In this document: positions 1 to 64,000 of the stretch, piece by piece
Layout: the number at the start of each line of letters is the position of its first letter
Numbering within the stretch: position 1 is the first letter of the stretch
Source of the DNA: Poseidonibacter parvus
Lineage (GTDB): Bacteria > Campylobacterota > Campylobacteria > Campylobacterales > Arcobacteraceae
Assembly (NCBI RefSeq): GCF_001956695.1
Contig: NZ_CP019070.1
Span: 1,860,001 to 1,924,000, forward strand
DNA: 64,000 nucleotides
Direction of reading: 5' to 3'
Program-made: the position numbers and the translations under genes
The notes under the pieces: generated by a model
What the model saw: the letters and a program-made list of their open reading frames with translations, nothing else
Told to the model about the DNA's origin: nothing
Databases searched by the model: none

Positions 1-1
1 A

Positions 2-229
2 TTTGAGTATAACAAAGCAGATATAAAATCATTATTAAAAATAGCAAACTTTGAAAATGTTACAGATATAGCTTTTTTCATTTCAAACAAAATAGAAAAA
101 AAAGAAAAGATTATTAAAGTAGAACCTTTATATAAAGAAAGAGCAAAAGGTGTCTTTTTCAATAAGGCAAATGATGAAAAAATTCATCAAAAGTTTGAAA
201 ATATTAGAAATATTATAAAAGAGTCTTAA
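2..229 (+). CDS. C-terminal fragment of an unidentified protein, possibly a periplasmic solute-binding protein
   Basis: An open frame enters from the left edge and ends at a TAA at 227-229, giving 75 codons without a start in the window. The fragment is lysine-rich and amphipathic. The stretch KVEPLYKERAKGVFF followed by a helix ending in KES resembles the last strand and helix of family 3 extracellular solute-binding proteins, but this is only an impression. Its last bases overlap the 3' end of the convergent metallopeptidase gene. AT-rich codon use matches the neighbours, so it looks like a real gene end rather than chance reading. The function remains unassigned. Confidence 0.5.
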   Translation, partial: FEYNKADIKSLLKIANFENVTDIAFFISNKIEKKEKIIKVEPLYKERAKGVFFNKANDEKIHQKFENIRNIIKES

Positions 230-803
230 AAATTTTTTCTCTTTGCTTATAATCAGAACAAAATTCTCTAACTAAAGCCCAAAACTCTTTTGAATGATTT
301 TTATGTTTTATATGAGCTAATTCATGAATTACTACATATTCAGCTATAAACATAGGAAACTTACAAAGTTGAGTATTAAACTTTAAATCATTTTTATAAT
401 TACACGAGCCCCATGTTCTTTTGTTTTTTCTATAATTTATCGAGTTTGGATAAAGTTTCATTAGCTTTGAATACTTTTCTACTAAAGGTGGAATTATAAT
501 TTTTATCTCTTCTTTATAAAAATTATCTAGATTTTTTATCTTAAAATCTTTTAGTTTTTTTACTTCACCAAAATATAAAAATTCATCATCCTCAAAACTA
601 TTTTTCTTTGATTGCTCTAAAATTTCAAGTATCCAATTCTTTTTTTTCTCTATTAATTCATATGCATCTTGTTTTGAGAAATAAATATTAGCTTTTATGT
701 GAACTTTACTATCAACTACTCTCAAATAACAATGTTTTATATGTTTTTTGTTTTCTAACTTAACAGTAAGTGCCAAAGAATCAAGATTATAGTTAAATTC
801 CAA
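213..803 (-). CDS. YgjP-like (DUF45) metallopeptidase family protein
   Basis: The protein carries a zinc-peptidase motif HELAH followed by HKNHSKEFW near residue 160, the pattern of the YgjP/DUF45 (WLM-like) family, whose cellular role is poorly known. An upstream conserved segment RKNKRTWGSCN is also typical of the family (R-x-W-GSC). There is no signal peptide, so it should be cytoplasmic. The frame is open to a GTG at 836, but that codon has no Shine-Dalgarno sequence and would lie upstream of the transcript start expected from a TATAAT on this strand at 844-839. A TTG at 803 has AAGGA five bases upstream, so I chose it. The 3' end overlaps the partial gene on the other strand by 17 bases. 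Confidence 0.82.
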   Translation of the reverse strand: MEFNYNLDSLALTVKLENKKHIKHCYLRVVDSKVHIKANIYFSKQDAYELIEKKKNWILEILEQSKKNSFEDDEFLYFGEVKKLKDFKIKNLDNFYKEEIKIIIPPLVEKYSKLMKLYPNSINYRKNKRTWGSCNYKNDLKFNTQLCKFPMFIAEYVVIHELAHIKHKNHSKEFWALVREFCSDYKQREKIFKTLL

Positions 804-838
804 ACTTTTCCTTAAGATTATTTTTGTTATAATCACGT

Positions 839-844
839 ATTATA
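839..844 (-). promoter_or_regulatory. -10 hexamer (TATAAT) for the YgjP-like gene
   Basis: A perfect TATAAT on the minus strand lies in the divergent gap between the metallopeptidase gene and aspC. A transcript starting 6 to 8 bases downstream would begin near 832. That places the GTG at 836 outside the mRNA and supports the TTG at 803 as start codon. No clear -35 is seen, as is usual for vegetative promoters in this phylum. Confidence 0.45.
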
Positions 845-886
845 TCATAGAAATATAACACAGATTATATAAGAGGAAACATCTTA

Positions 887-2056
887 ATGAAAATTGCAAA
901 CAGAATGGAAAACCTATCTACATCGGTTACTATGGCAATTACTGCCCAAGCAAGAGAGCTGAAAGCTCAAGGTAAAGACATATTAAGTTTTAGTGCAGGA
1001 GAACCTGACTTTAATACTCCAGAAGTAATTAAACAAGCTGCTATTCAAGCTATTATTGATGGACATACAAAATATACAGCCGTAGAAGGTATTACCGAAA
1101 CTAAGCAATCAATCATTAATAAGTTAAAAAGAGATCACAATATAGAATATAAATTAGAAAACATTATCATTAGTAATGGAGCTAAGCACTCATTATTTAA
1201 TCTTTTTCAAGTATTAATTGAAAAAGGTGATGAAGTTATTATTCCAGCTCCATATTGGGTAACTTATCCAGAACAAGTAAAGTTCTCTGATGGAGTTCCT
1301 GTTATTATTGAAACAGATGATACAACAGGTTTTAAAGTAACTGCACAACAAGTACAAAAAGCAATTACTTCTAAAACAAAAATTCTTTTATTAAACACTC
1401 CTTCTAATCCAACTGGTGCTGTTTATACAAAAGAAGAGTTAACAGCTATTGGAAAAGTACTTGAAGGTACAGATATTTTAGTATTTTCAGATGAAATGTA
1501 TGAAAAGATCATGTACGATGGGAAGAAGTTTACAGCTGCGGCTGAAGTATCTGACGATATGTATATGAGAACTGTTACAATTAATGGTATTAGTAAATCA
1601 GTTGCAATGACAGGATGGAGATTTGGTTATTTAGCAACACCTAAAACAGAACTTGTAAAAGCCATGACAAAACTTCAAGGTCAAGTAACTTCAAATGTAA
1701 ATTCAATCACTCAATATGCAGCTATTTCTGCACTTGAAGGTGAAGCGGATGATATGATAGAAGTAATGAGAACGGAATTTGAAAAAAGAAGAAATATTGC
1801 TGTAAAATCATTTAATAACATTGATGGTCTTACTTGTATTAATCCTGATGGTGCATTTTACTTATTTGTAAATATTCAAGGTGTAACTTCTGATTCAGTT
1901 CAATTTTGTGCAGATTTATTGGACAAAAAAGGTGTTGCTTTAGTACCTGGTTTAGCATTTGGAACAGAAGGATATATTAGATTTTCTTTTGCTACAGATC
2001 TAGCAACAATTGAAGAAGGTATTAAAAGAATCAAAGAGTTTGTAGAAAGTAAATAA
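887..2056 (+). CDS. aspC: Aspartate aminotransferase (class I/II PLP aminotransferase)
   Basis: A cytoplasmic PLP enzyme transferring the amino group between aspartate and 2-oxoglutarate. At 389 residues it has the normal length of subgroup I-gamma bacterial aspartate aminotransferases. Visible hallmarks are the NTPSNPTGAVY segment near residue 173, the Schiff-base lysine K237 in GISKSVAMTGWRFGY, and the C-terminal RFSFAT containing the substrate carboxylate-binding arginine. The ATG is preceded by AGAGGA at a good distance. The CDF transporter gene begins two bases after the stop, so the two are probably co-transcribed. Related aminotransferases with other substrates cannot be fully excluded from sequence alone. 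Confidence 0.9.
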   Translation: MKIANRMENLSTSVTMAITAQARELKAQGKDILSFSAGEPDFNTPEVIKQAAIQAIIDGHTKYTAVEGITETKQSIINKLKRDHNIEYKLENIIISNGAKHSLFNLFQVLIEKGDEVIIPAPYWVTYPEQVKFSDGVPVIIETDDTTGFKVTAQQVQKAITSKTKILLLNTPSNPTGAVYTKEELTAIGKVLEGTDILVFSDEMYEKIMYDGKKFTAAAEVSDDMYMRTVTINGISKSVAMTGWRFGYLATPKTELVKAMTKLQGQVTSNVNSITQYAAISALEGEADDMIEVMRTEFEKRRNIAVKSFNNIDGLTCINPDGAFYLFVNIQGVTSDSVQFCADLLDKKGVALVPGLAFGTEGYIRFSFATDLATIEEGIKRIKEFVESK

Positions 2057-2058
2057 TT

Positions 2059-2943
2059 ATGACTCTTCAAAAAAAAGCTACAGTCGTATCAAGTTCAGTT
2101 GCGGCACTTCTTACTATTATGAAACTTGTTATAGGAATAGCTAGTGGATCAGTTGCTGTTTTAGCTTCAGCAATTGATTCAGTTCTTGACATGTTTGTTT
2201 CACTTTTTAACTATTTTGCAATATCGAATTCAGAAAAACCAGCAGACAAAGAGTTTAATTATGGACGTGGAAAAATTGAAGCCTTGGCTTCAGTTATTGA
2301 AGGTACTATAATTACAATTTCTGGTTTATTTTTACTTTATCAAGCAATCAAAAAAGCAATTAATGGTGAAATCTCACAATATATGGGAACATCTATTACA
2401 GTTATGATTATATCTTTAATAATAACTATTTCTTTAGTAATTTACTTAAACAAAGTTGCTAAAAAAACAAACTCTATGGTTATAAAAGCAGATGCTTTAC
2501 ATTATAAAACTGATGTATACTCAAATGTTGCTGTATTAACATCATTGGTTTTAGTTCACTTAACAGGCTATGAAATAATTGATGTTCTAGTTGGAAGTGG
2601 AATTGCATTATATATTATTTACTCTTCTTATGAATTAATTCATGATGGTGTATTAGTACTACTTGATCGTGCAGTTGAGCATGATATTGTAGAGAAAATA
2701 GAAGATATTATAAAAAGTAAAGAAAAAGTAAATACTCATCATCTTTTAAAAACAAGAGAAGCTGGTCATCAAACTTTTGTAGAAGTTCATTTAGTTTTTG
2801 ATTGTATTATTACATTAATGGATGCACATAGAGTTAGTGATAAAATCGAACAAGAAATAGAAGACCTAGATAAAAATAGAGATTGGATAATCAATATTCA
2901 TATGGATCCTTATGATGACTTTACAATTAATGATTCAAAATAA
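2059..2943 (+). CDS. Cation diffusion facilitator (CDF) family metal exporter, FieF-like
   Basis: An inner-membrane antiporter expected to export Zn2+, Fe2+ or a similar divalent cation in exchange for protons. About six membrane segments fill residues 10-200, followed by a cytoplasmic alpha/beta regulatory domain containing HLLKTREAGHQTFVEVHL, the FieF-type metal-bridging region. Transport-site residues are visible as DSVLD in the second helix and HYKTD in the fifth. The length of 294 residues is typical. It starts two bases after aspC and is followed 10 bases later by the rhodanese gene, suggesting one transcript. The exact metal cannot be told from sequence. Confidence 0.9.
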   Translation: MTLQKKATVVSSSVAALLTIMKLVIGIASGSVAVLASAIDSVLDMFVSLFNYFAISNSEKPADKEFNYGRGKIEALASVIEGTIITISGLFLLYQAIKKAINGEISQYMGTSITVMIISLIITISLVIYLNKVAKKTNSMVIKADALHYKTDVYSNVAVLTSLVLVHLTGYEIIDVLVGSGIALYIIYSSYELIHDGVLVLLDRAVEHDIVEKIEDIIKSKEKVNTHHLLKTREAGHQTFVEVHLVFDCIITLMDAHRVSDKIEQEIEDLDKNRDWIINIHMDPYDDFTINDSK

Positions 2944-2953
2944 AAGGTAAACT

Positions 2954-3391
2954 ATGAAAAAAACTTTTTTAATCTATCTTATTTTAGCTTTAAGTACTTT
3001 TTTAAATGCTCAAATAAATTACAATACTGCAAAACTTTATAAAGATGATATTTCAGCTAAGCTGGCATATGAAATGCAAGAAGATGGAGCATTACTTATT
3101 GACGTTAGAACAAAAGCAGAATTCAAAGAATTAAGAGCAAAAAGCTCTATTAATATTCCTATTTTTTATGCAAAAAAAGGAAAAAGAGTATTTAATAAAT
3201 CTTTTTTAAGAGAAATTCATGAAGTATCAAATAAAAATTTATCAAAAAAAATAATCTTAATTTGTAGAAGTGGTTCAAGAACAAAACTTGCTAGCAATCT
3301 ACTTGCAGAGCAAGGTTTTAACGATATTTATAATGTAAAATATGGATTCCAATTCGATTGGTTAAAAGAAAAACTTCCAACTCAAAAATAA
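2954..3391 (+). CDS. Periplasmic rhodanese-like domain protein
   Basis: A small exported protein with one rhodanese domain. Residues 1-19 form a cleavable signal peptide (MKKTFLIYLILALSTFLNA). The domain follows, with the N-terminal substrate motif LIDVRTKAEFKE and the active-site loop CRSGSR, whose cysteine is residue 104. Single-domain periplasmic rhodaneses move sulfane sulfur or take part in thiol chemistry, but the physiological substrate here is unknown. The gene follows the CDF transporter closely with its own GGTAA-type ribosome site. Nothing suggests truncation. Confidence 0.85.
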   Translation: MKKTFLIYLILALSTFLNAQINYNTAKLYKDDISAKLAYEMQEDGALLIDVRTKAEFKELRAKSSINIPIFYAKKGKRVFNKSFLREIHEVSNKNLSKKIILICRSGSRTKLASNLLAEQGFNDIYNVKYGFQFDWLKEKLPTQK

Positions 3392-3428
3392 TATATAACT
3401 TTAAATAATACTAATTCAAACTCTCTTT

Positions 3429-3437
3429 TGATATAAT
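3429..3437 (+). promoter_or_regulatory. Extended -10 promoter of the MBL-HD-GYP / cyclase / FecR operon
   Basis: TG-A-TATAAT is a perfect extended -10 element ending 23 bases before the ATG at 3461. The transcript would begin near 3444, leaving a leader of roughly 17 bases that contains the AAGGA ribosome site. No equally good promoter is seen before the next three genes, which follow at gaps of 4 to 15 bases. All four are therefore probably expressed from here. Confidence 0.55.
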
Positions 3438-3460
3438 TATCCTTAATAAAAAGGATTTTA

Positions 3461-5794
3461 ATGAACTTTATAAAAATACTTGGAGCAAGTGGAAGTAAAG
3501 CCAAGGGAATAGGAACAACTTCTTTCCAAATTTTCAAAGATATTATTGTAGATGCTGGGAATGTTATAAATTCACTTGGAGAAGAAGCTAATCATATTAA
3601 CCATATTTTTTTAACTCATTCTCATGCAGACCACATAACTGATTTACCTTTTATCATTGAAACATATTTTGAAAAAAGAAAAACTCCTCTTACTATTTAT
3701 GCTTTAAAAGAAACTATTGATGTTTTAAGAAATCATTCTTTTAATGATTTAGTATGGCCTGATTTTACAAAAATTAATTTAGTTAATACTCAAACCCCTT
3801 CTTTAGTATTTAAAGAATTAAAAGTAAATGAAGTTATAGAAATAAATGATTATAAAATAAAAGCTATTGAGGCAGTGCATATACCGGGTGCATGTGGATT
3901 TGTAGTTACCAAAAATCATCAAGCATTTATTATAAGTGGAGATACATATAAAAACCCTATTATATGGAATGAAATTAATAATAATCATGAAATTAAATCA
4001 TTGATTTTAGAGTGTTCATTTCCTGATAAATTAAAAGAATTTGCACAAAGAACTTCCCACTTATCTCCAGAATTAATAAAAGAAGACCTTAAAAACCTAA
4101 AAAGAGATGATATTTCAATTTTTTTATACCATTTAAAACCTCTATATATAAAAGAAATAAAAAGAGATATTAATAAACATAAAATATTAAAATATGGAGG
4201 TAAGATATTAGTTGAAGGTGATGTAATTCATATTGATAACGGAACTATTGAACATAATTTAATTAGTGAGGATATGTTTCATGAAATTATGAAAATCAAC
4301 CTTGCTTTATCTTCTGAAACAAATAAAGATGTACTTTTAGAAAAAATACTAACACTTCTTAGAAAATTAACATCAGCAGAAGCTGGAACCTTATATTTAA
4401 AATCAAAAGATGGCTCAACACTTGATTTTAAAGTTGTTCAAAATGATAAATTAAATATTAATATGGGTGGAGCTAAAAATAATTTAAATTGGGATTCTCT
4501 ACCATTTATCAAAGAAGACGGTTCTTTAAACAATGAGATGGTTGCAATTGTTTGTGCAAAAGAAAAAAGAATAATTAACATTAAAGATGTATATAAAACC
4601 ACAAAATATGTTTTTGAAGGAACAAAAGTATTCGATAAATCAACAGGTTATAGATCAAAATCTATGCTTGTTATTCCTTTGATTAATCATGAAAATGAAG
4701 TAATTGGTGTTTTACAACTAATTAATAAAGTAGATAATCATGAAATTATTGATTTTGATAAATCTGATGAAAAAATATTAAAATCTCTTGCTTCGCAAGC
4801 TGCAATGTCACTTACTAATACACAACTAATACTTAGTTTAGAAGAGTTTTTAAATGCTTTTGTTTCAACAATTGCAAAAGCTATTGATGCAAAATCTCCT
4901 TATACAACAGACCATATTGCAAAAGTAGAAAAAATCGCCTTACTACTTGCAAATGCAATAAATGACGATAAAACTATATATAAAGAAGTTAAATATACTC
5001 AAAATGATTATAAACAAATAGGATTAGCTGCTTGGATGCATGATATTGGAAAAATTTCTATGCCTGATCACATTATAGATAAAGCAACAAAATTAGAAAA
5101 AATATTTGATAGAATAGAATTAATAGAATCAAGATTTGAAGTAATAAAAAGAGATAAAGAAATTGATTATCTAAAAAATAAGATATCAAAACTTGAATTT
5201 GAAAAAGAAGTAAATCTATTAAATGAATATATGCATTTTCTAAAACAGACTAATAAGGGTGGAGAGTTTATGGATGATAAAAATATCCATAAGCTAAATG
5301 AAATTGCAAAACTAACTTATCTAAAAGACGGAAAAAATACTCCTTTAATAGATGAAGATGAATATTATAATTTATCTATTAAAAAAGGTAGTTTAACAAA
5401 AGAAGAAATAGATATTATTAGAAATCATGCACTCTTATCACATGAAATGATTTCAACTTTACCTTTCCCTAAAAAATATAAAGATGTATTAAATATAGCT
5501 TGTAATCATCATGAAAAATTAAATGGTAAAGGTTATCCAAGAGGACTAGAAGCTAGTCAAATTAAACTAGAAGATAGAATTATGATTTTTGCAGATATTT
5601 TTGAAGCCTTAACTGCATCAGGACGGCCATATAAAGATGCTATGAAATTAACTCAAGTTTACGATATTTTAAATAAACTTGGGAACAATGGCGAAATAGA
5701 TAAAAATCTTACAGAATTCTTTTTTAATCATAAAATACTGCATGAATATGCAAATGAATCCTTATCATCAGAACAGATTGATATAAATAAGTAA
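3461..5794 (+). CDS. MBL-fold (class II cNMP phosphodiesterase-like) - GAF - HD-GYP signalling protein
   Basis: A three-part soluble signalling enzyme of 777 residues. Residues 1-265 form a metallo-beta-lactamase fold with the metal motif H53-x-H55-x-D57-H58, a later SGDT (D161), and LECSFPD with a downstream SHLSPEL, a combination I associate with class II cyclic-nucleotide phosphodiesterases. Residues about 270-455 look like a GAF ligand-binding domain. Residues about 465-770 are an HD-GYP c-di-GMP phosphodiesterase with HD at 527-528 and NHHEKLNGKGYP (GYP at 691-693), all key residues present, and an insertion of about 110 residues between the two motifs. It begins the operon, followed after 4 bases by an adenylate cyclase. 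Domain calls rest on visible motifs; the cNMP activity is inference. Confidence 0.85.
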   Translation: MNFIKILGASGSKAKGIGTTSFQIFKDIIVDAGNVINSLGEEANHINHIFLTHSHADHITDLPFIIETYFEKRKTPLTIYALKETIDVLRNHSFNDLVWPDFTKINLVNTQTPSLVFKELKVNEVIEINDYKIKAIEAVHIPGACGFVVTKNHQAFIISGDTYKNPIIWNEINNNHEIKSLILECSFPDKLKEFAQRTSHLSPELIKEDLKNLKRDDISIFLYHLKPLYIKEIKRDINKHKILKYGGKILVEGDVIHIDNGTIEHNLISEDMFHEIMKINLALSSETNKDVLLEKILTLLRKLTSAEAGTLYLKSKDGSTLDFKVVQNDKLNINMGGAKNNLNWDSLPFIKEDGSLNNEMVAIVCAKEKRIINIKDVYKTTKYVFEGTKVFDKSTGYRSKSMLVIPLINHENEVIGVLQLINKVDNHEIIDFDKSDEKILKSLASQAAMSLTNTQLILSLEEFLNAFVSTIAKAIDAKSPYTTDHIAKVEKIALLLANAINDDKTIYKEVKYTQNDYKQIGLAAWMHDIGKISMPDHIIDKATKLEKIFDRIELIESRFEVIKRDKEIDYLKNKISKLEFEKEVNLLNEYMHFLKQTNKGGEFMDDKNIHKLNEIAKLTYLKDGKNTPLIDEDEYYNLSIKKGSLTKEEIDIIRNHALLSHEMISTLPFPKKYKDVLNIACNHHEKLNGKGYPRGLEASQIKLEDRIMIFADIFEALTASGRPYKDAMKLTQVYDILNKLGNNGEIDKNLTEFFFNHKILHEYANESLSSEQIDINK

Positions 5795-5798
5795 ATAG

Positions 5799-7958
5799 AT
5801 GATTGCTAAAAATAGATTAAAGAGAAACTTAATATATATTTTAACATCAATAGTTTTATCTTTTATTATTAGCTCTATTTACATATTTTCTCCAACTCTA
5901 CCTACATCAATTGATAATAGATTAAAAGATTATATGTTTAATATCAGAGGAGAAATAGCTCCTAAAACTGATAGCATTGTTATTATTGATATAGATGAGA
6001 AATCTTTACAAAAATTAGGACAATGGCCTTGGTCAAGAGATATATTATCAAGAATTCTTAAGAATTTAACACAAAATAATATTGCAATTATAGGACTTGA
6101 TATAGTTTTTGCAGAAGAAGATAGAACCTCTCCACATAATATTTTTAAAAAATTAAATATAAAAGAAGAAGATATAGTAAATTATGATTTTGAATTTGCT
6201 CAAACAATTGCATCAACACCTACTATTTTGGGATATCAGTTTGAATTTGAGGACAAAAAACATATAAATAAAGAAGCACCTTCAATTCAAACTATTTTTA
6301 TTGAAAAAAATAAAAAATTAGGTAATAACTATTTACTTCAAGCAAAAGGAACTATCTTAAATATCCCAGTAATTCAAGATAATTCATATTCAAGTGGATT
6401 TTTTAATAACATACCTGATAATGCAGGAGTTATTAGAAGTGTACCTTTAATTATCTCTTATGATGAAGAAATATATCCTTCACTTGCTCTTGAAACTCTC
6501 AGAATTGCATTAGGGATTAAAAGAATATATATTAATTATGATGAAAATGGAGTAAAAGATTTACAATTAGATGACTATATAATTCCAACAGATAGGCATG
6601 GTAGATTACTTATTAATTTTAGAGGAAAAGAGAAAACTTTTAAATATATCTCTGCTTTAGACATATATAACAATGACTTCAAAAAAGAAGATATAGAAAA
6701 TAAGATTGCATTAATCGGTACTTCAGCTGCTGCACTAATGGATTTAAGAGCTACACCTTTTGAATCAATTTTTCCAGGAGTAGAAGTTCATGCAAATGCA
6801 ATTGATAATATTATTGCAAAAGATTTTTTATATGAAGCATCATGGGTTGATGGTGCAAATATTTTTCTAATATTTTTTCTTGTTTTATTTGTTGTTTTTT
6901 TAACAAAAAAAATACATTTAATTTTCATTCCTATTTTAACAACAAGTTTACTATTTTTAACAAGTTATTCACTTTATTATATACTTTTTAATTATGGTCT
7001 AGTACTAAATATCTTTTTCCCCCTTATTACTATTATTCTTGCAACTATTATTACAATAATGTTGCAATATTTCTATGAAATAAAAAAGAAAGATGAAATA
7101 AAAAATAAATTTGCATCAAAAGTTTCAAAAGATGTAATGGAACAATTATTAAAAAATGTAGATAATAACCAACTACAGGCACAAAATAAAGAAATTACAG
7201 TTTTCTTTAGTGATATAAGAGGTTTTACAAAAATTTCTGAAGACATAAAACAACCTGATTTATTAGTAAAATATATCAATCAATATATGACCCCAATGAG
7301 TGAAATTATCACAAAAAACAAAGGAACTATTGATAAGTATATTGGAGATGCAATTATGGCATATTGGAATGCTCCTTTTGATATTGAAGACCATGAAGAT
7401 AAAGCTGTACAAAGTGCACTTGAACAATTAGAGAAATTAAAGGAACTAAATGTTCAGCTAAAACAACAAAATCAACCTTTGATTGATATAGGAATCGGAA
7501 TAACAACAGGTATTGCAACCGTTGGTGAAATTGGTAGTATTGGACGAAGTGATTATACTGTTATTGGAGATACTATTAATATTGGGTCAAGAGTAGAATC
7601 ATTATGTAAATTTTATGGTGTAAAATTAATCATTACAAACTTTACAAAAGATAGTCTAAAAGAGAATTATATATTTAAATACCTAGATTATGTTCAATTA
7701 AAAGGAAAAGAAGAAGCTATTGAGTTATGGGAAGTAATACATAAAGAGCACTTAAGCAAAGACTTAGAAAAAGAATTAGAACTTTATAATCAAGCAATAA
7801 TACTATATAAAAAAGAAAAATTAGAAGAAGCAAAAAAACTATTTACACAACTAAATGAAATCAATTCGTCAAATATAAATAATCTTTATATCCAAAGATG
7901 TACAGATTTTTTAAATAATAAAAACTTCAAAAAGGTTTATAAACATGAAAATAAATAA
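5799..7958 (+). CDS. CHASE2 sensor adenylate/guanylate cyclase
   Basis: A membrane-bound class III nucleotide cyclase. After an N-terminal membrane anchor, residues about 35-330 form a periplasmic CHASE2 sensor (IVIIDIDEKSLQKLGQWPWSR is its usual opening). Three membrane helices lie at about 350-425. The catalytic domain follows, with metal aspartates D472 in FFSDIRGFT and D517 in YIGDAIMAYW, a lysine just before the second that normally contacts adenine, SDYTVIGDTINIGSRVES with the transition-state Asn and Arg, and a C-terminal TPR-like tail from about 650. All catalytic positions are present, so it should be active, more likely making cAMP than cGMP. It sits between a putative phosphodiesterase and a secretion pair, which suggests a regulatory role for them. 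Confidence 0.9.
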   Translation: MIAKNRLKRNLIYILTSIVLSFIISSIYIFSPTLPTSIDNRLKDYMFNIRGEIAPKTDSIVIIDIDEKSLQKLGQWPWSRDILSRILKNLTQNNIAIIGLDIVFAEEDRTSPHNIFKKLNIKEEDIVNYDFEFAQTIASTPTILGYQFEFEDKKHINKEAPSIQTIFIEKNKKLGNNYLLQAKGTILNIPVIQDNSYSSGFFNNIPDNAGVIRSVPLIISYDEEIYPSLALETLRIALGIKRIYINYDENGVKDLQLDDYIIPTDRHGRLLINFRGKEKTFKYISALDIYNNDFKKEDIENKIALIGTSAAALMDLRATPFESIFPGVEVHANAIDNIIAKDFLYEASWVDGANIFLIFFLVLFVVFLTKKIHLIFIPILTTSLLFLTSYSLYYILFNYGLVLNIFFPLITIILATIITIMLQYFYEIKKKDEIKNKFASKVSKDVMEQLLKNVDNNQLQAQNKEITVFFSDIRGFTKISEDIKQPDLLVKYINQYMTPMSEIITKNKGTIDKYIGDAIMAYWNAPFDIEDHEDKAVQSALEQLEKLKELNVQLKQQNQPLIDIGIGITTGIATVGEIGSIGRSDYTVIGDTINIGSRVESLCKFYGVKLIITNFTKDSLKENYIFKYLDYVQLKGKEEAIELWEVIHKEHLSKDLEKELELYNQAIILYKKEKLEEAKKLFTQLNEINSSNINNLYIQRCTDFLNNKNFKKVYKHENK

Positions 7959-7973
7959 TAATAGGAATGTAAT

Positions 7974-9587
7974 ATGAAATTATTCTTAATAATATTATTA
8001 TTGCCAATTACAACGATTTGGGCAAATACTTACACTTTACATATAGCATCAACTAAATACAAAGATGTTGCAAAATCATATATAGAAGAAGTTAATGATT
8101 TATTAAAAATAGAACACTTAGTAGTAAGAATACATAAAAATAAACATTATTCTTTAATAGTAAATCAAATAAAAGATAGAAATGAAGCAATTAAGATACA
8201 AGAGAAATTAAAAAATACATCATATAAAGATACTTATATAAAAAAAGACACAGCAGATTTAAAGTATCAAATAATTTACTATACAAAAATGACAAAAAAT
8301 AGCGGTGTTGTAATTAAAGAAGATGAAAAAGATTTTCTACTAGATGTAGAATCGTCAAATGAATATATTACCGCATCAACCATGTATAATATTGGAAATT
8401 ATAAAAGATCATATGAGCTATTTAATAACTTATTTTATAAGCACAACTACAATGTAAATATAAATTATTTTTTAGCTCAAAGCGCCATTAAAATTGGTAA
8501 ATTAGATGAAGCATCAATTGCATTAGAAAGAGTTCTAATAGAAAATCCAAAATTTAATAAAGCTCGATATGATTATGCAAGATTATTAACAAAACTAAAA
8601 CTAAACGAAGAAGCAAAAAAAGAGTTTAATATACTTCTAAAAGAAAATATTACAGATGAAACAAAAAAAGATATAGAAAAATATTTAAAATTTTTAAATA
8701 AAAAGAAAAAATACACTTCAAATTCTGCAACTATTATTGTAGGAATGGGTCATAATACAAATATAAAAAATAGTATCTTAGTTGAGGATTATAAAATTGA
8801 TGGTTTAGATTTAGGAGAGGATCCAATTAAAGATAATTTTCACAATGAAATACTATCACTAAGTTTTAATAAGATTTTAGAAGAAAATAAAGCTGTAAAA
8901 ATTACAAACAACTTTCTTGCTTATAATAAAAGTTTTTTTAATGAAAAGAATGAGAATACTTCAGTTATTGCATATAAACCAAATATATCATATATACATA
9001 ATCAAAATCTTTACAGTTTAGATTTAAATGCAACAAGAGTAATCAAAAAAGAAAACAAAGATATAAATGTATTCTCCATTTCACCTTCTATTAGTAATAA
9101 TAAATTTAAAACTTCAATAGAGTATCAAAAACTTCTTTACGCATATGAATATAATGATGATGGAGATAATAATAAAGACAATAACTTTGAAAAATTCTTA
9201 TTTTACTTTAAATACAAACTATCAAATAACTTAAATATTTCTACAAATATTTCAAAAATAACTAGATTAAGAAAACAAAGACTAGATATAGATAAAATTA
9301 CGAAAAGCCTATCATTATATTATAGTTATGATTTTTTTCAAAAAAATATGATATACTTAGGATACAAATTTGAAAAAAATAATTTTAAATACTTAAGTGG
9401 TTTTCCATTTAATAACAAAAGAAAAGATACAAGCCATAATATAATGTTTAATTACCTGTATTCAATAAATGACTATGATAGAATTAACTTATTAGCATCT
9501 TATACTAATAATAGTTCTAATCAAGATTCTTCTGAATATGATCAAACTGAAGTAACTATAAATTATATTAAAAAGATCCATTGGTAA
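7974..9587 (+). CDS. TPR plus outer-membrane beta-barrel protein, candidate Slam-like (DUF560, type XI) translocon
   Basis: A 537-residue exported protein. Residues 1-17 are a signal peptide (MKLFLIILLLPITTIWA). Residues about 20-90 look like a SPOR-type or small alpha/beta domain. TPR helices occupy about 125-235, ending in RYDYARLLTKLKLNEEAKKEF and a YLKFL helix. From about residue 250 (VGMGHNTNIKNS) the sequence alternates in the manner of an outer-membrane beta-barrel and ends in an aromatic residue (W). The order signal, TPR, short linker, then a barrel of about 285 residues opening with a G-x-NTN-like strand matches surface lipoprotein assembly modulators. The next gene encodes a protein with Slam-cargo-like barrels, which strengthens the call. 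A general TPR porin is the alternative. Confidence 0.65.
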   Translation: MKLFLIILLLPITTIWANTYTLHIASTKYKDVAKSYIEEVNDLLKIEHLVVRIHKNKHYSLIVNQIKDRNEAIKIQEKLKNTSYKDTYIKKDTADLKYQIIYYTKMTKNSGVVIKEDEKDFLLDVESSNEYITASTMYNIGNYKRSYELFNNLFYKHNYNVNINYFLAQSAIKIGKLDEASIALERVLIENPKFNKARYDYARLLTKLKLNEEAKKEFNILLKENITDETKKDIEKYLKFLNKKKKYTSNSATIIVGMGHNTNIKNSILVEDYKIDGLDLGEDPIKDNFHNEILSLSFNKILEENKAVKITNNFLAYNKSFFNEKNENTSVIAYKPNISYIHNQNLYSLDLNATRVIKKENKDINVFSISPSISNNKFKTSIEYQKLLYAYEYNDDGDNNKDNNFEKFLFYFKYKLSNNLNISTNISKITRLRKQRLDIDKITKSLSLYYSYDFFQKNMIYLGYKFEKNNFKYLSGFPFNNKRKDTSHNIMFNYLYSINDYDRINLLASYTNNSSNQDSSEYDQTEVTINYIKKIHW

Positions 9588-9599
9588 AAAAGGAATAAA

Positions 9600-12500
9600 A
9601 TGAAATCTTTATTTATACTAATAATATTTGCAAATTTACTATTTGCAAACGTTGGAAAAATTGTTTCACTAAAAGGTGAAGCTAATATAACAAGAGAGAA
9701 TAAAACTTTTCAAGTTAAAAGAGATACTCTATTAAAAGAAAAAGATATTCTTATTACAAAGAATAACTCTAAAGTACAAATTCTATTTAAAGATGAAACA
9801 ATCATCTCTATTGGTAAAAACTCTACATTTAAAATCAATGACTATTTATTTGAGAATAAAGACAATGTTAAAGCAGAGTTCTCAATGATAAAAGGTGTAT
9901 TTAGAACTATTACAGGAAGAATTGGAAAAATAGCACCACAAAACTTCAAACTAAAAACTAAAAGTGCATCAATTGGTATTAGAGGTACTCAAATTATTAC
10001 TGATATTACTGATGGAAAAGAAAGAATTTTTTGTACCGAAGGCCAAATTGAAGTAACACAAAATCTAACAAATCTTAAAATCATTGTTAATCAAGGTGAA
10101 TTTATTGCAATGCATGAAAATAATGGTGCTGAATTACTGAAAAATAAAACAAAAACAAAAGATTTAAAAGAAGTAAATAAAAATGTTTCTATTGGTGAAA
10201 ATAAAGCTGTTGATACAGTAAGCATAATAGAAGAAGTTTCTTCTCCTGAAATAGAAGAGACGACTTCAAATGTTAATTCTACACCTGATGTTGTAGAAGA
10301 AGTAAATGAAGTAGAAAAAAGTGAAAAAGTATCAGAACAACTTTCTGAACAAGAAGAGGCAGAAGCTGAAGCTCAAAGAATTGCTGACGAATTAGCTGCT
10401 GAAGAAGAAAGATTAGCACAAGAAGCTGCCGCTGCTGCTGAAGCTAAAAGAATTGCTGCTGAATTAGCTGCTGCCGAAGCTCAAAGAATTGCGGACGAAT
10501 TAGCTGCTAAACTAGCTGCTGCTGAAGAAGAAAGATTAGCACAAGAAGCTGCCGCTGCTGCTGAAGCTAAAAGAATTGCTGATGAATTAGCTGCTGCTGA
10601 AGCTCAAAGAATTACTGATGAACTAGCTGCTGCTGAAGAAGAAAGATTAGCACAAGAGGCTGCCGCTGCTGCTGAAGCTCAAAGAATTGCGGATGAATTA
10701 GCTGCTGCTGAAGCTCAAAGAATTGCGGATGAATTAGCTGCTGCTGAAGAGCAAAGATTAGCACAAGAAGCTGCCGCTGCTGCTGAAGCTAAAAGAATTG
10801 CTGATGAATTAGCTGCTGCTGAAGCTCAAAGAATTGCTGAAGAACTAGCTGCTGCTGAAGAAGAAAGATTAGCACAAGAAGCTGCCGCTGCTGCTGAAGC
10901 TAAAAGAATTGCTGATGAATTAGCTGCTGCTGAAGCTCAAAGAATTGCTGAAGAACTAGCTGCTGCTGAAGAGCAAAGATTAGCACAAGAAGCTGCCGCT
11001 GCTGCTGAAGCTAAAAGAATTGCTGATGAATTAGCTGCTGCTGAAGCTCAAAGAATTGCGGATGAATTAGCTGCTGCTGAAGAAGAAAGACTAGCACAAG
11101 AAGCTGCCGCTGCTGCTGAAGCTAAAAGAATTGCTGATGAATTAGCTGCTGCTGAAATTCAAAGGCTAGAAGATGCTGCTGCAACAGCAGAAGAATTACA
11201 AAAACTAGAGGAAGAACTAGCTGCTGCTGAAGAAGAAAGATTAGCACAAGAGGCTGCCGCTGCTGCTGAAGCTAAAAGAATTGCTGATGAATTAGCTGCT
11301 GCTGAAGCTCAAAGAATTGCTGATGAACTAGCTGCTGCTGAAGAAGAAAGATTAGCACAAGAGGCTGCCGCTGCTGCTGAAGCTAAAAGAATTGCTGATG
11401 AATTAGCTGCTGCTGAAATTCAAAGAATTGCTGATGAATTAGCTGCTGCTGAAGAGCAAAGATTAGCACAAGAAGCTGCCGCTGCTGCTGAAGCTAAAAG
11501 AATTGCTGATGAATTAGCTGCTGCTGAAGCTCAAAGAATTGCGGATGAATTAGCTGCTGCTGAAGAGCAAAGATTAGCACAAGAAGCTGCCGCTGCTGCT
11601 GAAGCTAAAAGAATTGCTGATGAATTAGCTGCTGCTGAAGCTCAAAGAATTGCTGATGAACTAGCTGCTGCTGAAGAAGAAAGATTAGCACAAGAAGCGG
11701 CTGCTGCTGCTGAAGCTAAAAGAATTGCTGATGAATTAGCTGCTGCTGAAGAGCAAAGATTAGCTGACGAGTTAGCTGCTGCTGAAGAGCAAAGATTAGC
11801 ACAAGAAGCTGCCGCTGCTGCTGAAGCTAAAAGAATTGCTGATGAATTAGCTGCTGCTGAAGAGCAAAGATTAGCTGACGAGTTAGCTGCTGCTGAGGCT
11901 CAAAGATTAGCAGATGAACTTGCTGCGGCAGAACTAGCAGAAAGTTTAAAAGAATTAACACCATCATCTTACTTTGAAAACAATAATTCAAAAGCAACAT
12001 ATATAGGAAATTTTAATGCTAGTCCTTTTGATGATAAAAGACAATATATAGAATATGATGATGATAAAACTGAATATGCAATTCCAGAAGAAACAACGAT
12101 ATCAATGGACATAGATTTTGGAAAATCTAAGGACCAAGTATCAAATGGAAAGATATCAGTAGAAGGTCAAGATGATTTAGAATTTGATGGTAAAATTAAA
12201 AGTGACAACAGCATTCAACTTAAAGCTGCTAATAATACTACAGGAGGTGGAGGTGATGCTTATCTTTATGGAAGTAATGGTGAGATTCTTAAAGGTGATA
12301 TAAAATTAAAAAATGATGATTTAAAACTTGAAGGTGATTTTGAAGCAAATAAAAGTGACTTTATTGATTTAACACAAAGTAATGATTTAGAAGAATTAAC
12401 AAACCTAGATTATTTTATAGACAATTCATCTTATGCAACATACAAAGGGGATTTTAATTCTTCAGAATATGACGCTTCAGAACAATATAAAGAAGTTTTA

Positions 12501-12809
12501 GGTGTTAAATATGAAATACCTGAAGAAACAACAATAAGTATGGGAATTGATTTTGGAGCAGACTCTAATCAAATATCAAATGGGTTAATAACACAAGATA
12601 ATCCTTTTACAACAGATTTTACTTTTGATGGTTCAATTAATGATGATAAAAGTTTTACTTTAACTGGATCTGGCGATACAGAAGGAACAGGTTCTGGTAA
12701 CTTTTATGGAAATGAAGCTGATGTAATTAAAGGTCAAGTAGATATGCAAGATAAGTATAGTCAATTTGGAACTTCAATAAAAGGAAATTTTGAGGCAGAT
12801 AAAGAATAA
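9600..12809 (+). CDS. Giant secreted FecR-domain protein with alanine-rich helical stalk and two TbpB-like barrels
   Basis: A 1069-residue exported protein. Residues 1-17 are a signal peptide without a lipobox cysteine. Residues 18-175 form a FecR domain (GVFRTITGRIGK and KSASIGIRGTQI). An acidic linker leads to an uninterrupted Ala/Glu-rich helix at about 254-783 made of 37-residue repeats. Two related domains end the protein, at about 791-921 and 938-1069. Each has an IDFG strand and a closing GxxYG-NxE-x2-KG-x3 strand pair followed by GDFEANK or GNFEADK, like the FYG-AxE-xGG motif of TbpB-type barrels carried by Slam substrates. It lies 12 bases after the candidate translocon. The stalk would reach about 80 nm if fully helical. 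Function is unknown; surface adhesin or spacer is a guess. Confidence 0.8.
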   Translation: MKSLFILIIFANLLFANVGKIVSLKGEANITRENKTFQVKRDTLLKEKDILITKNNSKVQILFKDETIISIGKNSTFKINDYLFENKDNVKAEFSMIKGVFRTITGRIGKIAPQNFKLKTKSASIGIRGTQIITDITDGKERIFCTEGQIEVTQNLTNLKIIVNQGEFIAMHENNGAELLKNKTKTKDLKEVNKNVSIGENKAVDTVSIIEEVSSPEIEETTSNVNSTPDVVEEVNEVEKSEKVSEQLSEQEEAEAEAQRIADELAAEEERLAQEAAAAAEAKRIAAELAAAEAQRIADELAAKLAAAEEERLAQEAAAAAEAKRIADELAAAEAQRITDELAAAEEERLAQEAAAAAEAQRIADELAAAEAQRIADELAAAEEQRLAQEAAAAAEAKRIADELAAAEAQRIAEELAAAEEERLAQEAAAAAEAKRIADELAAAEAQRIAEELAAAEEQRLAQEAAAAAEAKRIADELAAAEAQRIADELAAAEEERLAQEAAAAAEAKRIADELAAAEIQRLEDAAATAEELQKLEEELAAAEEERLAQEAAAAAEAKRIADELAAAEAQRIADELAAAEEERLAQEAAAAAEAKRIADELAAAEIQRIADELAAAEEQRLAQEAAAAAEAKRIADELAAAEAQRIADELAAAEEQRLAQEAAAAAEAKRIADELAAAEAQRIADELAAAEEERLAQEAAAAAEAKRIADELAAAEEQRLADELAAAEEQRLAQEAAAAAEAKRIADELAAAEEQRLADELAAAEAQRLADELAAAELAESLKELTPSSYFENNNSKATYIGNFNASPFDDKRQYIEYDDDKTEYAIPEETTISMDIDFGKSKDQVSNGKISVEGQDDLEFDGKIKSDNSIQLKAANNTTGGGGDAYLYGSNGEILKGDIKLKNDDLKLEGDFEANKSDFIDLTQSNDLEELTNLDYFIDNSSYATYKGDFNSSEYDASEQYKEVLGVKYEIPEETTISMGIDFGADSNQISNGLITQDNPFTTDFTFDGSINDDKSFTLTGSGDTEGTGSGNFYGNEADVIKGQVDMQDKYSQFGTSIKGNFEADKE
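10366..11940 (+). repeat. Tandem 111-bp repeat array encoding the helical stalk
   Basis: Thirteen copies of a unit starting at GATTAGCACA (CTAGCACA in one copy) encode R/E-RLAQEAAAAAEAKRIADELAAAE-type sequence. Copies begin at 10411, 10534, 10645, 10756, 10867, 10978, 11089, 11239, 11350, 11461, 11572, 11683 and 11794. The spacings are 123, then five of 111, one of 150, and five more of 111. The 705-bp offset between the two blocks of regular copies suggests a block duplication. The 37-residue period suits an 11/3 helical repeat and keeps the reading frame. The array is far richer in GC than its surroundings because of repeated GCT/GCC alanine codons. Confidence 0.95.
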
Positions 12810-12827
12810 GTAAGCTCTTATTCTTTA
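12800..12827. terminator. Hairpin at the stop codon of the FecR gene
   Basis: TAAAGAATAAG and CTTATTCTTTA form a perfect 11-bp inverted repeat around a 6-base loop, overlapping the TAA stop. It is followed by a pyrimidine-rich stretch but no long T run. It is a plausible end for the four-gene operon. Confidence 0.5.
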
Positions 12828-12922
12828 CGCCTTTATACAATTATTAACTAAAGTAATATTTATCAATTACTAATCATATTTTAGATACACTTCCCTAAAA
12901 TATAGGACGAGCTAAAACTACT

Positions 12923-14878
12923 ATGGCACTAATAGACTTACAAAACATTTCTAAACAATACGATACGAAAGTTATTTTAAAAAATGCAAATTTCACCTTA
13001 AATCAAGGCCAAAGAATTGCAGTAATTGGTCAAAACGGTCAGGGAAAATCAACACTTCTTAAAATAATTACAGAGGAAGTAGAACCTGATGATGGTATAA
13101 AAGCTATTGATAAGTCTATTAAAATAGAAATGCTTGCACAACATCCAAAGTTTGATGATAATTTACTTGTTCGAGATGCTATTGAAAATCAATTAAAAGA
13201 GTTAAAAGATGCACGAACTGAATATGAAGAAATATCTTTAAAAATTGTAGATGATTATGAAAATAATGAATTAATAAATAGACAAAGCCAATTAGCAACA
13301 TATCTTGAGTTTCATAATGCTTGGGATTTAGACAATATGATAGAGCGAGTTTTAAAAGAATTCCAACTAAAAGAGTATGAATTTAAAGATGTAAATCTTT
13401 TAAGTGGAGGTGAGCAAAGAAGAGTTTCACTTGCAGGATTACTTTTAAAAAAGCCTGATGTATTACTTCTTGATGAGCCTACAAACCACCTTGATGTTTA
13501 TATGGTTGAGTTTTTAGAACAACTTTTAATGAAAAACAATTTTACATTAATATTTATCTCACATGATAGATATTTTATTGATAATATTGCTACTTCTGTA
13601 ATTGAAGTTGAAGGTGGAAACTTACGTAAATTCCAAGGTGGATATTCTTCATATTTAGAGCAAAAACAACAAATCTTAGAAAACATGCAAAAAGACCATC
13701 ATAATATGATTAGACTTTTTAAAAGAGAAGCACACTGGATGCAAAGAGGTGTAACTGCAAGAAGAAAGAGAAATGTAAGAAGAAAAGCAGAATACCTAGA
13801 TTTAAAACAAAAAGTAAAATCAAATCCAGCAGCTATTAGAAAAATGAGTGTTGAACTTCAACGTGAGCAAAAATCTTTTAATAGTGAAGAAACAAGAACT
13901 TTAAATAAAAAGAAAATGCTATTTGAACTTGATGATATAGGTATCACACTGGGAGATAAACTTTTAATAAAAGATTTTACAACTAGAATTTTACAAAAAG
14001 ATACAATTGCAATTGTAGGACCAAATGGAACTGGAAAATCTACAATGTTAAAAATATTCATGGAAAAACTAAAAGTTGACACTGGTAGATTTAAAAAAGG
14101 TGACTTTAAAGTAGGATATTTCGATCAACATAGAGAAATGCTAAATGACAATCAAAGTATTATGCACACCTTTTGCCCTAATGGTGGAGATTTAGTTGAG
14201 TTAAATGATGGTAGAACTATGCATGTTTATGGGTACTTGAAAAATTTCTTATTTCCAAAAGAGTATTTAGAGAAAAAAATTGGAGTTTTAAGTGGTGGTG
14301 AGAAAAATAGAGTTGCTTTAGCACTATTATTTACAAGAAGTATAGATTGTTTAGTCTTAGATGAGCCTACAAACGACTTAGACTTACCAACAATTAATAT
14401 TTTAGAAGAGTATTTAGAAAACTTCCAAGGTGCTATTATTTTAGTATCTCATGATAGATATTTTGTAGATAAAATTGCAAAAAAACTATTTGTTTTTAAA
14501 GGTAAGAATGGAGAAGTTGAAGAAAGTTTCCAACCTTATAGTGAATATTTAGAAATTGAAAAAGAATTAAAAGATTTAAACTCACTAGAAAATAGTTTAA
14601 AAAAAGAAGATCAAGAAAAGTCTAAAGAAATAATAAAAAAGAAACAAGTAAAACTTTCATTTAATGAACAAAGAGACTACGATAATTTACCAAAAGAAAT
14701 TGATGAGTTAGAAGAAAAAATTGAAGAAATAAATGAATGTTTAATGGACTCAAAATGTTACGAGCAAAAAGGCATCGTTGCTGTATCAAAAGAACTAGAA
14801 GAAATAGAAAAAATCTATGAAGAAAAAGTAGAAAGATTTTTACAATTAGAAGAGTTAATTGAAAGCTTTAACTCATAA
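12923..14878 (+). CDS. ABC-F family ATPase (Uup/EttA-like)
   Basis: A soluble protein with two ABC ATPase domains and no membrane segments, the plan of ABC-F factors that act on the ribosome. The first domain has Walker A GQNGQGKST near residue 36 and signature LSGGEQRR. The interdomain linker contains the very basic RRKRNVRRKAE. The second has GPNGTGKST near residue 365 and LSGGEKNR. Both Walker B motifs read LLDEPTNHLD or LDEPTNDLD. A C-terminal coiled coil from about 550 to 651 recalls Uup. Length is normal for Uup-type members. The ribosome site is weak. It stands alone before yqeY. Confidence 0.9.
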   Translation: MALIDLQNISKQYDTKVILKNANFTLNQGQRIAVIGQNGQGKSTLLKIITEEVEPDDGIKAIDKSIKIEMLAQHPKFDDNLLVRDAIENQLKELKDARTEYEEISLKIVDDYENNELINRQSQLATYLEFHNAWDLDNMIERVLKEFQLKEYEFKDVNLLSGGEQRRVSLAGLLLKKPDVLLLDEPTNHLDVYMVEFLEQLLMKNNFTLIFISHDRYFIDNIATSVIEVEGGNLRKFQGGYSSYLEQKQQILENMQKDHHNMIRLFKREAHWMQRGVTARRKRNVRRKAEYLDLKQKVKSNPAAIRKMSVELQREQKSFNSEETRTLNKKKMLFELDDIGITLGDKLLIKDFTTRILQKDTIAIVGPNGTGKSTMLKIFMEKLKVDTGRFKKGDFKVGYFDQHREMLNDNQSIMHTFCPNGGDLVELNDGRTMHVYGYLKNFLFPKEYLEKKIGVLSGGEKNRVALALLFTRSIDCLVLDEPTNDLDLPTINILEEYLENFQGAIILVSHDRYFVDKIAKKLFVFKGKNGEVEESFQPYSEYLEIEKELKDLNSLENSLKKEDQEKSKEIIKKKQVKLSFNEQRDYDNLPKEIDELEEKIEEINECLMDSKCYEQKGIVAVSKELEEIEKIYEEKVERFLQLEELIESFNS

Positions 14879-14929
14879 AAAGATATAATATTATATAATA
14901 AAATAATAATTAAATACATAAGGACTAAA

Positions 14930-15373
14930 ATGAGTTTAAAACAACGACTAAAAGATGATGTAAAAACAGCTATGAGAGAAAAAAACATAGTAAAAAGAGA
15001 TTCAATTAGAAGTATAAATACTATGATTAAACAAATTGAAGTTGATGAAAGAATTGAATTAGATGATGAAGCTATTGTTAAACTTATTCAAAAAGGTATA
15101 AAACAAAGAGAAGAAGCTATTTCTCAATACAAAGACGCATCACGTGAAGATTTAGTTGAAAAAGAACAAGAACAAGTTGATGTTTTTAAACTATATTTAC
15201 CCGTTCAAGCTTCAGATGAAGAACTTGAAATTGGTATGAAAGAAATTATTGTTCAAGTAGATGCAAAATCTATGAAAGACATGGGAAAAGTAATGGGGGC
15301 TGCTAGTAAAAAATTTGCTGGTATTGCTGATGGAAAAAGAATAAATGAAATGGTAAAAAAACTTTTAACTTAA
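14930..15373 (+). CDS. GatB/YqeY domain-containing protein
   Basis: A 147-residue cytoplasmic protein of the YqeY family, related to the tail domain of the GatB subunit of amidotransferases. The N-terminal MSLKQRLKDDVKTAMREKN and the C-terminal DMGKVMGAASKKFAGIADG are the two conserved ends of the family. Standalone YqeY proteins are widespread and may bind tRNA, but their precise role is not settled. AAGGA precedes the ATG, and an AT-rich stretch with TATAAT at about 14883 could serve as its promoter. The diguanylate cyclase gene starts 15 bases later. Confidence 0.9.
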   Translation: MSLKQRLKDDVKTAMREKNIVKRDSIRSINTMIKQIEVDERIELDDEAIVKLIQKGIKQREEAISQYKDASREDLVEKEQEQVDVFKLYLPVQASDEELEIGMKEIIVQVDAKSMKDMGKVMGAASKKFAGIADGKRINEMVKKLLT

Positions 15374-15388
15374 ACTTTAGGATTAAAT

Positions 15389-16516
15389 ATGAGTATAGAA
15401 TTTGAAGAAATTGTAACACAATTAACGTCATTAGAAAAAAATGAAGTAACAAAAAATAAAATACAAACACCAATTGAAATAATTCCTATTCTTCTGAAAA
15501 GGGTTTCAAAAGAAAATGTAAAAGAGTTAGTATCATTACTTAAGCAATCTGCACTACCTTCTATTTGTTCGGAAACAGATGATGAAATTGAAAAATTATT
15601 TGAACAAATAGACAAAGATACAAATCTATTATTTAATCTTGAAATTCAAAAGAAAATACAAGAATTCATTGAAAAAAGATTTGAAAGAGATAAGCAAGTA
15701 GTTATTCAAAGAACTTCTGATATTTCTAAATTTGTTTCACTAATGGGTCAATATCTAAATGATGCTATTTCAAGTAGTGGATCAGGTTCTAAACACGTAT
15801 TAGATATAAAAGAAAAAATTCAATCTATAGATTTATCTAAAGATGGGGTAAAAGGTTTAGAAAGCTTACAAAATGAATTAGTAGATGCTGCCTCATTAAT
15901 AGAAGAAGAAATGAATACCGTAAGTGATAAGTTACAAACTGGTAAATCAAAAGTAGAAGAATTAGAAGAAAAAGTAACTATTTTAGAAAAAGAGCTTACA
16001 AAAACTAAAAATGAAAGCATGAAAGATCATTTAACAGGTCTTCTTACAAGAAGAGCATATAATGACGAAATAAAGAAAATCGAAAGTTCTTATAAAAGAC
16101 ATAACACACAATATGCAGTTGTTTTCTTTGATTTAGACTATTTCAAACAAGTAAATGATACTTACGGTCATGATTGTGGAGATGTTATTCTTTCTACTTT
16201 TGGAAAAATTTTAGAAAAGAACACTAGAGATCATGATATTGTTGGAAGATATGGAGGTGAAGAATTTGTAGCAATTGTTCATTTTAATCTAGATAGAGAA
16301 TTATTACAATATTTAAAAAGAATTAAAATAATAGTTACATCAAATAACTTCAAATACAAAGATCATGAAATAAAAGTAACTTTCTCAGCAGGAGTTGCCC
16401 TAAGACCTGATCATCAGTCTTATGAGAGTACTATACAAAAATCTGATATTCTTTTATATGAAGCAAAAGAGAATGGTAGAAATCAAATCAGACTTGAAAA
16501 TGGAAAAACTATTTAG
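15389..16516 (+). CDS. Diguanylate cyclase (GGDEF domain)
   Basis: A soluble 375-residue protein that should make c-di-GMP from two GTP. Residues 1-180 are mostly helical and acidic with no recognised sensor domain, leading into a coiled coil at about 165-210. The GGDEF domain covers about 210-370, with the active site GGEEF at 289-293. The product-inhibition site RDHD lies five residues before it, so feedback control is likely. The opening DHLTGLLTRRAY is typical. It follows yqeY and faces a convergent gene. It is the likely opponent of the HD-GYP protein encoded upstream at 3461. Confidence 0.92.
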   Translation: MSIEFEEIVTQLTSLEKNEVTKNKIQTPIEIIPILLKRVSKENVKELVSLLKQSALPSICSETDDEIEKLFEQIDKDTNLLFNLEIQKKIQEFIEKRFERDKQVVIQRTSDISKFVSLMGQYLNDAISSSGSGSKHVLDIKEKIQSIDLSKDGVKGLESLQNELVDAASLIEEEMNTVSDKLQTGKSKVEELEEKVTILEKELTKTKNESMKDHLTGLLTRRAYNDEIKKIESSYKRHNTQYAVVFFDLDYFKQVNDTYGHDCGDVILSTFGKILEKNTRDHDIVGRYGGEEFVAIVHFNLDRELLQYLKRIKIIVTSNNFKYKDHEIKVTFSAGVALRPDHQSYESTIQKSDILLYEAKENGRNQIRLENGKTI

Positions 16517-16522
16517 TTTTTC
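16503..16522. terminator. Short two-way hairpin between convergent genes
   Basis: GAAAAACTA and TAGTTTTTC form a 9-bp perfect inverted repeat with 2 bases between, overlapping the stop of the diguanylate cyclase gene. A-rich and T-rich flanks make it usable from both sides. Confidence 0.4.
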
Positions 16523-16525
16523 TAT

Positions 16526-17293
16526 TTAATATATTTTCTCCTGACCAATGCGATATAAAGAAAAATCGTATTTTATAGGATCTTTTTCATCAAACAGCCT
16601 TAGTTTTTCAGTGATTAACAAAGCAGATTTCAAATCATAAGTCTTTCTATCTAATAATCCTAATTTTTTTGATACATTAAAAGTATGAGTATCTAAAGGT
16701 AAAATCAAATCTTTTTTATCAATACCTTTCCATAATCCTAAATCAAGTTCATCCTCTCTTACCATCCATCTCAAAAACATATTCCATCTTTTATATGGTG
16801 CATTTCCTACTTCTTTGATTTGACCATTTTTATCTCTTTTTAAAGGATTTGAAACTAAAAATGTAAACCCCTGAGATTTATAATCTGCAACTTCGTGTAT
16901 TTTTTTTATTAAAAAATCTAAGCCTTCAAGAATAGAATTGTTTTTTTTATATCCAAGATTGAATATTTCATTTAAAGAAGAAGTTTTTTTTAATTTCTTA
17001 AAAGTTTTAAATATAGTTTTAATATCTTCACTATTTTGAAATCTATAATAAAAAGAATCTAGTTCTTTATCAATTTTTTTATCACTTGCATCTAATAAAG
17101 AAAAATCTAAACTATCAAGAAATTTAACAATTAAGCTTGCTTTTCCATATGCAAAAAGTGCACAAAGTAAAATCACATATTCATCATCATATCTACTAGC
17201 AACCAATAAGGGATCTGGTTTATCATATGAAAGTTCATTATGCTTATTTCTTGATTGAAATTCCTTATCTAAACGTTCTTTTATTTTATTCAT
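16526..17293 (-). CDS. TIGR02757 (DUF2400) family protein
   Basis: A 255-residue cytoplasmic protein of the TIGR02757 family, which has no established function. Recognisable segments are YDDEYVILLCALFAYGKASLI, RWNMFLRWMVREDELDLGLW and LPLDTHTFNVSKKLGLL. The last recalls HhH-GPD-type DNA glycosylase helices, a resemblance I consider only suggestive. The length is normal and there is no signal peptide. It starts divergently from the SDR gene, with which it shares a gap of 58 bases. Confidence 0.75.
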   Translation of the reverse strand: MNKIKERLDKEFQSRNKHNELSYDKPDPLLVASRYDDEYVILLCALFAYGKASLIVKFLDSLDFSLLDASDKKIDKELDSFYYRFQNSEDIKTIFKTFKKLKKTSSLNEIFNLGYKKNNSILEGLDFLIKKIHEVADYKSQGFTFLVSNPLKRDKNGQIKEVGNAPYKRWNMFLRWMVREDELDLGLWKGIDKKDLILPLDTHTFNVSKKLGLLDRKTYDLKSALLITEKLRLFDEKDPIKYDFSLYRIGQEKIY

Positions 17294-17317
17294 TATCTAT
17301 CCAAATTTTTGATTGGG

Positions 17318-17323
17318 TATAAT
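17318..17323 (+). promoter_or_regulatory. -10 element of the SDR gene
   Basis: A perfect TATAAT, preceded by TTGGG, lies 28 bases before the ATG at 17352 in the divergent gap. This fits a short leader carrying an AAAGAG-type ribosome site. Confidence 0.4.
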
Positions 17324-17351
17324 ACCAATAATTAAAGAAAAAGAGTGTTAA

Positions 17352-18173
17352 ATGAATAATATATTAATAACAGGATGTTCCACAGGTATTGGTTTAGAAA
17401 CTGCTTTAGTTTTAAAACAAAATGGTTTTAAAGTATATGCAAGTGCTAGAGAGCAAGATGATGTGACAAAGCTTACAAACCTTGGATTTGACACATTTAA
17501 AATTGATGTTACAAAAAAAGAAGATATATCAAATGCTTTAAATACAATATTAGAAAATGACAAAAAACTTGATGCTGTATTTAACAATGCTGGGTATGGA
17601 CAGCCAGGTGCTGTTGAAGATATAAGTGTTGAAGTACTTAAAGAGCAATTTGAAACTAATGTTTTTGGTTTACATGAATTGACTCTTCAAACTATGAAAA
17701 TATTTAGAAAACAGGGGTTTGGAAAAATAATACAACATAGTTCTGTTTTAGGAATTATATCACTAAAATTTAGAGGAGCCTATAATGCAAGTAAATATGC
17801 AATAGAAGGATTAACAGATACACTAAGACAAGAAGTATTAAATTCAAATATTTATGTTAGTGTAATAAATACTGGACCCGTAACATCTGAATTTAGAGCA
17901 AATGCATTAAAAATGTTTAATAAAAATATTGATATAGAAAATAGTCATTTTTCACAAAAATATAAAAAAGAATTGAAAAAAAGATTAGAATCAAAAGAAG
18001 ATAATACACCTTTTACTCTTCCTTCATCTTCAGTTGCAAATATAGTATTTGATATTATGAATAGCAAAAAACCAAAGCCTAGGTATTATGTTACTAAAGC
18101 GACATATATTTTAGGGTTTTGTAAAAGAATATTCTCAACTTCAATAATGGATAAAATCTTAAATAAAATGTAA
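17352..18173 (+). CDS. SDR family NAD(P)-dependent oxidoreductase
   Basis: A 273-residue classical short-chain dehydrogenase. The cofactor loop is TGCSTGIGLETA at the N-terminus, followed by NNAGYGQPG, the catalytic serine in SSVLG, and the YNASK pair (Tyr-x-x-x-Lys). The first glycine loop TGxxxGIG and the absence of an acidic residue after strand two leave NAD/NADP preference open. The substrate is unknown; the sequence resembles broad retinol- or steroid-dehydrogenase-like bacterial SDRs. It is a single-gene unit convergent with a lipoprotein gene. Confidence 0.88.
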   Translation: MNNILITGCSTGIGLETALVLKQNGFKVYASAREQDDVTKLTNLGFDTFKIDVTKKEDISNALNTILENDKKLDAVFNNAGYGQPGAVEDISVEVLKEQFETNVFGLHELTLQTMKIFRKQGFGKIIQHSSVLGIISLKFRGAYNASKYAIEGLTDTLRQEVLNSNIYVSVINTGPVTSEFRANALKMFNKNIDIENSHFSQKYKKELKKRLESKEDNTPFTLPSSSVANIVFDIMNSKKPKPRYYVTKATYILGFCKRIFSTSIMDKILNKM

Positions 18174-18204
18174 TATGAAAAGAAGTTTTAACTTCTTTTC
18201 ATAT
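18173..18204. terminator. Two-way terminator hairpin
   Basis: ATATGAAAAGAAGTT and AACTTCTTTTCATAT form a perfect 15-bp inverted repeat. It overlaps the stop codons of both the SDR gene (plus strand) and the lipoprotein gene (minus strand), so it probably ends both transcripts. Confidence 0.65.
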
Positions 18205-18826
18205 CAATAATAAGTTGAGCAATTGATTTCTCAACTGAATCAAAAAGAGCTTTTTGTAAAATCGTTTTATTATTTAGCAAAGTACTTTCATTATATGAAA
18301 AAGAATCATTTACTACAGAATTTGAATAAATCACATCAGAATTTTTATTTAATATTTCTAAATCTATAAAAATCTTTATTGTTGCATTAGAACTAAAAAG
18401 TGAAGAATCAATCACAAGTTTTGGAATAAATAAATGAACAGTATAATCAGCACCAAAAGCTACATATTTATTTTTATAATAGCTGTCATTTTTCATTTGT
18501 TTTGAAAATTCTTCTTTTACAATATTCTCTAAAGATATATTATTAACCGCAATACTTTTTTCTAAATTTAAGGCTTCATCATTTGAAATATCAGGTCTTA
18601 AAACAGTTCCTACATTAACACCTACATGTCTAGATAAACTTCCACCTAAACCTAAATTGAGAGAAAAAGGACTAGGTACAGTTTTAGGAGCAGATAAAAC
18701 TACAACATTTTTATATAAAGAAAAAGATTTCATTTGTTCATTTATTTTAACTTCATTTTTTGAAGAACAAGCAGTAAAAAAGAGTAAAGACAATGATATA
18801 AGAAGTGTTTTAAAAAGATATGACAT
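18188..18826 (-). CDS. Putative lipoprotein of unknown function
   Basis: A 212-residue protein with a lipoprotein signal peptide: hydrophobic residues 5-17 and a lipobox FTAC, giving lipidation at about residue 20. The mature part has a glycine-rich segment (LNLGLGGSLSRHVGVNVGT) and then an alpha/beta pattern with VHLFIPKLVIDS and IKIFIDLEIL. The plan recalls ABC-transport auxiliary lipoproteins (PF03886-like) but I cannot confirm it. AAGGA lies upstream of the ATG. It stands alone between convergent and parallel neighbours. Confidence 0.75.
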   Translation of the reverse strand: MSYLFKTLLISLSLLFFTACSSKNEVKINEQMKSFSLYKNVVVLSAPKTVPSPFSLNLGLGGSLSRHVGVNVGTVLRPDISNDEALNLEKSIAVNNISLENIVKEEFSKQMKNDSYYKNKYVAFGADYTVHLFIPKLVIDSSLFSSNATIKIFIDLEILNKNSDVIYSNSVVNDSFSYNESTLLNNKTILQKALFDSVEKSIAQLIIDMKRS

Positions 18827-18881
18827 GATAAAATTCCTTGTTATTTTTTATTTATAATAACATAATAAAAAGAAATTAATA

Positions 18882-19682
18882 TTAAGTACTTTGTATCTCT
18901 TTTGTATTAAATTTACCTTGTAAGAAATCAGAAATTTGAATAAGACAAAAAGTAACCAGAAATATCATCAAACCAGGAAAGAAACTAACCCACCACGCAA
19001 TATCAATAACACTTTTTCCATCACTTAAAAGAGAGCCCCAAGACATTTGAGGTGGATTTATTCCTAAACCTAAAAAAGAAAGTCCAGATTCAGCTAAGAT
19101 TGAACCACCTACTCCAAAAGTAAAAGATATTAAAAAAATTGGAGCTAATAAAGGTGCAAAATATTTAAAAATTATTTTCATAGTTGAAACATTTGATAGT
19201 TTTAATATTTTTATATATGGTTTATTTCCTATTGCAAAACTTTCACTTCTAATTAGTCTTGCCATTCCCATCCAACCAGTAATTGAGATTACAATAATTA
19301 AAATTACAGATGAAGCTTGAATATATGAAACCAAGGCTAAAAGTAAAAAGAAAGTAGGAAAAGTTAAAAATAAATCAATCATAATTGTAATTGTTTTATC
19401 AATATTACCTTTAAAATATCCAGCATTTATTCCAATAAATAAACCAATCAAAGAAGAGATACTAGCAGCTAAAAACCCAATAATAAGTGAAGTTTGTCCA
19501 CCTTCTAAAATTCTTGCTAAATTATCTCGACCAAGTCTATCTGTTCCAAATAAATGTTCAAAAGATGGACTTGTTAATATTTTTAAAGGATTTAATTCAT
19601 AAGGAGATACAGTGTAAAAAAATGGCAATACAAAAACCAATACAATTAATGAAACTAATAAATATACTGCAAATTTATACAT
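18882..19682 (-). CDS. Peptide/nickel-type ABC transporter permease (OppC/DppC-like)
   Basis: An inner-membrane permease of 266 residues with about six helices. The FGTDRLGRDNLARILEGG segment after the first membrane span is the signature of OppC/DppC/NikC permeases. The EAA-type loop is at ESGLSFLGLGINPPQMSWG. Such subunits normally work with an OppB-type partner, two ATPases and a binding protein, but none is next to it in this window. It lies 10 bases downstream of rsmD in the same direction. Peptides are the default substrate; nickel or other small solutes are possible. Confidence 0.88.
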   Translation of the reverse strand: MYKFAVYLLVSLIVLVFVLPFFYTVSPYELNPLKILTSPSFEHLFGTDRLGRDNLARILEGGQTSLIIGFLAASISSLIGLFIGINAGYFKGNIDKTITIMIDLFLTFPTFFLLLALVSYIQASSVILIIVISITGWMGMARLIRSESFAIGNKPYIKILKLSNVSTMKIIFKYFAPLLAPIFLISFTFGVGGSILAESGLSFLGLGINPPQMSWGSLLSDGKSVIDIAWWVSFFPGLMIFLVTFCLIQISDFLQGKFNTKEIQST

Positions 19683-19691
19683 TTTTTCTAC

Positions 19692-20282
19692 CTATGAATA
19701 AAAATAATATGAAAGTGAACTTTTTCCAAATTTTTTAGTTTTCTTCAAAGAAAATTTACCAAGAGTATTTGGAATTTCTAAAGTTGAAACATGCTCTATA
19801 ATAATCATGAAAATATTTTCATTTTCAATTTCTTCAATCATTTTAAATGATTTTGTATATATCTCATCCATTCCTTCTCTATAATCAAAAGGTGGATCAA
19901 CATATAATATAATTTCATCATTAGAATTTTTTAAAGACTCTAAAATTGCTGGAGTTTGAACAAATGTATCACCTAGCATAGTTTCACATTTATTCATTTC
20001 AATTGCTTTACAATTTTTAACTAAAATATTGTAAGAATTTCTATCTAATTCTACAAAATATGCTCTTTTAGCATCTCTTGAAACTGCTTCAAGACCAATT
20101 GAACCAGAACCTGCGAAAGATTCTACAAACACTTTATCAATTATATCAAATTGTAAAACATTAAAAAGTGATTCTTTAAGTCTTGATTTTGATGATCTTG
20201 TAACTTCTAATGAAGGTAAAGCAATTGTTTTACCTTTATATTTTCCTGCAATAATTTTTGTTGTTGGTGTATTTATTTTCAT
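19692..20282 (-). CDS. rsmD: 16S rRNA (guanine(966)-N2)-methyltransferase
   Basis: A 196-residue SAM-dependent methyltransferase acting on G966 of 16S rRNA during 30S assembly. Hallmarks are the N-terminal IAGKYKGKTIALP, the RSSKSRLKESLFNVL helix, the SAM loop FAGSGSIGLEA and the catalytic motif YVDPPFDY (D/N-PP-F/Y). The length matches the family. It lies 30 bases downstream of rny and 10 bases upstream of the permease gene, so the three are likely co-transcribed. Confidence 0.92.
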   Translation of the reverse strand: MKINTPTTKIIAGKYKGKTIALPSLEVTRSSKSRLKESLFNVLQFDIIDKVFVESFAGSGSIGLEAVSRDAKRAYFVELDRNSYNILVKNCKAIEMNKCETMLGDTFVQTPAILESLKNSNDEIILYVDPPFDYREGMDEIYTKSFKMIEEIENENIFMIIIEHVSTLEIPNTLGKFSLKKTKKFGKSSLSYYFYS

Positions 20283-20312
20283 TTATCTTTTATATTCTTT
20301 CTTTTTTAAAGC

Positions 20313-21857
20313 TTATCTTGCGTAAGATTGAGCTCTTAATTCTCTAATTACATTTACTTTTATTTCACCTGGATATTGAACTTTTTCTTCAATTTCTTTG
20401 GCAATTTCAGTAGCTAAAATAACAGCTTCATCATCATTTACTAAATCAGCTTTTACTATAACTCTAACTTCTCGACCTGCATTAATTGCATAAGCATTTA
20501 ATACTCCTGTTTTTGAAGTTGAAATATTTTCAACCTCTTCTACTCTTTTTAAGAAACTTTCTAGAACTTCTCTTCTTGCACCTGGTCTTGCAGCACTTAA
20601 TGCATCAGCAGCACAAACAGCAGCACTTTCTACATTTATAGGCTCTTCATGTCCATGATGTGCATAAATACCATTTATTACAGTATCAGGCTCATCATAT
20701 CTTCTACAAATCTCAGCTCCTAAATCTACATGTGAACCTGGCATATCATGCGTTAATGCTTTACCAATATCATGTAATAATCCAGCACGTCTTGCTAAAA
20801 TTGCATCTCCACCCATTTGTGCAGCTAATAATCCAGCTAAATGAGATACTTCTAAAGTATGAGCAAGCGCATTTTGTCCATAAGAGGCTCTATATCTTAG
20901 ACGACCAACTAATTTAACAAGTTCAGGATGCATTGTTTTTATACCAAGCTCATGAATTACATCTTCACCCTCTTTTAATATATTTTTATCAAACTCAATT
21001 TTAACTTTATTATAAATCTCTTCAATTCTAGCAGGTTGAATTCTTCCATCTTCTAATAAATCTTTTATAGTTTTTGTAGCAATTGCCCTTCTATAAAGGT
21101 TAAATGAAGAAATAGTAATAGTATTAGGAGTATCATCAATAATAATATCAACACCTAATAACATTTCAAGAGCTTTAATATTTCGCCCTTCTTTACCAAT
21201 AATCTTACCCTTTGTTTCATCATCACTAATTGGTAAATTATTAATTAATCTTTCAGCTGCAAACTCGCCTGCATATCTAGTAACTGCATGAGAAAGCATA
21301 TTATTTATTTCATTTTTTGTGTTTGCCTCTGCAAGTTTATATTTTTTTCTAAAAATTGAAGCAATTTGTGCTCTAGAGTCTTCTTTTACTTTTTCAAGCA
21401 TTAACTCTTTTGCTTCATCAACTGTTAAACCACATGCATTTTCTAAAATTTTAATTGCTTCTAAAGTTTTAGTTTCATAAGTTCTTTTTTGAGCTTCTAA
21501 ACCCTCTTTTATTGTTGTTATTTTTTTATTTTTTTCAACAATTTCTTCTTTTTCAGATTTAATTATTTTTAATTCTGATTCAAGATGTTCGTTTAGTTCT
21601 CGCTCTTTCTTTTCAATTTTTGCAAGCATTGTGTCATAATCTCTTCTTGCATTTTTGAACTCTTTATCACACTCAATTTTTGCTTTTAATTGAGAATCTT
21701 TTAAAGAAACTTCAGCTTCATGCTCAATTACTTTTGCTTTTGCCTTAGCTTGTTCAATAAATACTTGAAATTTAGCTTTATCTATTTTCCTAACAACAAT
21801 AATACTTAGCAATGCACTAATAATTGCAACTGCTATACATCCAATAATATATTCCAT
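20313..21857 (-). CDS. rny: Ribonuclease Y
   Basis: A membrane-anchored endoribonuclease that starts mRNA decay in bacteria lacking RNase E. An N-terminal helix (residues 2-22) anchors it. A coiled coil follows to about 170, then a KH RNA-binding domain with GKIIGKEGRNIKALE and an HD domain with LLHDIGKALTHDMPGSH carrying the metal ligands. The frame is open from a TTG at 21863, but the AAGG site is only two bases from that codon and eight from the ATG at 21857, so I chose the ATG (514 residues). FTHF cyclo-ligase is just upstream in the same direction. Confidence 0.93.
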   Translation of the reverse strand: MEYIIGCIAVAIISALLSIIVVRKIDKAKFQVFIEQAKAKAKVIEHEAEVSLKDSQLKAKIECDKEFKNARRDYDTMLAKIEKKERELNEHLESELKIIKSEKEEIVEKNKKITTIKEGLEAQKRTYETKTLEAIKILENACGLTVDEAKELMLEKVKEDSRAQIASIFRKKYKLAEANTKNEINNMLSHAVTRYAGEFAAERLINNLPISDDETKGKIIGKEGRNIKALEMLLGVDIIIDDTPNTITISSFNLYRRAIATKTIKDLLEDGRIQPARIEEIYNKVKIEFDKNILKEGEDVIHELGIKTMHPELVKLVGRLRYRASYGQNALAHTLEVSHLAGLLAAQMGGDAILARRAGLLHDIGKALTHDMPGSHVDLGAEICRRYDEPDTVINGIYAHHGHEEPINVESAAVCAADALSAARPGARREVLESFLKRVEEVENISTSKTGVLNAYAINAGREVRVIVKADLVNDDEAVILATEIAKEIEEKVQYPGEIKVNVIRELRAQSYAR

Positions 21858-21867
21858 ATTCAAAACC

Positions 21868-22407
21868 TTAATTAGTTATTATATAATCTGCTTGAATATC
21901 GTAGCTTTCAGATAAAATTTTATCACTTTTACAAAGTATTAATTGCGTAAAAACAAGTGTTGGTTTATAAGATAATCTATCAAAAAATCTGTCATACATT
22001 CCTTTACCAAAGCCAATTCTTTTACCAATAGCATCTACTCCCACAATAGGTACTATGGCTAAATCAATCTTATCTGCTTTAAAAAAAGAGTTATTTGGTT
22101 CTTTTATTCCAAACTTCTTTTTTTGTAAAGGTAATCTATATTTAACTATCTTAAAACTGTCACCTTCCATATATGGAACATAAACATTTTTATTTTTTAT
22201 TTTTCTTAATTTGTTAATTAATGCTTGAACATCAACCTCAATACCTAATGGTATATACAATAAAATATTTTGTGCTTTGTTTTTATTTATAAAATTTTCT
22301 AATTTCTTTAAGATTATTTTGTCTTTATAATACTTTGAAGTGACACTTGTAAACTTTAATCTTTTTATACACGATTTTCTAAAATCACTTTTGTGATTTA
22401 ATTCCAT
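21868..22407 (-). CDS. 5-formyltetrahydrofolate cyclo-ligase
   Basis: Converts 5-formyl-THF to 5,10-methenyl-THF with ATP, salvaging folate. At 179 residues it is of usual length. The N-terminal DFRKSCIKRLKF segment, the central VPYMEGDSFKIVKYR and the C-terminal IGFGKGMYDRFF (the ATP/Mg motif GxGxGxYDR) identify the family. GAGG precedes the ATG. It is the first gene of a leftward group with rny, rsmD and the permease, and is divergent from the TlpA gene across 61 bases. Confidence 0.9.
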   Translation of the reverse strand: MELNHKSDFRKSCIKRLKFTSVTSKYYKDKIILKKLENFINKNKAQNILLYIPLGIEVDVQALINKLRKIKNKNVYVPYMEGDSFKIVKYRLPLQKKKFGIKEPNNSFFKADKIDLAIVPIVGVDAIGKRIGFGKGMYDRFFDRLSYKPTLVFTQLILCKSDKILSESYDIQADYIITN

Positions 22408-22420
22408 TTTTAAGCCTCAC

Positions 22421-22441
22421 TTGGGTAAAATTCCTACCCAA
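22421..22441. promoter_or_regulatory. Inverted repeat in the divergent gap before the TlpA gene
   Basis: TTGGGTA and TACCCAA form a perfect 7-bp inverted repeat around a 7-base centre. It lies between two divergent starts and could be a protein-binding site or a leader hairpin. No regulator is known to me for this sequence. Confidence 0.35.
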
Positions 22442-22468
22442 CAAATAATTTTACCTAAAGGAATTAAA

Positions 22469-23029
22469 ATGCAGTTTAAAACATTAGCATTTTTGTCAAT
22501 ATTATCAATTTTTATTTTTACTGGATGTAATTCAAAAACTGATAGCGACGAAGTTAATAAGACGACAATAGAAAAAGAAGAAGTAAAAAGAACCAACTTT
22601 GTATTAAAAACAACAGATAATTTAGATTTAAATGTTGAAATAGATAAAGATAAGATTATTTTCAAAGATTATCCTGAAAAAATCATTCTTCTAAACTTTT
22701 TTGCGACATGGTGTCCACCTTGTAAAGCTGAAATTCCAAATTTAATTGATTTACAAAATAAATATGCAAATGATTTTAAAGTTGTATCAATTTTACTAGA
22801 ACAAGGTAAAACAAATGAAGATATAAAAGAATTTATTAGTAAATACAATATTAATTACCAAGTTACAAATAGTGAAGAAAATTTTGCTTTATCAACAGCT
22901 TTGGGTGAAATCAAATCAATTCCAACTATGTATATGATAGATAAGAAATCAACTATCTTCCAAAAATATGTAGGAATAGTACCTGTAGAAATGATGGAAA
23001 TTGATATCAAAAAAGTTCTTGAGAAATAA
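22469..23029 (+). CDS. TlpA-like thioredoxin-fold lipoprotein
   Basis: A periplasm-facing disulfide-exchange lipoprotein. Starting at the ATG at 22469 (AAAGGA upstream) gives an ideal lipoprotein signal with lipobox FTGC. An earlier in-frame ATG at 22421 would put 16 polar residues before the signal and was rejected. The thioredoxin fold has the active site FFATWCPPCKAEIP (CPPC) near residue 85 and the cis-proline loop SIPTMYMID. TlpA/ResA-like proteins reduce apocytochromes or other cell-envelope thiols. The ftsY gene begins 9 bases later, so they are probably co-transcribed. Confidence 0.88.
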   Translation: MQFKTLAFLSILSIFIFTGCNSKTDSDEVNKTTIEKEEVKRTNFVLKTTDNLDLNVEIDKDKIIFKDYPEKIILLNFFATWCPPCKAEIPNLIDLQNKYANDFKVVSILLEQGKTNEDIKEFISKYNINYQVTNSEENFALSTALGEIKSIPTMYMIDKKSTIFQKYVGIVPVEMMEIDIKKVLEK

Positions 23030-23038
23030 AGGTATTTA

Positions 23039-24106
23039 ATGTTTAGTTTTTTTAAAAAGAAAAAAGAAGAACCAAAAGTTGAACTTGAAATAAAAGAAGA
23101 ATTCCCTAAAGAAGAAAGCTTAGAAAAAGTTTCTGAAATAAAAGAGGAAATTCAAGAGGTTCAAGAAATTGAAAAAGTTGAAGAAATTGAAAAAGCCTTA
23201 GATTCAAAAGAAGAAACTAACGAAAATAAAGGCTTCTTTTCAAGAGCCTTAGAAAAAACTTTTGCAAGTATCAAAACCGTAGTTCCAACTAAAAAAGAAA
23301 AAATCGATTTTGATGATATTGAAGAAATGCTAATTGAAGCAGATATGGAATATGAAATCATCGAAAAAGCAATGGATGGATTACCTGATGAAATTACAAG
23401 AAAACAATTAAGACACAGACTTGTAATGCTATTTGAACATGCACCTGATGTTGATTTAAATAACTTACCAAAACCTTTTGTAAGACTTATCATTGGTGTA
23501 AATGGAGCTGGTAAAACTACAACTATAGCAAAACTAGCAAATAAAGCTAAAAAAGAAGGTCAGAGTGTAATTTTAGGAGCTGGTGATACATTCAGAGCTG
23601 CAGCGATTGAGCAACTTTCAACTTGGGCTTCTAAACTTGATGTGCCAATTATCAAAACAAAACAAGGTCATGACTCTTCTGCAGTTGCATATGATACAAT
23701 TTCATCAGCAATTGCAAAAGATATTGATAATGTTATAATTGATACAGCAGGAAGATTACAAACACAAAAAAACCTTAATAATGAACTTATTAAAATTGTA
23801 AAAGTTTGTTCAAAGGCACAAGAAAATGCACCACATCAAAAACTAATGATTTTAGATGGAACTCAAGGAAACACTGCAATTGCTCAAGCACGAGCCTTTA
23901 ATGAAATGGTTGGTATTGATGGAATTATAGTTACGAAACTTGATGGAACTGCTAAAGGTGGAGCATTGTTTTCTATTTCAAATCAATTGGAATTACCAAT
24001 ATTTTTCGTAGGAGTTGGTGAAAAACAAGATGATTTAATAAAGTTTAGTCCAGATGAATTTGTTGATTCTTTACTTGACGAGATTTATACAGAAGAAAAA
24101 AACTAA
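23039..24106 (+). CDS. ftsY: Signal recognition particle receptor FtsY
   Basis: The SRP receptor GTPase that docks ribosomes making membrane proteins. The 355 residues comprise a strongly acidic/basic A domain (1-65), then the helical N domain and the G domain. GTPase motifs are visible: G1 GVNGAGKTT, GDTFRAAA (G2), DTAGR (G3), TKLDGTAKGG (G4/G5). Length is usual. It follows the TlpA gene with an AAAGG site. The same neighbour order occurs, from memory, in Campylobacter. Confidence 0.95.
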   Translation: MFSFFKKKKEEPKVELEIKEEFPKEESLEKVSEIKEEIQEVQEIEKVEEIEKALDSKEETNENKGFFSRALEKTFASIKTVVPTKKEKIDFDDIEEMLIEADMEYEIIEKAMDGLPDEITRKQLRHRLVMLFEHAPDVDLNNLPKPFVRLIIGVNGAGKTTTIAKLANKAKKEGQSVILGAGDTFRAAAIEQLSTWASKLDVPIIKTKQGHDSSAVAYDTISSAIAKDIDNVIIDTAGRLQTQKNLNNELIKIVKVCSKAQENAPHQKLMILDGTQGNTAIAQARAFNEMVGIDGIIVTKLDGTAKGGALFSISNQLELPIFFVGVGEKQDDLIKFSPDEFVDSLLDEIYTEEKN

Positions 24107-24140
24107 TAAAACAAGAGATTAAAACCTTTTGTTTTTATTA
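24104..24140. terminator. Two-way terminator between ftsY and the esterase gene
   Basis: TAATAAAACAA and TTGTTTTTATTA pair with one bulged T around an AT-rich loop, starting at the ftsY stop codon. It would serve both convergent genes. Confidence 0.45.
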
Positions 24141-24143
24141 ATA

Positions 24144-24713
24144 TTATAAATTTAAAAAGCTATCTACTTTTCTAAAATATCTTTCAATTCCATCAAAAGA
24201 ATGATTTCCGCCCTCTTCTATTTCTAAATTAGTTTCAAACAACTTTTCTTCAGCTTGCGTATAATCTAGAACTTCATCTTCCATTTGTAGAAGTGTTAAA
24301 AAGTTTTTAGGCTTTTTTATTTCTTTTACTTCAAAATTTAATAGAGATTGAGAATGAGAATAATTAAACTCAAATTTTGAATTATCATAATAATTCGTAG
24401 CCAATTCATTTTCATCTTGTCTATAGCTTTCTAAAGTAATCCAAGGATAAACACTAGGATTTATTAATACTGCTTTTAAATTATATTTATTTGCTAAATA
24501 TAAAGCATAAAAACCGCCTAAAGAAGAGCCTATTAAAGATACCTTTTCATCTCTGTGCAAAAAAGCTTCAATAATCTGTTCTAAAGTTGAAATGGCTAAA
24601 TTTGGGATAGTTGATAAAGATGGTGTGATAATTTCATCTTCAAAATATTCTAAAAACTTTTGAGCTTTAGCTCCAAAACCTGCACTTCCAAAACCGTGTA
24701 TATAAATAATCAT
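24144..24713 (-). CDS. YqiA/YcfP-type alpha/beta hydrolase
   Basis: A small cytoplasmic esterase-like protein (189 residues). The oxyanion start IYIHGFGSAGFGAKA, the nucleophile elbow GSSLGGFYA and the late histidine in GGNHSFDG give a full catalytic set for the YqiA/UPF0227 family. The natural substrate is unknown. AGGA lies upstream of the ATG. It converges with ftsY and is divergent from the LpxR-like gene. Confidence 0.85.
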   Translation of the reverse strand: MIIYIHGFGSAGFGAKAQKFLEYFEDEIITPSLSTIPNLAISTLEQIIEAFLHRDEKVSLIGSSLGGFYALYLANKYNLKAVLINPSVYPWITLESYRQDENELATNYYDNSKFEFNYSHSQSLLNFEVKEIKKPKNFLTLLQMEDEVLDYTQAEEKLFETNLEIEEGGNHSFDGIERYFRKVDSFLNL

Positions 24714-24739
24714 TTAATATTTTCCTAATTCTTTTATTA

Positions 24740-24745
24740 TATAAT
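24740..24745 (+). promoter_or_regulatory. -10 element of the LpxR-like gene
   Basis: A TATAAT lies 29 bases before the ATG at 24774, in the divergent gap with the esterase gene. The leader would carry the AAAGGA ribosome site. Confidence 0.4.
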
Positions 24746-24773
24746 TTAGAATATTACTACAAAAAGGATAAAT

Positions 24774-25754
24774 ATGAAATTATTTCTTTTACTCTTTTCT
24801 TTCTTATTTACAATAAATTTATCAGCTGAAGTTTTCTCAATAAATTTAGAAAATGATGTAGTTGATGGAAAAGATAAGCACTATACAAATGGTACTTCTT
24901 TTATGTATTTAAGTAACAAAGATACAAATGATTTAGATAAATATGATAATAAACTTTTTGAATACCTCACTTTAATACCAACTTTAACAAATAATACAAA
25001 GCATCAATCTCTTGGTCTTACTTACTCACAACTAGCCTTTACACCAGATGACTTAGAAAGAAGAGATAAAATAGTTAAAGATGTTCCTTATGCAGGTGTT
25101 ATTACTTTAGATTTTTCTCTTTTTAAATGGAATGAAAAACTATTTCATAATTATATGTTAACACTAGGAATGGTAGGTCCTAGTACAAAAACCGCTCAGT
25201 TTCAAAAGGCCTATCATAACATTACAGGAAATACAAAACCAAAAGGCTGGGACAATCAGTTAAAAGATAATTTTTTATATAACTTTGCATACTCATTTGG
25301 GTATAAAAATTTTGAAAATAAGTTTGATTATGGAAAAATGGATTTAACAAGTAATGCAAGAATAGATATAGGTAACTATAATCGTGCTGTAATGATTAGT
25401 TCAATGATAAGATATGGAGATAATTATCCAAATAACTTTAATACTTTAGGTAGATTAATAGGTTCAAATAGTGATAAACTTTTAAATATAGATGAGAAAA
25501 GAAATGATAATTTTGCTTGGTCTATATCTTATGGATTAGGATATACCTACACTGATTATTTCTATATAAATGACTATGATAAATCTTATGAATTAGAAAA
25601 AATAAAAGATACTTTTACTCAATTGATTTCTGTAGACACATTTTTTGATGCATTTATCTTATCTTTTAATTTTAAAACTTCAAAATTTATTTTTACAAAT
25701 GAAAATAGTACAAGAGAAAACTGGGGAGGAGTAAGTTTAAGTTATATTTTCTAA
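24774..25754 (+). CDS. Lipid A deacylase LpxR family (DUF2219) outer-membrane protein
   Basis: A 326-residue exported protein. Residues 1-18 are a signal peptide. The mature start FSINLENDVVDGKDKHYTNG is the characteristic LpxR/DUF2219 opening, with the Asn-Asp and Tyr-Thr-Asn-Gly residues of the active site. The rest alternates like a 12-strand outer-membrane barrel, with YAGVITLDF and an aromatic C-terminus (YIF). LpxR removes the 3'-acyloxyacyl group from lipid A, altering host recognition and membrane properties. Enzyme activity here is inferred from family. It is followed by the TonB-C-like gene. Confidence 0.85.
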   Translation: MKLFLLLFSFLFTINLSAEVFSINLENDVVDGKDKHYTNGTSFMYLSNKDTNDLDKYDNKLFEYLTLIPTLTNNTKHQSLGLTYSQLAFTPDDLERRDKIVKDVPYAGVITLDFSLFKWNEKLFHNYMLTLGMVGPSTKTAQFQKAYHNITGNTKPKGWDNQLKDNFLYNFAYSFGYKNFENKFDYGKMDLTSNARIDIGNYNRAVMISSMIRYGDNYPNNFNTLGRLIGSNSDKLLNIDEKRNDNFAWSISYGLGYTYTDYFYINDYDKSYELEKIKDTFTQLISVDTFFDAFILSFNFKTSKFIFTNENSTRENWGGVSLSYIF

Positions 25755-25829
25755 TTTTATTTTACCTTATAGAAAAGATGCTAAACTTCTAACAAATAAA
25801 AATATTTTACATTATTTAAAAGGATAATT

Positions 25830-26450
25830 ATGAACCATAGAGGCAAATCATTTTTTGAAGATACATTAATTATACTAGTAGTTATTGGGATTTTATATGG
25901 TTTATATTCTTTCTTTTTTTCATCAGAAACAAATACAACAAAGCCTAAAAATGAAATAGTAGTAATAGAAAAAAGTACAGTAAAAGAAAATAATGTAGAT
26001 AATACTACAGAAAAGATTATTGAAAAAGAAATAAAAAAAGACGAAAATACTAAAGAAAGCATAAAAGAGAATATTCAAGAAACTAAAAAAGATAAAAGTG
26101 AAGAAACAAAAAACATTCTAAAAACTTTTAATGAACCTATAATAAAAAAAGAAGCAACAAACATTACTAGTTCAGATACAGTAGAATCTTTTTATAAAGC
26201 TATTGAACAAAAGATTTATGCAAATATTTCAAATAATATTAAAAAAGAGACGATAAATAGATTTAATCCTCTAGAGATTAGAGTAACTATTTTAAAAAAT
26301 GGGAAATATGAGCAGCTTACTTTTATAAAAGGTGATAGGAATCATTTTAATTCAATAAAATCATCAGTATTAGAGATATTTCCATTAGACATAAATCCGT
26401 CTATAAAAGATAAATTTCCAAGATATTTTAGAATGAAAGTACAACACTAG
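25830..26450 (+). CDS. Single-span membrane protein with a TonB/TolA C-terminal-like domain
   Basis: Not firmly recognised. Residues about 12-31 (TLIILVVIGILYGLYSFFF) are one membrane helix near the N-terminus. A lysine/glutamate-rich low-complexity spacer runs to about residue 115. The last 85 residues are a compact domain, YKAIEQKIYANISNNI followed by LEIRVTILKNGKYEQLTF and PRYFRMKV. Short anchor, charged spacer and small C-terminal domain is the plan of TonB and TolA, and the strand pattern is compatible. It could be an energy transducer or an unrelated anchored protein. AAAGGA precedes the ATG. Confidence 0.7.
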   Translation: MNHRGKSFFEDTLIILVVIGILYGLYSFFFSSETNTTKPKNEIVVIEKSTVKENNVDNTTEKIIEKEIKKDENTKESIKENIQETKKDKSEETKNILKTFNEPIIKKEATNITSSDTVESFYKAIEQKIYANISNNIKKETINRFNPLEIRVTILKNGKYEQLTFIKGDRNHFNSIKSSVLEIFPLDINPSIKDKFPRYFRMKVQH

Positions 26451-26458
26451 AGATAAAA

Positions 26459-26941
26459 CTATATACTCTTATCTCCTCTTAAAGCAGAACGTGAAGCTTT
26501 ATCAACAATATTAAAAATATTATCAATATCATTTTTTAAACTATTTTTTTTGTGACCTTCTACTTTTATAAACTCACAATTATATTTTTGGGTAAGTTCA
26601 AAAAACTTTTTATAAAGCTGGCTATTATTTAAAATTTTTCCTGAACTAGAATGATAATTTAAACTTTTCAGCTTCTCTTTCCTTTTAGGAAGTCCTATAA
26701 TATTTTGGCAATCAGTATAGATTTTAATAAAACTTTCTTTTTTATCAATATCTTCTAAAGCCCAAAGAAAAGTTTGAATTTCTAATTTTGTTGATGATGT
26801 ATTTTCAAATCTTTGAAGAATTACTTTTGATTTTAAATACTCTAAATCATAGTTTTCATCATCTATTAAAACATAGGCACCAAATCCTATCTTTTCTTGT
26901 GGATTACAGCTTCCATCTACAAATAACTTAATATTTTTCAT
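26459..26941 (-). CDS. Ribonuclease HI family protein
   Basis: A 160-residue RNase H fold protein expected to cut RNA in RNA/DNA hybrids. The acidic catalytic residues are visible in order: Asp in KLFVDGSCNPQ, Glu in SSTKLEIQTFLWAL, Asp in IYTDCQNI and a late Asp in VDKASRSALR. The middle is atypical (ILQRFENTSSTKLE, then a long KEKLKSLNYHSSSGKI insertion), so it is a divergent member. Its start overlaps the stop of the upstream DUF4395 gene by 4 bases (ATGA), implying translational coupling. Confidence 0.82.
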   Translation of the reverse strand: MKNIKLFVDGSCNPQEKIGFGAYVLIDDENYDLEYLKSKVILQRFENTSSTKLEIQTFLWALEDIDKKESFIKIYTDCQNIIGLPKRKEKLKSLNYHSSSGKILNNSQLYKKFFELTQKYNCEFIKVEGHKKNSLKNDIDNIFNIVDKASRSALRGDKSI

Positions 26942-27654
26942 TTACAATTATGACTTTTCCACATTTGTTCATGTCCCATATCTATTGCCCATTGTGGAGC
27001 TTGACAATCATCTTTGATTTTAATATCTAACATAATCTCTTTTGATACTTTATATTTATAATTATTTAAGTAAAAATAAATTGATGAAAATAAGATTGTA
27101 AAACAAAATAAAAGAATTATTTTGCTTTTATAATCTTTTTTCTTTTTTCTATCATCAATTTCACAAACATCTCCTGCACATTTGTTTACATTTATATTTA
27201 TTTTTTTATAAAGCAAGCACCCAAGACATATTCCAAAAGCAGACTCTAAAAAAAGTAGTACTAAACAAAGAACACATATAAGTAATCTTATAGGAGACAT
27301 AAAATCAAAAACAATAAAAAAAGCCATTATAAAACCAAGAAGTACTCCAAGAATCCATGCAAATTTTTTAGGTTTAGCTTCAACCCAGTTTTCTTTTTGA
27401 TTTGAAACAATTAAAGAAGCTAATATCATATAAGGAGCGTATTTTGGATTTATAAATACTCTAATAACAAACTCAATAATAAATGTAATTGAGAAAAGTT
27501 CCGCCCAAAATAAACTATTTATTAAAAAAACTGAAAAAAGACTAAGAATTCCTAATAAGAACATAATTCCAGCACTCGCTCGTGCATCATTTTCATTTAT
27601 AACTTTAAAGTCATATTCATCTACAGTTTCACCAAAACTAATGTATTTACCCAT
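26938..27654 (-). CDS. DUF4395 family membrane protein
   Basis: A 238-residue inner-membrane protein with about five helices. The N-terminal FKVINENDARASAGIMFLLG and FINPKYAPYMILASLIV mark the DUF4395 family, of unknown function. A loop near residue 155 carries a CxxC-like ICLGCLLY and a later KCAGDVCEI, so a redox or metal role for the cysteines is possible. The last 50 residues are probably outside the membrane after a final helix. It is translationally coupled to the RNase H gene by an ATGA overlap. Confidence 0.75.
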   Translation of the reverse strand: MGKYISFGETVDEYDFKVINENDARASAGIMFLLGILSLFSVFLINSLFWAELFSITFIIEFVIRVFINPKYAPYMILASLIVSNQKENWVEAKPKKFAWILGVLLGFIMAFFIVFDFMSPIRLLICVLCLVLLFLESAFGICLGCLLYKKININVNKCAGDVCEIDDRKKKKDYKSKIILLFCFTILFSSIYFYLNNYKYKVSKEIMLDIKIKDDCQAPQWAIDMGHEQMWKSHNCK

Positions 27655-27750
27655 TAAATAATTCCTTTATTTTTTGTATTTTAGCATAATTAAAAATAAA
27701 GAAATTTATTTCAATTTGTAATATTTTAAATGTAGTAATTATTTTTATAC

Positions 27751-27756
27751 TATAAT
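27751..27756 (+). promoter_or_regulatory. -10 element of radA
   Basis: TATAAT in a very T/A-rich gap lies 30 bases before the radA ATG, which has an AAAAGG ribosome site. The upstream T-rich runs resemble the periodic T tracts of vegetative promoters in this phylum. Confidence 0.45.
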
Positions 27757-27785
27757 TCAAATATAAAAGAATAAAAGGTTAATTA

Positions 27786-29135
27786 ATGGCTAAGAAAAAA
27801 ACATCACTATTTGAATGTCAATCATGTGGAGAACAGTCTACAAAATGGCTTGGAAAATGTCCAAGTTGTGGTTCTTGGGATTCATTTATTGAGTTAAACC
27901 ATGACCAACAAGAAGTACTTAAACAAACTTCAAAAGTAATAAACACACAAACAAAAGCAACACCTATAACACAAATCAAACAAGATGATGTAATAAGATT
28001 TTCATCAAATAATGATGAATTTGACTTAGTATTAGGTGGAGGAATAGTTCCTGGAAGTCTAACTTTAATTGGAGGAAGCCCAGGAGTTGGAAAGTCAACT
28101 CTACTTTTAAAAGTTGCAGGCTCAATTGCAAGTAGTGGTAAAAAAGTATTATATGTTTCAGGGGAAGAAAGTGCTGGACAGATTAAACTTCGTGCAAATA
28201 GACTTGATGCAAACCATGATAATGTATATTTATTAAGTGAAATAAAATTAGAAGAAATTCAAGATGAACTATTAAGAGTTGATTATGAAGTTGTGATTAT
28301 TGATTCTATTCAAACAATTTACTCTTCAAATCTTACAAGTGCACCAGGAAGTGTTTCTCAAGTTAGAGAGATTACTTTTGAGCTTATGAGAAAAGCAAAA
28401 GAATCAAATATTGCAATGTTTATAATAGGACATATCACAAAAGATGGAAGTATAGCAGGTCCAAGAGTTTTAGAGCATATGGTTGATACTGTTTTATATT
28501 TTGAAGGTGAATCAAGTAAAGAATTAAGAATGCTTCGAGGTTTCAAAAATAGATTTGGTTCAACATCAGAAATTGGAATTTTTGAAATGACAGCTGAGGG
28601 TTTAATATCTGCTAAAGATATTGCTTCAAAATTCTTTGATAAATCAAAAGCACAAAGTGGTTCAGCATTAACTATTTCAATGGAAGGAAGTCGTGCTTTA
28701 ATACTTGAAGTTCAAGCACTTGTAACAGAAAGTACTTATCCAAATCCCAAAAGAAGCGCAACTGGTTTTGATGCAAATAGATTAAATATGCTTTTAGCAC
28801 TACTTGAAAAGAAAATTGATTTACCACTTAATAACTATGATGTATTTATAAATATTTCAGGTGGAATAAAAATTAAAGAAAGTTCTGCAGATTTAGCAGT
28901 GGTTGCTGCTATTATTTCATCATTTAGAGATAGACCTATTTCTAAAGAGTCTGTATTTATTGGAGAAGTTTCATTAACAGGTGAAATTAAAGATGTTTAT
29001 TCAATTGATATGAGATTAAAAGAAGCACAAGCACAAGGTATTAAAAAAGCTGTAATTGCTCAAAAAACTAAATTAAAACTAAGTCTAAAAGAGTTCCCTG
29101 TAGATGAAGTATCTAAAATGATAGAACTGTTTTAA
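27786..29135 (+). CDS. radA: DNA repair protein RadA
   Basis: A RecA-like ATPase that helps branch migration in recombinational repair. The 449 residues contain an N-terminal C4 zinc finger (CQSCGEQSTKWLGKCPSCG), a RecA core with Walker A GGSPGVGKST, the family-specific KNRFG motif, and a C-terminal Lon-like domain from about residue 285. All are intact. It stands alone with its own promoter and ends in a strong hairpin. Confidence 0.96.
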   Translation: MAKKKTSLFECQSCGEQSTKWLGKCPSCGSWDSFIELNHDQQEVLKQTSKVINTQTKATPITQIKQDDVIRFSSNNDEFDLVLGGGIVPGSLTLIGGSPGVGKSTLLLKVAGSIASSGKKVLYVSGEESAGQIKLRANRLDANHDNVYLLSEIKLEEIQDELLRVDYEVVIIDSIQTIYSSNLTSAPGSVSQVREITFELMRKAKESNIAMFIIGHITKDGSIAGPRVLEHMVDTVLYFEGESSKELRMLRGFKNRFGSTSEIGIFEMTAEGLISAKDIASKFFDKSKAQSGSALTISMEGSRALILEVQALVTESTYPNPKRSATGFDANRLNMLLALLEKKIDLPLNNYDVFINISGGIKIKESSADLAVVAAIISSFRDRPISKESVFIGEVSLTGEIKDVYSIDMRLKEAQAQGIKKAVIAQKTKLKLSLKEFPVDEVSKMIELF

Positions 29136-29151
29136 AATAGTTCTATCATTT
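29116..29151. terminator. Two-way terminator over the radA stop codon
   Basis: AAATGATAGAACT and AGTTCTATCATTT are a perfect 13-bp inverted repeat around a 10-base loop containing the radA TAA. It lies between convergent radA and the thioesterase gene. Confidence 0.65.
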
Positions 29152-29165
29152 AAATTCTTTATATT

Positions 29166-29570
29166 TTACTTAGACACTCTTTTTTTAGCACCATCCATCA
29201 ATCTTTGTGTTGAAACAATTGCACGTGTGTGTGTTCCTGTTCCAATTTTTCCAGCAGAATCAACAACTTCAATTGTAAACTTATAAAGCTTTCCCTCCAT
29301 ACCATCAAACTTTGCAGTTGAAACAGCAGTATCACCTTCAAGTGTTGGTGCTAAATGAGTAATATTTACACCAACACCAACTGACAATTCTCCTTCTTGT
29401 AGAAAAGGAATTAAAATCTTTGCAGCTGAACATTCCATAAGTGCTACCATTCTTGCAGTTGCAAATACATCTGGAAAACCATCATGTTCTGATATTTTTA
29501 AATTACTTGCTAAATCTGATTGTTTTACTTTAAATTCTATTTTATCTTCTGTTCCAATTTCTAAACCCAT
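29166..29570 (-). CDS. Thioesterase family protein (hotdog fold)
   Basis: A 134-residue hotdog-fold protein of the group that includes fluoroacetyl-CoA thioesterase-like enzymes. Visible pieces are FPDVFATARMVALMECSAAKI, with the catalytic glutamate helix, SVGVGVNITHLAPTLEGD, with the conserved histidine strand, and a closing GTGTHTRAIVS. The natural acyl-CoA substrate is unknown; resistance to fluoroacetate should not be inferred. GGGA lies before the ATG. It is convergent with radA and divergent from ybeY. Confidence 0.82.
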   Translation of the reverse strand: MGLEIGTEDKIEFKVKQSDLASNLKISEHDGFPDVFATARMVALMECSAAKILIPFLQEGELSVGVGVNITHLAPTLEGDTAVSTAKFDGMEGKLYKFTIEVVDSAGKIGTGTHTRAIVSTQRLMDGAKKRVSK

Positions 29571-29637
29571 ATTAAGTCCCTTAAAATTAATTTTGATTTA
29601 TTCTAACATAGAATTAACCTTGTAATATATAAAACTT

Positions 29638-29646
29638 TGATATAAT
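29638..29646 (+). promoter_or_regulatory. Extended -10 promoter of ybeY
   Basis: TG-A-TATAAT ends 20 bases before the ybeY ATG, leaving a very short leader with AAAGGG. It is the same arrangement as at 3429. Confidence 0.5.
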
Positions 29647-29666
29647 CGCGAAATTAAAGGGAAAAA

Positions 29667-30086
29667 ATGATTGATATTGAAAATAACACTTCATTTATAG
29701 CTCCTATATCAAAAATTGAAGATATTACTAAAACACTTACAAATAAAGATATTGAGCTTATAATTGTACATAATGATGAGATTCAAGAGCTAAATAATGA
29801 ACATAGAAATATAGATAAAGCAACAGATGTTTTATCATTTCCTCTAGAGTTTGATATGCCAAATATGCCTTTGGGTTCAATTGTTATATCACTTGATTAT
29901 GTTGAAGAAAAAGCAAAAGAGTACAAGCACTCAAAAGAAGAAGAGTTTATACTTTTATTTATTCATGGTCTTTTACATCTTCTAGGGTTTGATCATGAAG
30001 TTGATAATGGTGAGCATAGATTAAAAGAAGAAGAGTTAATCAATCAATTTAATTTACCAAATAGTTTAATAGTAAGGAATTCATAA
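29667..30086 (+). CDS. ybeY: rRNA maturation RNase YbeY
   Basis: A zinc-dependent endoribonuclease for 16S rRNA 3'-end maturation and ribosome quality control. At 139 residues it is of normal size. It carries the metal motif HGLLHLLGFDHE (H-x3-H-x5-H) near the C-terminus, and the family segment LNNEHRNIDKATDVLSFP upstream. The antiporter gene starts one base after its stop, with its ribosome site inside ybeY, so the two form one transcript. Confidence 0.95.
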   Translation: MIDIENNTSFIAPISKIEDITKTLTNKDIELIIVHNDEIQELNNEHRNIDKATDVLSFPLEFDMPNMPLGSIVISLDYVEEKAKEYKHSKEEEFILLFIHGLLHLLGFDHEVDNGEHRLKEEELINQFNLPNSLIVRNS

Positions 30087-30087
30087 A

Positions 30088-31008
30088 ATGGACATTTTAA
30101 TATTTATAGTTTCAATGGCAGCACTTATTTATGGTGCTGATTACATCATTGAACAAAGTGAAAAAATAGCACTTCATTATAATATCTCAAGTTTTGTTAT
30201 AGGTGCAACACTGGTAGCTCTTGGGACTTCATTACCTGAAATGGCAGTTTCAATGTCGGCTACAGTAAAAGGAAGTGGAGATATTGCAGTTGCAAATGTA
30301 ATTGGAAGTACAATTTTTAATATTTCACTAGTTTTAGGAGTTGTATTTTTAATTGCAAAAAAAGTTAGTCCTAAAAGAGATTTATTTGCAAAAGATTCAG
30401 CATGGTCTCTTTTCCCAATTTTAGCATTTATTTTAATGGGTATAGATGGAAAAATAAACTTTGTTGATGGTATTTTATTTTTAGCTTTAATGGCTGGATA
30501 TTTAATGTTCTTAATTTCAAGCAATTCAATGGAAGAAATTGATGAAGAATTAGCAAAAGAAAAATTTGCTTGGGGAAAAACTGCAGGATTATTAGTAATT
30601 GGATTTATATTTGTAGTAGTTGGTGCTGATTTTGCAATTGATTCAGCTTCTAATATTGCAAGAGATTTTGGTATTTCTGAGTGGGTTATTGGATTATTCT
30701 TAATTGCTTTTGGAACATCTTTACCTGAACTTACAATTTCTATTAAATCAGCAATGAATAATAACACTGATTTAGCAATTGGTAATATTATTGGATCAAA
30801 CGTTGCAAACTTTACAATGGTTTTAGGAGTATCATCTTTAATAAATCCACTTAACGTAGATCTAAGTGCTAATTTCTTTGATATTGCAGCTGCATTTATA
30901 GCATCACTTATGTTAGTATTTATAACTGCTAATAAACTTTATAATAAATCTGCAGGAATTGCATTAATGGTGATTTTAGCTCTTGTAGTACAAAATAGTC
31001 TAGCTTAA
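30088..31008 (+). CDS. Calcium/sodium antiporter (YrbG-like, CaCA family)
   Basis: An inner-membrane cation exchanger of 306 residues with about ten helices. The two inverted alpha-repeats are clear: GTSLPEMAVSMSA with ANVIGSTIFNISLVLG in the first half, and GTSLPELTISIKSA with GNIIGSNVANFTMVLG in the second. The glutamates in both GTSLPE motifs are the ion ligands. Family members exchange Ca2+ for Na+ or H+. Length is usual and the gene is co-transcribed with ybeY. Confidence 0.92.
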   Translation: MDILIFIVSMAALIYGADYIIEQSEKIALHYNISSFVIGATLVALGTSLPEMAVSMSATVKGSGDIAVANVIGSTIFNISLVLGVVFLIAKKVSPKRDLFAKDSAWSLFPILAFILMGIDGKINFVDGILFLALMAGYLMFLISSNSMEEIDEELAKEKFAWGKTAGLLVIGFIFVVVGADFAIDSASNIARDFGISEWVIGLFLIAFGTSLPELTISIKSAMNNNTDLAIGNIIGSNVANFTMVLGVSSLINPLNVDLSANFFDIAAAFIASLMLVFITANKLYNKSAGIALMVILALVVQNSLA

Positions 31009-31023
31009 AACTAGACTATTTTG
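30991..31023. terminator. Two-way terminator over the antiporter stop codon
   Basis: CAAAATAGTCTAG and CTAGACTATTTTG form a perfect 13-bp inverted repeat with a 7-base loop that includes the TAA. It separates the antiporter gene from the convergent Fur-family gene and ends with TTTTG on one side and TTTTG on the other. Confidence 0.7.
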
Positions 31024-31031
31024 TTGTATAA

Positions 31032-31436
31032 TTAGTGTTTACAGTTAGGACAAAGTCCACTTAAAACTAAATTTGTAGAGTCAATCTCGAACTTGCTAAT
31101 TGTAGCTACTTCATCTAGTACACTTTGTACATTTAATGTAATATCTTCAATATTTCCGCATAATGAACATACTAAATGAGCATGTTCATTTTTAACTAAT
31201 TCAAAAACTGACTTAGTATTTGGAAGTTTTACTTCTGAAAGAAAAACCTTTTCAATCATTGCATTAACATTCTTGTATATAGTAGCAAGAGAAATTGAAG
31301 GGAACTTTGCAAGTAATTTTTGGTAAAGTTCATCAATATTCATATGTCCATTCATATAAAGCTCTTCTACAATAGCAACTCTTTGAGGTGTAACTTTTAG
31401 ATTATATTCTTTTAATAAAACTGTATAGTTTGTCAT
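31032..31436 (-). CDS. Fur-family transcriptional regulator, probably PerR
   Basis: A 134-residue metal-dependent repressor. The winged helix (residues 10-80) has LKVTPQRVAIVEEL and PSISLATIYKNVNAMIE. The C-terminal part has the metal site EHAHLVCSLCG and a structural zinc pair CSLCG...CPNC. Its divergent partner encodes peroxide-defence desulforubrerythrins, which in Campylobacter are under PerR/Fur control, so PerR is the better guess, though sequence alone does not separate the two. AAAGGA precedes the ATG. It may regulate itself through the shared 178-base gap. Confidence 0.85.
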   Translation of the reverse strand: MTNYTVLLKEYNLKVTPQRVAIVEELYMNGHMNIDELYQKLLAKFPSISLATIYKNVNAMIEKVFLSEVKLPNTKSVFELVKNEHAHLVCSLCGNIEDITLNVQSVLDEVATISKFEIDSTNLVLSGLCPNCKH

Positions 31437-31519
31437 ATCTTATCCTTTCGTGAAATTTTATAATATTTATATTCATTCACATATTTTTTTAAATTTGAAG
31501 AATTATAACATATATTTTA

Positions 31520-31544
31520 TTAAAGGAAAATAATTTTCCTTTAA
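31520..31544. promoter_or_regulatory. Candidate operator 1 upstream of the desulforubrerythrin genes
   Basis: A perfect dyad, TTAAAGGAAAA - TAA - TTTTCCTTTAA (11-bp arms, 3-base spacer), sits just upstream of a -10-like TATACT at 31557-31562. Its core GGAAAA-N3-TTTTCC recurs at 31572. Both lie between divergent promoters, so they are more likely operator sites than terminators. Confidence 0.6.
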
Positions 31545-31556
31545 GTTTAATTATAT

Positions 31557-31562
31557 TATACT
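31557..31562 (+). promoter_or_regulatory. -10-like element of the first desulforubrerythrin gene
   Basis: TATACT within TTATATTATACTTT, 53 bases before the ATG. It is bracketed by the two GGAAAA-N3-TTTTCC dyads, which would overlap the -35 region and the early transcript. Confidence 0.4.
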
Positions 31563-31571
31563 TTCTTCAAC

Positions 31572-31586
31572 GGAAAAAAATTTTCC
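31572..31586. promoter_or_regulatory. Candidate operator 2 upstream of the desulforubrerythrin genes
   Basis: GGAAAA-AAA-TTTTCC repeats the core of the dyad at 31520 with the same 3-base spacer. The two centres are 47 bases apart. It would lie just after the transcription start. Confidence 0.55.
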
Positions 31587-31614
31587 ATAAATAAAATTTA
31601 TCAAGGAATTTAAA

Positions 31615-32280
31615 ATGAAACAATATCAAACATATAAATGTAACACATGTGGATGTGAAGTAGAAGTGCAAGAAGCAAATGAACAAGCAAAATTATCTTG
31701 CTGTGGAACTGAAATGGAAATGATTACAGAAAACTTAACTGCAGTTAATTTAATGAAAGCCTTTGCAGGTGAATCTCAAGCTAGAAATAAATATGAGTTC
31801 TTTGGCGAAATTGCATTTGAAGAAGGTTTACATAGAATTGCTAGATTCTTTAAAGAAGCAGCTGAGAATGAAAAGTACCATGCTATTGCAGAATTAAAAG
31901 CTTATAATAAACTAGTTAATAATGTTGAATTAGATTCAACTGCAAATAATATTCAATATGCAGCAGACGGTGAAAAATACGAGCATGAAGAAATGTATCC
32001 AAACTTTGAAGCAATTGCAAAAGAAGAAGGTTTAAAAGAAATTGCTAGAATGTTTAAAGGTATTGGAAAAGTTGAAGTTGAGCATGAAAGAGAATACTTA
32101 GAATTAAAAGAAGAATTAATAAAAGAAGGCTTCTTAGAATCTGATGATAAAGATGAAGAATGGGTTTGTGAAGTATGTGGTCACGTTCACAGAGGGAAAA
32201 AACCACCTAAAGCTTGTCCTTTATGTGCAGTTGAAAAAGAATATTTCAAAAAGAGAAATAAAGACGTAACAGTAGGATAA
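31615..32280 (+). CDS. Desulforubrerythrin (peroxide-reducing diiron protein), first copy
   Basis: A cytoplasmic peroxidase-type protein of 221 residues with three metal modules. Residues 1-35 form a desulforedoxin-like Cys4 site (YKCNTCGCEVE then LSCCG). The four-helix diiron domain follows, with ligand helices around NLMKAFAGESQARNKYEF and EAAENEKYHAIAELKAY. The C-terminal rubredoxin site is WVCEVCGHVHRG with CPLC. This layout matches the desulforubrerythrin described in Campylobacter jejuni. Such proteins reduce H2O2 at the diiron centre with electrons passed through the rubredoxin irons. It faces the PerR/Fur gene. Confidence 0.92.
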   Translation: MKQYQTYKCNTCGCEVEVQEANEQAKLSCCGTEMEMITENLTAVNLMKAFAGESQARNKYEFFGEIAFEEGLHRIARFFKEAAENEKYHAIAELKAYNKLVNNVELDSTANNIQYAADGEKYEHEEMYPNFEAIAKEEGLKEIARMFKGIGKVEVEHEREYLELKEELIKEGFLESDDKDEEWVCEVCGHVHRGKKPPKACPLCAVEKEYFKKRNKDVTVG

Positions 32281-32284
32281 TTTA

Positions 32285-32320
32285 AGAGTAATTTTATACG
32301 AATAGGACTAAAATTACTTT
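32285..32320 (+). terminator. Hairpin between the two desulforubrerythrin genes
   Basis: AGTAATTTTA and TAAAATTACT form a 10-bp perfect inverted repeat, extendable by a G-T and an A-T pair, in the 65-base gap between the paralogs. It is followed by TTATC. It may partly end transcription after the first gene, or protect its mRNA end. Confidence 0.45.
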
Positions 32321-32345
32321 ATCAAAAACATAAGAGGAAGTAATA

Positions 32346-32996
32346 ATGAAACAGTACGAAACATATAGATGTAACAAATGTGGTAATGAAGTAGAAGTTC
32401 AAAACGTTGGTGGAGGGAAACTTACATGCTGTGGCGATGAAATGGAAATGATTACAGAAAATTTAACTGCGGTTAATTTAATGAAAGCATTTGCTGGTGA
32501 ATCAATGGCTAGAAACAAGTATGAATATTTTGCAAAAATTGCACAAAAAGAAGGTTACAGAGATATTGCTGAACATTTCCAAAGAGCTGCTAATAATGAA
32601 AAAATGCATGCAAAACTTGAGCTTAAAATGTACAATGAAATGACAATAGGCAAAGAGTTTGGAGATACTGTTGAAAACCTTAAATATGCAATTGAGGGTG
32701 AATCTTATGAAAATGTAACAATGTACCCTGATTTTGCAGCTATTGCAAAAGAAGAAGGACATAAAGAAGTTGCAAGAATTCTTGCAGGAATTGGTAAAAT
32801 TGAAATTGAGCATGAAAATATGTATAGAATGCTACTTAAAAGACTTGAAACTGGTGCAGAGCATGAAAGTGAAGAGGAAGAAGAGTGGATTTGTGAAGTA
32901 TGTGGACATGTTCATAGAGGTAAAAAAGCACTAAAAATGTGTCCTGTATGTAAGCATCCTCAAGAGTATCAATCAAGATTAAATTCTAAAAAGTAA
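32346..32996 (+). CDS. Desulforubrerythrin, second copy
   Basis: A 216-residue paralog of the preceding gene with the same three modules: N-terminal YRCNKCGNEVE with LTCCG, the diiron four-helix bundle (LMKAFAGESMARNKYEYF, AANNEKMHAKLELKMY), and C-terminal WICEVCGHVHRG with CPVC. The core helix shared with the first copy is almost identical in protein but differs at synonymous sites, so the duplication is not very recent. GAGGAAG gives a strong ribosome site. Both copies probably answer peroxide stress; division of labour is unknown. Confidence 0.92.
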   Translation: MKQYETYRCNKCGNEVEVQNVGGGKLTCCGDEMEMITENLTAVNLMKAFAGESMARNKYEYFAKIAQKEGYRDIAEHFQRAANNEKMHAKLELKMYNEMTIGKEFGDTVENLKYAIEGESYENVTMYPDFAAIAKEEGHKEVARILAGIGKIEIEHENMYRMLLKRLETGAEHESEEEEEWICEVCGHVHRGKKALKMCPVCKHPQEYQSRLNSKK

Positions 32997-33003
32997 TTAA
33001 AAA

Positions 33004-33049
33004 AAGGATATCTTTGGTAATATAAGAAAAAATTACCGGAGATATCCTT
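33004..33049 (+). promoter_or_regulatory. Hairpin enclosing the ribosome site and TTG start of the nuclease gene
   Basis: AAGGATATCTTTGGTAAT pairs with ATTACCGGAGATATCCTT over 18 bp, with two G-U pairs as RNA and a 10-base loop (33022-33031). The right arm holds the GGAG ribosome site and the first two bases of the TTG at 33048. Folded, it should block translation. It could also slow or stop transcription from the desulforubrerythrin gene, but there is no T run behind it. Confidence 0.6.
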
Positions 33050-34634
33050 GATTAAAATACTTCTACTATCAATTTTTGCACTATGTATTTATGCAAAAGA
33101 TTTTACGATAGCTTCATATAATGCTGAAAACTTATTTGACTTAAAAAAACAAAATAGTGAATACAAAGAGTTTATTCCAAATACTTCTTCAAATTGGAAT
33201 CAAAGAAACTTCAATATAAAAATCAATAATGCTGTAAAAGTAATAAAAGAAATAGATGCGGATATAATTGGACTTCAAGAAGTTGAGAATAGAAGTATTA
33301 TTCAACTTTTATTAAAAAAACTACCACAATACAAATACTCATCATTTGCAAAATACCCAAGATCTTCAGTTGGTATTGGATTTTTATCCAAAATACAAAT
33401 TAAAGATAACAGACGTATAGATGTAAAGTTTACAAATAAAATATTTAGACCTATTTTAGAGACAACTTTTGTTTTAGATAATAATGAATTTAAAGTTTTT
33501 AACAATCATTGGCCTTCAAAAAGAGTTGCTGAAAGCTATAGAGTTAAATTTGCAAAAAAATTAAAAGATAGATTATATAAACTTCCAAGAGATTATGACT
33601 ATATTCTTCTAGGAGATTTTAATTCAAACTATGATGAAATGAGATCTTTTAAACATAATAGTAAACTAAATAATACACAAGGTATTACAGGAATTAATCA
33701 GGTTTTAAATACAACTATCAAAAATAGATATGTAACGTATGATGATGTTTTAAAAATAAAAAGAGATGTACATTTTAATCTTTGGTTAGATTTACCATCA
33801 AATCAAAGGTTTTCAAATAAATATAGAACAAGAAGTAATACTCCAGATAACATTATTGTATCACCTGCTCTACTTGATACAAAAAATATTTCATATATTC
33901 ATAATTCATTTAAAGTTTTTAAACCAGATTATCTATATAGAAATCACAAAGTTTTAAGATGGCAAATGAAAGGTTCAAAATATAATAAAGTTCATGTAGG
34001 AGCTGGATATTCAGATCATCTACCAATTTATGCAAAATTTTCTACATCTGAAGAGAAAACTAATCCAATAAAAGAGATTAAAAAAAGTAGAAAAAAAGAA
34101 TTAAATGATATTTCAGATTTATATGAAAGAATGGAATTATCAGAACCAGCAATAATTAAAAGAGCAATTGTAATTTACAAAACAAAAAATGGCGCAATAA
34201 TCAAACAAAGAAATAAACGAGCAATTTATATTTATAATCATGCAAGAGATTTAAAACTTGGCCATTCTTATACTTTACAAATAAACGAGATTATTGATTA
34301 TAATGGATTAAAAGAAGTAGAGTCTTTTTCAATTTTAGATGAAAAAGGAAAATATTCTAGATATAAAGATTTACTTTTAGATGCTAGTAAAAAAGATATT
34401 TTAAAAACTAAATATCAAAATGAAGTGGCTTTTAACTTAAGTGGAAAAGTAAAAAATAGAAAACTATATATTAAAAATTCAAAAGGAAAAACTATAAAAT
34501 TATATGCAAAAAACAAAAAAGATTTACCTAAGAATGGTTCATTTATAAGTTTTAAAAATGCACATATAGGAACATACAGAGGTAATCCTCAAATTTTAAT
34601 ACACAGTAAATCTGATTATAAAGTTAGCAATTAA
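33048..34634 (+). CDS. Secreted endonuclease/exonuclease/phosphatase-family nuclease
   Basis: A 528-residue exported protein. The start is a TTG; only from there does a proper signal peptide arise (IKILLLSIFALCIYA), and no ATG is in frame nearby. Residues about 18-330 are an EEP fold: ASYNAENLFD, IGLQEVENR (metal Glu), NNHWPSKR, LLGDFNSN and the closing SDHLPIYA. The C-terminal 180 residues contain an OB-like segment repeated about twice, as in extracellular DNases that bind nucleic acid. It probably degrades extracellular DNA for nutrition or biofilm turnover. Its stop overlaps the murJ start by one base. Confidence 0.82.
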   Translation: MIKILLLSIFALCIYAKDFTIASYNAENLFDLKKQNSEYKEFIPNTSSNWNQRNFNIKINNAVKVIKEIDADIIGLQEVENRSIIQLLLKKLPQYKYSSFAKYPRSSVGIGFLSKIQIKDNRRIDVKFTNKIFRPILETTFVLDNNEFKVFNNHWPSKRVAESYRVKFAKKLKDRLYKLPRDYDYILLGDFNSNYDEMRSFKHNSKLNNTQGITGINQVLNTTIKNRYVTYDDVLKIKRDVHFNLWLDLPSNQRFSNKYRTRSNTPDNIIVSPALLDTKNISYIHNSFKVFKPDYLYRNHKVLRWQMKGSKYNKVHVGAGYSDHLPIYAKFSTSEEKTNPIKEIKKSRKKELNDISDLYERMELSEPAIIKRAIVIYKTKNGAIIKQRNKRAIYIYNHARDLKLGHSYTLQINEIIDYNGLKEVESFSILDEKGKYSRYKDLLLDASKKDILKTKYQNEVAFNLSGKVKNRKLYIKNSKGKTIKLYAKNKKDLPKNGSFISFKNAHIGTYRGNPQILIHSKSDYKVSN

Positions 34635-35935
34635 TGCTTTTAAAATCAATTTTTACAAATAGTACAGGAATATTAACTTCTAGAATTTTAGGATTTATAA
34701 GAGATTTATTAACAGCTTCAATATTAGGAGCAAATATTTATTCAGATATTTTCTTTGTAGCTTTTAAGTTACCAAATCTTTTTAGAAGAATATTCGCAGA
34801 AGGTGCTTTTACGCAAGCTTTTATACCAGCTTATGCAAAATCAAATCACAAAATTAGATTTTCTTCTGTTGTATTTTTACAGCTATTTGGATTTTTAATT
34901 ATACTTTCATTGTTAGTTACAATGTTCTCTTCACTTGTAGCAAAAGCCATTGCGATTGGTTTTGATGAAGAAACTATACAATTAGCAGCTCCACTATTTG
35001 CAATAAACTTTTACTATTTACCTATGATTTTCGTTGTAACTTTTATGGCTGCACTTTTACAATATAAACATCATTTTGCAACAACTGCATACTCAACTGC
35101 CCTACTTAATCTTACAATGATTTCAGGTCTTTTAATCTCACAAAATATGGAAAAATATGAGATTACATTTTATTTATCTTATGGAGTATTAGCAGGTGGA
35201 ATTTTACAAATATTAGTTCATTTATATGCAATAAAAAGACTTAATTTATGTAAAATATTTCACTTTAAAAAACATAAGAAAAAAGAAGAAAACAAGTTTT
35301 ATAAAAACTTTATGTCTGCAACAGTTGGCTCTTCTACAACTCATATATCAGCTTTTTTAGATACTTGGTTAGCATCATTTTTAATGACAGGTTCTATTTC
35401 ATACCTTTATTATGGAAATAGAGTTTTTCAACTGCCTCTTGCACTTTTTGCAATTGCTACTTCAATTGCACTATTTCCAATGATTGCACGAAGTATAAAA
35501 AATAAAGATGAAGATAAAGCTTTGAGTTTAATGAAAAAATCTTCACTTATTTTATTTGCTCTTTTATCTATTTCTACATTTATTGGAATATTTTTTAATG
35601 AATTCATTATCTCCCTTCTTTTTGAAAGAGGAGCTTTTACTGCAAATGACACAACAAATACTGCACTTATTTTAGCTATGTATTTAATAGGACTTATTCC
35701 TTTTGGAATAGGAAAGATTTTCTCGCTTTGGTTATATGCAAAAGAACAACAATTTTTAGCTGCTAAGATATCTGTTTATTCTCTTGGATGGAATATTGTA
35801 TTTTCACTAATTTTAATACAACCTTACGGTGCAGCAGGACTTGCTTTTGCAAGTACACTTAGTGGATTTATATTATTTTTTCTTACAATTAAAGCTTTTG
35901 GATTCCAAAAGTTTATACTTATGTTTAAAAGATAA
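34634..35935 (+). CDS. murJ: Lipid II flippase MurJ
   Basis: An inner-membrane flippase moving lipid II to the periplasm for peptidoglycan synthesis. The 433 residues give about twelve or more helices. Typical family segments are the N-terminal GILTSRILGFIRDLLTASILG, the FKLPNLFRRIFAEGAF loop and LLFERGAFTANDT in the second half. It is slightly short for MurJ, mainly at the C-terminus, but complete through the last helices. Its ATG shares a base with the nuclease stop codon (TAATG), so translation is coupled, an unexpected pairing of a conserved gene with a secreted nuclease. Confidence 0.92.
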   Translation: MLLKSIFTNSTGILTSRILGFIRDLLTASILGANIYSDIFFVAFKLPNLFRRIFAEGAFTQAFIPAYAKSNHKIRFSSVVFLQLFGFLIILSLLVTMFSSLVAKAIAIGFDEETIQLAAPLFAINFYYLPMIFVVTFMAALLQYKHHFATTAYSTALLNLTMISGLLISQNMEKYEITFYLSYGVLAGGILQILVHLYAIKRLNLCKIFHFKKHKKKEENKFYKNFMSATVGSSTTHISAFLDTWLASFLMTGSISYLYYGNRVFQLPLALFAIATSIALFPMIARSIKNKDEDKALSLMKKSSLILFALLSISTFIGIFFNEFIISLLFERGAFTANDTTNTALILAMYLIGLIPFGIGKIFSLWLYAKEQQFLAAKISVYSLGWNIVFSLILIQPYGAAGLAFASTLSGFILFFLTIKAFGFQKFILMFKR

Positions 35936-35970
35936 ATAACTCTAATCTTAGTAATTAATTACAATTTAGC

Positions 35971-35976
35971 TATAAT
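35971..35976 (+). promoter_or_regulatory. -10 element of the msbA-like gene
   Basis: TATAAT after TTTAGC, 32 bases before the ATG at 36008, with an AGGA ribosome site in the leader. It fits the other vegetative -10 elements of the window. Confidence 0.45.
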
Positions 35977-36007
35977 CGCTTCTTTAATAAATATTACTAG
36001 GATTTAG

Positions 36008-37717
36008 ATGAAAGAATTTTTCAAACAATATACCCCCTTTTATAAAAACTATAAATTACAATTTTTCTACGCTTTTATAGGAATTATTTTAGTTGCAGGT
36101 GCTACATCTGGAACTGCTTATGCCATACAACCTTTACTTGATGATATTTTTATAAATAAAGATGAAGATATGTTATATATGATGCCTATTTTTGTAATTT
36201 TATTATATACAGCAAAAGGTTTTGGAAGATATATACAAGCTTATTATATTTCTTTTATAGGTCAAGATATTACTAGAATTGTAAGAGATAGACTATTTGC
36301 TCATGTTTTAACTTTAGATATGAACTTCTTCCAAAAAAAACATGGAGGAGAACTTGTAAGTAGAATCATAAATGATATAAATAGAATTCAAAGTGCGGTA
36401 TCAAACTACATAGCTGAATTCATAAGAGAAGTTTTAACTATCTTTGGACTTGTTGGTCTTGTAATTTATCATTCACCAGAACTTGCATTTTATGGATTAA
36501 TTGTTCTTCCACTAGCAATTTACCCTTTATCAAAATTAGCAAAAAGAATGAAAAAACTTTCATTTAAATCACAAGAAACAAATGCAGATATTACAACATC
36601 ATTAAGTGAATCATTTAACAATATTGAAATCATAAAAGCAAATTCAACTGAAAAAATTGAAAGTAATAAATTTTCAATTCATAATAAAAACTTCTTCAAA
36701 TATAATATGAAAGCAGTTAAAACAAATGAGTTAACTTCTCCTTTAATGGAAATGATTGGCTCACTTGCTTTTGCAGCAGTTATTTTAGTAGGTGGTTCAA
36801 AAGTTATAAGTGGTGAGCTTACAACTGGTGTTTTTAGTTCTTTTATAGCAGCACTTTTTATGCTTTATTCTCCAATTAAAAGATTATCATCACTTTACAA
36901 TAAAATGCAAGATGCCTTAGCAGCAAATCATAGAATAAATGAAATGCTAAATCAAAGTCCAACAATTCTTTCAGGAAATACACAATTTCCAGAAGAAATA
37001 AAATCAATTTCTTTTAAAGATGTATTTTTAAAATATGATGATTTTACAGCTCTTTCAAATATAAACCTTGAAGCAAAAAAAGGTGAAACAATTGCACTTG
37101 TTGGAGATAGTGGTGGTGGAAAATCTTCTCTTATAAATCTAATAATTAGATTTTACGATACCTCAAAAGGTGAAGTAAAACTTAATGATGAATTATTAAA
37201 TGACCTTGATATAAAATCTTTAAGAGAAAATATTTCAATCGTAACACAAAGAGTTTATATCTTCAATGACACAATTTCTGCAAATATAGCTTATGGTTAT
37301 GATATTGATGAGAAAAGAGTTATTGAAGTATTAAAACAAGCTCATGCTTATGATTTTATACAAAAAATGCCACAAGGTATAAATACAACACTAGATGAAT
37401 TTGGTACAAATTTATCTGGAGGTCAAAGACAAAGAATTGCAATTGCAAGAGCTTTATATAAAAACCCTCAAATTCTTATACTTGATGAAGCAACATCAGC
37501 ACTTGATAATGAAAGTGAATCAATAATTTCTCAAGTAATTGATGAAGTAAGTGTTGATAAAATTACTTTTATCATTGCACATAGATTAAGTACAATTAAA
37601 AATGCTACAAAAATTGCTGTATTTAAAGATGGTGAAATTGTTTGTATGGATACTGAAGATAATTTATTAAAAACTTGCGAAGAATATAAAAGATTATATA
37701 ATTTAGCAAATATGTAA
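36008..37717 (+). CDS. msbA: Lipid A export-type ABC transporter (MsbA-like)
   Basis: A 569-residue half-transporter with six membrane helices (residues 1-310) fused to an ABC ATPase. Motifs are Walker A GDSGGGKSS, signature LSGGQRQR, Walker B ILILDEATSALD and the H-loop IIAHRLST. In this phylum such a protein next to pyrD is the MsbA that flips lipid A core (by recall of C. jejuni gene order). Other lipid or drug substrates cannot be ruled out from sequence. It has its own promoter and terminator. Confidence 0.85.
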   Translation: MKEFFKQYTPFYKNYKLQFFYAFIGIILVAGATSGTAYAIQPLLDDIFINKDEDMLYMMPIFVILLYTAKGFGRYIQAYYISFIGQDITRIVRDRLFAHVLTLDMNFFQKKHGGELVSRIINDINRIQSAVSNYIAEFIREVLTIFGLVGLVIYHSPELAFYGLIVLPLAIYPLSKLAKRMKKLSFKSQETNADITTSLSESFNNIEIIKANSTEKIESNKFSIHNKNFFKYNMKAVKTNELTSPLMEMIGSLAFAAVILVGGSKVISGELTTGVFSSFIAALFMLYSPIKRLSSLYNKMQDALAANHRINEMLNQSPTILSGNTQFPEEIKSISFKDVFLKYDDFTALSNINLEAKKGETIALVGDSGGGKSSLINLIIRFYDTSKGEVKLNDELLNDLDIKSLRENISIVTQRVYIFNDTISANIAYGYDIDEKRVIEVLKQAHAYDFIQKMPQGINTTLDEFGTNLSGGQRQRIAIARALYKNPQILILDEATSALDNESESIISQVIDEVSVDKITFIIAHRLSTIKNATKIAVFKDGEIVCMDTEDNLLKTCEEYKRLYNLANM

Positions 37718-37723
37718 GCCTTT

Positions 37724-37750
37724 AAATAAGCCTATTTTGGGCTTATTTTT
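37724..37750 (+). terminator. Rho-independent terminator after msbA
   Basis: AAATAAGCC and GGCTTATTT form a 9-bp stem around TATTTTG and are followed at once by a T run. It is the most classical intrinsic terminator in this part of the window. Confidence 0.75.
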
Positions 37751-37835
37751 CATCTAATCAAACTTAAAACTTTCATTAAAACTTATATTTAACGATTTTT
37801 AGATAAAATATCTAAAATTTAAAAAAGGTACATAC

Positions 37836-38894
37836 TTGTTTAGCTATAACACAATTAAAAAAGTTTTATTTAAATTCGAACCAGAAACAGCTCATAACAT
37901 CGCTGAATGTGGATTAAGAATAGTTGGTAAATGTAAACTTATCAAAAATCCTATGAAGAAAAAGAACTTTATAAATAATTCAAAACTTTCACAAGAGATT
38001 TTTGGAGTTACATTTACAAACCCAGTTGGCTTAGCAGCAGGTTTTGATAAAAATGCAACTATGGTAAAAGCTATGCCTTCTTTAGGATTTGGATTTACTG
38101 AAATTGGTACGATGACTCCAAAGCCACAAGATGGAAACCCAAAGCCAAGAATGTTTAGATATCCAGAAGCAAAAAGTGTTCAAAATGCGATGGGATTTAA
38201 CAATGAAGGTGCACATAAGGTACTTAAGAATTTAAAAGAAGTTTATCCAGCATCTATTCCAGTTGGTGTAAATATTGGGAAAAATAAATTAACGCCTGAA
38301 GAGTTTGCATTAAGCGATTATAAAATGCTTATTAAAAAATTCGAGGAAACAAGTGATTATTTAGTAATTAATATTTCTAGCCCAAATACTCCAAATTTAA
38401 GAGATTTACAAAATGAAAAGTTTATTACTGAATTATTTGAAATGGCAAAAGAGTATACAAAAAAACCAATTTTACTAAAAATTGCTCCAGATATGGAAGC
38501 TGCTCAAGCAATAGAACTTTGTAAAAGTGCTATAAATGCTGGTGCTGCTGGAATAATCGCTACAAACACTACGATTGACTATGATTTAGTTCCAGGCTGT
38601 AAAGACTTTGGAGGATTAAGTGGAGCTTGTTTAACGGATAAATCTTATGCAATATTTAAAGAAATTGCTAAAGAGTTATATGGAAAAACAGTATTAATCT
38701 CAGTTGGTGGAATAGCAACAGGAGAACAAGCATACGCAAGAATTAAAGCAGGAGCTTCTCTTGTTCAATCATACTCAGGTTTAATTTTTGAAGGGCCTTC
38801 AATGGTACGAAAAATAAATGAAGAATTATTAGAACTAATAGCTAAAGATGGATATGCAAATATTCAAGAAGCTATTGGGACTGATTTAAAATAG
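37836..38894 (+). CDS. pyrD: Dihydroorotate dehydrogenase (quinone), class 2
   Basis: A membrane-associated FMN enzyme that oxidises dihydroorotate to orotate in pyrimidine synthesis, passing electrons to quinone. The start is a TTG preceded by AAAAAAGG; the N-terminal FKFEPETAHNIAE helix is the quinone-side extension of class 2 enzymes. Further signs are NPVGLAAGFDKNA, the catalytic serine in NISSPNTPNLRDLQ, and SVGGIATGEQAYARIKAGAS for FMN phosphate. Length 352 is normal. The M16 peptidase gene follows after 11 bases. Confidence 0.95.
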   Translation: MFSYNTIKKVLFKFEPETAHNIAECGLRIVGKCKLIKNPMKKKNFINNSKLSQEIFGVTFTNPVGLAAGFDKNATMVKAMPSLGFGFTEIGTMTPKPQDGNPKPRMFRYPEAKSVQNAMGFNNEGAHKVLKNLKEVYPASIPVGVNIGKNKLTPEEFALSDYKMLIKKFEETSDYLVINISSPNTPNLRDLQNEKFITELFEMAKEYTKKPILLKIAPDMEAAQAIELCKSAINAGAAGIIATNTTIDYDLVPGCKDFGGLSGACLTDKSYAIFKEIAKELYGKTVLISVGGIATGEQAYARIKAGASLVQSYSGLIFEGPSMVRKINEELLELIAKDGYANIQEAIGTDLK

Positions 38895-38905
38895 GAAATA
38901 TCAAA

Positions 38906-40252
38906 ATGAATTTAATTAAATCAACAAAAACTAAAAAAACACTTTTATTTTTTCTTGTTTCATTATTCATTATAACAGGAGAATTAATGGCTAATAGCTT
39001 ACCAAAATATTATACTAAGACATTAGAAAATGGCTTACAAATAGTTGCCATTCCAATGAAAAATGGCTCAAATGTAGTATCAACTGATATATATTATAAA
39101 GTTGGTAGTAGAGATGAAAAAATGGGAAAAAGTGGAATTGCACATATGCTTGAACACTTAAACTTTAAATCAACTAAGAATCTTAAATCAGGGGAATTTG
39201 ATGAAATTGTAAAAGGATTTGGAGGAGTTAATAATGCTTCAACAGGTTTTGATTTTACTCATTATTACATCAAATCTGCATCTAAAAATATGGATAAATC
39301 ATTAGATTTATTCGCAGATTTAATGGAAAACCTTACATTAAAAGATGAAGAGTTTCAGCCAGAGCGTGATGTAGTAGCAGAAGAGAGACGTTGGAGAACA
39401 GATAATAACCCTATGGGATATTTACAATTTAGATTATTTAACAATGCTTACATTTACCATCCATACCATTGGACACCAATTGGTTTTATGAGTGATATTA
39501 GAAATTGGAGTATTGATGATATTAGAGATTTTCATAGTACTTATTATCAACCAAAAAATGCAATTATTGTAGTTGCAGGTGATATAGATAAAGAAGAAGT
39601 ATTTGCATCATCAAAGAAATATTTTAAAGATATTAAAAATAAAAAAGAAATACCATCAAAACTTCATACAGTTGAACCAAAACAAGATGGGGCTAAAAGA
39701 GTTTCTATTTTAAAAGACTCAGCAGTTGAAATGTTAGCTATTACTTATCATATTCCTAATTTTGAGCACAAAGATCAAGCTGCCCTTTCTGCACTTAGTG
39801 AATTTTTCTCTTCAGGGAAAAGCTCAATCTTACAAAAAAGATTAATAGATGAAAAAAGATTAGTAAACTCTGTTTATGCATATAACTTAGAGCTTAAAGA
39901 TCCTGGTTTATTTATGTTTATGGCAGTAGCAAATGAAGGTGTTAAAGCTAAAGATATTGAAAAAGAAATCTTAAGCATAATTGATGAAGTTAAAAAAGGT
40001 GAAATATCTAAAAAAGATATTGAGAAAATAAAAATCAATACAAAAGCTGATTTTATATTCTCACTTGAAAGTTCATCATCAGTTTCATCACTTTATGGTT
40101 CATATTTTGTAAGAGGTAATATTAAACCTCTTTTAAATTATGAAGAAAAAATTGCAAAATTAACTAAAAAAGATTTAATTAAAATTGCAAATAAATACTT
40201 TACAAAAGATAATTCAACTACTGTTATTTTAAAGCCTAAAAAGAAAAAATAA
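38906..40252 (+). CDS. M16 family zinc metallopeptidase
   Basis: A 448-residue insulinase-family peptidase. The zinc motif is HMLEH (H80, E83, H84) with a downstream glutamate in RDVVAEERRWR. Two alpha/beta halves are present, as in single-chain PqqL/mitochondrial-processing-peptidase relatives. From the first ATG the protein has a hydrophobic stretch (LLFFLVSLFIITG) that would export it. An internal ATG at codon 28 (MANSLPKYY) has a perfect AGGAGA site and would give a cytoplasmic form. Either or both may be used. It sits between pyrD and dapA, as I recall for C. jejuni. Confidence 0.88.
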   Translation: MNLIKSTKTKKTLLFFLVSLFIITGELMANSLPKYYTKTLENGLQIVAIPMKNGSNVVSTDIYYKVGSRDEKMGKSGIAHMLEHLNFKSTKNLKSGEFDEIVKGFGGVNNASTGFDFTHYYIKSASKNMDKSLDLFADLMENLTLKDEEFQPERDVVAEERRWRTDNNPMGYLQFRLFNNAYIYHPYHWTPIGFMSDIRNWSIDDIRDFHSTYYQPKNAIIVVAGDIDKEEVFASSKKYFKDIKNKKEIPSKLHTVEPKQDGAKRVSILKDSAVEMLAITYHIPNFEHKDQAALSALSEFFSSGKSSILQKRLIDEKRLVNSVYAYNLELKDPGLFMFMAVANEGVKAKDIEKEILSIIDEVKKGEISKKDIEKIKINTKADFIFSLESSSSVSSLYGSYFVRGNIKPLLNYEEKIAKLTKKDLIKIANKYFTKDNSTTVILKPKKKK

Positions 40253-40312
40253 TAGAAAAAACAGAAATATAAAATTAGAACTAGAAGATTTAGTAGTAAA
40301 AAAAGGATAGAT

Positions 40313-41200
40313 ATGGAAATTATTACAGGTGCGATGACCGCACTAATTACCCCATTTAAAGATGGAAAAGTTGATTTAGAAAAATATGAGTCTTTAATCA
40401 AAAGACAGATTGCACAAGGTATTGATGCTGTTGTTCCAGTTGGAACTACTGGTGAGAGTGCTACACTTTCACATGCAGAGCATAAAGCATGTATTGAAGT
40501 TGCAGTTGCTACTTGTAAAAATACACATGTAAAAGTAATAGCAGGAGCGGGTTCAAATGCAACTCATGAAGCAGTAGAAATTGCAAAACATGCACAAGCT
40601 GTTGGAGCAGATGGATTATTATCTGTAACACCATATTATAATAAACCAATGCAAGAAGGTTTATATCAACACTACAAAGCAATTGCAAGTTCTGTAGAAA
40701 TTCCATTTATGCTTTATAATGTACCAGGAAGAACTGGTGTTGATTTAACAGCTGATACAACTATTAGACTATTTGACGATATTCCTAATATTTATGCAAC
40801 GAAAGAAGCAACAGGATCACTAGATAGAACAATAGAATTATTATCACAAAGAAGTGACTTAGTAATTGTTTCAGGGGATGATGCAATTGATTTTCCTATG
40901 TTAGTTAATGGTTGTAAAGGTATTATTTCTGTTACAGCTAATTTACTTCCAAATCTAAAATCTAGATTAGTACATGCAGTACAAGAAGGAAATTTAGAAG
41001 AAGCAAGACAAATAAATGAAGATTTATATGCTTTAAACTCAGTATTATTTTGTGAAAGTAACCCAATACCAATTAAAGCAGCAATGTATTTAGCTGGTTT
41101 ACTTAATACTTTAGAATACAGACTTCCTTTAACTGCTCCAAGTGCAGAAACAATGAAACTACTTGAAACAACATTAAAACAATATGAGGTAATAAAATAA
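40313..41200 (+). CDS. dapA: 4-hydroxy-tetrahydrodipicolinate synthase
   Basis: Condenses pyruvate with aspartate semialdehyde at the head of the lysine/diaminopimelate pathway. The 295 residues are a TIM barrel. It has VPVGTTGESATL near residue 42, the proton-relay tyrosine in MLYNVPGRTG, the Schiff-base lysine in YATKEATGS and GVISVT-like GIISVTANL. AAAGGA precedes the ATG. Its stop overlaps the next start by one base (TAATG). Confidence 0.95.
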   Translation: MEIITGAMTALITPFKDGKVDLEKYESLIKRQIAQGIDAVVPVGTTGESATLSHAEHKACIEVAVATCKNTHVKVIAGAGSNATHEAVEIAKHAQAVGADGLLSVTPYYNKPMQEGLYQHYKAIASSVEIPFMLYNVPGRTGVDLTADTTIRLFDDIPNIYATKEATGSLDRTIELLSQRSDLVIVSGDDAIDFPMLVNGCKGIISVTANLLPNLKSRLVHAVQEGNLEEARQINEDLYALNSVLFCESNPIPIKAAMYLAGLLNTLEYRLPLTAPSAETMKLLETTLKQYEVIK

Positions 41201-41979
41201 TGAGCGAATCTATGAAAAATAAAACTTTAGTAATTTCTGGTGGTACAAAAGGTATCGGTAAAGAGTGTGTTTATAAATTTGCACAAAATGGTGTTAATGT
41301 AGCATTTACATATAATTCAAACCAACAATTTGCTGAAGACATTTGTAAAGATGTAGAAGAAAAATATGGTGTAAAATGTAAAGCATATCCTTTTAATATT
41401 TTAGAGCCAGAAAAATATAAAGAATTATTTTTAGAAATTGACAAAGATTTTGATAGAGTTGATTTCTTTATCTCAAATGCAATGATTTATGGACGTGCTG
41501 TTGTTGGTGGTTATGGTAAGTTTATGAAATTAAAACCAAGAGGTTTAAATAATATTTATACTGCTACGGTTAATGCATTTGTATGTGGTTCACAGCAAGC
41601 TGCAAAAAGAATGGAAAAAGTAGGCGGTGGAGCAATTGTTTCTTTATCTTCAACTGGTAACTTAGTATATATTCCAAACTATTCAGGACATGGAACAAAT
41701 AAAGCAGCAGTAGAAGCAATGGTAAGATATGCAGCTACAGAGTTAGGTGAAATGAATATTAGAGTAAATGCAGTATCTGGTGGTCCAATTGACACTGATG
41801 CACTAAAAGCCTTTACAAACTATGAAGAAGTTAAACAAAAAACAATTGATTTATCAGCTTTAAAAAGAATTGGTCAACCAAAAGATTTAGCACAATCTTG
41901 TTACTTCTTATGTACAGAAGAAGCTTCTTGGATTACATCTCAAACTTTAGTTGTTGATGGTGGAACAACTTTCAGATAA
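41200..41979 (+). CDS. SDR-family protein, probable enoyl-ACP reductase (FabL-like)
   Basis: A 259-residue Rossmann enzyme with SGGTKGIGKEC at the N-terminus, FISNAMIYG, and a catalytic site NYSGHGTNKAA. The Tyr-x6-Lys spacing, instead of the usual Tyr-x3-Lys, is that of enoyl-ACP reductases such as FabL and FabI. That suggests a role in the last step of fatty-acid elongation. The substrate remains unproved, and Campylobacter relatives also carry a separate FabI elsewhere. Start and stop both share a base with the neighbours (TAATG), so dapA, this gene and pgsA are translationally coupled. Confidence 0.82.
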   Translation: MSESMKNKTLVISGGTKGIGKECVYKFAQNGVNVAFTYNSNQQFAEDICKDVEEKYGVKCKAYPFNILEPEKYKELFLEIDKDFDRVDFFISNAMIYGRAVVGGYGKFMKLKPRGLNNIYTATVNAFVCGSQQAAKRMEKVGGGAIVSLSSTGNLVYIPNYSGHGTNKAAVEAMVRYAATELGEMNIRVNAVSGGPIDTDALKAFTNYEEVKQKTIDLSALKRIGQPKDLAQSCYFLCTEEASWITSQTLVVDGGTTFR

Positions 41980-42524
41980 TGAAAGAAAAAGCTCTTAACC
42001 TTCCAAATACTCTAGCTTTATTTAGAATAGCATTAGCTCCGCTAATGCTATGGTTTTTTATAGATAGAGACAATACTATTTTCGCTTCATGGCATCCTTC
42101 TTGGTTTGATTACTTCGCTGGTTTAATATTTGTTATTGCATCTGTTACTGATTTTTTTGATGGCTATATTGCAAGGTCTTGGAATCAAATGACAAAGCTA
42201 GGTGGTATTTTAGATCCACTTGCTGATAAAATGCTAGTTCTTGCTGGTTTCTTAGGACTTATGGTGATTGATAGAGCAAGTGCATGGGCAGTATTTTTAA
42301 TACTCTCACGTGAGTTTTTTATCACTGGACTTAGAGTAGTGGCTGTAAGTGAAGGCAAAAATGTAGCTTCAACAATGGCTGGAAAAATAAAAACCGTAAT
42401 TCAGATGATTGCAATAGGTTTTTTAATTATGAATTGGCCATTTGCAACAGAACTTTTATGGTTAGCTGTTGTTTTAACAATGTATTCAGGATATGAATAT
42501 ATTAGAGATTATTTTAAAATATAG
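41979..42524 (+). CDS. pgsA: CDP-diacylglycerol-glycerol-3-phosphate 3-phosphatidyltransferase
   Basis: An inner-membrane enzyme making phosphatidylglycerol phosphate. It has 181 residues with several helices. The CDP-alcohol phosphotransferase motif is complete: DGYIARSWNQMTKLGGILDPLADKM (D-G-x2-A-R-x8-G-x3-D-x3-D, shown here as DGYIAR then LGGILDPLADK). The N-terminal NLPNTLALFRIALAP is typical of PgsA. The rseP gene follows after 9 bases. Confidence 0.94.
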   Translation: MKEKALNLPNTLALFRIALAPLMLWFFIDRDNTIFASWHPSWFDYFAGLIFVIASVTDFFDGYIARSWNQMTKLGGILDPLADKMLVLAGFLGLMVIDRASAWAVFLILSREFFITGLRVVAVSEGKNVASTMAGKIKTVIQMIAIGFLIMNWPFATELLWLAVVLTMYSGYEYIRDYFKI

Positions 42525-42533
42525 AGGTTTTTC

Positions 42534-43592
42534 TTGGGTACTATAACATTTTTACTAGTTCTTTCATTTTTAGTTTTCTTTCATGAATTAGGACATTTTT
42601 TAGCAGCACGTTACTTTGGAGTAAAAGTTCATGTCTTCTCAATAGGTTTTGGGAAACAACTTTTTGCAAAAGAATGGAAAGGTACTGTTTGGCAGTTTTC
42701 ATTAATTCCACTAGGTGGATATGTAAAAATGAAAGGTCAAGATGATTCAAATCCAGCTTTAAAAGAAGAAGGAGATGATTCATACAATACAAAATCACCG
42801 CTTCAAAGAATTGCCATACTTTTTGCAGGACCTTTTGCAAACTTTCTTTTAGCTGCAATTTTATACTTTTCTATTGCAATAATTGGTGCTTCTGCTTTAG
42901 CTCCATCAATTGGAACAGTTCAAGAAAATTCTCCAGCTTTTAAAGCAGGGATTTTAAAAAATGATGAAATTATCAGAATTAATAATACTGAAATTACAAC
43001 ATGGAATGAAATAGGTGAAATTATTGTAAATACGCAAGGTGCCTTAAAATTTTATATAAAAAGAGATGGAAAACTAATTGCAAAAACAATTAGTCCTCAT
43101 ATTTCAGATGCACAAAATATGTTCAAAGAAGATATCAAAAAAAGAATGATAGGTATTTCACCTTCTGGAAAAATAGTTCAACTTGATTTATCATTTGGGG
43201 AATCATTAGTTTTTGCATATGAAAAAACTATATTTGCCTCAACTATGATTTTTCAAGGTGTTCAAAAATTAATTCAAGGAATTATTCCAAGTAGTGAAGT
43301 TGGTGGAGTTATTACAATTGGAAAAGTAATCTCTGATGCAAGTGAGTCAAGTATTATTGCATTACTTACAATTACAGCATTAATTTCTGTAAATCTTGGT
43401 GTATTAAACCTTCTTCCAATTCCAGCACTTGATGGTGGACATATTATGTTTAACTTATATGAATTACTAACAAAAAGAAAACCAAGTGATAAAGTATTTA
43501 TGATACTTACAATTACAGGATGGGTGATACTAGGTAGTTTAATGCTACTTGGGATTTATAATGATATAAATAGGATTTTTTTAAATGACTAA
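42534..43592 (+). CDS. rseP: RIP zinc metalloprotease RseP (site-2 protease family)
   Basis: An intramembrane protease that cleaves membrane-bound regulators or leftover signal peptides. It uses a TTG start with GAGG six bases upstream. The first helix carries FFHELGHFLAARYFG (HExxH). One PDZ domain lies at about 120-200 (GTVQENSPAFKAGILKNDEI), and the second catalytic piece is NLLPIPALDGGHI. Length 352 and a single PDZ fit the phylum. It overlaps the yggS start by 8 bases. Confidence 0.93.
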   Translation: MGTITFLLVLSFLVFFHELGHFLAARYFGVKVHVFSIGFGKQLFAKEWKGTVWQFSLIPLGGYVKMKGQDDSNPALKEEGDDSYNTKSPLQRIAILFAGPFANFLLAAILYFSIAIIGASALAPSIGTVQENSPAFKAGILKNDEIIRINNTEITTWNEIGEIIVNTQGALKFYIKRDGKLIAKTISPHISDAQNMFKEDIKKRMIGISPSGKIVQLDLSFGESLVFAYEKTIFASTMIFQGVQKLIQGIIPSSEVGGVITIGKVISDASESSIIALLTITALISVNLGVLNLLPIPALDGGHIMFNLYELLTKRKPSDKVFMILTITGWVILGSLMLLGIYNDINRIFLND

Positions 43593-44265
43593 AATTACTG
43601 CAACACAAAATTTAGACGATATTATTACAAGAGTAGAAGGTGCTAGACTTAAAATATCTGAGCATCATATTGTAAAAATTATTGGTATTAGTAAATATTC
43701 AGAAGCAAAAGATGTTGAAACATTATATAATGTAGGTCAAAGAGCCTTTGGTGAAAATAAAGTTCAAGATTTAAAAAGTAAAAGCGAAGCTTTAGAAGAA
43801 CTACCAATTGAATGGCACTTTGTAGGAACATTACAAAAAAATAAAATCAATAATTTAATTGATTTAAGACCTACTTTAGTTCAATCAATAGATTCAATAG
43901 AGTTAGCACAAGAACTAAATAAAAAGCTTGAAGCTAAAAATAAAAAAATGAGTATTCTTTTACAAATTAACTCTGCACGTGAAGATACAAAATCAGGTGT
44001 AATGCCAGAAGATGCAATTGAAGTTTATAAACAAATACTTGCTACTTGTCCAAATTTAAGACTAAAAGGTGTTATGAGTATTGGTGCACATGTAGAAGAT
44101 GAAAAAATCATAAAAGAATCTTTTAAAACTACTAAGAAAATATATGATGAATTAAGCCCTTTAGGAGCAGTTTATTGTTCAATGGGTATGAGTTCAGATT
44201 ATGAGCTTGCTATTGCTTGTGGTTCAAATATGATTAGAGTAGGATCTACTTTATTTAAAGACTAA
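43585..44265 (+). CDS. YggS-family pyridoxal phosphate homeostasis protein
   Basis: A 226-residue PLP-binding TIM-barrel protein that buffers free PLP and keeps amino-acid pools balanced. The PLP lysine lies in IIGISKYSEAKDV, and GENKVQDLKSK, WHFVGTLQKNKI and SMGMSSDYELAI are the family segments. Length is usual. The ATG lies inside the end of rseP with AGGA upstream, so it belongs to the same operon, which ends just after it. Confidence 0.93.
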   Translation: MTKITATQNLDDIITRVEGARLKISEHHIVKIIGISKYSEAKDVETLYNVGQRAFGENKVQDLKSKSEALEELPIEWHFVGTLQKNKINNLIDLRPTLVQSIDSIELAQELNKKLEAKNKKMSILLQINSAREDTKSGVMPEDAIEVYKQILATCPNLRLKGVMSIGAHVEDEKIIKESFKTTKKIYDELSPLGAVYCSMGMSSDYELAIACGSNMIRVGSTLFKD

Positions 44266-44269
44266 TTAT

Positions 44270-44295
44270 TTAACAGATATATTTATATCTGTTAA
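44270..44295. terminator. Two-way terminator after yggS
   Basis: TTAACAGATA and TATCTGTTAA are perfect arms separated by a short AT centre, between the yggS stop and the convergent LUD gene, whose stop it overlaps. Confidence 0.5.
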
Positions 44296-44888
44296 TATCC
44301 AAGTTCTTCATTTACTATAATCAAAACAATTCTATCTTTTTCATCAGCTTTTATATATGTAAATTTATTAGCAATATTATCTAAGTTATGTCTTGGTGCT
44401 TTTCCCATTTCAATAGCTTTTGAATTCATTCTATCAATATTTTTAATAGCACTAACCTCCATTAATCTTTTAAAACCATCTTCTACATTATCAACTATTT
44501 TGTTTATTCCAATTACTACTAAAACTTTTTTAGGACCAAATATTAAAGCAGCAACTCTATTTCCGCTTCCATCGGCATTTACAAGTTTACCATCACGTGT
44601 TAAAGCATTTGTTCCTGTTACATAAATATCAGTTAGTATCCCAGCTCTTCTTCTATGAATATTCTCATCCATAGTAATACCTTTTTGATATTGATTAAAT
44701 AGTGTGATATCATCTTTTTTAACTAAAAAATCCAATAATCCAATTTCATCAACTGTAGTTGAACCACCTAATCCTACACTCATACCCTCTTTTATAAAAG
44801 TTTTACTCAAAGAAAGTGCTTCTTCCTTATTCTCAACAAAATGTGCATCGTAGCCACAATCTTTTAATACTGCTAACAATTCTTTCAT
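44292..44888 (-). CDS. LUD-domain (LutC/YkgG-like) lactate utilisation protein
   Basis: A cytoplasmic LUD/DUF162 protein of about 198 residues. Typical pieces are SVGLGGSTTVDEIGLLDFL, IHRRRAGILTDIYVTGTNALT and VLVVIGINKIV. In other bacteria such proteins serve in L-lactate oxidation with LutA/LutB iron-sulfur partners, but neither partner is nearby. The frame is open to 44957, but that start overlaps the upstream tautomerase gene. The ATG at 44888 has AAGGA nine bases upstream, so I use it. Confidence 0.85.
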   Translation of the reverse strand: MKELLAVLKDCGYDAHFVENKEEALSLSKTFIKEGMSVGLGGSTTVDEIGLLDFLVKKDDITLFNQYQKGITMDENIHRRRAGILTDIYVTGTNALTRDGKLVNADGSGNRVAALIFGPKKVLVVIGINKIVDNVEDGFKRLMEVSAIKNIDRMNSKAIEMGKAPRHNLDNIANKFTYIKADEKDRIVLIIVNEELGY

Positions 44889-44916
44889 TAATACGTCCTT
44901 ATTTATAAAAAGTAAA

Positions 44917-45129
44917 TTACTTTGATTCTTCTCTAATATTACTAACTGTTTTCCCACCTATTGCATAATTATCAGTATTTATTTCTTCAATTATAACAAC
45001 AGCACTAGAAGCTCCACGACCATTAAAAATAGAAGCAAACAGTTCTGTAATACCTTTACTTAAAGCTTCTTTTTGCTCTTTACTAGCACCTCCATCTTCA
45101 TGTGTCATTTTTACATTTATTAATGGCAT
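44917..45129 (-). CDS. 4-oxalocrotonate tautomerase family protein
   Basis: A 70-residue tautomerase-superfamily subunit. After removal of Met, Pro1 becomes the catalytic base (MPLINVKMTHEDGG), and the VVIIEEINTDNYAIGGKT strand is characteristic. Family members isomerise keto/enol acids and work as hexamers. The true substrate is unknown. AGGAG precedes the ATG. It is the first gene of a two-gene unit with the LUD protein. Confidence 0.88.
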   Translation of the reverse strand: MPLINVKMTHEDGGASKEQKEALSKGITELFASIFNGRGASSAVVIIEEINTDNYAIGGKTVSNIREESK

Positions 45130-45201
45130 CTTAATTCTCCTATTATGATTTATTTAAGATAGTATATTATTTATGTACTTTGAGTTTAATAGACATTTAC
45201 T

Positions 45202-46443
45202 TTATGGTAAAGATAGAACTGCACTATTACATAAATCGTCACTTTCAAAAGAAGTGATATCACCTTTTTTTAAATTAGGAACAGGAAATAATCTGACAGT
45301 TAATGGCTTGTTTAATCTAAATGCCATTGTCCCCGTATCCCTCATTATTTGCTCAATTTTTTTATTAGGAGTATTTCCTTCAATTGGGACAGTATCTAAA
45401 CCAATTCCACAAATTGCACTATTTGTTAAAAGTGTTCTTATGTCAAAATCTTTATCAATAGTTCCTTGTGCTAAACCTTTATCTTCAACAACTGCTAACA
45501 TAAGACCTGAAAAACCAACTAGAGGTAATTCTTTAACACTTTTAAATATTTTTGTTAATAATGAAGATATTTCAATAGTACCACTTCTTCCAAAGCAATC
45601 TAATCCCATTTGTTTATACACTTCTACCATTGATGAGCAATTTTTAGAAGGAGCTGCTGAGGAATCAATTCCTTTAAAGATAAAAGAGGATTGATTTCCG
45701 ATTTTTTCTTCAAACTTATCTAATATATCTTTAATATTACTACAATGATAAGAAAGAGCTTCTTTTAATATTTTAAAATATGAAGCCATTGCAACATTAT
45801 GTGATAACTTAGGATTTTTATCATTAAATTCTTTTAAGACTTCAACTAATAAATCAGGAGTTTCTAAACCTAATACATATGCATTTTCTAGCTGGCTTTC
45901 ATGATAAGAAGCAGGAAAATAAGGGATAAAAGGTTTACAGTTAAAATTAACTGTAAAGTTAAAGTTCCCCTCTCCTCTTGGTGTGATTTCTGATATTTTT
46001 TTTACTGCTTTTACAGATTGAGTTATAAGTTCATTATCTAGCACTTCATTTTCATCTAAAGATACATTTACACAAGCATTTGCTAAATCACCAAAAGCTA
46101 ATATTAATTCAGGAAGTAAAGATATTTCTTGATTTGTTTTAGCTTCACCAATTGCAAATCTAATACGTAAACTTGTAGTACTTTTATCTAAGATATTTGA
46201 AATAAATTCTAAATCTTTTTTAGCACTTTTTATAGATGATGTATCTAAATACTCTCCAAAAGCATTAGTTACAATTCTTATTGATTGTACTTCGTAGTCT
46301 TCTTTTATGAATTTTTCACTTAAATCTTCACAAAAATCACAAGCTTTAAGAAGTTCATCTTCCCATGAGTTTTTATTTTTGTTTAGACTTAAAAAAGTAG
46401 TTATAGTTCTAATTTTACATAATTGTTTATTTTTGAAAGTCAT
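45202..46443 (-). CDS. DUF711 (UPF0210-like) family protein
   Basis: A 413-residue cytoplasmic protein of the DUF711/UPF0210 family, structurally related to glycyl-radical-type barrels but without an assigned reaction. Recognisable parts are KIRTITTFLSL, YEVQSIRIVTNAFGEYL, FIPYFPASYHESQ, FKGIDSSAAPSKN and GLDTVPIEGNTP. AAAGGA precedes the ATG. It is a single-gene unit; a long open frame on the opposite strand inside it is only a shadow. Confidence 0.82.
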   Translation of the reverse strand: MTFKNKQLCKIRTITTFLSLNKNKNSWEDELLKACDFCEDLSEKFIKEDYEVQSIRIVTNAFGEYLDTSSIKSAKKDLEFISNILDKSTTSLRIRFAIGEAKTNQEISLLPELILAFGDLANACVNVSLDENEVLDNELITQSVKAVKKISEITPRGEGNFNFTVNFNCKPFIPYFPASYHESQLENAYVLGLETPDLLVEVLKEFNDKNPKLSHNVAMASYFKILKEALSYHCSNIKDILDKFEEKIGNQSSFIFKGIDSSAAPSKNCSSMVEVYKQMGLDCFGRSGTIEISSLLTKIFKSVKELPLVGFSGLMLAVVEDKGLAQGTIDKDFDIRTLLTNSAICGIGLDTVPIEGNTPNKKIEQIMRDTGTMAFRLNKPLTVRLFPVPNLKKGDITSFESDDLCNSAVLSLP

Positions 46444-46510
46444 GAAAAGTCCTTTTTATTTATTAGTTCTACTATAACTAAAAAAATACCTAAGGACAAT
46501 CCATATATTG

Positions 46511-47302
46511 CTAGTTAAGTGCGTTTTTGAACTTTGTTACTTCATCTTCAATAGATGATTGTCTCATAAAATGCTCGCCAATTAAAAATGCATCAGCACC
46601 AATTTTTGATAATCTTTGAATTGTTTCAACATTAGAAACACCAGATTCAGCAACAATAATTTTCCCATTTGGAATCATTGGAATTAATTGGTCACACATA
46701 GTCATATCCATTTGCATAGTATCAAGGTTTCTATGATTAATACCAATAATACTAGCTCCACATTTAATAGCTTTTGTTAAGTCTTCTTTATCATGAATTT
46801 CAACTAATACTTCAAGTCCAAGATGAAGTGCATATTCATATAATTCTTTTAACTCTTTTGTAGCTAAAGATTTTGCAATAAGTAAAATAAAATCAGCTCC
46901 ATAAACTAAAGCTTCAACAATTTGATATTTATCAACAATAAAATCTTTTCTTAAAAGAGGAGTTGGTACATATCTTCTTATTTGAGTTAAATATTCTAAA
47001 TTACCATGAAAATAATGTGGTTCAGTTAAAACTGAAATTGCATTTGCCCCACTATTGCTATATGCTTGCGCAATTTCCATAGGATTAAAATCTTCTTTTA
47101 TAATACCTTTTGAAGGACTAGCTTTTTTAACTTCAGCAATTATTCTAATAGGCTCACTTGAAGTCGATGTTAAAAAAGGTTTTACATCTCTTGGTGCAAA
47201 AGGATTTGAAGCTAATGTTCTTCCTAATAAATCTAAACTTATCTCTTTTTTTCTAATCTCTAAATCTTGTTTTGTTCTTTCTACAATTTCATCTAATATC
47301 AC
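46511..47302 (-). CDS. trpC: Indole-3-glycerol phosphate synthase
   Basis: Catalyses ring closure to indole-3-glycerol phosphate in tryptophan synthesis. The 263 residues form a TIM barrel with [15 protein letters not shown] (catalytic Lys), [23 protein letters not shown] and VAESGVSN. The start is a GTG that overlaps the stop of the upstream TPR lipoprotein gene (GTGA), so translation is coupled. It is separated from trpF by about 7 kb and sits in an operon of unrelated genes. Confidence 0.94.
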
Positions 47303-48618
47303 TTAGTACACTCCTTAATTTTTTCCCAATGTAAAGTTATTTCGTCATCTTCAAATTTAGCATTTTCAATAACATTTTTCATATTTTTATATGCATTTTT
47401 ACAATCTTTAATTTTATATTCACCCCAAGCAAGCGTATCAATATAGGCTAGATTATTTGGATCTTTACTTAATGCTTTTTTAACTAAAATCAATCCTCTA
47501 TTTATATCTAAATCATAATCAATTAAGATATATGCTAAATAGTTTTCATAAACAGGATTTGAAATCTTCTCTAATACTTTATCAAATTTAGAAATCACGG
47601 AATTTAAAACTTCTTTTTTATTTTCTGCCATCTCAAATTCTAAAATAGCTTTTTGTCCTAAAAATTCTAAATTATTAGTTTTTTTGTATAATAAGTCTAA
47701 TAATCTATTTGCTTTTCCTATTTCATTAGCATCTCTATATAAAGTTAATAATGCTGGATTTTCTTTATCGTTTTCTTCTAAAAATTTTATCGCTTTTTTA
47801 CTATCTTTTTGAAGTAAATATCTTGATAATAAATTTTGTGTATTAGATAATGATGGTTCTTTATTTTCTTTTTTATAATATGAATACATTTTTTCTAATA
47901 AAGGTATTATTTTTTCATTCTCTTTATCTTTTTCATAAAAAGATAATAATTGTAAAGATAAAGAAAAAGGATATGAATTTGAAGTTATATACTTTTCCAT
48001 AGTATTTTTTGATTTTTCTTTTTGATTTGTAAAGTAATATTGTATATTTGTAATAGTTTGTAAAGTATGCACTGACTTATTAATTTTATAAGCTTTTTTA
48101 AACTCTTCTTCAGATTTTTCATACTCTTTTAAATCTAGATATATACTAGCTAAAAAAGTATGATTGCTTTTATGATAAAACTTTTTAGTAAGCTTTTTTG
48201 CATATTTTATACACTGTTCTTTCTCATTAAGTTTTAATAATGATAATGTATATAATTTTAAAATCATTTCTTCTTGTTTTATATCTTCAACTAAGTTTAA
48301 AGAAGCATATTCTTTTACATTTTTATAATCTTTAAGTACAAACGATAAATTTAAATATTTAACTAAATACTCATAATTATTTGTATTTTTAAAAAGTTTT
48401 GAATATATTTCTCGTGCAGAGATATAATCTTTTTGATTTTCATATTCTAAAGCATACATTATATATGGGTCTTCTAAATTAAAAGACTTAGTTTTATTTT
48501 GTATAACTGTTTTTTTTATTTCACTGTTTTTTATAATTTCAGTATTTGCAGTATTAACACATCCACTAATACATAATAAAAAAGTAGTAAAAATTAAATA
48601 GTTCTTATAGCTGGGCAC
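47299..48618 (-). CDS. TPR-repeat lipoprotein
   Basis: A 439-residue envelope protein. The GTG start gives a lipoprotein signal with lipobox ISGC (Cys about residue 20). The rest is helical with TPR-like pairs such as [40 protein letters not shown] and the closing [29 protein letters not shown]. Such repeats mediate protein contacts, and similar proteins serve envelope assembly. The specific partner is unknown. Its start overlaps the end of the YkgJ gene by 25 bases, and trpC follows with a GTGA overlap. Confidence 0.85.
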
Positions 48619-48977
48619 TCTTCATAAACCTCTTGTGTATTTTCTTTAAAATAATCCCAAAATGGGAAAGTACGACATTGTATTGGTCTAGCTTCATATA
48701 TTGAGCATTGTCTTTTTTCTAAATCAAAAAAAGTACATGCATAATTATCTTCAGCTGATTTTACCTCTTTTATACTGTATTTATAACCTTTTTTTTCTAA
48801 ATACTTACTTCGTAACTCTTCAAGTGATATGTTAAGATGAGTTGCCAAGGTATTTATCTCTTGTGCATTAATCCAAATATATCCACTTTCTCCAATACAG
48901 CAATTACCAGCACAAGTATCGCAAGCACTTGGCTCAAAAGCATAAGGAAAGCCATCTTTTTTAATTAAATTGTTCAC
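48594..48977 (-). CDS. YkgJ family cysteine-cluster protein
   Basis: A 127-residue protein with eight cysteines in the UPF0153/YkgJ pattern: CDTCAGNCC, YACTFFDLEKRQC, RPIQCRTFPFW and a final EECP. The cysteines probably bind zinc or an iron-sulfur cluster. The function of the family is unknown. The GTG start lies within the end of the upstream methyltransferase gene (17-base overlap), so expression is tied to it. Confidence 0.88.
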   Translation of the reverse strand: MNNLIKKDGFPYAFEPSACDTCAGNCCIGESGYIWINAQEINTLATHLNISLEELRSKYLEKKGYKYSIKEVKSAEDNYACTFFDLEKRQCSIYEARPIQCRTFPFWDYFKENTQEVYEECPAIRTI

Positions 48978-49683
48978 TATCTACCTTTATACTATGAGTT
49001 GAGGACTTATCATAAATATCTTTCACCTCTTGTGTAAATTCACTATCTTTAAATACAAAAAGCGGACTTAATATTTTTGTTAAAGATTTTGAATTCTTTC
49101 TTGCATAAACTAAAATCAATGTTGCATCTTTAGATTGCTTTGGATAAACAAATTGTAAAGCCTCTAAATTTAGTTTATATTTGTTTAAAAAAATGATTAT
49201 CTCATTAATTTGTTTCACATCGTAACAGAAAAAAAGCTTTCCAGAATCCTTTAAAATAGAAGAACTTTTTTGTATAAAACTTTCCAAAGGCATTGAATCA
49301 TTATACCTTGCAATTTTAATATTTTCATTTTCACTCTTAATTACATTACAGTGGTAAAAAGGTGGATTTGAAATACACATGTCAAATTTTTTATCAAAAT
49401 CAATCTGCAAAAAAGAACCTTCATATAGTTTACTTTTTTGTTTATTTGTTTGTACATTTTTTAATGAAAGGAATTGGAATGTTTTTTGAACTTCACATTG
49501 ATTCAAATTTAAACTTTGGTATTCTCTAGAAACAAGTAATCCTAGTATCCCACTACCACTACCTATATCTAATACTTCACCTTTAACATTTTTAAATTTT
49601 TTCATATTATTAACAACAAAATTATATAAAAAATGTGTATCACTATTATAACAATAACCATTCATTGGTTGATATAAAACCAA
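48961..49683 (-). CDS. TrmN6/YfiC-like N6-adenine methyltransferase
   Basis: A 240-residue SAM-dependent methyltransferase. It has VLDIGSGSGILGLLVSR for SAM and the catalytic CISNPPFYH, the NPPY/F motif of N6-adenine enzymes. The closest well-known family is tRNA1(Val) A37 methyltransferase, so that is the likely substrate but not certain. The start is a TTG with AAGGA seven bases upstream; the next Met is six codons on. It leads the operon methyltransferase-YkgJ-TPR lipoprotein-trpC. Confidence 0.83.
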   Translation of the reverse strand: MVLYQPMNGYCYNSDTHFLYNFVVNNMKKFKNVKGEVLDIGSGSGILGLLVSREYQSLNLNQCEVQKTFQFLSLKNVQTNKQKSKLYEGSFLQIDFDKKFDMCISNPPFYHCNVIKSENENIKIARYNDSMPLESFIQKSSSILKDSGKLFFCYDVKQINEIIIFLNKYKLNLEALQFVYPKQSKDATLILVYARKNSKSLTKILSPLFVFKDSEFTQEVKDIYDKSSTHSIKVDSEQFN

Positions 49684-49977
49684 ACTTATTCCTTTTTACA
49701 TTTTAGGTATTATATCTAAGATTAACCAACATATGATTTAAATAAATTTCAATCATTTTCATTGTAATTAATAGCAATATTTCACTTAAGCTTAATCTTA
49801 GTTTCGTAGCAATCAAAAATATACACATAGCACTAGTGTAGCAAAATGTAACAAGAGCTAAATTAGCTTTGTAAAATGAAAGTTTTACTAATCCTTTAGA
49901 TGTATTATAGGTTATTATTCAATCATAATAATTGAGTTTATTCAAATATTGATTAATAAAAATTTTAAGGGGAAATT
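49684..49977. promoter_or_regulatory. 294-base gap between divergent operons, upstream of oorD
   Basis: The longest non-coding stretch in the window. It holds a palindrome CACTAGTG (49831-49838) flanked by TACAC/GTGTA, a second dyad AGCTAA-A-TTAGCT (49856-49868) with ACAA/TTGT outside, and a TATTATAG stretch near 49905 that may act as a -10. The oorD leader ends in AAGGGG. I see no reading frame or tRNA here. The dyads could bind a regulator of central metabolism or be leader hairpins. Confidence 0.35.
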
Positions 49978-50295
49978 ATGTCTAATATGGAAGCTCCTGC
50001 AAACACACCTGTTTGGGTTAATGAAGCTAGATGTAAAGCATGTGATAAATGTGTATCTGTTTGTCCAGCTGGTGTACTAGTTATGAGACAAGAAGTTCAT
50101 TCAACATTAGGTTCAATAATAAAAGTAGCAAATCCTGATTCATGTATTGGTTGTACAGACTGTGAATTAGCATGTCCAGATTTTGCAATTTATGTTGCAG
50201 ATAAAAAAGAATTTAAATTTGCTAAACTATCAGAAGAAGCAAAAACAAGAAAAGAAGCAATTGTTAAAAATAATTATAGAGAATTAGAGGCTTAA
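49978..50295 (+). CDS. oorD: 2-oxoglutarate:acceptor oxidoreductase, delta (ferredoxin) subunit
   Basis: The electron-carrier subunit of the OOR complex, which converts 2-oxoglutarate and CoA to succinyl-CoA in the TCA cycle of microaerophiles. The 105 residues hold two 4Fe-4S motifs, CKACDKCVSVCPAG and CIGCTDCELACPDF. AAGGGG gives a strong ribosome site. It heads the D-A-B-C operon, the order known in Helicobacter and Campylobacter, with 9 bases to oorA. Confidence 0.95.
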   Translation: MSNMEAPANTPVWVNEARCKACDKCVSVCPAGVLVMRQEVHSTLGSIIKVANPDSCIGCTDCELACPDFAIYVADKKEFKFAKLSEEAKTRKEAIVKNNYRELEA

Positions 50296-50304
50296 GGAGA
50301 ATTA

Positions 50305-51435
50305 ATGGCAAGAGAATTAATATCAACAGGTAATGAATTAGCAGCAAAGGCTGCGTTAGATTCTGACGTTCAATTTTTTGCGGGATATCCTATTACTCCT
50401 TCAAGTGAAGTAATGCATATTTTATCAACTGCATTACCAGCTAGAGGTGATGCATGTATCCAAATGGAAGATGAAATTTCAGGAATTTGTGCGGCATTAG
50501 GTGCAGCAATGTCTGGAAAAAGATCGTTAACAGCAACATCTGGACCAGGTATTTCTTTAAAAGCAGAAAACTTAGGTGTAGGGTATATTTCAGAAGTACC
50601 TTTAGTTGTTATCAATGTAATGAGAGGTGGTCCATCAACTGGTTTACCAACAAGAGTTGCACAAGGTGACTTACTACAAGCTAAAAACCCTACTCATGGT
50701 GATGTTAAATCAATCACATTAGTACCAGGTAACTTAAATGAGTGTTATACTGAAGTTGCACGTGCATTTAACTTAGCAGATAGATTTATGCAACCAGTAT
50801 TCGTTTTATTAGATGAAACAATTGGTCACATGAGTGGAAAAGCAAGTATTCCTGATTTAGAAACAATTCAAGAAGAAAAGATACCAAGAAAGAAATTTAC
50901 TGGTGATAAGAAAGATTATAAACCTTATGGTGTTGAAGCTGATGAACCAGCTGTATTAAATCCAATGTTTGAAGGTTATAGATACCACTTTACTGGATTA
51001 CATCATGGACCAACTGGACATCCTACTGAAGATGCTGAAGTTTGTGATGCTTTAATGAAAAGATTATTCAATAAAGTTGATGCACATATGGATGAATTAG
51101 AATCTAATGAAGAATATATGTTAGATGATGCAGACATTATGATTATTGCATATGGTTCTGTTTCATTAGGTGTAACAGAAGCAATTAACAGAATGAGAGC
51201 TGAAGGTATCAAAGTTGGTATGTTCAGACCTAAAACAATCTGGCCAAGTCCAGAAAAAAGAATCAAAGAATTATGTGACAAATTTGACAAAGTATTAGTT
51301 GCTGAGTTAAATATGGGACAATTTGCTGATGAAGTACAAAGAGCAAGTGGTAGATCTGATTTTGATACATTATTCAAAGTTAACGGAAGACCACTATCTC
51401 CACTAGAAATTATTGAAAAAGTGAAGGGAATGTAA
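50305..51435 (+). CDS. oorA: 2-oxoglutarate:acceptor oxidoreductase, alpha subunit
   Basis: The 376-residue subunit binding substrate and the pyrimidine end of thiamine diphosphate. Segments include FFAGYPITPSSEVMH, QMEDEISGICAALGAAMSG, TSGPGISLKAENLG and MRGGPSTGLPTRVAQGDL, all typical of KorA/OorA proteins. AGGAGA precedes the ATG. oorB follows after one base. The complex is oxygen-sensitive, which fits a microaerophilic or facultative lifestyle. Confidence 0.95.
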   Translation: MARELISTGNELAAKAALDSDVQFFAGYPITPSSEVMHILSTALPARGDACIQMEDEISGICAALGAAMSGKRSLTATSGPGISLKAENLGVGYISEVPLVVINVMRGGPSTGLPTRVAQGDLLQAKNPTHGDVKSITLVPGNLNECYTEVARAFNLADRFMQPVFVLLDETIGHMSGKASIPDLETIQEEKIPRKKFTGDKKDYKPYGVEADEPAVLNPMFEGYRYHFTGLHHGPTGHPTEDAEVCDALMKRLFNKVDAHMDELESNEEYMLDDADIMIIAYGSVSLGVTEAINRMRAEGIKVGMFRPKTIWPSPEKRIKELCDKFDKVLVAELNMGQFADEVQRASGRSDFDTLFKVNGRPLSPLEIIEKVKGM

Positions 51436-51436
51436 T

Positions 51437-52270
51437 ATGGCTTTTAATTATGACGAATATTTAAGAACTGATAAGATGCCAACACTATGGTGTTGGGGAT
51501 GTGGTGATGGAGTTATTTTAAAATCTATCATTAGAGCTATTGAAAAAACTGGTTGGAACATGGATGATGTTTGTGTTGTTTCTGGTATTGGATGTTCAGG
51601 AAGAACTTCTTCATACATCAACTGTAACACTGTTCACACAACTCACGGTAGAACTTTAGCATATGCTACTGGAATTAAATTAGCTAATCCAGAAAAGAAA
51701 GTTATTGTAGTTGGTGGTGATGGTGATGGTCTTGCAATTGGTGGAAACCATACTATCCATGCATCAAGAAGAAATATTGATTTAAATTATATTATTATCA
51801 ATAACTTTATTTATGGATTAACTAACTCACAAACTTCTCCAACAACTCCTCAAGGAATGTGGACAGTTACTATGAGTAAAGGTAATATTGACCCTACTTT
51901 TGATGCTTGTAAATTAGTTGAAGCAGCAGGAGCATCTTTTGTTGCTAGAGAAACTATGTTAGATCCTAAAAAACTAGAAAGAATTTTAGTTAAAGGTTTC
52001 CAACATACAGGATTCTCATTTATTGAAGTATTCTCTAACTGTCACGTTAACTTAGGAAGAAAAAATAAAATGGCTACAGCTATGGCTAACTTAGATTGGA
52101 TTAAATCTATTTCAGTTGGAAAAGCTAAGTTTGAGAAATTAGAACCAGAAGAACAAGTTGGAAAATTCCCATTAGGAATTTTAAAACATGATGAAACTGC
52201 TGATGAATATTGTGAGTCTTACGAAAAAGTAAAAGAGGCTAACAAAACAAATACTATGATTCAATTCTAA
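51437..52270 (+). CDS. oorB: 2-oxoglutarate:acceptor oxidoreductase, beta subunit
   Basis: The thiamine-diphosphate and Fe-S subunit, 277 residues. The N-terminal LWCWGCGDGVILKSI and VSGIGCSGRTSSYINC provide cluster cysteines, HGRTLAYATGIKLANP is conserved, and VVGGDGDGLAIGGNH with NNFIYGLTNSQ is the ThDP-Mg motif. It starts one base after oorA and is followed by oorC after 10 bases. Confidence 0.95.
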   Translation: MAFNYDEYLRTDKMPTLWCWGCGDGVILKSIIRAIEKTGWNMDDVCVVSGIGCSGRTSSYINCNTVHTTHGRTLAYATGIKLANPEKKVIVVGGDGDGLAIGGNHTIHASRRNIDLNYIIINNFIYGLTNSQTSPTTPQGMWTVTMSKGNIDPTFDACKLVEAAGASFVARETMLDPKKLERILVKGFQHTGFSFIEVFSNCHVNLGRKNKMATAMANLDWIKSISVGKAKFEKLEPEEQVGKFPLGILKHDETADEYCESYEKVKEANKTNTMIQF

Positions 52271-52280
52271 GGAGAACATT

Positions 52281-52844
52281 ATGGCTAAAACATTAATGAG
52301 ATTTACAGGTGTTGGTGGACAAGGTGTACTTCTAGCAGGTTCTATTTTTGCAGCTGCAAAAATTAACGATGGTGGTTATGGTTTAAAAACTGCAACATAT
52401 ACATCTCAAGTAAGAGGTGGTCCAACAGTTGTTGATATTACTTTACAAGATGATGAAATTTTATACCCTTATGCAAATGATGGTGAAATTGACTTCATGT
52501 TATCAGTTGCTCAAATATCTTATGACCAATTTAAAAATGGTGTAAGAGATGGTGCAACTATTGTAGTTGAGCCAAATTTAGTTACAGCAACTCCTGAAGA
52601 TAAAAAAAGATGGAATATAGTTGAAATTCCAATTATTACTATTGCAAAAGAAGAGATTGGTAATGTAATTACTCAATCTGTTTTAGCACTTGCAATGGCT
52701 AACTACTTTACAGGTGAAACAGTTGATAACGAAACGTTAAGAAAAACTATGCTTTCAAAAGTACCTGCAAAAGTACATGATATTAATAATAAAGCCTTTG
52801 ATTTAGGTCTTAAATACGCAGCTGAAGCTTCTAAAGCTTCATAA
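52281..52844 (+). CDS. oorC: 2-oxoglutarate:acceptor oxidoreductase, gamma subunit
   Basis: The 187-residue gamma-type subunit. FTGVGGQGVLLAGSIFAAAK is the family opening and TSQVRGGPTVVDI its second motif. It completes the OorDABC complex, each subunit having an AGGAGA-like ribosome site. A strong hairpin lies directly after the stop. Confidence 0.95.
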   Translation: MAKTLMRFTGVGGQGVLLAGSIFAAAKINDGGYGLKTATYTSQVRGGPTVVDITLQDDEILYPYANDGEIDFMLSVAQISYDQFKNGVRDGATIVVEPNLVTATPEDKKRWNIVEIPIITIAKEEIGNVITQSVLALAMANYFTGETVDNETLRKTMLSKVPAKVHDINNKAFDLGLKYAAEASKAS

Positions 52845-52879
52845 AAAAAGGAAGTAGTCAAAAGACTACCTCCTTTTTT
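52844..52879. terminator. Strong two-way terminator after oorC
   Basis: AAAAAAGGAAGTAGTC and GACTACCTCCTTTTTT form a 16-bp stem with one mismatch around an AAAA loop, with A and T runs on the two sides. It separates oorDABC from the convergent HD-hydrolase operon. Confidence 0.85.
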
Positions 52880-52900
52880 AACTTGCTTAAATTTTATCTT

Positions 52901-53443
52901 CTAATTACAATATTGTTTGTAGTTTTCTATTTTTTCTTCTAATCGTACCGATAAATATATATTCGAGTTTTTTAAACATGAAAGAATAAAACTAGCTTCT
53001 TTTAAATAAGCTTTCTTTTTATCATTTTCCCAATGTTTTGGAGGAGTTGATAGGTTTGTAATTCTGTCTGCTAGTTTTACCATTTGAACTTCATAAGGTT
53101 GTTCCAAAAGCATTTCAATACTTTTTTTCATCTGTTCTTGCTTTGATTGCAAACTTTTATCTTTACTAAGTGCTTCAACACCATTTGCAATTGCTTCACT
53201 AAAGTCAACATATAAATCATCATAAGTAATTTTTGTATCTTCTATAGTATCATGTAATAAAGCACACGAAATTGCTAAATTAGCTTTATCTTCATCCATT
53301 TTTGATTTTTCACAAGCATGTATTACTTCCATTGTAACTGATACTACATGTGCGAGATAAGGTAGGTTTTTGGGAGTTTTTTGTTCAGCATGGGCAAGTG
53401 CTGCATATTCTAAAGCTTTAATATATACATCTTGTGAAAACAT
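52901..53443 (-). CDS. HD-domain hydrolase, MESH1/SpoT-hydrolase-like
   Basis: A 180-residue soluble HD protein. Residues 8-60 read ALEYAALAHAEQKTPKNLPYLAH and ALLHDTIEDTKITYDDL; the HDTIEDT motif is that of (p)ppGpp hydrolase domains in SpoT and of small MESH1-type enzymes. A later VKLADRITNLSTPP matches the third conserved block. There is no synthetase domain. It could degrade an alarmone, NADPH or another nucleotide; activity is not established. GGAAG precedes the ATG, two bases after the exonuclease stop. Confidence 0.8.
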   Translation of the reverse strand: MFSQDVYIKALEYAALAHAEQKTPKNLPYLAHVVSVTMEVIHACEKSKMDEDKANLAISCALLHDTIEDTKITYDDLYVDFSEAIANGVEALSKDKSLQSKQEQMKKSIEMLLEQPYEVQMVKLADRITNLSTPPKHWENDKKKAYLKEASFILSCLKNSNIYLSVRLEEKIENYKQYCN

Positions 53444-53445
53444 TA

Positions 53446-54297
53446 TTAATCTTCCTTTTGCTTTTGTATTTTTTCTTTTTGTATTTTTTCTTTAATTGAT
53501 GCAATTGTTTTTGAGTTTTTAGAAAAGCTTATTAATTTTTCTACATTTGTAATTTTATCCTTACAAATATTTTTTAATGACTTTTCAAATACTTGAGTAG
53601 TTGCTAGTGCATCATCATAAGCTCTATGATGATTTTCAAGCTCGATATCTAATTCTTCTTTCAAAAAACCTAGACCATATCTAGGAGAATCAATAGTTCT
53701 TTTTGCTAAATCAATACTACAAAGTTTTCTATTTTGAAGTTTTCCTAAATCATATTTTTCTAGTGAGTCTGAGATATAATTGTAATCAAATTTAATATCA
53801 TGTGCAACAAAAACATCATCTTCTAAAAAAAGCTTAAACTCTTTAAGTACTGCTTCTAAAACTGGAGCATCTTCTAGCATTAAAGGTGTTATATTTGTCA
53901 CTTCTTGGATATAAGAAGGAATATCTTTTGCATAAACTAAGGATTGAAAATTATCAATTATTTCACCATTTTTATATTTTACAGCACCAATTTCAATTAT
54001 TTGGCTACCTTTTTTTATAGATGAACCATTTGTTTCAATATCAACAATACAAAAACATTGTTCATTAATAGAAGTCTTATTAGTTTTTAAATAAATTTTG
54101 TTTTTATCAAATTCTAAAGGCAAGCCATTTGATAATAAAAGTTCAAATTCTAATTCAGGAGTATCAAAAAAAGTATCACTTGCTTTTTCTAAAAGAGTTA
54201 GAAACTCTTCATATTCAATAGACTCTTTTAGTAATCTTTCAATAATATTGGATATTTTAAAAGTAGGTTTTACAATTATTCTTTTTTTAGATTTCAT
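53446..54297 (-). CDS. DnaQ-like 3'-5' exonuclease
   Basis: A 283-residue exonuclease of the DEDDh class. The N-terminal 65 residues are helical and specific to this phylum's proteins. The catalytic residues follow in CIVDIETNGSSIKKG (D-x-E), VAHDIKFDYNYI and HRAYDDALATTQVF. It may act as a proofreading subunit of DNA polymerase III or as a repair exonuclease. Its start overlaps the trpF end by 11 bases, so it is coupled to trpF. Confidence 0.88.
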   Translation of the reverse strand: MKSKKRIIVKPTFKISNIIERLLKESIEYEEFLTLLEKASDTFFDTPELEFELLLSNGLPLEFDKNKIYLKTNKTSINEQCFCIVDIETNGSSIKKGSQIIEIGAVKYKNGEIIDNFQSLVYAKDIPSYIQEVTNITPLMLEDAPVLEAVLKEFKLFLEDDVFVAHDIKFDYNYISDSLEKYDLGKLQNRKLCSIDLAKRTIDSPRYGLGFLKEELDIELENHHRAYDDALATTQVFEKSLKNICKDKITNVEKLISFSKNSKTIASIKEKIQKEKIQKQKED

Positions 54298-54877
54298 TTA
54301 CTGCTTTTATAAAATTTATCATTTTTTGCTTATCTTTTTTTCCCTTTGAAGCCTCAACACCAGAGCTTACATCAATCCCATAAAAACCATAACCTTTTAA
54401 TTCATTTAAGTTGTTTTCGTTAAGACCACCAGCTAAAATCATTTTAGAACAATCAATATCTTTAAACCATTCTAAAGCAAGTCTTTTCCCTTCACCACCA
54501 AAACCATCAACAAAAGCATCAACTAATACATACTCATCTTTTGTATTTAAGATATCTTCTTTAGACTTTGCTCTTAATACTTTTATATATCTAGTGTCTA
54601 AAGTATTAAAATCAGTGTACGCATCATCATCAATGACTTGTGCTGATTGCATCTTTGCATTTATACACACTTGATTTATAAAAATATTTGGTTCATTTAC
54701 AAATAATCCTATTGTTTGTACAAAAGGAGGAAGTTTTTCAACAATTGCTCTTGCTTGAAATGGTTCAATATATCTAGGAGATTTATCATAAAAAACAAAA
54801 CCTAAAGCATCAGCACCTGCATTTATAGCATTAAGTGCATCTTCAAGATTTGTTATTCCACAAATTTTAACTTTCAT
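54287..54877 (-). CDS. trpF: Phosphoribosylanthranilate isomerase
   Basis: A TIM-barrel isomerase of the tryptophan pathway, 196 residues. KVKICGITNLEDAL contains the catalytic cysteine, GADALGFVFYDKSPRYI is conserved, and the closing ILAGGLNENN and GIDVSSGVEASKGKKD bind phosphate and hold the second catalytic Asp. It lies between rpe and the exonuclease gene, two bases after rpe, away from trpC. Confidence 0.94.
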   Translation of the reverse strand: MKVKICGITNLEDALNAINAGADALGFVFYDKSPRYIEPFQARAIVEKLPPFVQTIGLFVNEPNIFINQVCINAKMQSAQVIDDDAYTDFNTLDTRYIKVLRAKSKEDILNTKDEYVLVDAFVDGFGGEGKRLALEWFKDIDCSKMILAGGLNENNLNELKGYGFYGIDVSSGVEASKGKKDKQKMINFIKAVNEI

Positions 54878-54879
54878 AA

Positions 54880-55521
54880 TTAAACCTGTAAACTCTTAAT
54901 AGCTTTTGAATAATCATCATTACCGAATACATAAGAACCAGCTACAACTACATCAACTCCTGCTTCTTTTAATTCATGGATATTTTTATCATTTACTCCA
55001 CCGTCAACTTCAATTAAACAGTTTGGGTTTCTTTTTTTAATTAATTCTTTAAGTTTTTTTGCTTTTTCAACAACACTAGTAATAAATTTTTGTCCACCAA
55101 AACCTGGGTTTACTGACATTAATAAAACCATATCTAAATCTTCTAAAAGGTATTCAATTGACTCGGGTGTAGAATGAGGATTTAAAACTATTGCAGGTTT
55201 AATTCCTAAAGATCTGATTTTTTGAATAAGTCTATGAGGATGTTTTTCACTTTCAATATGAAATGAAATATATTTAGGTTTCAAAGGTGCAAAAAGCTCA
55301 ACAAAGAATGTATTATTTTCAACCATTAAATGTACATCTAAGGGTTTTGTAGAAGCTTTTGCTACAGGATTTACAACTACTGGACCTAAAGTCATATTTG
55401 GAACAAAATGACCATCCATTACATCAACATGAACTAAATCGCAACCACCGTCACAAATAGCTTTAATTTCTTCATTTAATTTTCCAAAGTCTGCTGATAG
55501 TATAGAAGGAGCAACTTGCAT
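54880..55521 (-). CDS. rpe: Ribulose-phosphate 3-epimerase
   Basis: A 213-residue TIM-barrel enzyme of the pentose phosphate pathway. APSILSADFGKL, VHVDVMDGHFVPNMT, LLMSVNPGFGGQKFI and IEVDGGVND are the family motifs and include the metal ligands. It is the first gene of the rpe-trpF-exonuclease-HD operon, with a minus-strand TATAAT at 55557-55552 as a probable promoter. Confidence 0.95.
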   Translation of the reverse strand: MQVAPSILSADFGKLNEEIKAICDGGCDLVHVDVMDGHFVPNMTLGPVVVNPVAKASTKPLDVHLMVENNTFFVELFAPLKPKYISFHIESEKHPHRLIQKIRSLGIKPAIVLNPHSTPESIEYLLEDLDMVLLMSVNPGFGGQKFITSVVEKAKKLKELIKKRNPNCLIEVDGGVNDKNIHELKEAGVDVVVAGSYVFGNDDYSKAIKSLQV

Positions 55522-55551
55522 TTTATAACCTTTATTTATTAATTTTAGGCG

Positions 55552-55557
55552 ATTATA
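55552..55557 (-). promoter_or_regulatory. -10 element of the rpe operon
   Basis: A perfect TATAAT on the minus strand, 31 bases before the rpe ATG, in the gap shared with the divergent pldA gene. Confidence 0.45.
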
Positions 55558-55635
55558 CCATGAAATATCTTTTATACAAAGTATATTAAAACAAAAATTG
55601 TATAAAATAAGCTTTTAATTTTAAGGGTAGTACTA

Positions 55636-56652
55636 ATGAAATATATTTTGATTTTTTTATTTAATTTGATCTTATTAAATGCGGCTGATGACTTTACTAA
55701 TATTTACACAAAAGCACAAAGTTATGAAAAAGAAGGTAATTATAAAGAAGCTATGCTTTTATATAAAAAAGCTGCTGATGCTAAAATATCAAAAGAAGAT
55801 AAATATATTATCGATTTGTCTAATAATGAAGAACATAAAGTTCAGACTTTTACAAAAATGAAAAGTGATTTTTATAAAAACTACATCGACAAAACAAATG
55901 ATAAAGAAACAAACTCAAATTTAAAACAAATGATAACAGGTGATTTTGGACTATATCCTTATAAGAAAAACTACCTACTTCCTACTACTTATGATTTAAA
56001 TAAAACTTCAGATAGAGATGCTTTTGAAACTAGCTTCCAAATTAGTATAGAAAAACCAATTTTATATGATTTTTTTAATTTGAGCGAATCAATATCAGCA
56101 GCATATACTCAAAAATCATTTTGGCAAACAAGTTCTAATTCTTCTCCTTTTAGAGAGTCAAATTATAAACCAGAAGTATTTGTTCAGTTTCCCTATGAAA
56201 AAAGTAGCACATTAAAAGGTTTAAAAATTGCATTAATGCATGAATCAAATGGAAGAAATGATGAAGACTCAAGGTCATGGAATAGAATATACTTAGAGAG
56301 CTATTTACAACTATCTGAACTTTTTGTAATTCCTAGAATTTGGTATAGAATTCCTGAAAAAAGTGAAGATGACGATAATCCAGATATTGATAAGTATTAT
56401 GGATATGGAGATTTAAATTTACTTTATGCATATAAAAAACATAATTTTGAGTTAATGCTGAGAAATAACATGAGATTAAATTCTCAAAATAAGGGAGCTG
56501 CAGAGTTAAACTGGACTTTTCCTCTACCTGAATTTTTATCAACACCAAATTCATATGGGTTTTTACAAATATTTTCAGGATATGGAAATAGTTTAATTGA
56601 CTATGATAGAGAAAGTCATAAGATAGGTTTAGGAATAGCTTTTTCTAGATAA
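55636..56652 (+). CDS. pldA: Outer-membrane phospholipase A
   Basis: A 338-residue exported protein. Residues 1-16 are a signal peptide. Residues 20-60 form a TPR-like helical pair (YEKEGNYKEAMLLYKKAAD) not found in enteric PldA. The OMPLA barrel follows, with the catalytic HESNG (H202, S204) and the downstream Asn in the RSWNRIYLES segment, and an aromatic/basic end (AFSR). It hydrolyses phospholipids that reach the outer leaflet. AGGG precedes the ATG. Confidence 0.9.
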   Translation: MKYILIFLFNLILLNAADDFTNIYTKAQSYEKEGNYKEAMLLYKKAADAKISKEDKYIIDLSNNEEHKVQTFTKMKSDFYKNYIDKTNDKETNSNLKQMITGDFGLYPYKKNYLLPTTYDLNKTSDRDAFETSFQISIEKPILYDFFNLSESISAAYTQKSFWQTSSNSSPFRESNYKPEVFVQFPYEKSSTLKGLKIALMHESNGRNDEDSRSWNRIYLESYLQLSELFVIPRIWYRIPEKSEDDDNPDIDKYYGYGDLNLLYAYKKHNFELMLRNNMRLNSQNKGAAELNWTFPLPEFLSTPNSYGFLQIFSGYGNSLIDYDRESHKIGLGIAFSR

Positions 56653-56667
56653 AGCTATTTCTTTTTT
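56634..56667. terminator. Two-way terminator after pldA
   Basis: AATAGCTTT and AAAGCTATT pair around TTCTAGAT, which contains the pldA stop codon, and are followed by a T-rich run. It lies between pldA and the convergent cytochrome gene. Confidence 0.6.
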
Positions 56668-57086
56668 AAGTTTTTAACATAGTAATATATAGCATCAATT
56701 TCTTCATCAACTAGAAAATATGTTGGCATAATATTTGCTTTATATACTAACTTCTCACAAACTTCTTCCTTTGAAAATTTTTTCTTTGGATTCTTTTTGG
56801 CATTAACTTTTTTATAAAACATATCATATTCTACATCCTTAATACTAGGAACTGTTAAAACACAATCATATTTTTTCTTATCATAAACATGTTTAAAAGA
56901 TACAATTTCTTTTCCTTTTGCATTATCACCATGACAAGTATTACAACCTATTCCTCTTGGATTATTATAAAGCATTTCTCCATACTCAAATTTAGTAATA
57001 AAAGAATTATTAACTTTTATCAACTTTGTTTCATCTGCAATTAAATTTAAATAGCAAAGAGAAATTAAAAATATTAAGCTCTTCAT
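56655..57086 (-). CDS. Monohaem c-type cytochrome
   Basis: A 143-residue periplasmic protein with a signal peptide (residues 1-17) and one haem-binding motif GCNTCHGDNAKGK. A methionine ligand is likely in ANIMPTYFL, followed by DEEIDAIYYYVKNL, the usual end of class I cytochromes. A lysine-rich insertion (KKVNAKKNPKKKFS) lies between. It probably shuttles electrons to a terminal oxidase or reductase. It is last in an operon with a response regulator, histidine kinase and Nudix protein. Confidence 0.88.
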   Translation of the reverse strand: MKSLIFLISLCYLNLIADETKLIKVNNSFITKFEYGEMLYNNPRGIGCNTCHGDNAKGKEIVSFKHVYDKKKYDCVLTVPSIKDVEYDMFYKKVNAKKNPKKKFSKEEVCEKLVYKANIMPTYFLVDEEIDAIYYYVKNLKKK

Positions 57087-57093
57087 TTTATAT

Positions 57094-57666
57094 TTATATT
57101 CTCCTATTTTTCATAAACCAATAAAAAGAAAACATTAAACCAGGTGTTTTAGCTTTACTTTCATCAAAAATAAATTCATCAATTTCTTCAATTGGTAAAA
57201 ACATTAAATCAATTTGTTCATCATTTATACCACCACCATCATGAACTTTCATAGATTCATTAATCTTTGCATAAAAAAGATTTTGACAAGATCCACTAAC
57301 ACCTACATTTGTATAAAAGGAAGTCACTTTCTCAATAGCTTCTAAAGGAACATCATATCCACACTCTTCATCAATTTCTTCTTTTGCTATTTGTTCTAGT
57401 GAAACATCTTTATCTATTATTCCAGCACAAAGTTCATAAGTACATAAATGACTTTCATCATTTAAATATACAGGAGCTCTAAACTGTTTTACAAGTAAAA
57501 AAGCATCTTTTTCTTCATGATAAAGTAAAACGGCAACAGAATCAAAACTTTTAACTGCTTCCCATGCTTTTTGTTTTCCATTTAGACTATATGTAATCTT
57601 AACAGGATGTACAAACCTTGTATCTTTTAAATTATTTGTTTTAAAATCTTTTATAATATTTTTCAT
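57094..57666 (-). CDS. NUDT14-like Nudix hydrolase (probable UDP-sugar or ADP-ribose diphosphatase)
   Basis: A 190-residue Nudix protein. Its box reads CAGIIDKDVSLEQIAKEEID-EECGY. The first Glu and the Arg of the general consensus are replaced (Val and Glu), but this is the form I recall for the human NUDT14 group, which also has ELCAG before and a V-G-x-S/T-G segment after (here FYTNVGVSGS). NUDT14 cleaves UDP-glucose and ADP-ribose, so a nucleotide-sugar diphosphatase is likely. Its ATG overlaps the kinase stop (ATGA), placing it firmly in the two-component operon. Confidence 0.83.
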   Translation of the reverse strand: MKNIIKDFKTNNLKDTRFVHPVKITYSLNGKQKAWEAVKSFDSVAVLLYHEEKDAFLLVKQFRAPVYLNDESHLCTYELCAGIIDKDVSLEQIAKEEIDEECGYDVPLEAIEKVTSFYTNVGVSGSCQNLFYAKINESMKVHDGGGINDEQIDLMFLPIEEIDEFIFDESKAKTPGLMFSFYWFMKNRRI

Positions 57667-58865
57667 ATCTTATTTTTACTTTCTAAATCACACTTTGAAC
57701 CATTAATAATTGATGAAAAATCTACATAAAAAGTTGAACCAACTTTAAGTTCTGATTTTAAATCTAATTTTAAATCATATTCATCACTTATTCTTTTTAC
57801 AATATCTAGGCCTATTCCAAAACCACCTTCAATATTTGTACCTCTTTTATATCTTTTAAATATTTCTTTTTGTTCTACTTCACTAATTCCAATACCAAAA
57901 TCTTCTACGCTTAAAGTATTGTTTTTAATGCATACATTAACAATTGAATTATTATGGCTATATTTTATAGCATTTGATATTAAATTATTCACAATTTTCT
58001 GAGTTTTTGTTTTATCCATTAAAATAATACAATCATCTAAATCATCATTTATTACTATTTTTTTAGTAATTGAAATATCATTAAAATATTCTACACTATC
58101 TTTAACTAGAACTTTTAAATTAAACTCTTCAAAAACATCTTCATTTATTTCATTAAAAGCTGAAAAATGAATATCATTATAAATCTGAGATATTTGCTTC
58201 GAGCTACTTAAAATATACCTCATCATTTTTTCAGAATTTTTACCTTTTTTAAGCATTGATGTTGATGTCATTAATACAGTTACAGGTGTATTTAATTCAT
58301 GCGCTGAATCTTTAATAAACTTATCCATATGTTCAATTTTTTCTCTCACTGGTTTTAATAAAATCTTTGCAAGTAAAAATCCAATTAAACCAATAAAAAT
58401 ACCACTTAAAATTAATTTTACAACAACATAAATTTTTAAACTATTTCGATTATCAATTCCAATACAAGTTTCAATAGCAATATATTTAATAGGAATTGTT
58501 TCTTCATTTAATTTTGTTATGTAAAATTCAAAAGCAGAACTTTCATACATGTTTCTTGAAAAATCAACAGCATCAGGGTCTTTTAAGTATGAGAATATTA
58601 CTTTTTGGTCTTTATCATATAAAGCGTAATTTATATCATTATTTTCTAATTTTTTAGGTACATACTCTTTATGTTTCATATAAGAGTTTAAGATGTCTGC
58701 TTCAATTTGCATAGAAGCACTACTCATTTCCATACTACATGAATCTGAAACTGATTTTAACTCATCATTATAATATATATAAAGTAATACAGATAGAAGT
58801 AAAACCGTAGAACCTACATAAATAGATAGAAAACTAACTAGAGCTTTTTTTTCATTCTTATTCAA
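57663..58865 (-). CDS. Sensor histidine kinase
   Basis: A 400-residue inner-membrane kinase. Two helices (about 10-30 and 145-170) bound a periplasmic sensor of about 115 residues with no domain I recognise. The phospho-accepting H189 lies in DSAHELNTPVTVL, the N-box in NNLISNAIKYSHNN, and the ATP lid in EDFGIGISEVEQKEIFKRY with GGFGIGLDIVKRI. It overlaps the response regulator gene by 8 bases and the Nudix gene by 4. Confidence 0.92.
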   Translation of the reverse strand: MNKNEKKALVSFLSIYVGSTVLLLSVLLYIYYNDELKSVSDSCSMEMSSASMQIEADILNSYMKHKEYVPKKLENNDINYALYDKDQKVIFSYLKDPDAVDFSRNMYESSAFEFYITKLNEETIPIKYIAIETCIGIDNRNSLKIYVVVKLILSGIFIGLIGFLLAKILLKPVREKIEHMDKFIKDSAHELNTPVTVLMTSTSMLKKGKNSEKMMRYILSSSKQISQIYNDIHFSAFNEINEDVFEEFNLKVLVKDSVEYFNDISITKKIVINDDLDDCIILMDKTKTQKIVNNLISNAIKYSHNNSIVNVCIKNNTLSVEDFGIGISEVEQKEIFKRYKRGTNIEGGFGIGLDIVKRISDEYDLKLDLKSELKVGSTFYVDFSSIINGSKCDLESKNKI

Positions 58866-59517
58866 ATTTATATCCTATTCCTCTAATTGTACTAATCTTC
58901 TCTTTTCCAATAATTTCTCTTAAGTTTTTGATATATACTCTTATAGTTGCATCTGTTGGAATCTCTTCATAAGCCCAAATATTTTGCAATAACTCATCAC
59001 TTGAGATTACTCTTTTTTTATGAGTACAAAAGTATTTTAAAATATCTCTTTCTTTTTGAGCAATACTTACACTCTTATCTTCTAAAGTAATTCTACAAGA
59101 ATCAGGGTCAAAAGAGATTGTTGGAGTTATTACAATATTGTCATTTTGTTCAATTGAGAACTGTCTACATAATCTTAAAATTCTTTGATCTAATTCTTCT
59201 AAATCAAAAGGCTTTTTTATATAATCATCAACACCATTTTCAAAAGAGTCTTTTAAATGTTTTGTATCTTGATAAGCTGTTAAAATTATTACAGGTATTT
59301 TAATTTTATACTCTTCTCTAATTGTTTTAAGAACTTCAAGTCCAGACATAATAGGAGTATTAATATCTAAAAGTGCAAAATCGAACTTTTCATCAATTAA
59401 ATATTCTAAAGCATCTTGTCCATTTAGACATAAAGTTACGTCATAACCTTTATCAATTAAATGGTCATTAAGTAAATCACTTAATAAATTGTCATCTTCT
59501 AATAATAAAACTCTCAT
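58858..59517 (-). CDS. OmpR-family response regulator
   Basis: A two-component regulator of 219 residues. The receiver has the acidic pocket EDD at 7-9, phospho-Asp D51 in FALLDINTPIMSGLE, and the switch lysine in DDYIKKPFDL. The C-terminal winged helix ends in DATIRVYIKNLREIIGKEKISTIRGIGYKFE, the OmpR/PhoB DNA-binding form. A first ATG at 59523 lies directly against the AGGA site; the second at 59517 has proper spacing and was chosen. It leads the operon with kinase, Nudix and cytochrome genes. Confidence 0.92.
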   Translation of the reverse strand: MRVLLLEDDNLLSDLLNDHLIDKGYDVTLCLNGQDALEYLIDEKFDFALLDINTPIMSGLEVLKTIREEYKIKIPVIILTAYQDTKHLKDSFENGVDDYIKKPFDLEELDQRILRLCRQFSIEQNDNIVITPTISFDPDSCRITLEDKSVSIAQKERDILKYFCTHKKRVISSDELLQNIWAYEEIPTDATIRVYIKNLREIIGKEKISTIRGIGYKFE

Positions 59518-59543
59518 AATCATTCCTAATTTTTAATGATATG

Positions 59544-59549
59544 ATTATA
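59544..59549 (-). promoter_or_regulatory. -10 element of the two-component operon
   Basis: TATAAT on the minus strand, 27 to 32 bases before the response-regulator ATG, within an AT-rich gap after yajQ. Confidence 0.4.
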
Positions 59550-59580
59550 TAGTAATTTTGTTTATGAAGTGTGTATAGAA

Positions 59581-59612
59581 TAAATATACTTCAAGTTAAT
59601 GAAGTATATTTA
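59581..59612 (-). terminator. Terminator hairpin after yajQ
   Basis: TAAATATACTTC and GAAGTATATTTA form a perfect 12-bp stem with an 8-base loop. It lies between the yajQ stop and the next promoter and likely ends the kinase-yajQ transcript. Confidence 0.6.
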
Positions 59613-59620
59613 AAAAAGTA

Positions 59621-60124
59621 TTATCTAAAGTTATCAAATACTAATGGAGCTTTTAGTTCTAGTGATTTTAAATGCTTCATTACATTTTGTAAATCATCAA
59701 TATTTTTACCACTAACTCTAATCTCATCACCTTGATTTACAGCTGTTACTTTTAATTTTAAAGATTTGATTTCTGTTTGAATTGTTTTTGCTTCATCTTT
59801 TTCAATACTATCAATAATTTTATAAGTAAATTTTCTATTTCCACCACTTGAATCTTCTGTTTTTAACTCTTCTAGTGAATTAATAGAAATATCTCTTTTA
59901 TTCATCTTTGAAATTAAAATATCTTTCATTGCATCAATTTTATTATCACTTGCACTTGTTAAAGTTAAAGTCTTAGCACCTTGATTTAAATCTATTTCTT
60001 TTGTAATACCCTTAAAATCATATCTGTTATCTACTTCTTTTTGTGCTTGTATTACTGCATTTTTCATCTCTTGCATATCTAATTTTGCCGAGATATCAAA
60101 CTGATGTTCTTTTGATTTAGCCAT
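59621..60124 (-). CDS. YajQ family nucleotide-binding protein
   Basis: A 167-residue cytoplasmic protein of the YajQ/UPF0234 family, some members of which bind c-di-GMP and act in regulation. The start HQFDISAKLDMQEMKNAV, the middle NRYDFKGI and the end VSGKNIDDLQNVMKHLK are characteristic; it has two RNA-recognition-like folds. Its start overlaps the end of the upstream Cache kinase gene by 8 bases. Given several c-di-GMP enzymes in the window, an effector role is plausible but not shown. Confidence 0.92.
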   Translation of the reverse strand: MAKSKEHQFDISAKLDMQEMKNAVIQAQKEVDNRYDFKGITKEIDLNQGAKTLTLTSASDNKIDAMKDILISKMNKRDISINSLEELKTEDSSGGNRKFTYKIIDSIEKDEAKTIQTEIKSLKLKVTAVNQGDEIRVSGKNIDDLQNVMKHLKSLELKAPLVFDNFR

Positions 60125-62771
60125 TTGTTTCCTTTTTTAATTTTATTATAAAGTTTACACCTCTATATGAAATATCATCTATTAATGTATCTTTGTTATT
60201 AAGTGTAATTGTACCATTAACTTTTTCAAGAATAGTTTTAGCCATATATAATCCTAAGCCTGTACCATCTTCTTTCTCTTTTGTTGTAAAATAAGCTTCA
60301 AAAATTTTATCTTTAATTTCATCGCTTATTCCACCTGCAAAGTCAAGAATACTAATAATTAGTTCATCATTTTCTTCTTTACAACTTATCTCAATTCTTT
60401 TTATATCACAATCATTCATAAGTATTGCATCTCTTGAATTATTTATTACATTGATAATTACCTGCATAATTTCATTTTCATAACCTAATGTAAGTTCTTC
60501 TTTAAAACTATCTTGCATTTCTAGTTTTATAAATATTCCTTGATAATTATAAATCTTTTCAATTAAATTAATTGATTTTTTTATCATTGATGAAACTTTA
60601 TATTCATTTTTAACATTGTTCTTAAAAAAGTTTCTAAAATCTTCCATTGTAGTAGACATTAATTCGATTTGTTTTTTAATAGCAATATTATCTTTTTTTA
60701 ATTCTTCTTCTGTGTTCTCACCAATTAATAATCTTAACTCAGCTGAAGAGTTAATCATACTTATAGCATTTAAAGGTTGTTTCCATTGATGAATAATCAT
60801 AGAAATCATTTCTCCAATTGCTGCCATTTTATTATTTTGAACTAACTGTGCATCTTTTTGTCTATTTTTTGCAACAACTTTTGATATTCTAATTTCTAAA
60901 TCTTCATTAATCTCTATTAATTCTTTTGTCTTCTCTTTAACACTTTCTTCTAAATGTTCATTTAATTGAGTTTGTTCACTTATTAGTTTACTAATTTTAG
61001 AAGCCATTTCATTAAATGATTTTTCCAAATTACCAATTTCATCATTACTTTCATTATTGATTCGATAATCAAACTCGTTGTTTGCAAACTTTTTTGTTCC
61101 AATAAGAAGGTTTTCAATCTTTGAAGAAATATAATCTGACATCAATATAGCAATTACAATAACTATTGCAATCATTATTAAACTAATAAAAGTTAATTCT
61201 TTAATTATATTTTTAATATAACTACTAATTTCATATTTATTATCATCGACTATTTCTTTTACAATATTATTTTGAGTTTTCAAGATTTTTGTTATATTTT
61301 CTCTAGTTTTATTTGCAGCAAAATGGAATTCATCAACATTAGCACCAATTGTTACAAAACCAAAACCTCTTTTAGAATCTTTAAACTTACCTGTTTTATA
61401 TGAAATTGGAGCAGCAGTTACTAACTTCCATACTCCACTCCAAAAAATTATGAAAGAACCATGTCCTCCATCTTTTGTAAGTTCCATCCAACCATTACAT
61501 TGTGGTGCAAAATTTAAATATCTACAATCTAATGAAACTTCACCTTTTTCTAAAAGCTGTTTAATATTTGGTTTTTTTGATAAGGATTGCTCTTTGAAAA
61601 CAGGATAAGTTAATAAAAAATCATTTAAATCTTTTTTACCTGATTTTAAAAAATCATCTTTTAAATCCTTACTAATCCAAGGGGCAATACGTTTTCCAGT
61701 TTTCTTATTAAACCCAGATATAAAATAATCCCTTGGATGAGAGATATTACGGCCTAAATAATCCCACATAAAAGCATAATTACCTTCTCCTGCATTTATA
61801 ATTTGCGATTTTGAATAAATACCAATAGGATTTAAATTATCAGTATATTCCATTATATGCCTATGATTTAAAGCCATTGACAAATAACCAATTTTAATCT
61901 CGTTTTTAAATACAGGTGTAATAAATCGTACTATACCTTCAAATCTTTTTCCATTTGGATTCTCTAATCCTGAATATGCACTACTTTTTGCATCAAATTC
62001 TATATTGGCTTTTTTAGCTTTTTCTTTTGTAAATGTACCTATTATTTTTGAACCTATATATTCACCAATAACATCAGAAACAAATATCTCACCTTCTTCT
62101 AAATATTGTATTTTTTTAAAGTAATTTTCTGAATTTATATAAGTATTTTCTTTTAATGAGACATCTAATTTTTTTTGATTTAATGATGAAACTTTATTAA
62201 TTTCAATTCCTTCTAAATTGAAAAAAGATATTTCTTTATAAATAGGTATTAATTTTGTTTTTACTAAAGATTCCGGGTTGTAGTTAAAATCTGTTTTATT
62301 ATCACTTAATATTTTAGGAGTAAAATTATTATTAGGTATTTTATTATCTATATACCATTTTTGTTTTTTATCATTATAATTATACTTATCATGAACTACT
62401 ATTTCTTTTTCTTTGCTATTATAAAATTCTTTTAATGTCTTATCTGTAATATCAAGTTTTGATAAAAATAAAATATCAGAATCTCTTTGTTTTAAAAATT
62501 CTGATACTCTATTTGCAATTTCTAAAGTAAGTCTTTCAAGTGATTCTTGAGATTTTTTATTTAAATTAGTAATACTATCGTTAATAGATTCATTTGCAGT
62601 ATTAAGGATAATCTCTTTACTTTTATTAGATAAATAAGTAGTGCTCTTATTCATATATTCATTTAAATTTTTAATACTTATATAAGAAATGTAAGTCATC
62701 ACTAATAAAGGAAGTATTTTAATTATTATAAATAATAAAATTAGTTTTATTTTAATTGTTAATTTACTCAT
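60117..62771 (-). CDS. Cache-domain sensor histidine kinase
   Basis: An 884-residue membrane kinase. One helix lies at about 8-28. A very large periplasmic region to about 505 has Cache-type features (FRNLSHPRDYF-like GRNISHPRDYFISG, SGVWKLVTAAPISYKTG). A second helix at about 515-540 leads to a HAMP segment and coiled coil. The phospho-accepting H661 is in IIHQWKQPLNAIS, the N-box is NVINNSRDAI and the ATP lid DFAGGISDEIKDKIFEAYF with GTGLGLYMAK. It probably senses a small ligand. No response regulator is adjacent; yajQ follows with an 8-base overlap. Confidence 0.9.
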   Translation of the reverse strand: MSKLTIKIKLILLFIIIKILPLLVMTYISYISIKNLNEYMNKSTTYLSNKSKEIILNTANESINDSITNLNKKSQESLERLTLEIANRVSEFLKQRDSDILFLSKLDITDKTLKEFYNSKEKEIVVHDKYNYNDKKQKWYIDNKIPNNNFTPKILSDNKTDFNYNPESLVKTKLIPIYKEISFFNLEGIEINKVSSLNQKKLDVSLKENTYINSENYFKKIQYLEEGEIFVSDVIGEYIGSKIIGTFTKEKAKKANIEFDAKSSAYSGLENPNGKRFEGIVRFITPVFKNEIKIGYLSMALNHRHIMEYTDNLNPIGIYSKSQIINAGEGNYAFMWDYLGRNISHPRDYFISGFNKKTGKRIAPWISKDLKDDFLKSGKKDLNDFLLTYPVFKEQSLSKKPNIKQLLEKGEVSLDCRYLNFAPQCNGWMELTKDGGHGSFIIFWSGVWKLVTAAPISYKTGKFKDSKRGFGFVTIGANVDEFHFAANKTRENITKILKTQNNIVKEIVDDNKYEISSYIKNIIKELTFISLIMIAIVIVIAILMSDYISSKIENLLIGTKKFANNEFDYRINNESNDEIGNLEKSFNEMASKISKLISEQTQLNEHLEESVKEKTKELIEINEDLEIRISKVVAKNRQKDAQLVQNNKMAAIGEMISMIIHQWKQPLNAISMINSSAELRLLIGENTEEELKKDNIAIKKQIELMSTTMEDFRNFFKNNVKNEYKVSSMIKKSINLIEKIYNYQGIFIKLEMQDSFKEELTLGYENEIMQVIINVINNSRDAILMNDCDIKRIEISCKEENDELIISILDFAGGISDEIKDKIFEAYFTTKEKEDGTGLGLYMAKTILEKVNGTITLNNKDTLIDDISYRGVNFIIKLKKETNG

Positions 62772-62809
62772 TAAAAATTATAACAGATAAATTTTAAATA
62801 ACAAAATGA

Positions 62810-62839
62810 AGCTAGCTAAAATAAGAATTTTAGCTAGTT
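62810..62839 (-). terminator. Terminator hairpin after the uracil/xanthine permease gene
   Basis: CTAGCTAAAAT and ATTTTAGCTAG form a perfect 11-bp stem with an AAGA loop, in the 81-base gap between the permease stop and the kinase start. On the minus strand it is followed by a T-rich stretch. Confidence 0.6.
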
Positions 62840-62852
62840 AATAATTGAAGTT

Positions 62853-64000
62853 TTATTCTTTTACAGCTTGTGGTAGTATTAGATTTAATAAAATTCCAAC
62901 AATTGCACCAAGTCCAATTCCAGAAAAAGGTACTCCACCAAAGTTAAATGTCATTCCACCAATTGAAAATACTAAAATCATAGAAACAATAATCATATTT
63001 CTAGGACAAGTAAAATCAGTATTTGCTTTGATAAGTGTTGCTATACCTAAAGTTGCGATAATACCAAATAACAATAACATAATTCCACCCATTACAGGAG
63101 TTGGAATTGTTGATAATAAAGCACCAATTTTTCCTACAAAAGCTAAGGCAATTGCAAAAATTGCAGCCCAAGTCATAATTGCAGGATTATATGCTTTTGT
63201 AATAGTAACAGCACCTGTTACTTCAGAATAAGTAGTATTAGGAGGACCACCAAATAAAGCAGCTACTGAAGTAGCAAGACCATCACCTAATAATGTATTT
63301 TTTAAACCTGGCTTTTTTAAATAATCTTCTTTAGTAACATTTGAAATTGCTAACATATCACCAATATGTTCAATTGCAGGGGCAATTGCAATTGGCAAAA
63401 TAAAAATTATTGCTTGCCAGTTAAATTCAGGTGTAGTAAAATTAGGAATACTGAACCAAGCAGCTTGACCAACTGATGTAAAGTCAACTATTCCATAAAT
63501 TAAAGCAAGAATATATCCAATTATAATACCAGCTAATATAGGAATTAACTTAAACATTCCCTTACCTAATAAAGAGAAAAACACAGTTACAAGTAAGGCT
63601 ATCATTGAGATAACAATTGCAGTTTCAAACGGTACTAACACAATTGACCCATCACCTGTTTTTCCCATTGCCAAATTAACTGCAACAGGTGAAAGAATTA
63701 AACCAATTGACATAATAACAGGTCCAACTACAACTGCTGGTAATAATTTGTGAATAAAATTATCTCCTTTTAATCTAATAAGCATACTTAAAACTACATA
63801 CAATAACCCAGCAGCTACAAGCCCAGACATAGTTGCTGCAATTCCCCATGTTTGAACACCATAAGAAATTGGAGCTATAAAAGCAAATGAAGAAGCTAAA
63901 AATATTGGAGGTACCGCACCTCTATTTACAAATTGGAAAACTAAAGTTCCAATTCCTGCTGTAAAAAGTGCAACACTTGGATCAAGTCCTGTTAAAATTG
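62853..64000 (-). CDS. Uracil-xanthine permease (NCS2 family), 5' end outside the window
   Basis: An inner-membrane nucleobase transporter. The frame stays open from the stop to the right edge with no plausible start inside, so the gene continues past 64000. The first visible residues (ILTGLDPSVALFTAGIGTL) and FLASSFAFIAPI are the N-terminal part of UraA/XanP proteins. Later come FGGPPNTTYSEVTGAV, the substrate-site NTTYSEN-like motif, and TPVMGGIMLLLFG. It imports uracil or a purine base with protons. An internal Met at 63830 is not the start. Confidence 0.9.
   Translation of the reverse strand, partial: ILTGLDPSVALFTAGIGTLVFQFVNRGAVPPIFLASSFAFIAPISYGVQTWGIAATMSGLVAAGLLYVVLSMLIRLKGDNFIHKLLPAVVVGPVIMSIGLILSPVAVNLAMGKTGDGSIVLVPFETAIVISMIALLVTVFFSLLGKGMFKLIPILAGIIIGYILALIYGIVDFTSVGQAAWFSIPNFTTPEFNWQAIIFILPIAIAPAIEHIGDMLAISNVTKEDYLKKPGLKNTLLGDGLATSVAALFGGPPNTTYSEVTGAVTITKAYNPAIMTWAAIFAIALAFVGKIGALLSTIPTPVMGGIMLLLFGIIATLGIATLIKANTDFTCPRNMIIVSMILVFSIGGMTFNFGGVPFSGIGLGAIVGILLNLILPQAVKE

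Follow-up and report, generated by a model that had tools for sequence, protein, structure and literature searches.

A Slam-like outer-membrane protein and a FecR-domain cargo candidate in a CHASE2 adenylate cyclase gene row of Poseidonibacter parvus

Do two adjoining genes of Poseidonibacter parvus encode a Slam-like (type XI, T11SS) translocon and its cargo, and what would such a pair do beside genes for cAMP turnover? The window, a stretch of 64,000 nucleotides, had been predicted from its letters to hold a gene for a signal peptide-TPR-barrel protein followed, 12 bases on and on the same strand, by a gene for a secreted protein ending in two barrels, and we confirmed both open reading frames, their coordinates and their spacing (Table 1). 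The kinship of the pair to T11SS translocons and cargo is strong. Chances seem evenly balanced that they encode a type XI (Slam-like) translocon with its cargo and act, together with their two upstream neighbours, as a single trans-envelope unit for cAMP signalling. Our computations cover gene order, domain make-up, the kinship of the pair to T11SS proteins, that of the cargo N-terminus to retention domains, and the recurrence of the cluster.

The gene row and its recurrence

The pair closes a row of four genes. The phosphodiesterase gene, whose product matches PDEase_II (9.7e-16), GAF (1.5e-13) and HD_5 (5.6e-33) in Pfam, is followed after 4 bases by the cyclase gene (CHASE2, 1.1e-60; Guanylate_cyc, 1e-22), and this after 15 bases by the putative translocon gene. 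These two signalling genes directly upstream had been overlooked in the original prediction, and the most important context that it missed is the CHASE2-cyclase/cAMP cluster of which the pair makes up one half.

Table 1. Features of the four-gene row, in window positions.
Feature	Position	Strand	Evidence
Putative cAMP phosphodiesterase, 777 aa	3461..5794	+	Metallo-beta-lactamase/class II PDE-like domain, GAF, HD
CHASE2 receptor-type adenylate/guanylate cyclase, 719 aa	5799..7958	+	Pfam
Slam-like (SlipAM-related) outer-membrane protein, putative translocon, 537 aa	7974..9587	+	Pfam, AF2, hhalign
SPOR-like domain (about residues 17-94), putative peptidoglycan binding	8022..8255	+	Pfam, AF2
TPR domain (about residues 124-243)	8343..8702	+	Pfam TPR_19, AF2 helices
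14-strand outer-membrane barrel (residues 248-536)	8715..9581	+	AF2, structure matches, hhalign
FecR / stalk / two-barrel protein, putative cargo, 1069 aa	9600..12809	+	Pfam, NCBIfam, profile
N-terminal FecR domain (to about residue 185)	9645..10154	+	Pfam FecR 9.3e-13
Ala/Glu-rich, probably helical stalk, 37-aa repeat x 12.4	10497..11875	+	Tandem Repeats Finder, composition
TbpB-like barrel 1 (limits by eye)	11964..12356	+	NCBIfam slam_lipo stretch; AF2 of orthologue
TbpB-like barrel 2 (limits by eye)	12400..12806	+	Pfam TbpB_B_D residues 944-1057; AF2 of orthologue

A Campylobacterota row of cyclase, phosphodiesterase, FecR protein and TPR protein has already been published as a cAMP cluster, which its authors propose to be one signalling pathway (PMC9239204). 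The window locus has the same four-gene make-up, with all four kinds of gene found together. In its accessible text that paper terms the FecR protein an outer-membrane protein and does not tie the TPR and FecR proteins to Slam or T11SS, TbpB-like barrels or a retention domain. It is unusual for a Slam pair to share a row of four genes with a CHASE2 adenylate cyclase and a cAMP phosphodiesterase; such genes take the place of the iron or heme uptake functions linked to known Slam systems.

The arrangement recurs in other genomes. A directly adjoining FecR gene on the same strand accompanies 28 of 32 translocon homologues of at least 380 aa (window included), a cyclase lies within three genes of 22 of these 32 open reading frames, and both a FecR and a translocon gene occur at 43 of 80 loci selected by their cyclase; the translocon-selected and cyclase-selected sets share loci and their counts therefore overlap (likely duplicates are L084, L085, L087, L089-L092, L094, L105 and L119), as do alignments A1 and A4 and the 72 cargos. 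Among cyclase loci flanked by more than 5 kb on each side, 12 of 39 have neither a FecR nor a translocon gene nearby. L084, counted as a cyclase locus without the pair, would have a translocon and FecR gene together at a distance of about 18 kb if its contig is that of G006:C77. The translocon-FecR pairing also occurs in Gammaproteobacteria: in a 94-genome sample of the class of Hydrogenovibrio, a FecR gene stands beside six of seven SlipAM loci and a cyclase lies in the stretch at five of the seven (seven of the eight SlipAM places; L174 was left out). A tblastn search of plasmids with the translocon gave no match, and an apparent cyclase-FecR fusion at L144 was rejected, its reading frame crossing a scaffold gap (a run of X).

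Kinship of the pair to type XI secretion

The predicted layout of the 537-aa protein held up. Its N-terminus is a hydrophobic segment, TPR_19 matches at 6.8e-8 with helices at residues 129-242 of the AF2 model, and the model (mean pLDDT 87.4) ends in a predicted 14-strand barrel. Structure comparison matches this barrel best to two 14-stranded porins, CymA (Z 21.9) and OmpG (Z 20.5). Foldseek matches listed for the whole protein include generic porins and BcsC, which shows the barrel type only, and a Slam structure is not among the best 50. We also observed, at the mature N-terminus, a SPOR-like domain at residues 18-92 that the original prediction had not noticed; Pfam SPOR scores 20.9 bits against a cut-off of 21, residues 19-92 of the AF2 model run strand-helix-strand-strand-helix-strand, and SPOR matches appear in 6 of 31 and 7 of 45 translocon homologues (overlapping sets).

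The identification of this protein as a Slam translocon fared less evenly. PF04575 (SlipAM/DUF560) gave no match in Pfam up to E 10 and none anywhere in the organism's own genome at E 0.01, and TPR_Slam reached 20.7 bits, below its cut-off of 35.2. Because direct Pfam and NCBIfam calls on the window proteins were suggestive and below cut-offs, we turned to homologues, profile-profile comparison and structure. The barrel aligned nearly full length with seven homologues (hhalign probability 98.8% over 278 columns), six of them SlipAM-positive (the first gene of L176 is not itself listed as such), compared with 0.7% for an unrelated-barrel control made of two sequences of one barrel family. SlipAM matches occur in 11 of 31 and 12 of 45 translocon homologues (overlapping sets; best 1.6e-14), and 15 of the 19 PF04575 places in 60 genomes, own genome included, fall on genes also found with the window translocon. 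By these comparisons the window barrel is homologous to SlipAM/DUF560 barrels, and it did not prove to be clearly a member of another porin family. Since the protein lacks a PF04575 match of its own yet has a barrel homologous to those of SlipAM, we file it as a divergent relative and do not call it a family member.

It is very improbable that the 537-aa protein is another TPR-barrel type, either a polysaccharide exporter of the BcsC, PgaA or EpsL kind or a BBP2-type porin, that does not move the neighbouring barrel protein. Such an assignment would accord with the best NCBIfam match, EpsL (6.7e-6, 25.3 bits against a cut-off of 275), with Pfam BBP2_2 matching more homologues than SlipAM does, though weakly (19 of 45), and with BcsC among the Foldseek matches listed. 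However, SlipAM is the stronger at its best (1.6e-14 versus 3.5e-6 for BBP2_2), the profile alignment to SlipAM-positive barrels is nearly full-length, the barrel has 14 strands, and the partner protein carries T11SS-cargo barrels.

The evidence for those cargo barrels is of several kinds. The two C-terminal domains close with GDFEANK and GNFEADK as predicted, and the proposed strand-pair motif G-x-x-YG-NxE-x2-KG holds approximately only, its copies reading YLYGSNGEILKG and NFYGNEADVIKG. The suggested TbpB_B_D profile check yielded a match to the window cargo of 24.4 bits, just below the Pfam cut-off of 26. A profile of 28 such cargo proteins found TbpB (2e-11), NHBA (GNA2132; 6.7e-8), hemophilin (0.0019) and, weakly, LbpB (0.024) in the PDB, which bears out the claim of a TbpB-like C-terminus. 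Because this profile reaches TbpB and a FecR neighbour accompanies 28 of 32 translocons, the observed pair is more than chance. The AF2 model of a cargo orthologue, of middling confidence (pLDDT 71.7, pTM 0.41), matches NHBA (Z 12.1), fHbp (11.2) and TbpB (11.1) and has eight longer strands in each C-terminal barrel, counted by eye, so the fold does not depart from the predicted eight-strand barrel. The orthologue alignments run across both barrels (about 341-619) and the first Foldseek TbpB rows superpose poorly (TM 0.11-0.13), so the fold evidence for a single barrel is weaker than the sequence evidence. Together, profile and model indicate that the C-terminal domains are barrels of the TbpB/NHBA/fHbp type.

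Some traits of the cargo are less exceptional than had been supposed. Its N-terminus is hydrophobic by eye, and it has no lipobox by pattern, since its single cysteine is residue 145. This absence had been rightly noted, and called unusual, as had the tandem barrels; both are ordinary in T11SS cargo (PMC8406197, PMC12282271), and the long helical stalk has a T11SS precedent in the Pls-like group (PMC12282271). The stalk repeat has a period of 111 bp (89% matches), and among close relatives the Ala/Glu-rich stalk ranges, by eye, from none to about 530 residues. Ig-like or adhesin repeats considered for the 2991-aa cargo of genome G009 were dropped; that protein has no such match and the repeats belong to one member of alignment A3.

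The window pair thus resembles Slam systems (Neisseria Slam1-TbpB, hemophilin-type) in its TPR domain plus 14-strand DUF560-related barrel and in the TbpB/NHBA/fHbp-type barrels that end the adjoining gene product, and non-lipidated cargo is known in subcluster 1B. It differs in a translocon that lies below SlipAM detection and carries a SPOR-like domain, and in a cargo that begins with a FecR/retention-like domain. For the translocon-cargo relation as originally proposed, the kinship of both proteins speaks in favour; export itself is putative.

The FecR/retention-like N-terminus of the cargo

Pfam confirmed the FecR domain predicted for the cargo. What is unusual for a Slam cargo is that this domain opens with 74 residues resembling the anchoring module of a giant adhesin. 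For residues 16-89 the top match, both by sequence profile (1.1e-4; the next at 0.49) and, for the orthologue model, by fold (Z 12.5, 74 of 76 residues, 26% identity), is 5ix9, the cell-surface anchoring (retention) domain of an antifreeze adhesin. The NCBIfam family retention_LapA (NF033682) matches 33 of 35 such N-termini, the window cargo at 19.7 bits, below the cut-off of 50, and leaves the 2991-aa cargo of G009 unmatched. For the N-terminus, the FecR-type families Lsa33 (2.4e-11) and LipL45 (7.1e-11) give better scores than retention_LapA does (7.7e-4). The conserved residues of these 35 N-termini include a GIRGT motif. We conclude that the first part of the FecR domain is probably akin to the LapA-type retention domain, judging by sequence and by the fold of the orthologue model.

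Like the LapA-type adhesins LapA, MpIBP and CdrA, the window cargo has this probably homologous N-terminal domain and is built as a non-lipidated, putatively secreted stalk protein tipped by a distal domain. Unlike theirs, which is a type I TolC channel or a type Vb partner, the outer-membrane partner encoded beside it is SlipAM-related, and a cAMP cluster stands where they have LapD/LapG c-di-GMP control. Of the 60 genomes searched, own genome included, 34 carry genes of the LapG family, and the own genome has three; however, a LapG-type site, [TAP]AA[GV], is absent after the FecR domain (residues 151-330) from all 72 cargos (duplicates included), so LapG control of the window cargo was dropped.

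In a comparison with a congener, identity reaches 92% in the FecR part and 87% in the TPR domain, as opposed to 58% in the cargo barrels and 56% in the outer-membrane barrel. This contrast between FecR part and TPR domain on one side and both barrel types on the other would fit an inside/outside pattern. It also bears on whether the locus holds a plain T11SS pair, in which the whole cargo, FecR domain included, goes to the surface or medium and the nearby cyclase reflects shared regulation only, such as control by cAMP of the gene for an adhesin or binding protein. The accessible text of PMC8406197 describes non-lipidated T11SS cargo, for instance hemophilin, as soluble and released, and some translocon-FecR pairs have no cyclase in the stretch (e.g. 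L060, L061, L065, L070 and L075). This reading is unlikely, however: the cargo N-terminus is kin to a periplasmic retention domain and far better conserved than the barrels, and FecR genes adjoin CHASE2-type cyclase genes where the stretch has no translocon homologue, as in Ruegeria and on S. meliloti pSymB. The pSymB pair was reached in a search for NsrA, which may itself have a FecR domain. The accessible text on LysM-FecR/CHASE2 histidine kinase operons of Burkholderia (BiofilmReg) likewise pairs a FecR-domain periplasmic protein with a CHASE2 receptor, albeit with a kinase output and, as far as described there, no Slam-like gene or TbpB barrel (PMC5192318).

A possible trans-envelope receptor

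The reading that we prefer, a translocon and cargo acting with the cAMP genes, could work as follows. Sec would take the non-lipidated cargo to the periplasm. With assistance from its TPR domain, and with the SPOR-like domain tying it to peptidoglycan, the 14-strand SlipAM-related barrel would pass the TbpB-like barrels and stalk to the cell surface. The N-terminal FecR domain, with its probable kinship to LapA-type retention domains in its first part, may be a periplasmic stop, folding there and blocking exit, so that the cargo would be anchored with its barrels outside. The FecR domain would then make contact with the CHASE2 domain, likewise periplasmic, of the adenylate cyclase, so that cAMP would change whenever a ligand bound, the protein was pulled or export failed at the cell surface, with the adjacent phosphodiesterase resetting it. 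Export, orientation, retention, FecR-CHASE2 contact and signal are steps that we infer. We propose only tentatively, and with some doubt, that this makes a new class of trans-envelope receptor, in which a type XI translocon threads a barrel-tipped stalk whose periplasmic FecR/retention base gates a CHASE2 adenylate cyclase.

Precedent for surface-to-CHASE2 signalling comes from NsrA and CyaK of S. meliloti, where a protein signal from outside requires an outer-membrane barrel protein to reach an inner-membrane CHASE2 adenylate cyclase; there, unlike in the window system, NsrA itself is the barrel receptor (PMC7529298, PMC13001267). The S. meliloti FecR protein SMc02177, numbered next to cyaD1, was dispensable for signal perception in the assay used (PMC5498481). 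Our own comparison of CHASE2 conservation relative to the catalytic core gave a mean of -3.0 at loci with FecR or translocon genes (n=47) and -0.3 at loci without (n=12); with P 0.20 for the difference, we saw no co-evolution of CHASE2 with these genes. Four pairs had earlier given the impression of a CHASE2 domain more conserved than the cyclase part, which we set aside as evidence.

The NsrA precedent also suits a periplasmic signalling complex without export, in which the Slam-like protein is an outer-membrane receptor or anchor, the FecR protein, TPR domain and CHASE2 relay the signal within the periplasm, and the barrel serves there as a binding domain. Some homologous loci keep translocon and FecR genes without a TbpB-like barrel: among 42 complete FecR partners of a named set, the barrel was found in 31 by HMM and in two more by eye, leaving nine without, and seven of these nine adjoin full translocons that are SlipAM-related when aligned as a set. 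We regard this complex as quite improbable, since 33 of the 42 partners keep the barrel, a domain common to characterised T11SS cargo in the accessible text of PMC12282271, and the variation in stalk length is easier to reconcile with a surface protein than with a purely periplasmic one.

Literature searches, covering mostly open-access papers, listed none seen to join FecR or CHASE2 with T11SS, SlipAM, TbpB-like barrels or LapA retention, and the main texts of PMC12282271 and PMC8406197, as accessible, mention neither FecR nor Campylobacter. The published T11SS similarity network has ten clusters. By 2025 only seven T11SS proteins, all of one cluster, had verified cargo according to the accessible text of PMC12282271, and the signals recognised by CHASE2 receptor domains are reported as unknown in that of PMC5192318. 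Joining the two questions gives a testable proposal, in which the FecR protein would be both T11SS cargo and CHASE2 input. A 2017 survey, in its accessible text, placed Slam-related sequences in all proteobacterial clades, including epsilonproteobacteria, though not Campylobacter, and omitted the epsilon clade from its gene-neighbourhood analysis (PMC5449769); the window locus shows what may adjoin Slam-related genes in that clade. Most of the few SlipAM genes in the Gammaproteobacteria sample stand in this pairing too, a hint of a function different from iron uptake. If the proposal is true, retention domains are compatible with a Slam-like pore, which would be a third kind of pore for LapA-type retention, and the secretion system would be part of the sensor, or export itself the thing sensed, across Campylobacterota, Gammaproteobacteria and some Alphaproteobacteria.

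Domain content and fold of the putative translocon

The genes for the putative translocon and its FecR partner follow a phosphodiesterase-like gene and a CHASE2 cyclase gene on the same strand, with intergenic gaps of 4, 15 and 12 bases in that order, and the four were treated as one row. The genome is 2.87 Mb in size, and the closest named cyclase loci belong to Arcobacter sp. and Poseidonibacter. Four-gene clusters of this kind have been described in Campylobacterota as likely to form a cAMP pathway; adenylate cyclases, found in 21% of the species, are always of the CHASE2 type there and mostly lie in such a cluster (PMC9239204).

Genes of the four-gene row in the window
Feature	Position	Strand	Evidence
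777-aa metallo-beta-lactamase/PDEase_II-GAF-HD protein	3461-5794	+	Pfam domains
719-aa CHASE2 cyclase	5799-7958	+	Pfam domains
537-aa TPR-barrel protein (putative translocon)	7974-9587	+	Pfam, homologues, model
1069-aa FecR-stalk-barrel protein (putative cargo)	9600-12809	+	Pfam, profiles

Searched alone against Pfam, the 537-aa protein has TPR matches, scores below the cut-offs for TPR_Slam (20.7 bits, cut-off 35.2) and SPOR (20.9 bits, cut-off 21), and fails to match SlipAM even at E 10. Because these scores are weak, its homologues were used as the clearer evidence. SlipAM matched 11 and TPR_Slam 26 of 31 homologues in one alignment, and 12 (best 1.6e-14) and 32 of 45 in a second, overlapping set, in which the rival barrel family BBP2_2 matched 19, at best with 3.5e-6; SPOR matches were found in 6/31 and 7/45. 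A search with PF04575 returned 19 places in 15 of 60 genomes (this one included), and the window translocon as query matched in 33 of the same 60; 15 of the 19 places are genes also found by the window translocon, as judged by comparing the two result tables. When only the barrels were aligned as profiles, the match between the window clade (5 sequences) and 7 homologues, including 6 SlipAM-positive ones, had a probability of 98.8% over 278 columns; the value for a TPR-less control barrel (2 sequences) was 0.7%.

The AlphaFold2 model of the translocon (45 sequences, pLDDT 87.4) begins with a signal helix, followed by a strand-helix-strand-strand-helix-strand unit at residues 19-92; residues 129-242 form the TPR helices and residues 248-536 contain 14 strands. 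Slam1 is described as having TPR and a predicted 14-strand barrel (PMC5449769). The top structural matches of the modelled barrel are the porins CymA (Z 21.9) and OmpG (Z 20.5). Outer-membrane barrels usually end in an aromatic residue, and since the translocon ends in IHW and the cargo in EADKE, the translocon is the sole protein of the pair with such a C-terminus. At one orthologous locus (L051, genome G005) a 508-aa ORF (5665-7191) is inserted in the translocon gene and splits it; the cargo gene is intact.

Barrels, stalk and N-terminal domain of the FecR partner

The window cargo has a FecR domain (Pfam, 9.3e-13), a stalk built of a 37-aa repeat, and 289 final residues that score 24.4 bits with TbpB_B_D (cut-off 26) and 27 with slam_lipo (cut-off 80). 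A profile of 28 homologous cargos matched TbpB (2e-11), NHBA (GNA2132; 6.7e-8), hemophilin (0.0019) and, weakly, LbpB (0.024) in the PDB. The cargo fold was modelled on the Poseidonibacter ostreae orthologue (L085, 619 aa), picked for its short stalk; the model (pLDDT 71.7, pTM 0.41) predicts an N-terminal domain rich in beta structure, then a disordered linker and a helix, and finally two strand groups, each with eight longer strands as counted by eye. VIA-align matched it to NHBA (Z 12.1, 111 aligned, 2.5 A), fHbp (11.2) and TbpB (11.1), over ranges that cover both cargo barrels together, and membrane barrels rank below (e.g. OmpW, 9.5); in Foldseek the first TbpB rows have TM-scores of just 0.11-0.13. 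TbpB and fHbp are reported as Slam-dependent (PMC8406197). A lipobox pattern was found in 0/72 FecR partners. Relatives of the cargo measure 448, 510, 619, 726 and 1069 aa, and a giant form of the same architecture (2991 aa) is flanked by two translocon homologues at L062 (G009, 7397-16372). Non-lipidated, multiple-barrel and helical-repeat (Pls-like) cargos are already described in the T11SS literature (PMC12282271, PMC8406197).

At the other end of the cargo, the retention-module family NF033682 matched 33/35 N-termini at E 0.01 (best 8e-9; window 7.7e-4, 19.7 bits), with bits below the curated cut-off of 50 wherever listed, and the FecR-type families Lsa33 and LipL45 outscore it. Among fold matches of the whole L085 model, 5ix9 (titled cell surface anchoring domain) ranks first (Z 12.5; 74/76 residues, 3.1 A, 26% identity, model residues 15-88), followed at residues 46-199 by the FecR-type anti-sigma domains 4m0h (Z 11.1) and PupR 6ovk (Z 10.5). 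Searched against PDB sequences, a profile of 35 N-termini also found 5ix9 (antifreeze protein, 1.1e-4; runner-up 0.49), which is the region that anchors the ice adhesin of Marinomonas primoryensis. That adhesin is where the membrane-anchoring domain was first described, and the retention modules of type I and type Vb adhesins are placed in the periplasm (PMC13090378).

A LapG site after the FecR domain was found in 0/72 cargos, and because it is missing there a LapA system was rejected for the FecR cargo. LapG-family (PF06035) genes occur in 34/60 genomes searched, three of them in the window's own genome (at 470565, 743152 and 2504644), which suggests LapA-type adhesin systems elsewhere in the family. 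The lone cysteine of the window cargo, Cys145 (10032-10034), lies in the FecR domain; this single cysteine is invariant across the 28 aligned cargos, and 4/72 FecR partners (L099, L101 and L118 twice) are cysteine-free.

Recurrence of the translocon-FecR pairing

Around loci selected by the translocon, a same-strand FecR gene directly adjoins 28/32 ORFs (>= 380 aa) and a cyclase lies within three genes of 22/32; of the four ORFs lacking an adjacent FecR gene, two are the last on their contig side and two neighbour an ORF that is truncated where the stretch stops. Selection by the cyclase gave 80 named loci: a translocon is present in 47, a FecR gene in 46 and the two together in 43, and 42/51 translocon ORFs adjoin a same-strand FecR gene. 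Where more than 5 kb is available on each side (n=39), 27 cyclase loci contain a translocon or a FecR gene, and in 12 both are absent.

SlipAM was found in 6/94 sampled genomes of Hydrogenovibrio's class, the Gammaproteobacteria. FecR stands alongside in 6 of the 7 places examined (8 in total), and in 5 of the 7 the stretch contains both FecR and a cyclase. Possession of the cluster was the reason for picking the centre genome; the remaining five genomes give 4/5. In the decayed copy at L181 the FecR gene stands after a short unassigned ORF beside the SlipAM gene. Hydrogenovibrio sp. JE_KL2 (L118, 4496-9892) has two tandem translocon-FecR pairs upstream of one CHASE2 cyclase, as if two inputs served one enzyme. 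At L182 (G153, 1910-7705) a SlipAM gene accompanies two FecR proteins, one weakly matching LysM (0.014), possibly a second type of peptidoglycan-binding module parallel to the window's SPOR-like domain.

A Shinella plasmid has a row of TPR-barrel protein (translocon profile 1.1e-24, no SlipAM match), FecR protein (ends weakly matching FHBP_C and TbpB_B_D) and CHASE2 cyclase. These genes immediately precede NHLP-type bacteriocin export genes and a cyclic-nucleotide-binding protein (L187, plasmid p1, 2942-15890). FecR adjoins a CHASE2-type cyclase in S. meliloti pSymB and Ruegeria, in whose stretches no translocon homologue was found.

Among 42 complete FecR partners of the named set, a barrel was found in 31 by HMM and 2 more by eye (L133, L141), and 9 are barrel-less (L114, L137, L143, L147 twice, L148, L158, L160, L163). 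Seven of the nine have a full translocon beside them, and these seven translocons taken together are SlipAM-related (99.9%, control 6.4%); at L148 the translocon is cut and L158 has none. FecR plus translocon is thus the steadier core of the locus, and the barrel a tip that is common but can be missing.

A proposed role in cAMP signalling

Profiles and models strongly suggest kinship of the pair to T11SS; the mechanism is a proposal. Epsilonproteobacterial Slam-related sequences were reported in 2017 (PMC5449769), FecR and Campylobacter are absent from the main texts of two T11SS papers (PMC12282271, PMC8406197), and literature searches found neither the link of T11SS to the cAMP cluster nor the retention-domain kinship.

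The putative targeting domain of T11SS cargo is its C-terminal barrel (PMC12282271), and it has been speculated that folding at the surface pulls cargo through Slam (PMC9090332). The base of the cargo would be held by an N-terminus akin to the domain keeping giant adhesins in the outer membrane. FecR-CHASE2 pairs exist without a nearby Slam-like gene, which suggests FecR as the partner of CHASE2, and NsrA-CyaK is a reported case of a CHASE2 cyclase that receives an external signal through an outer-membrane barrel protein (PMC7529298; PMC13001267). Counting against this, SMc02177, a FecR protein numbered beside cyaD1, was dispensable for perception in one assay (PMC5498481); a CHASE2 co-evolution test was negative.

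Compared with a congener (L048), identity is 92% in the FecR part, 87% in TPR, 58% in the two cargo barrels and 56% in the outer-membrane barrel, and three further relatives show this order, inner parts above outer, in every comparison that covered both parts. This pattern fits an arrangement in which the inner half (FecR, TPR) would work with fixed partners and the outer half (the barrels) would face the environment.
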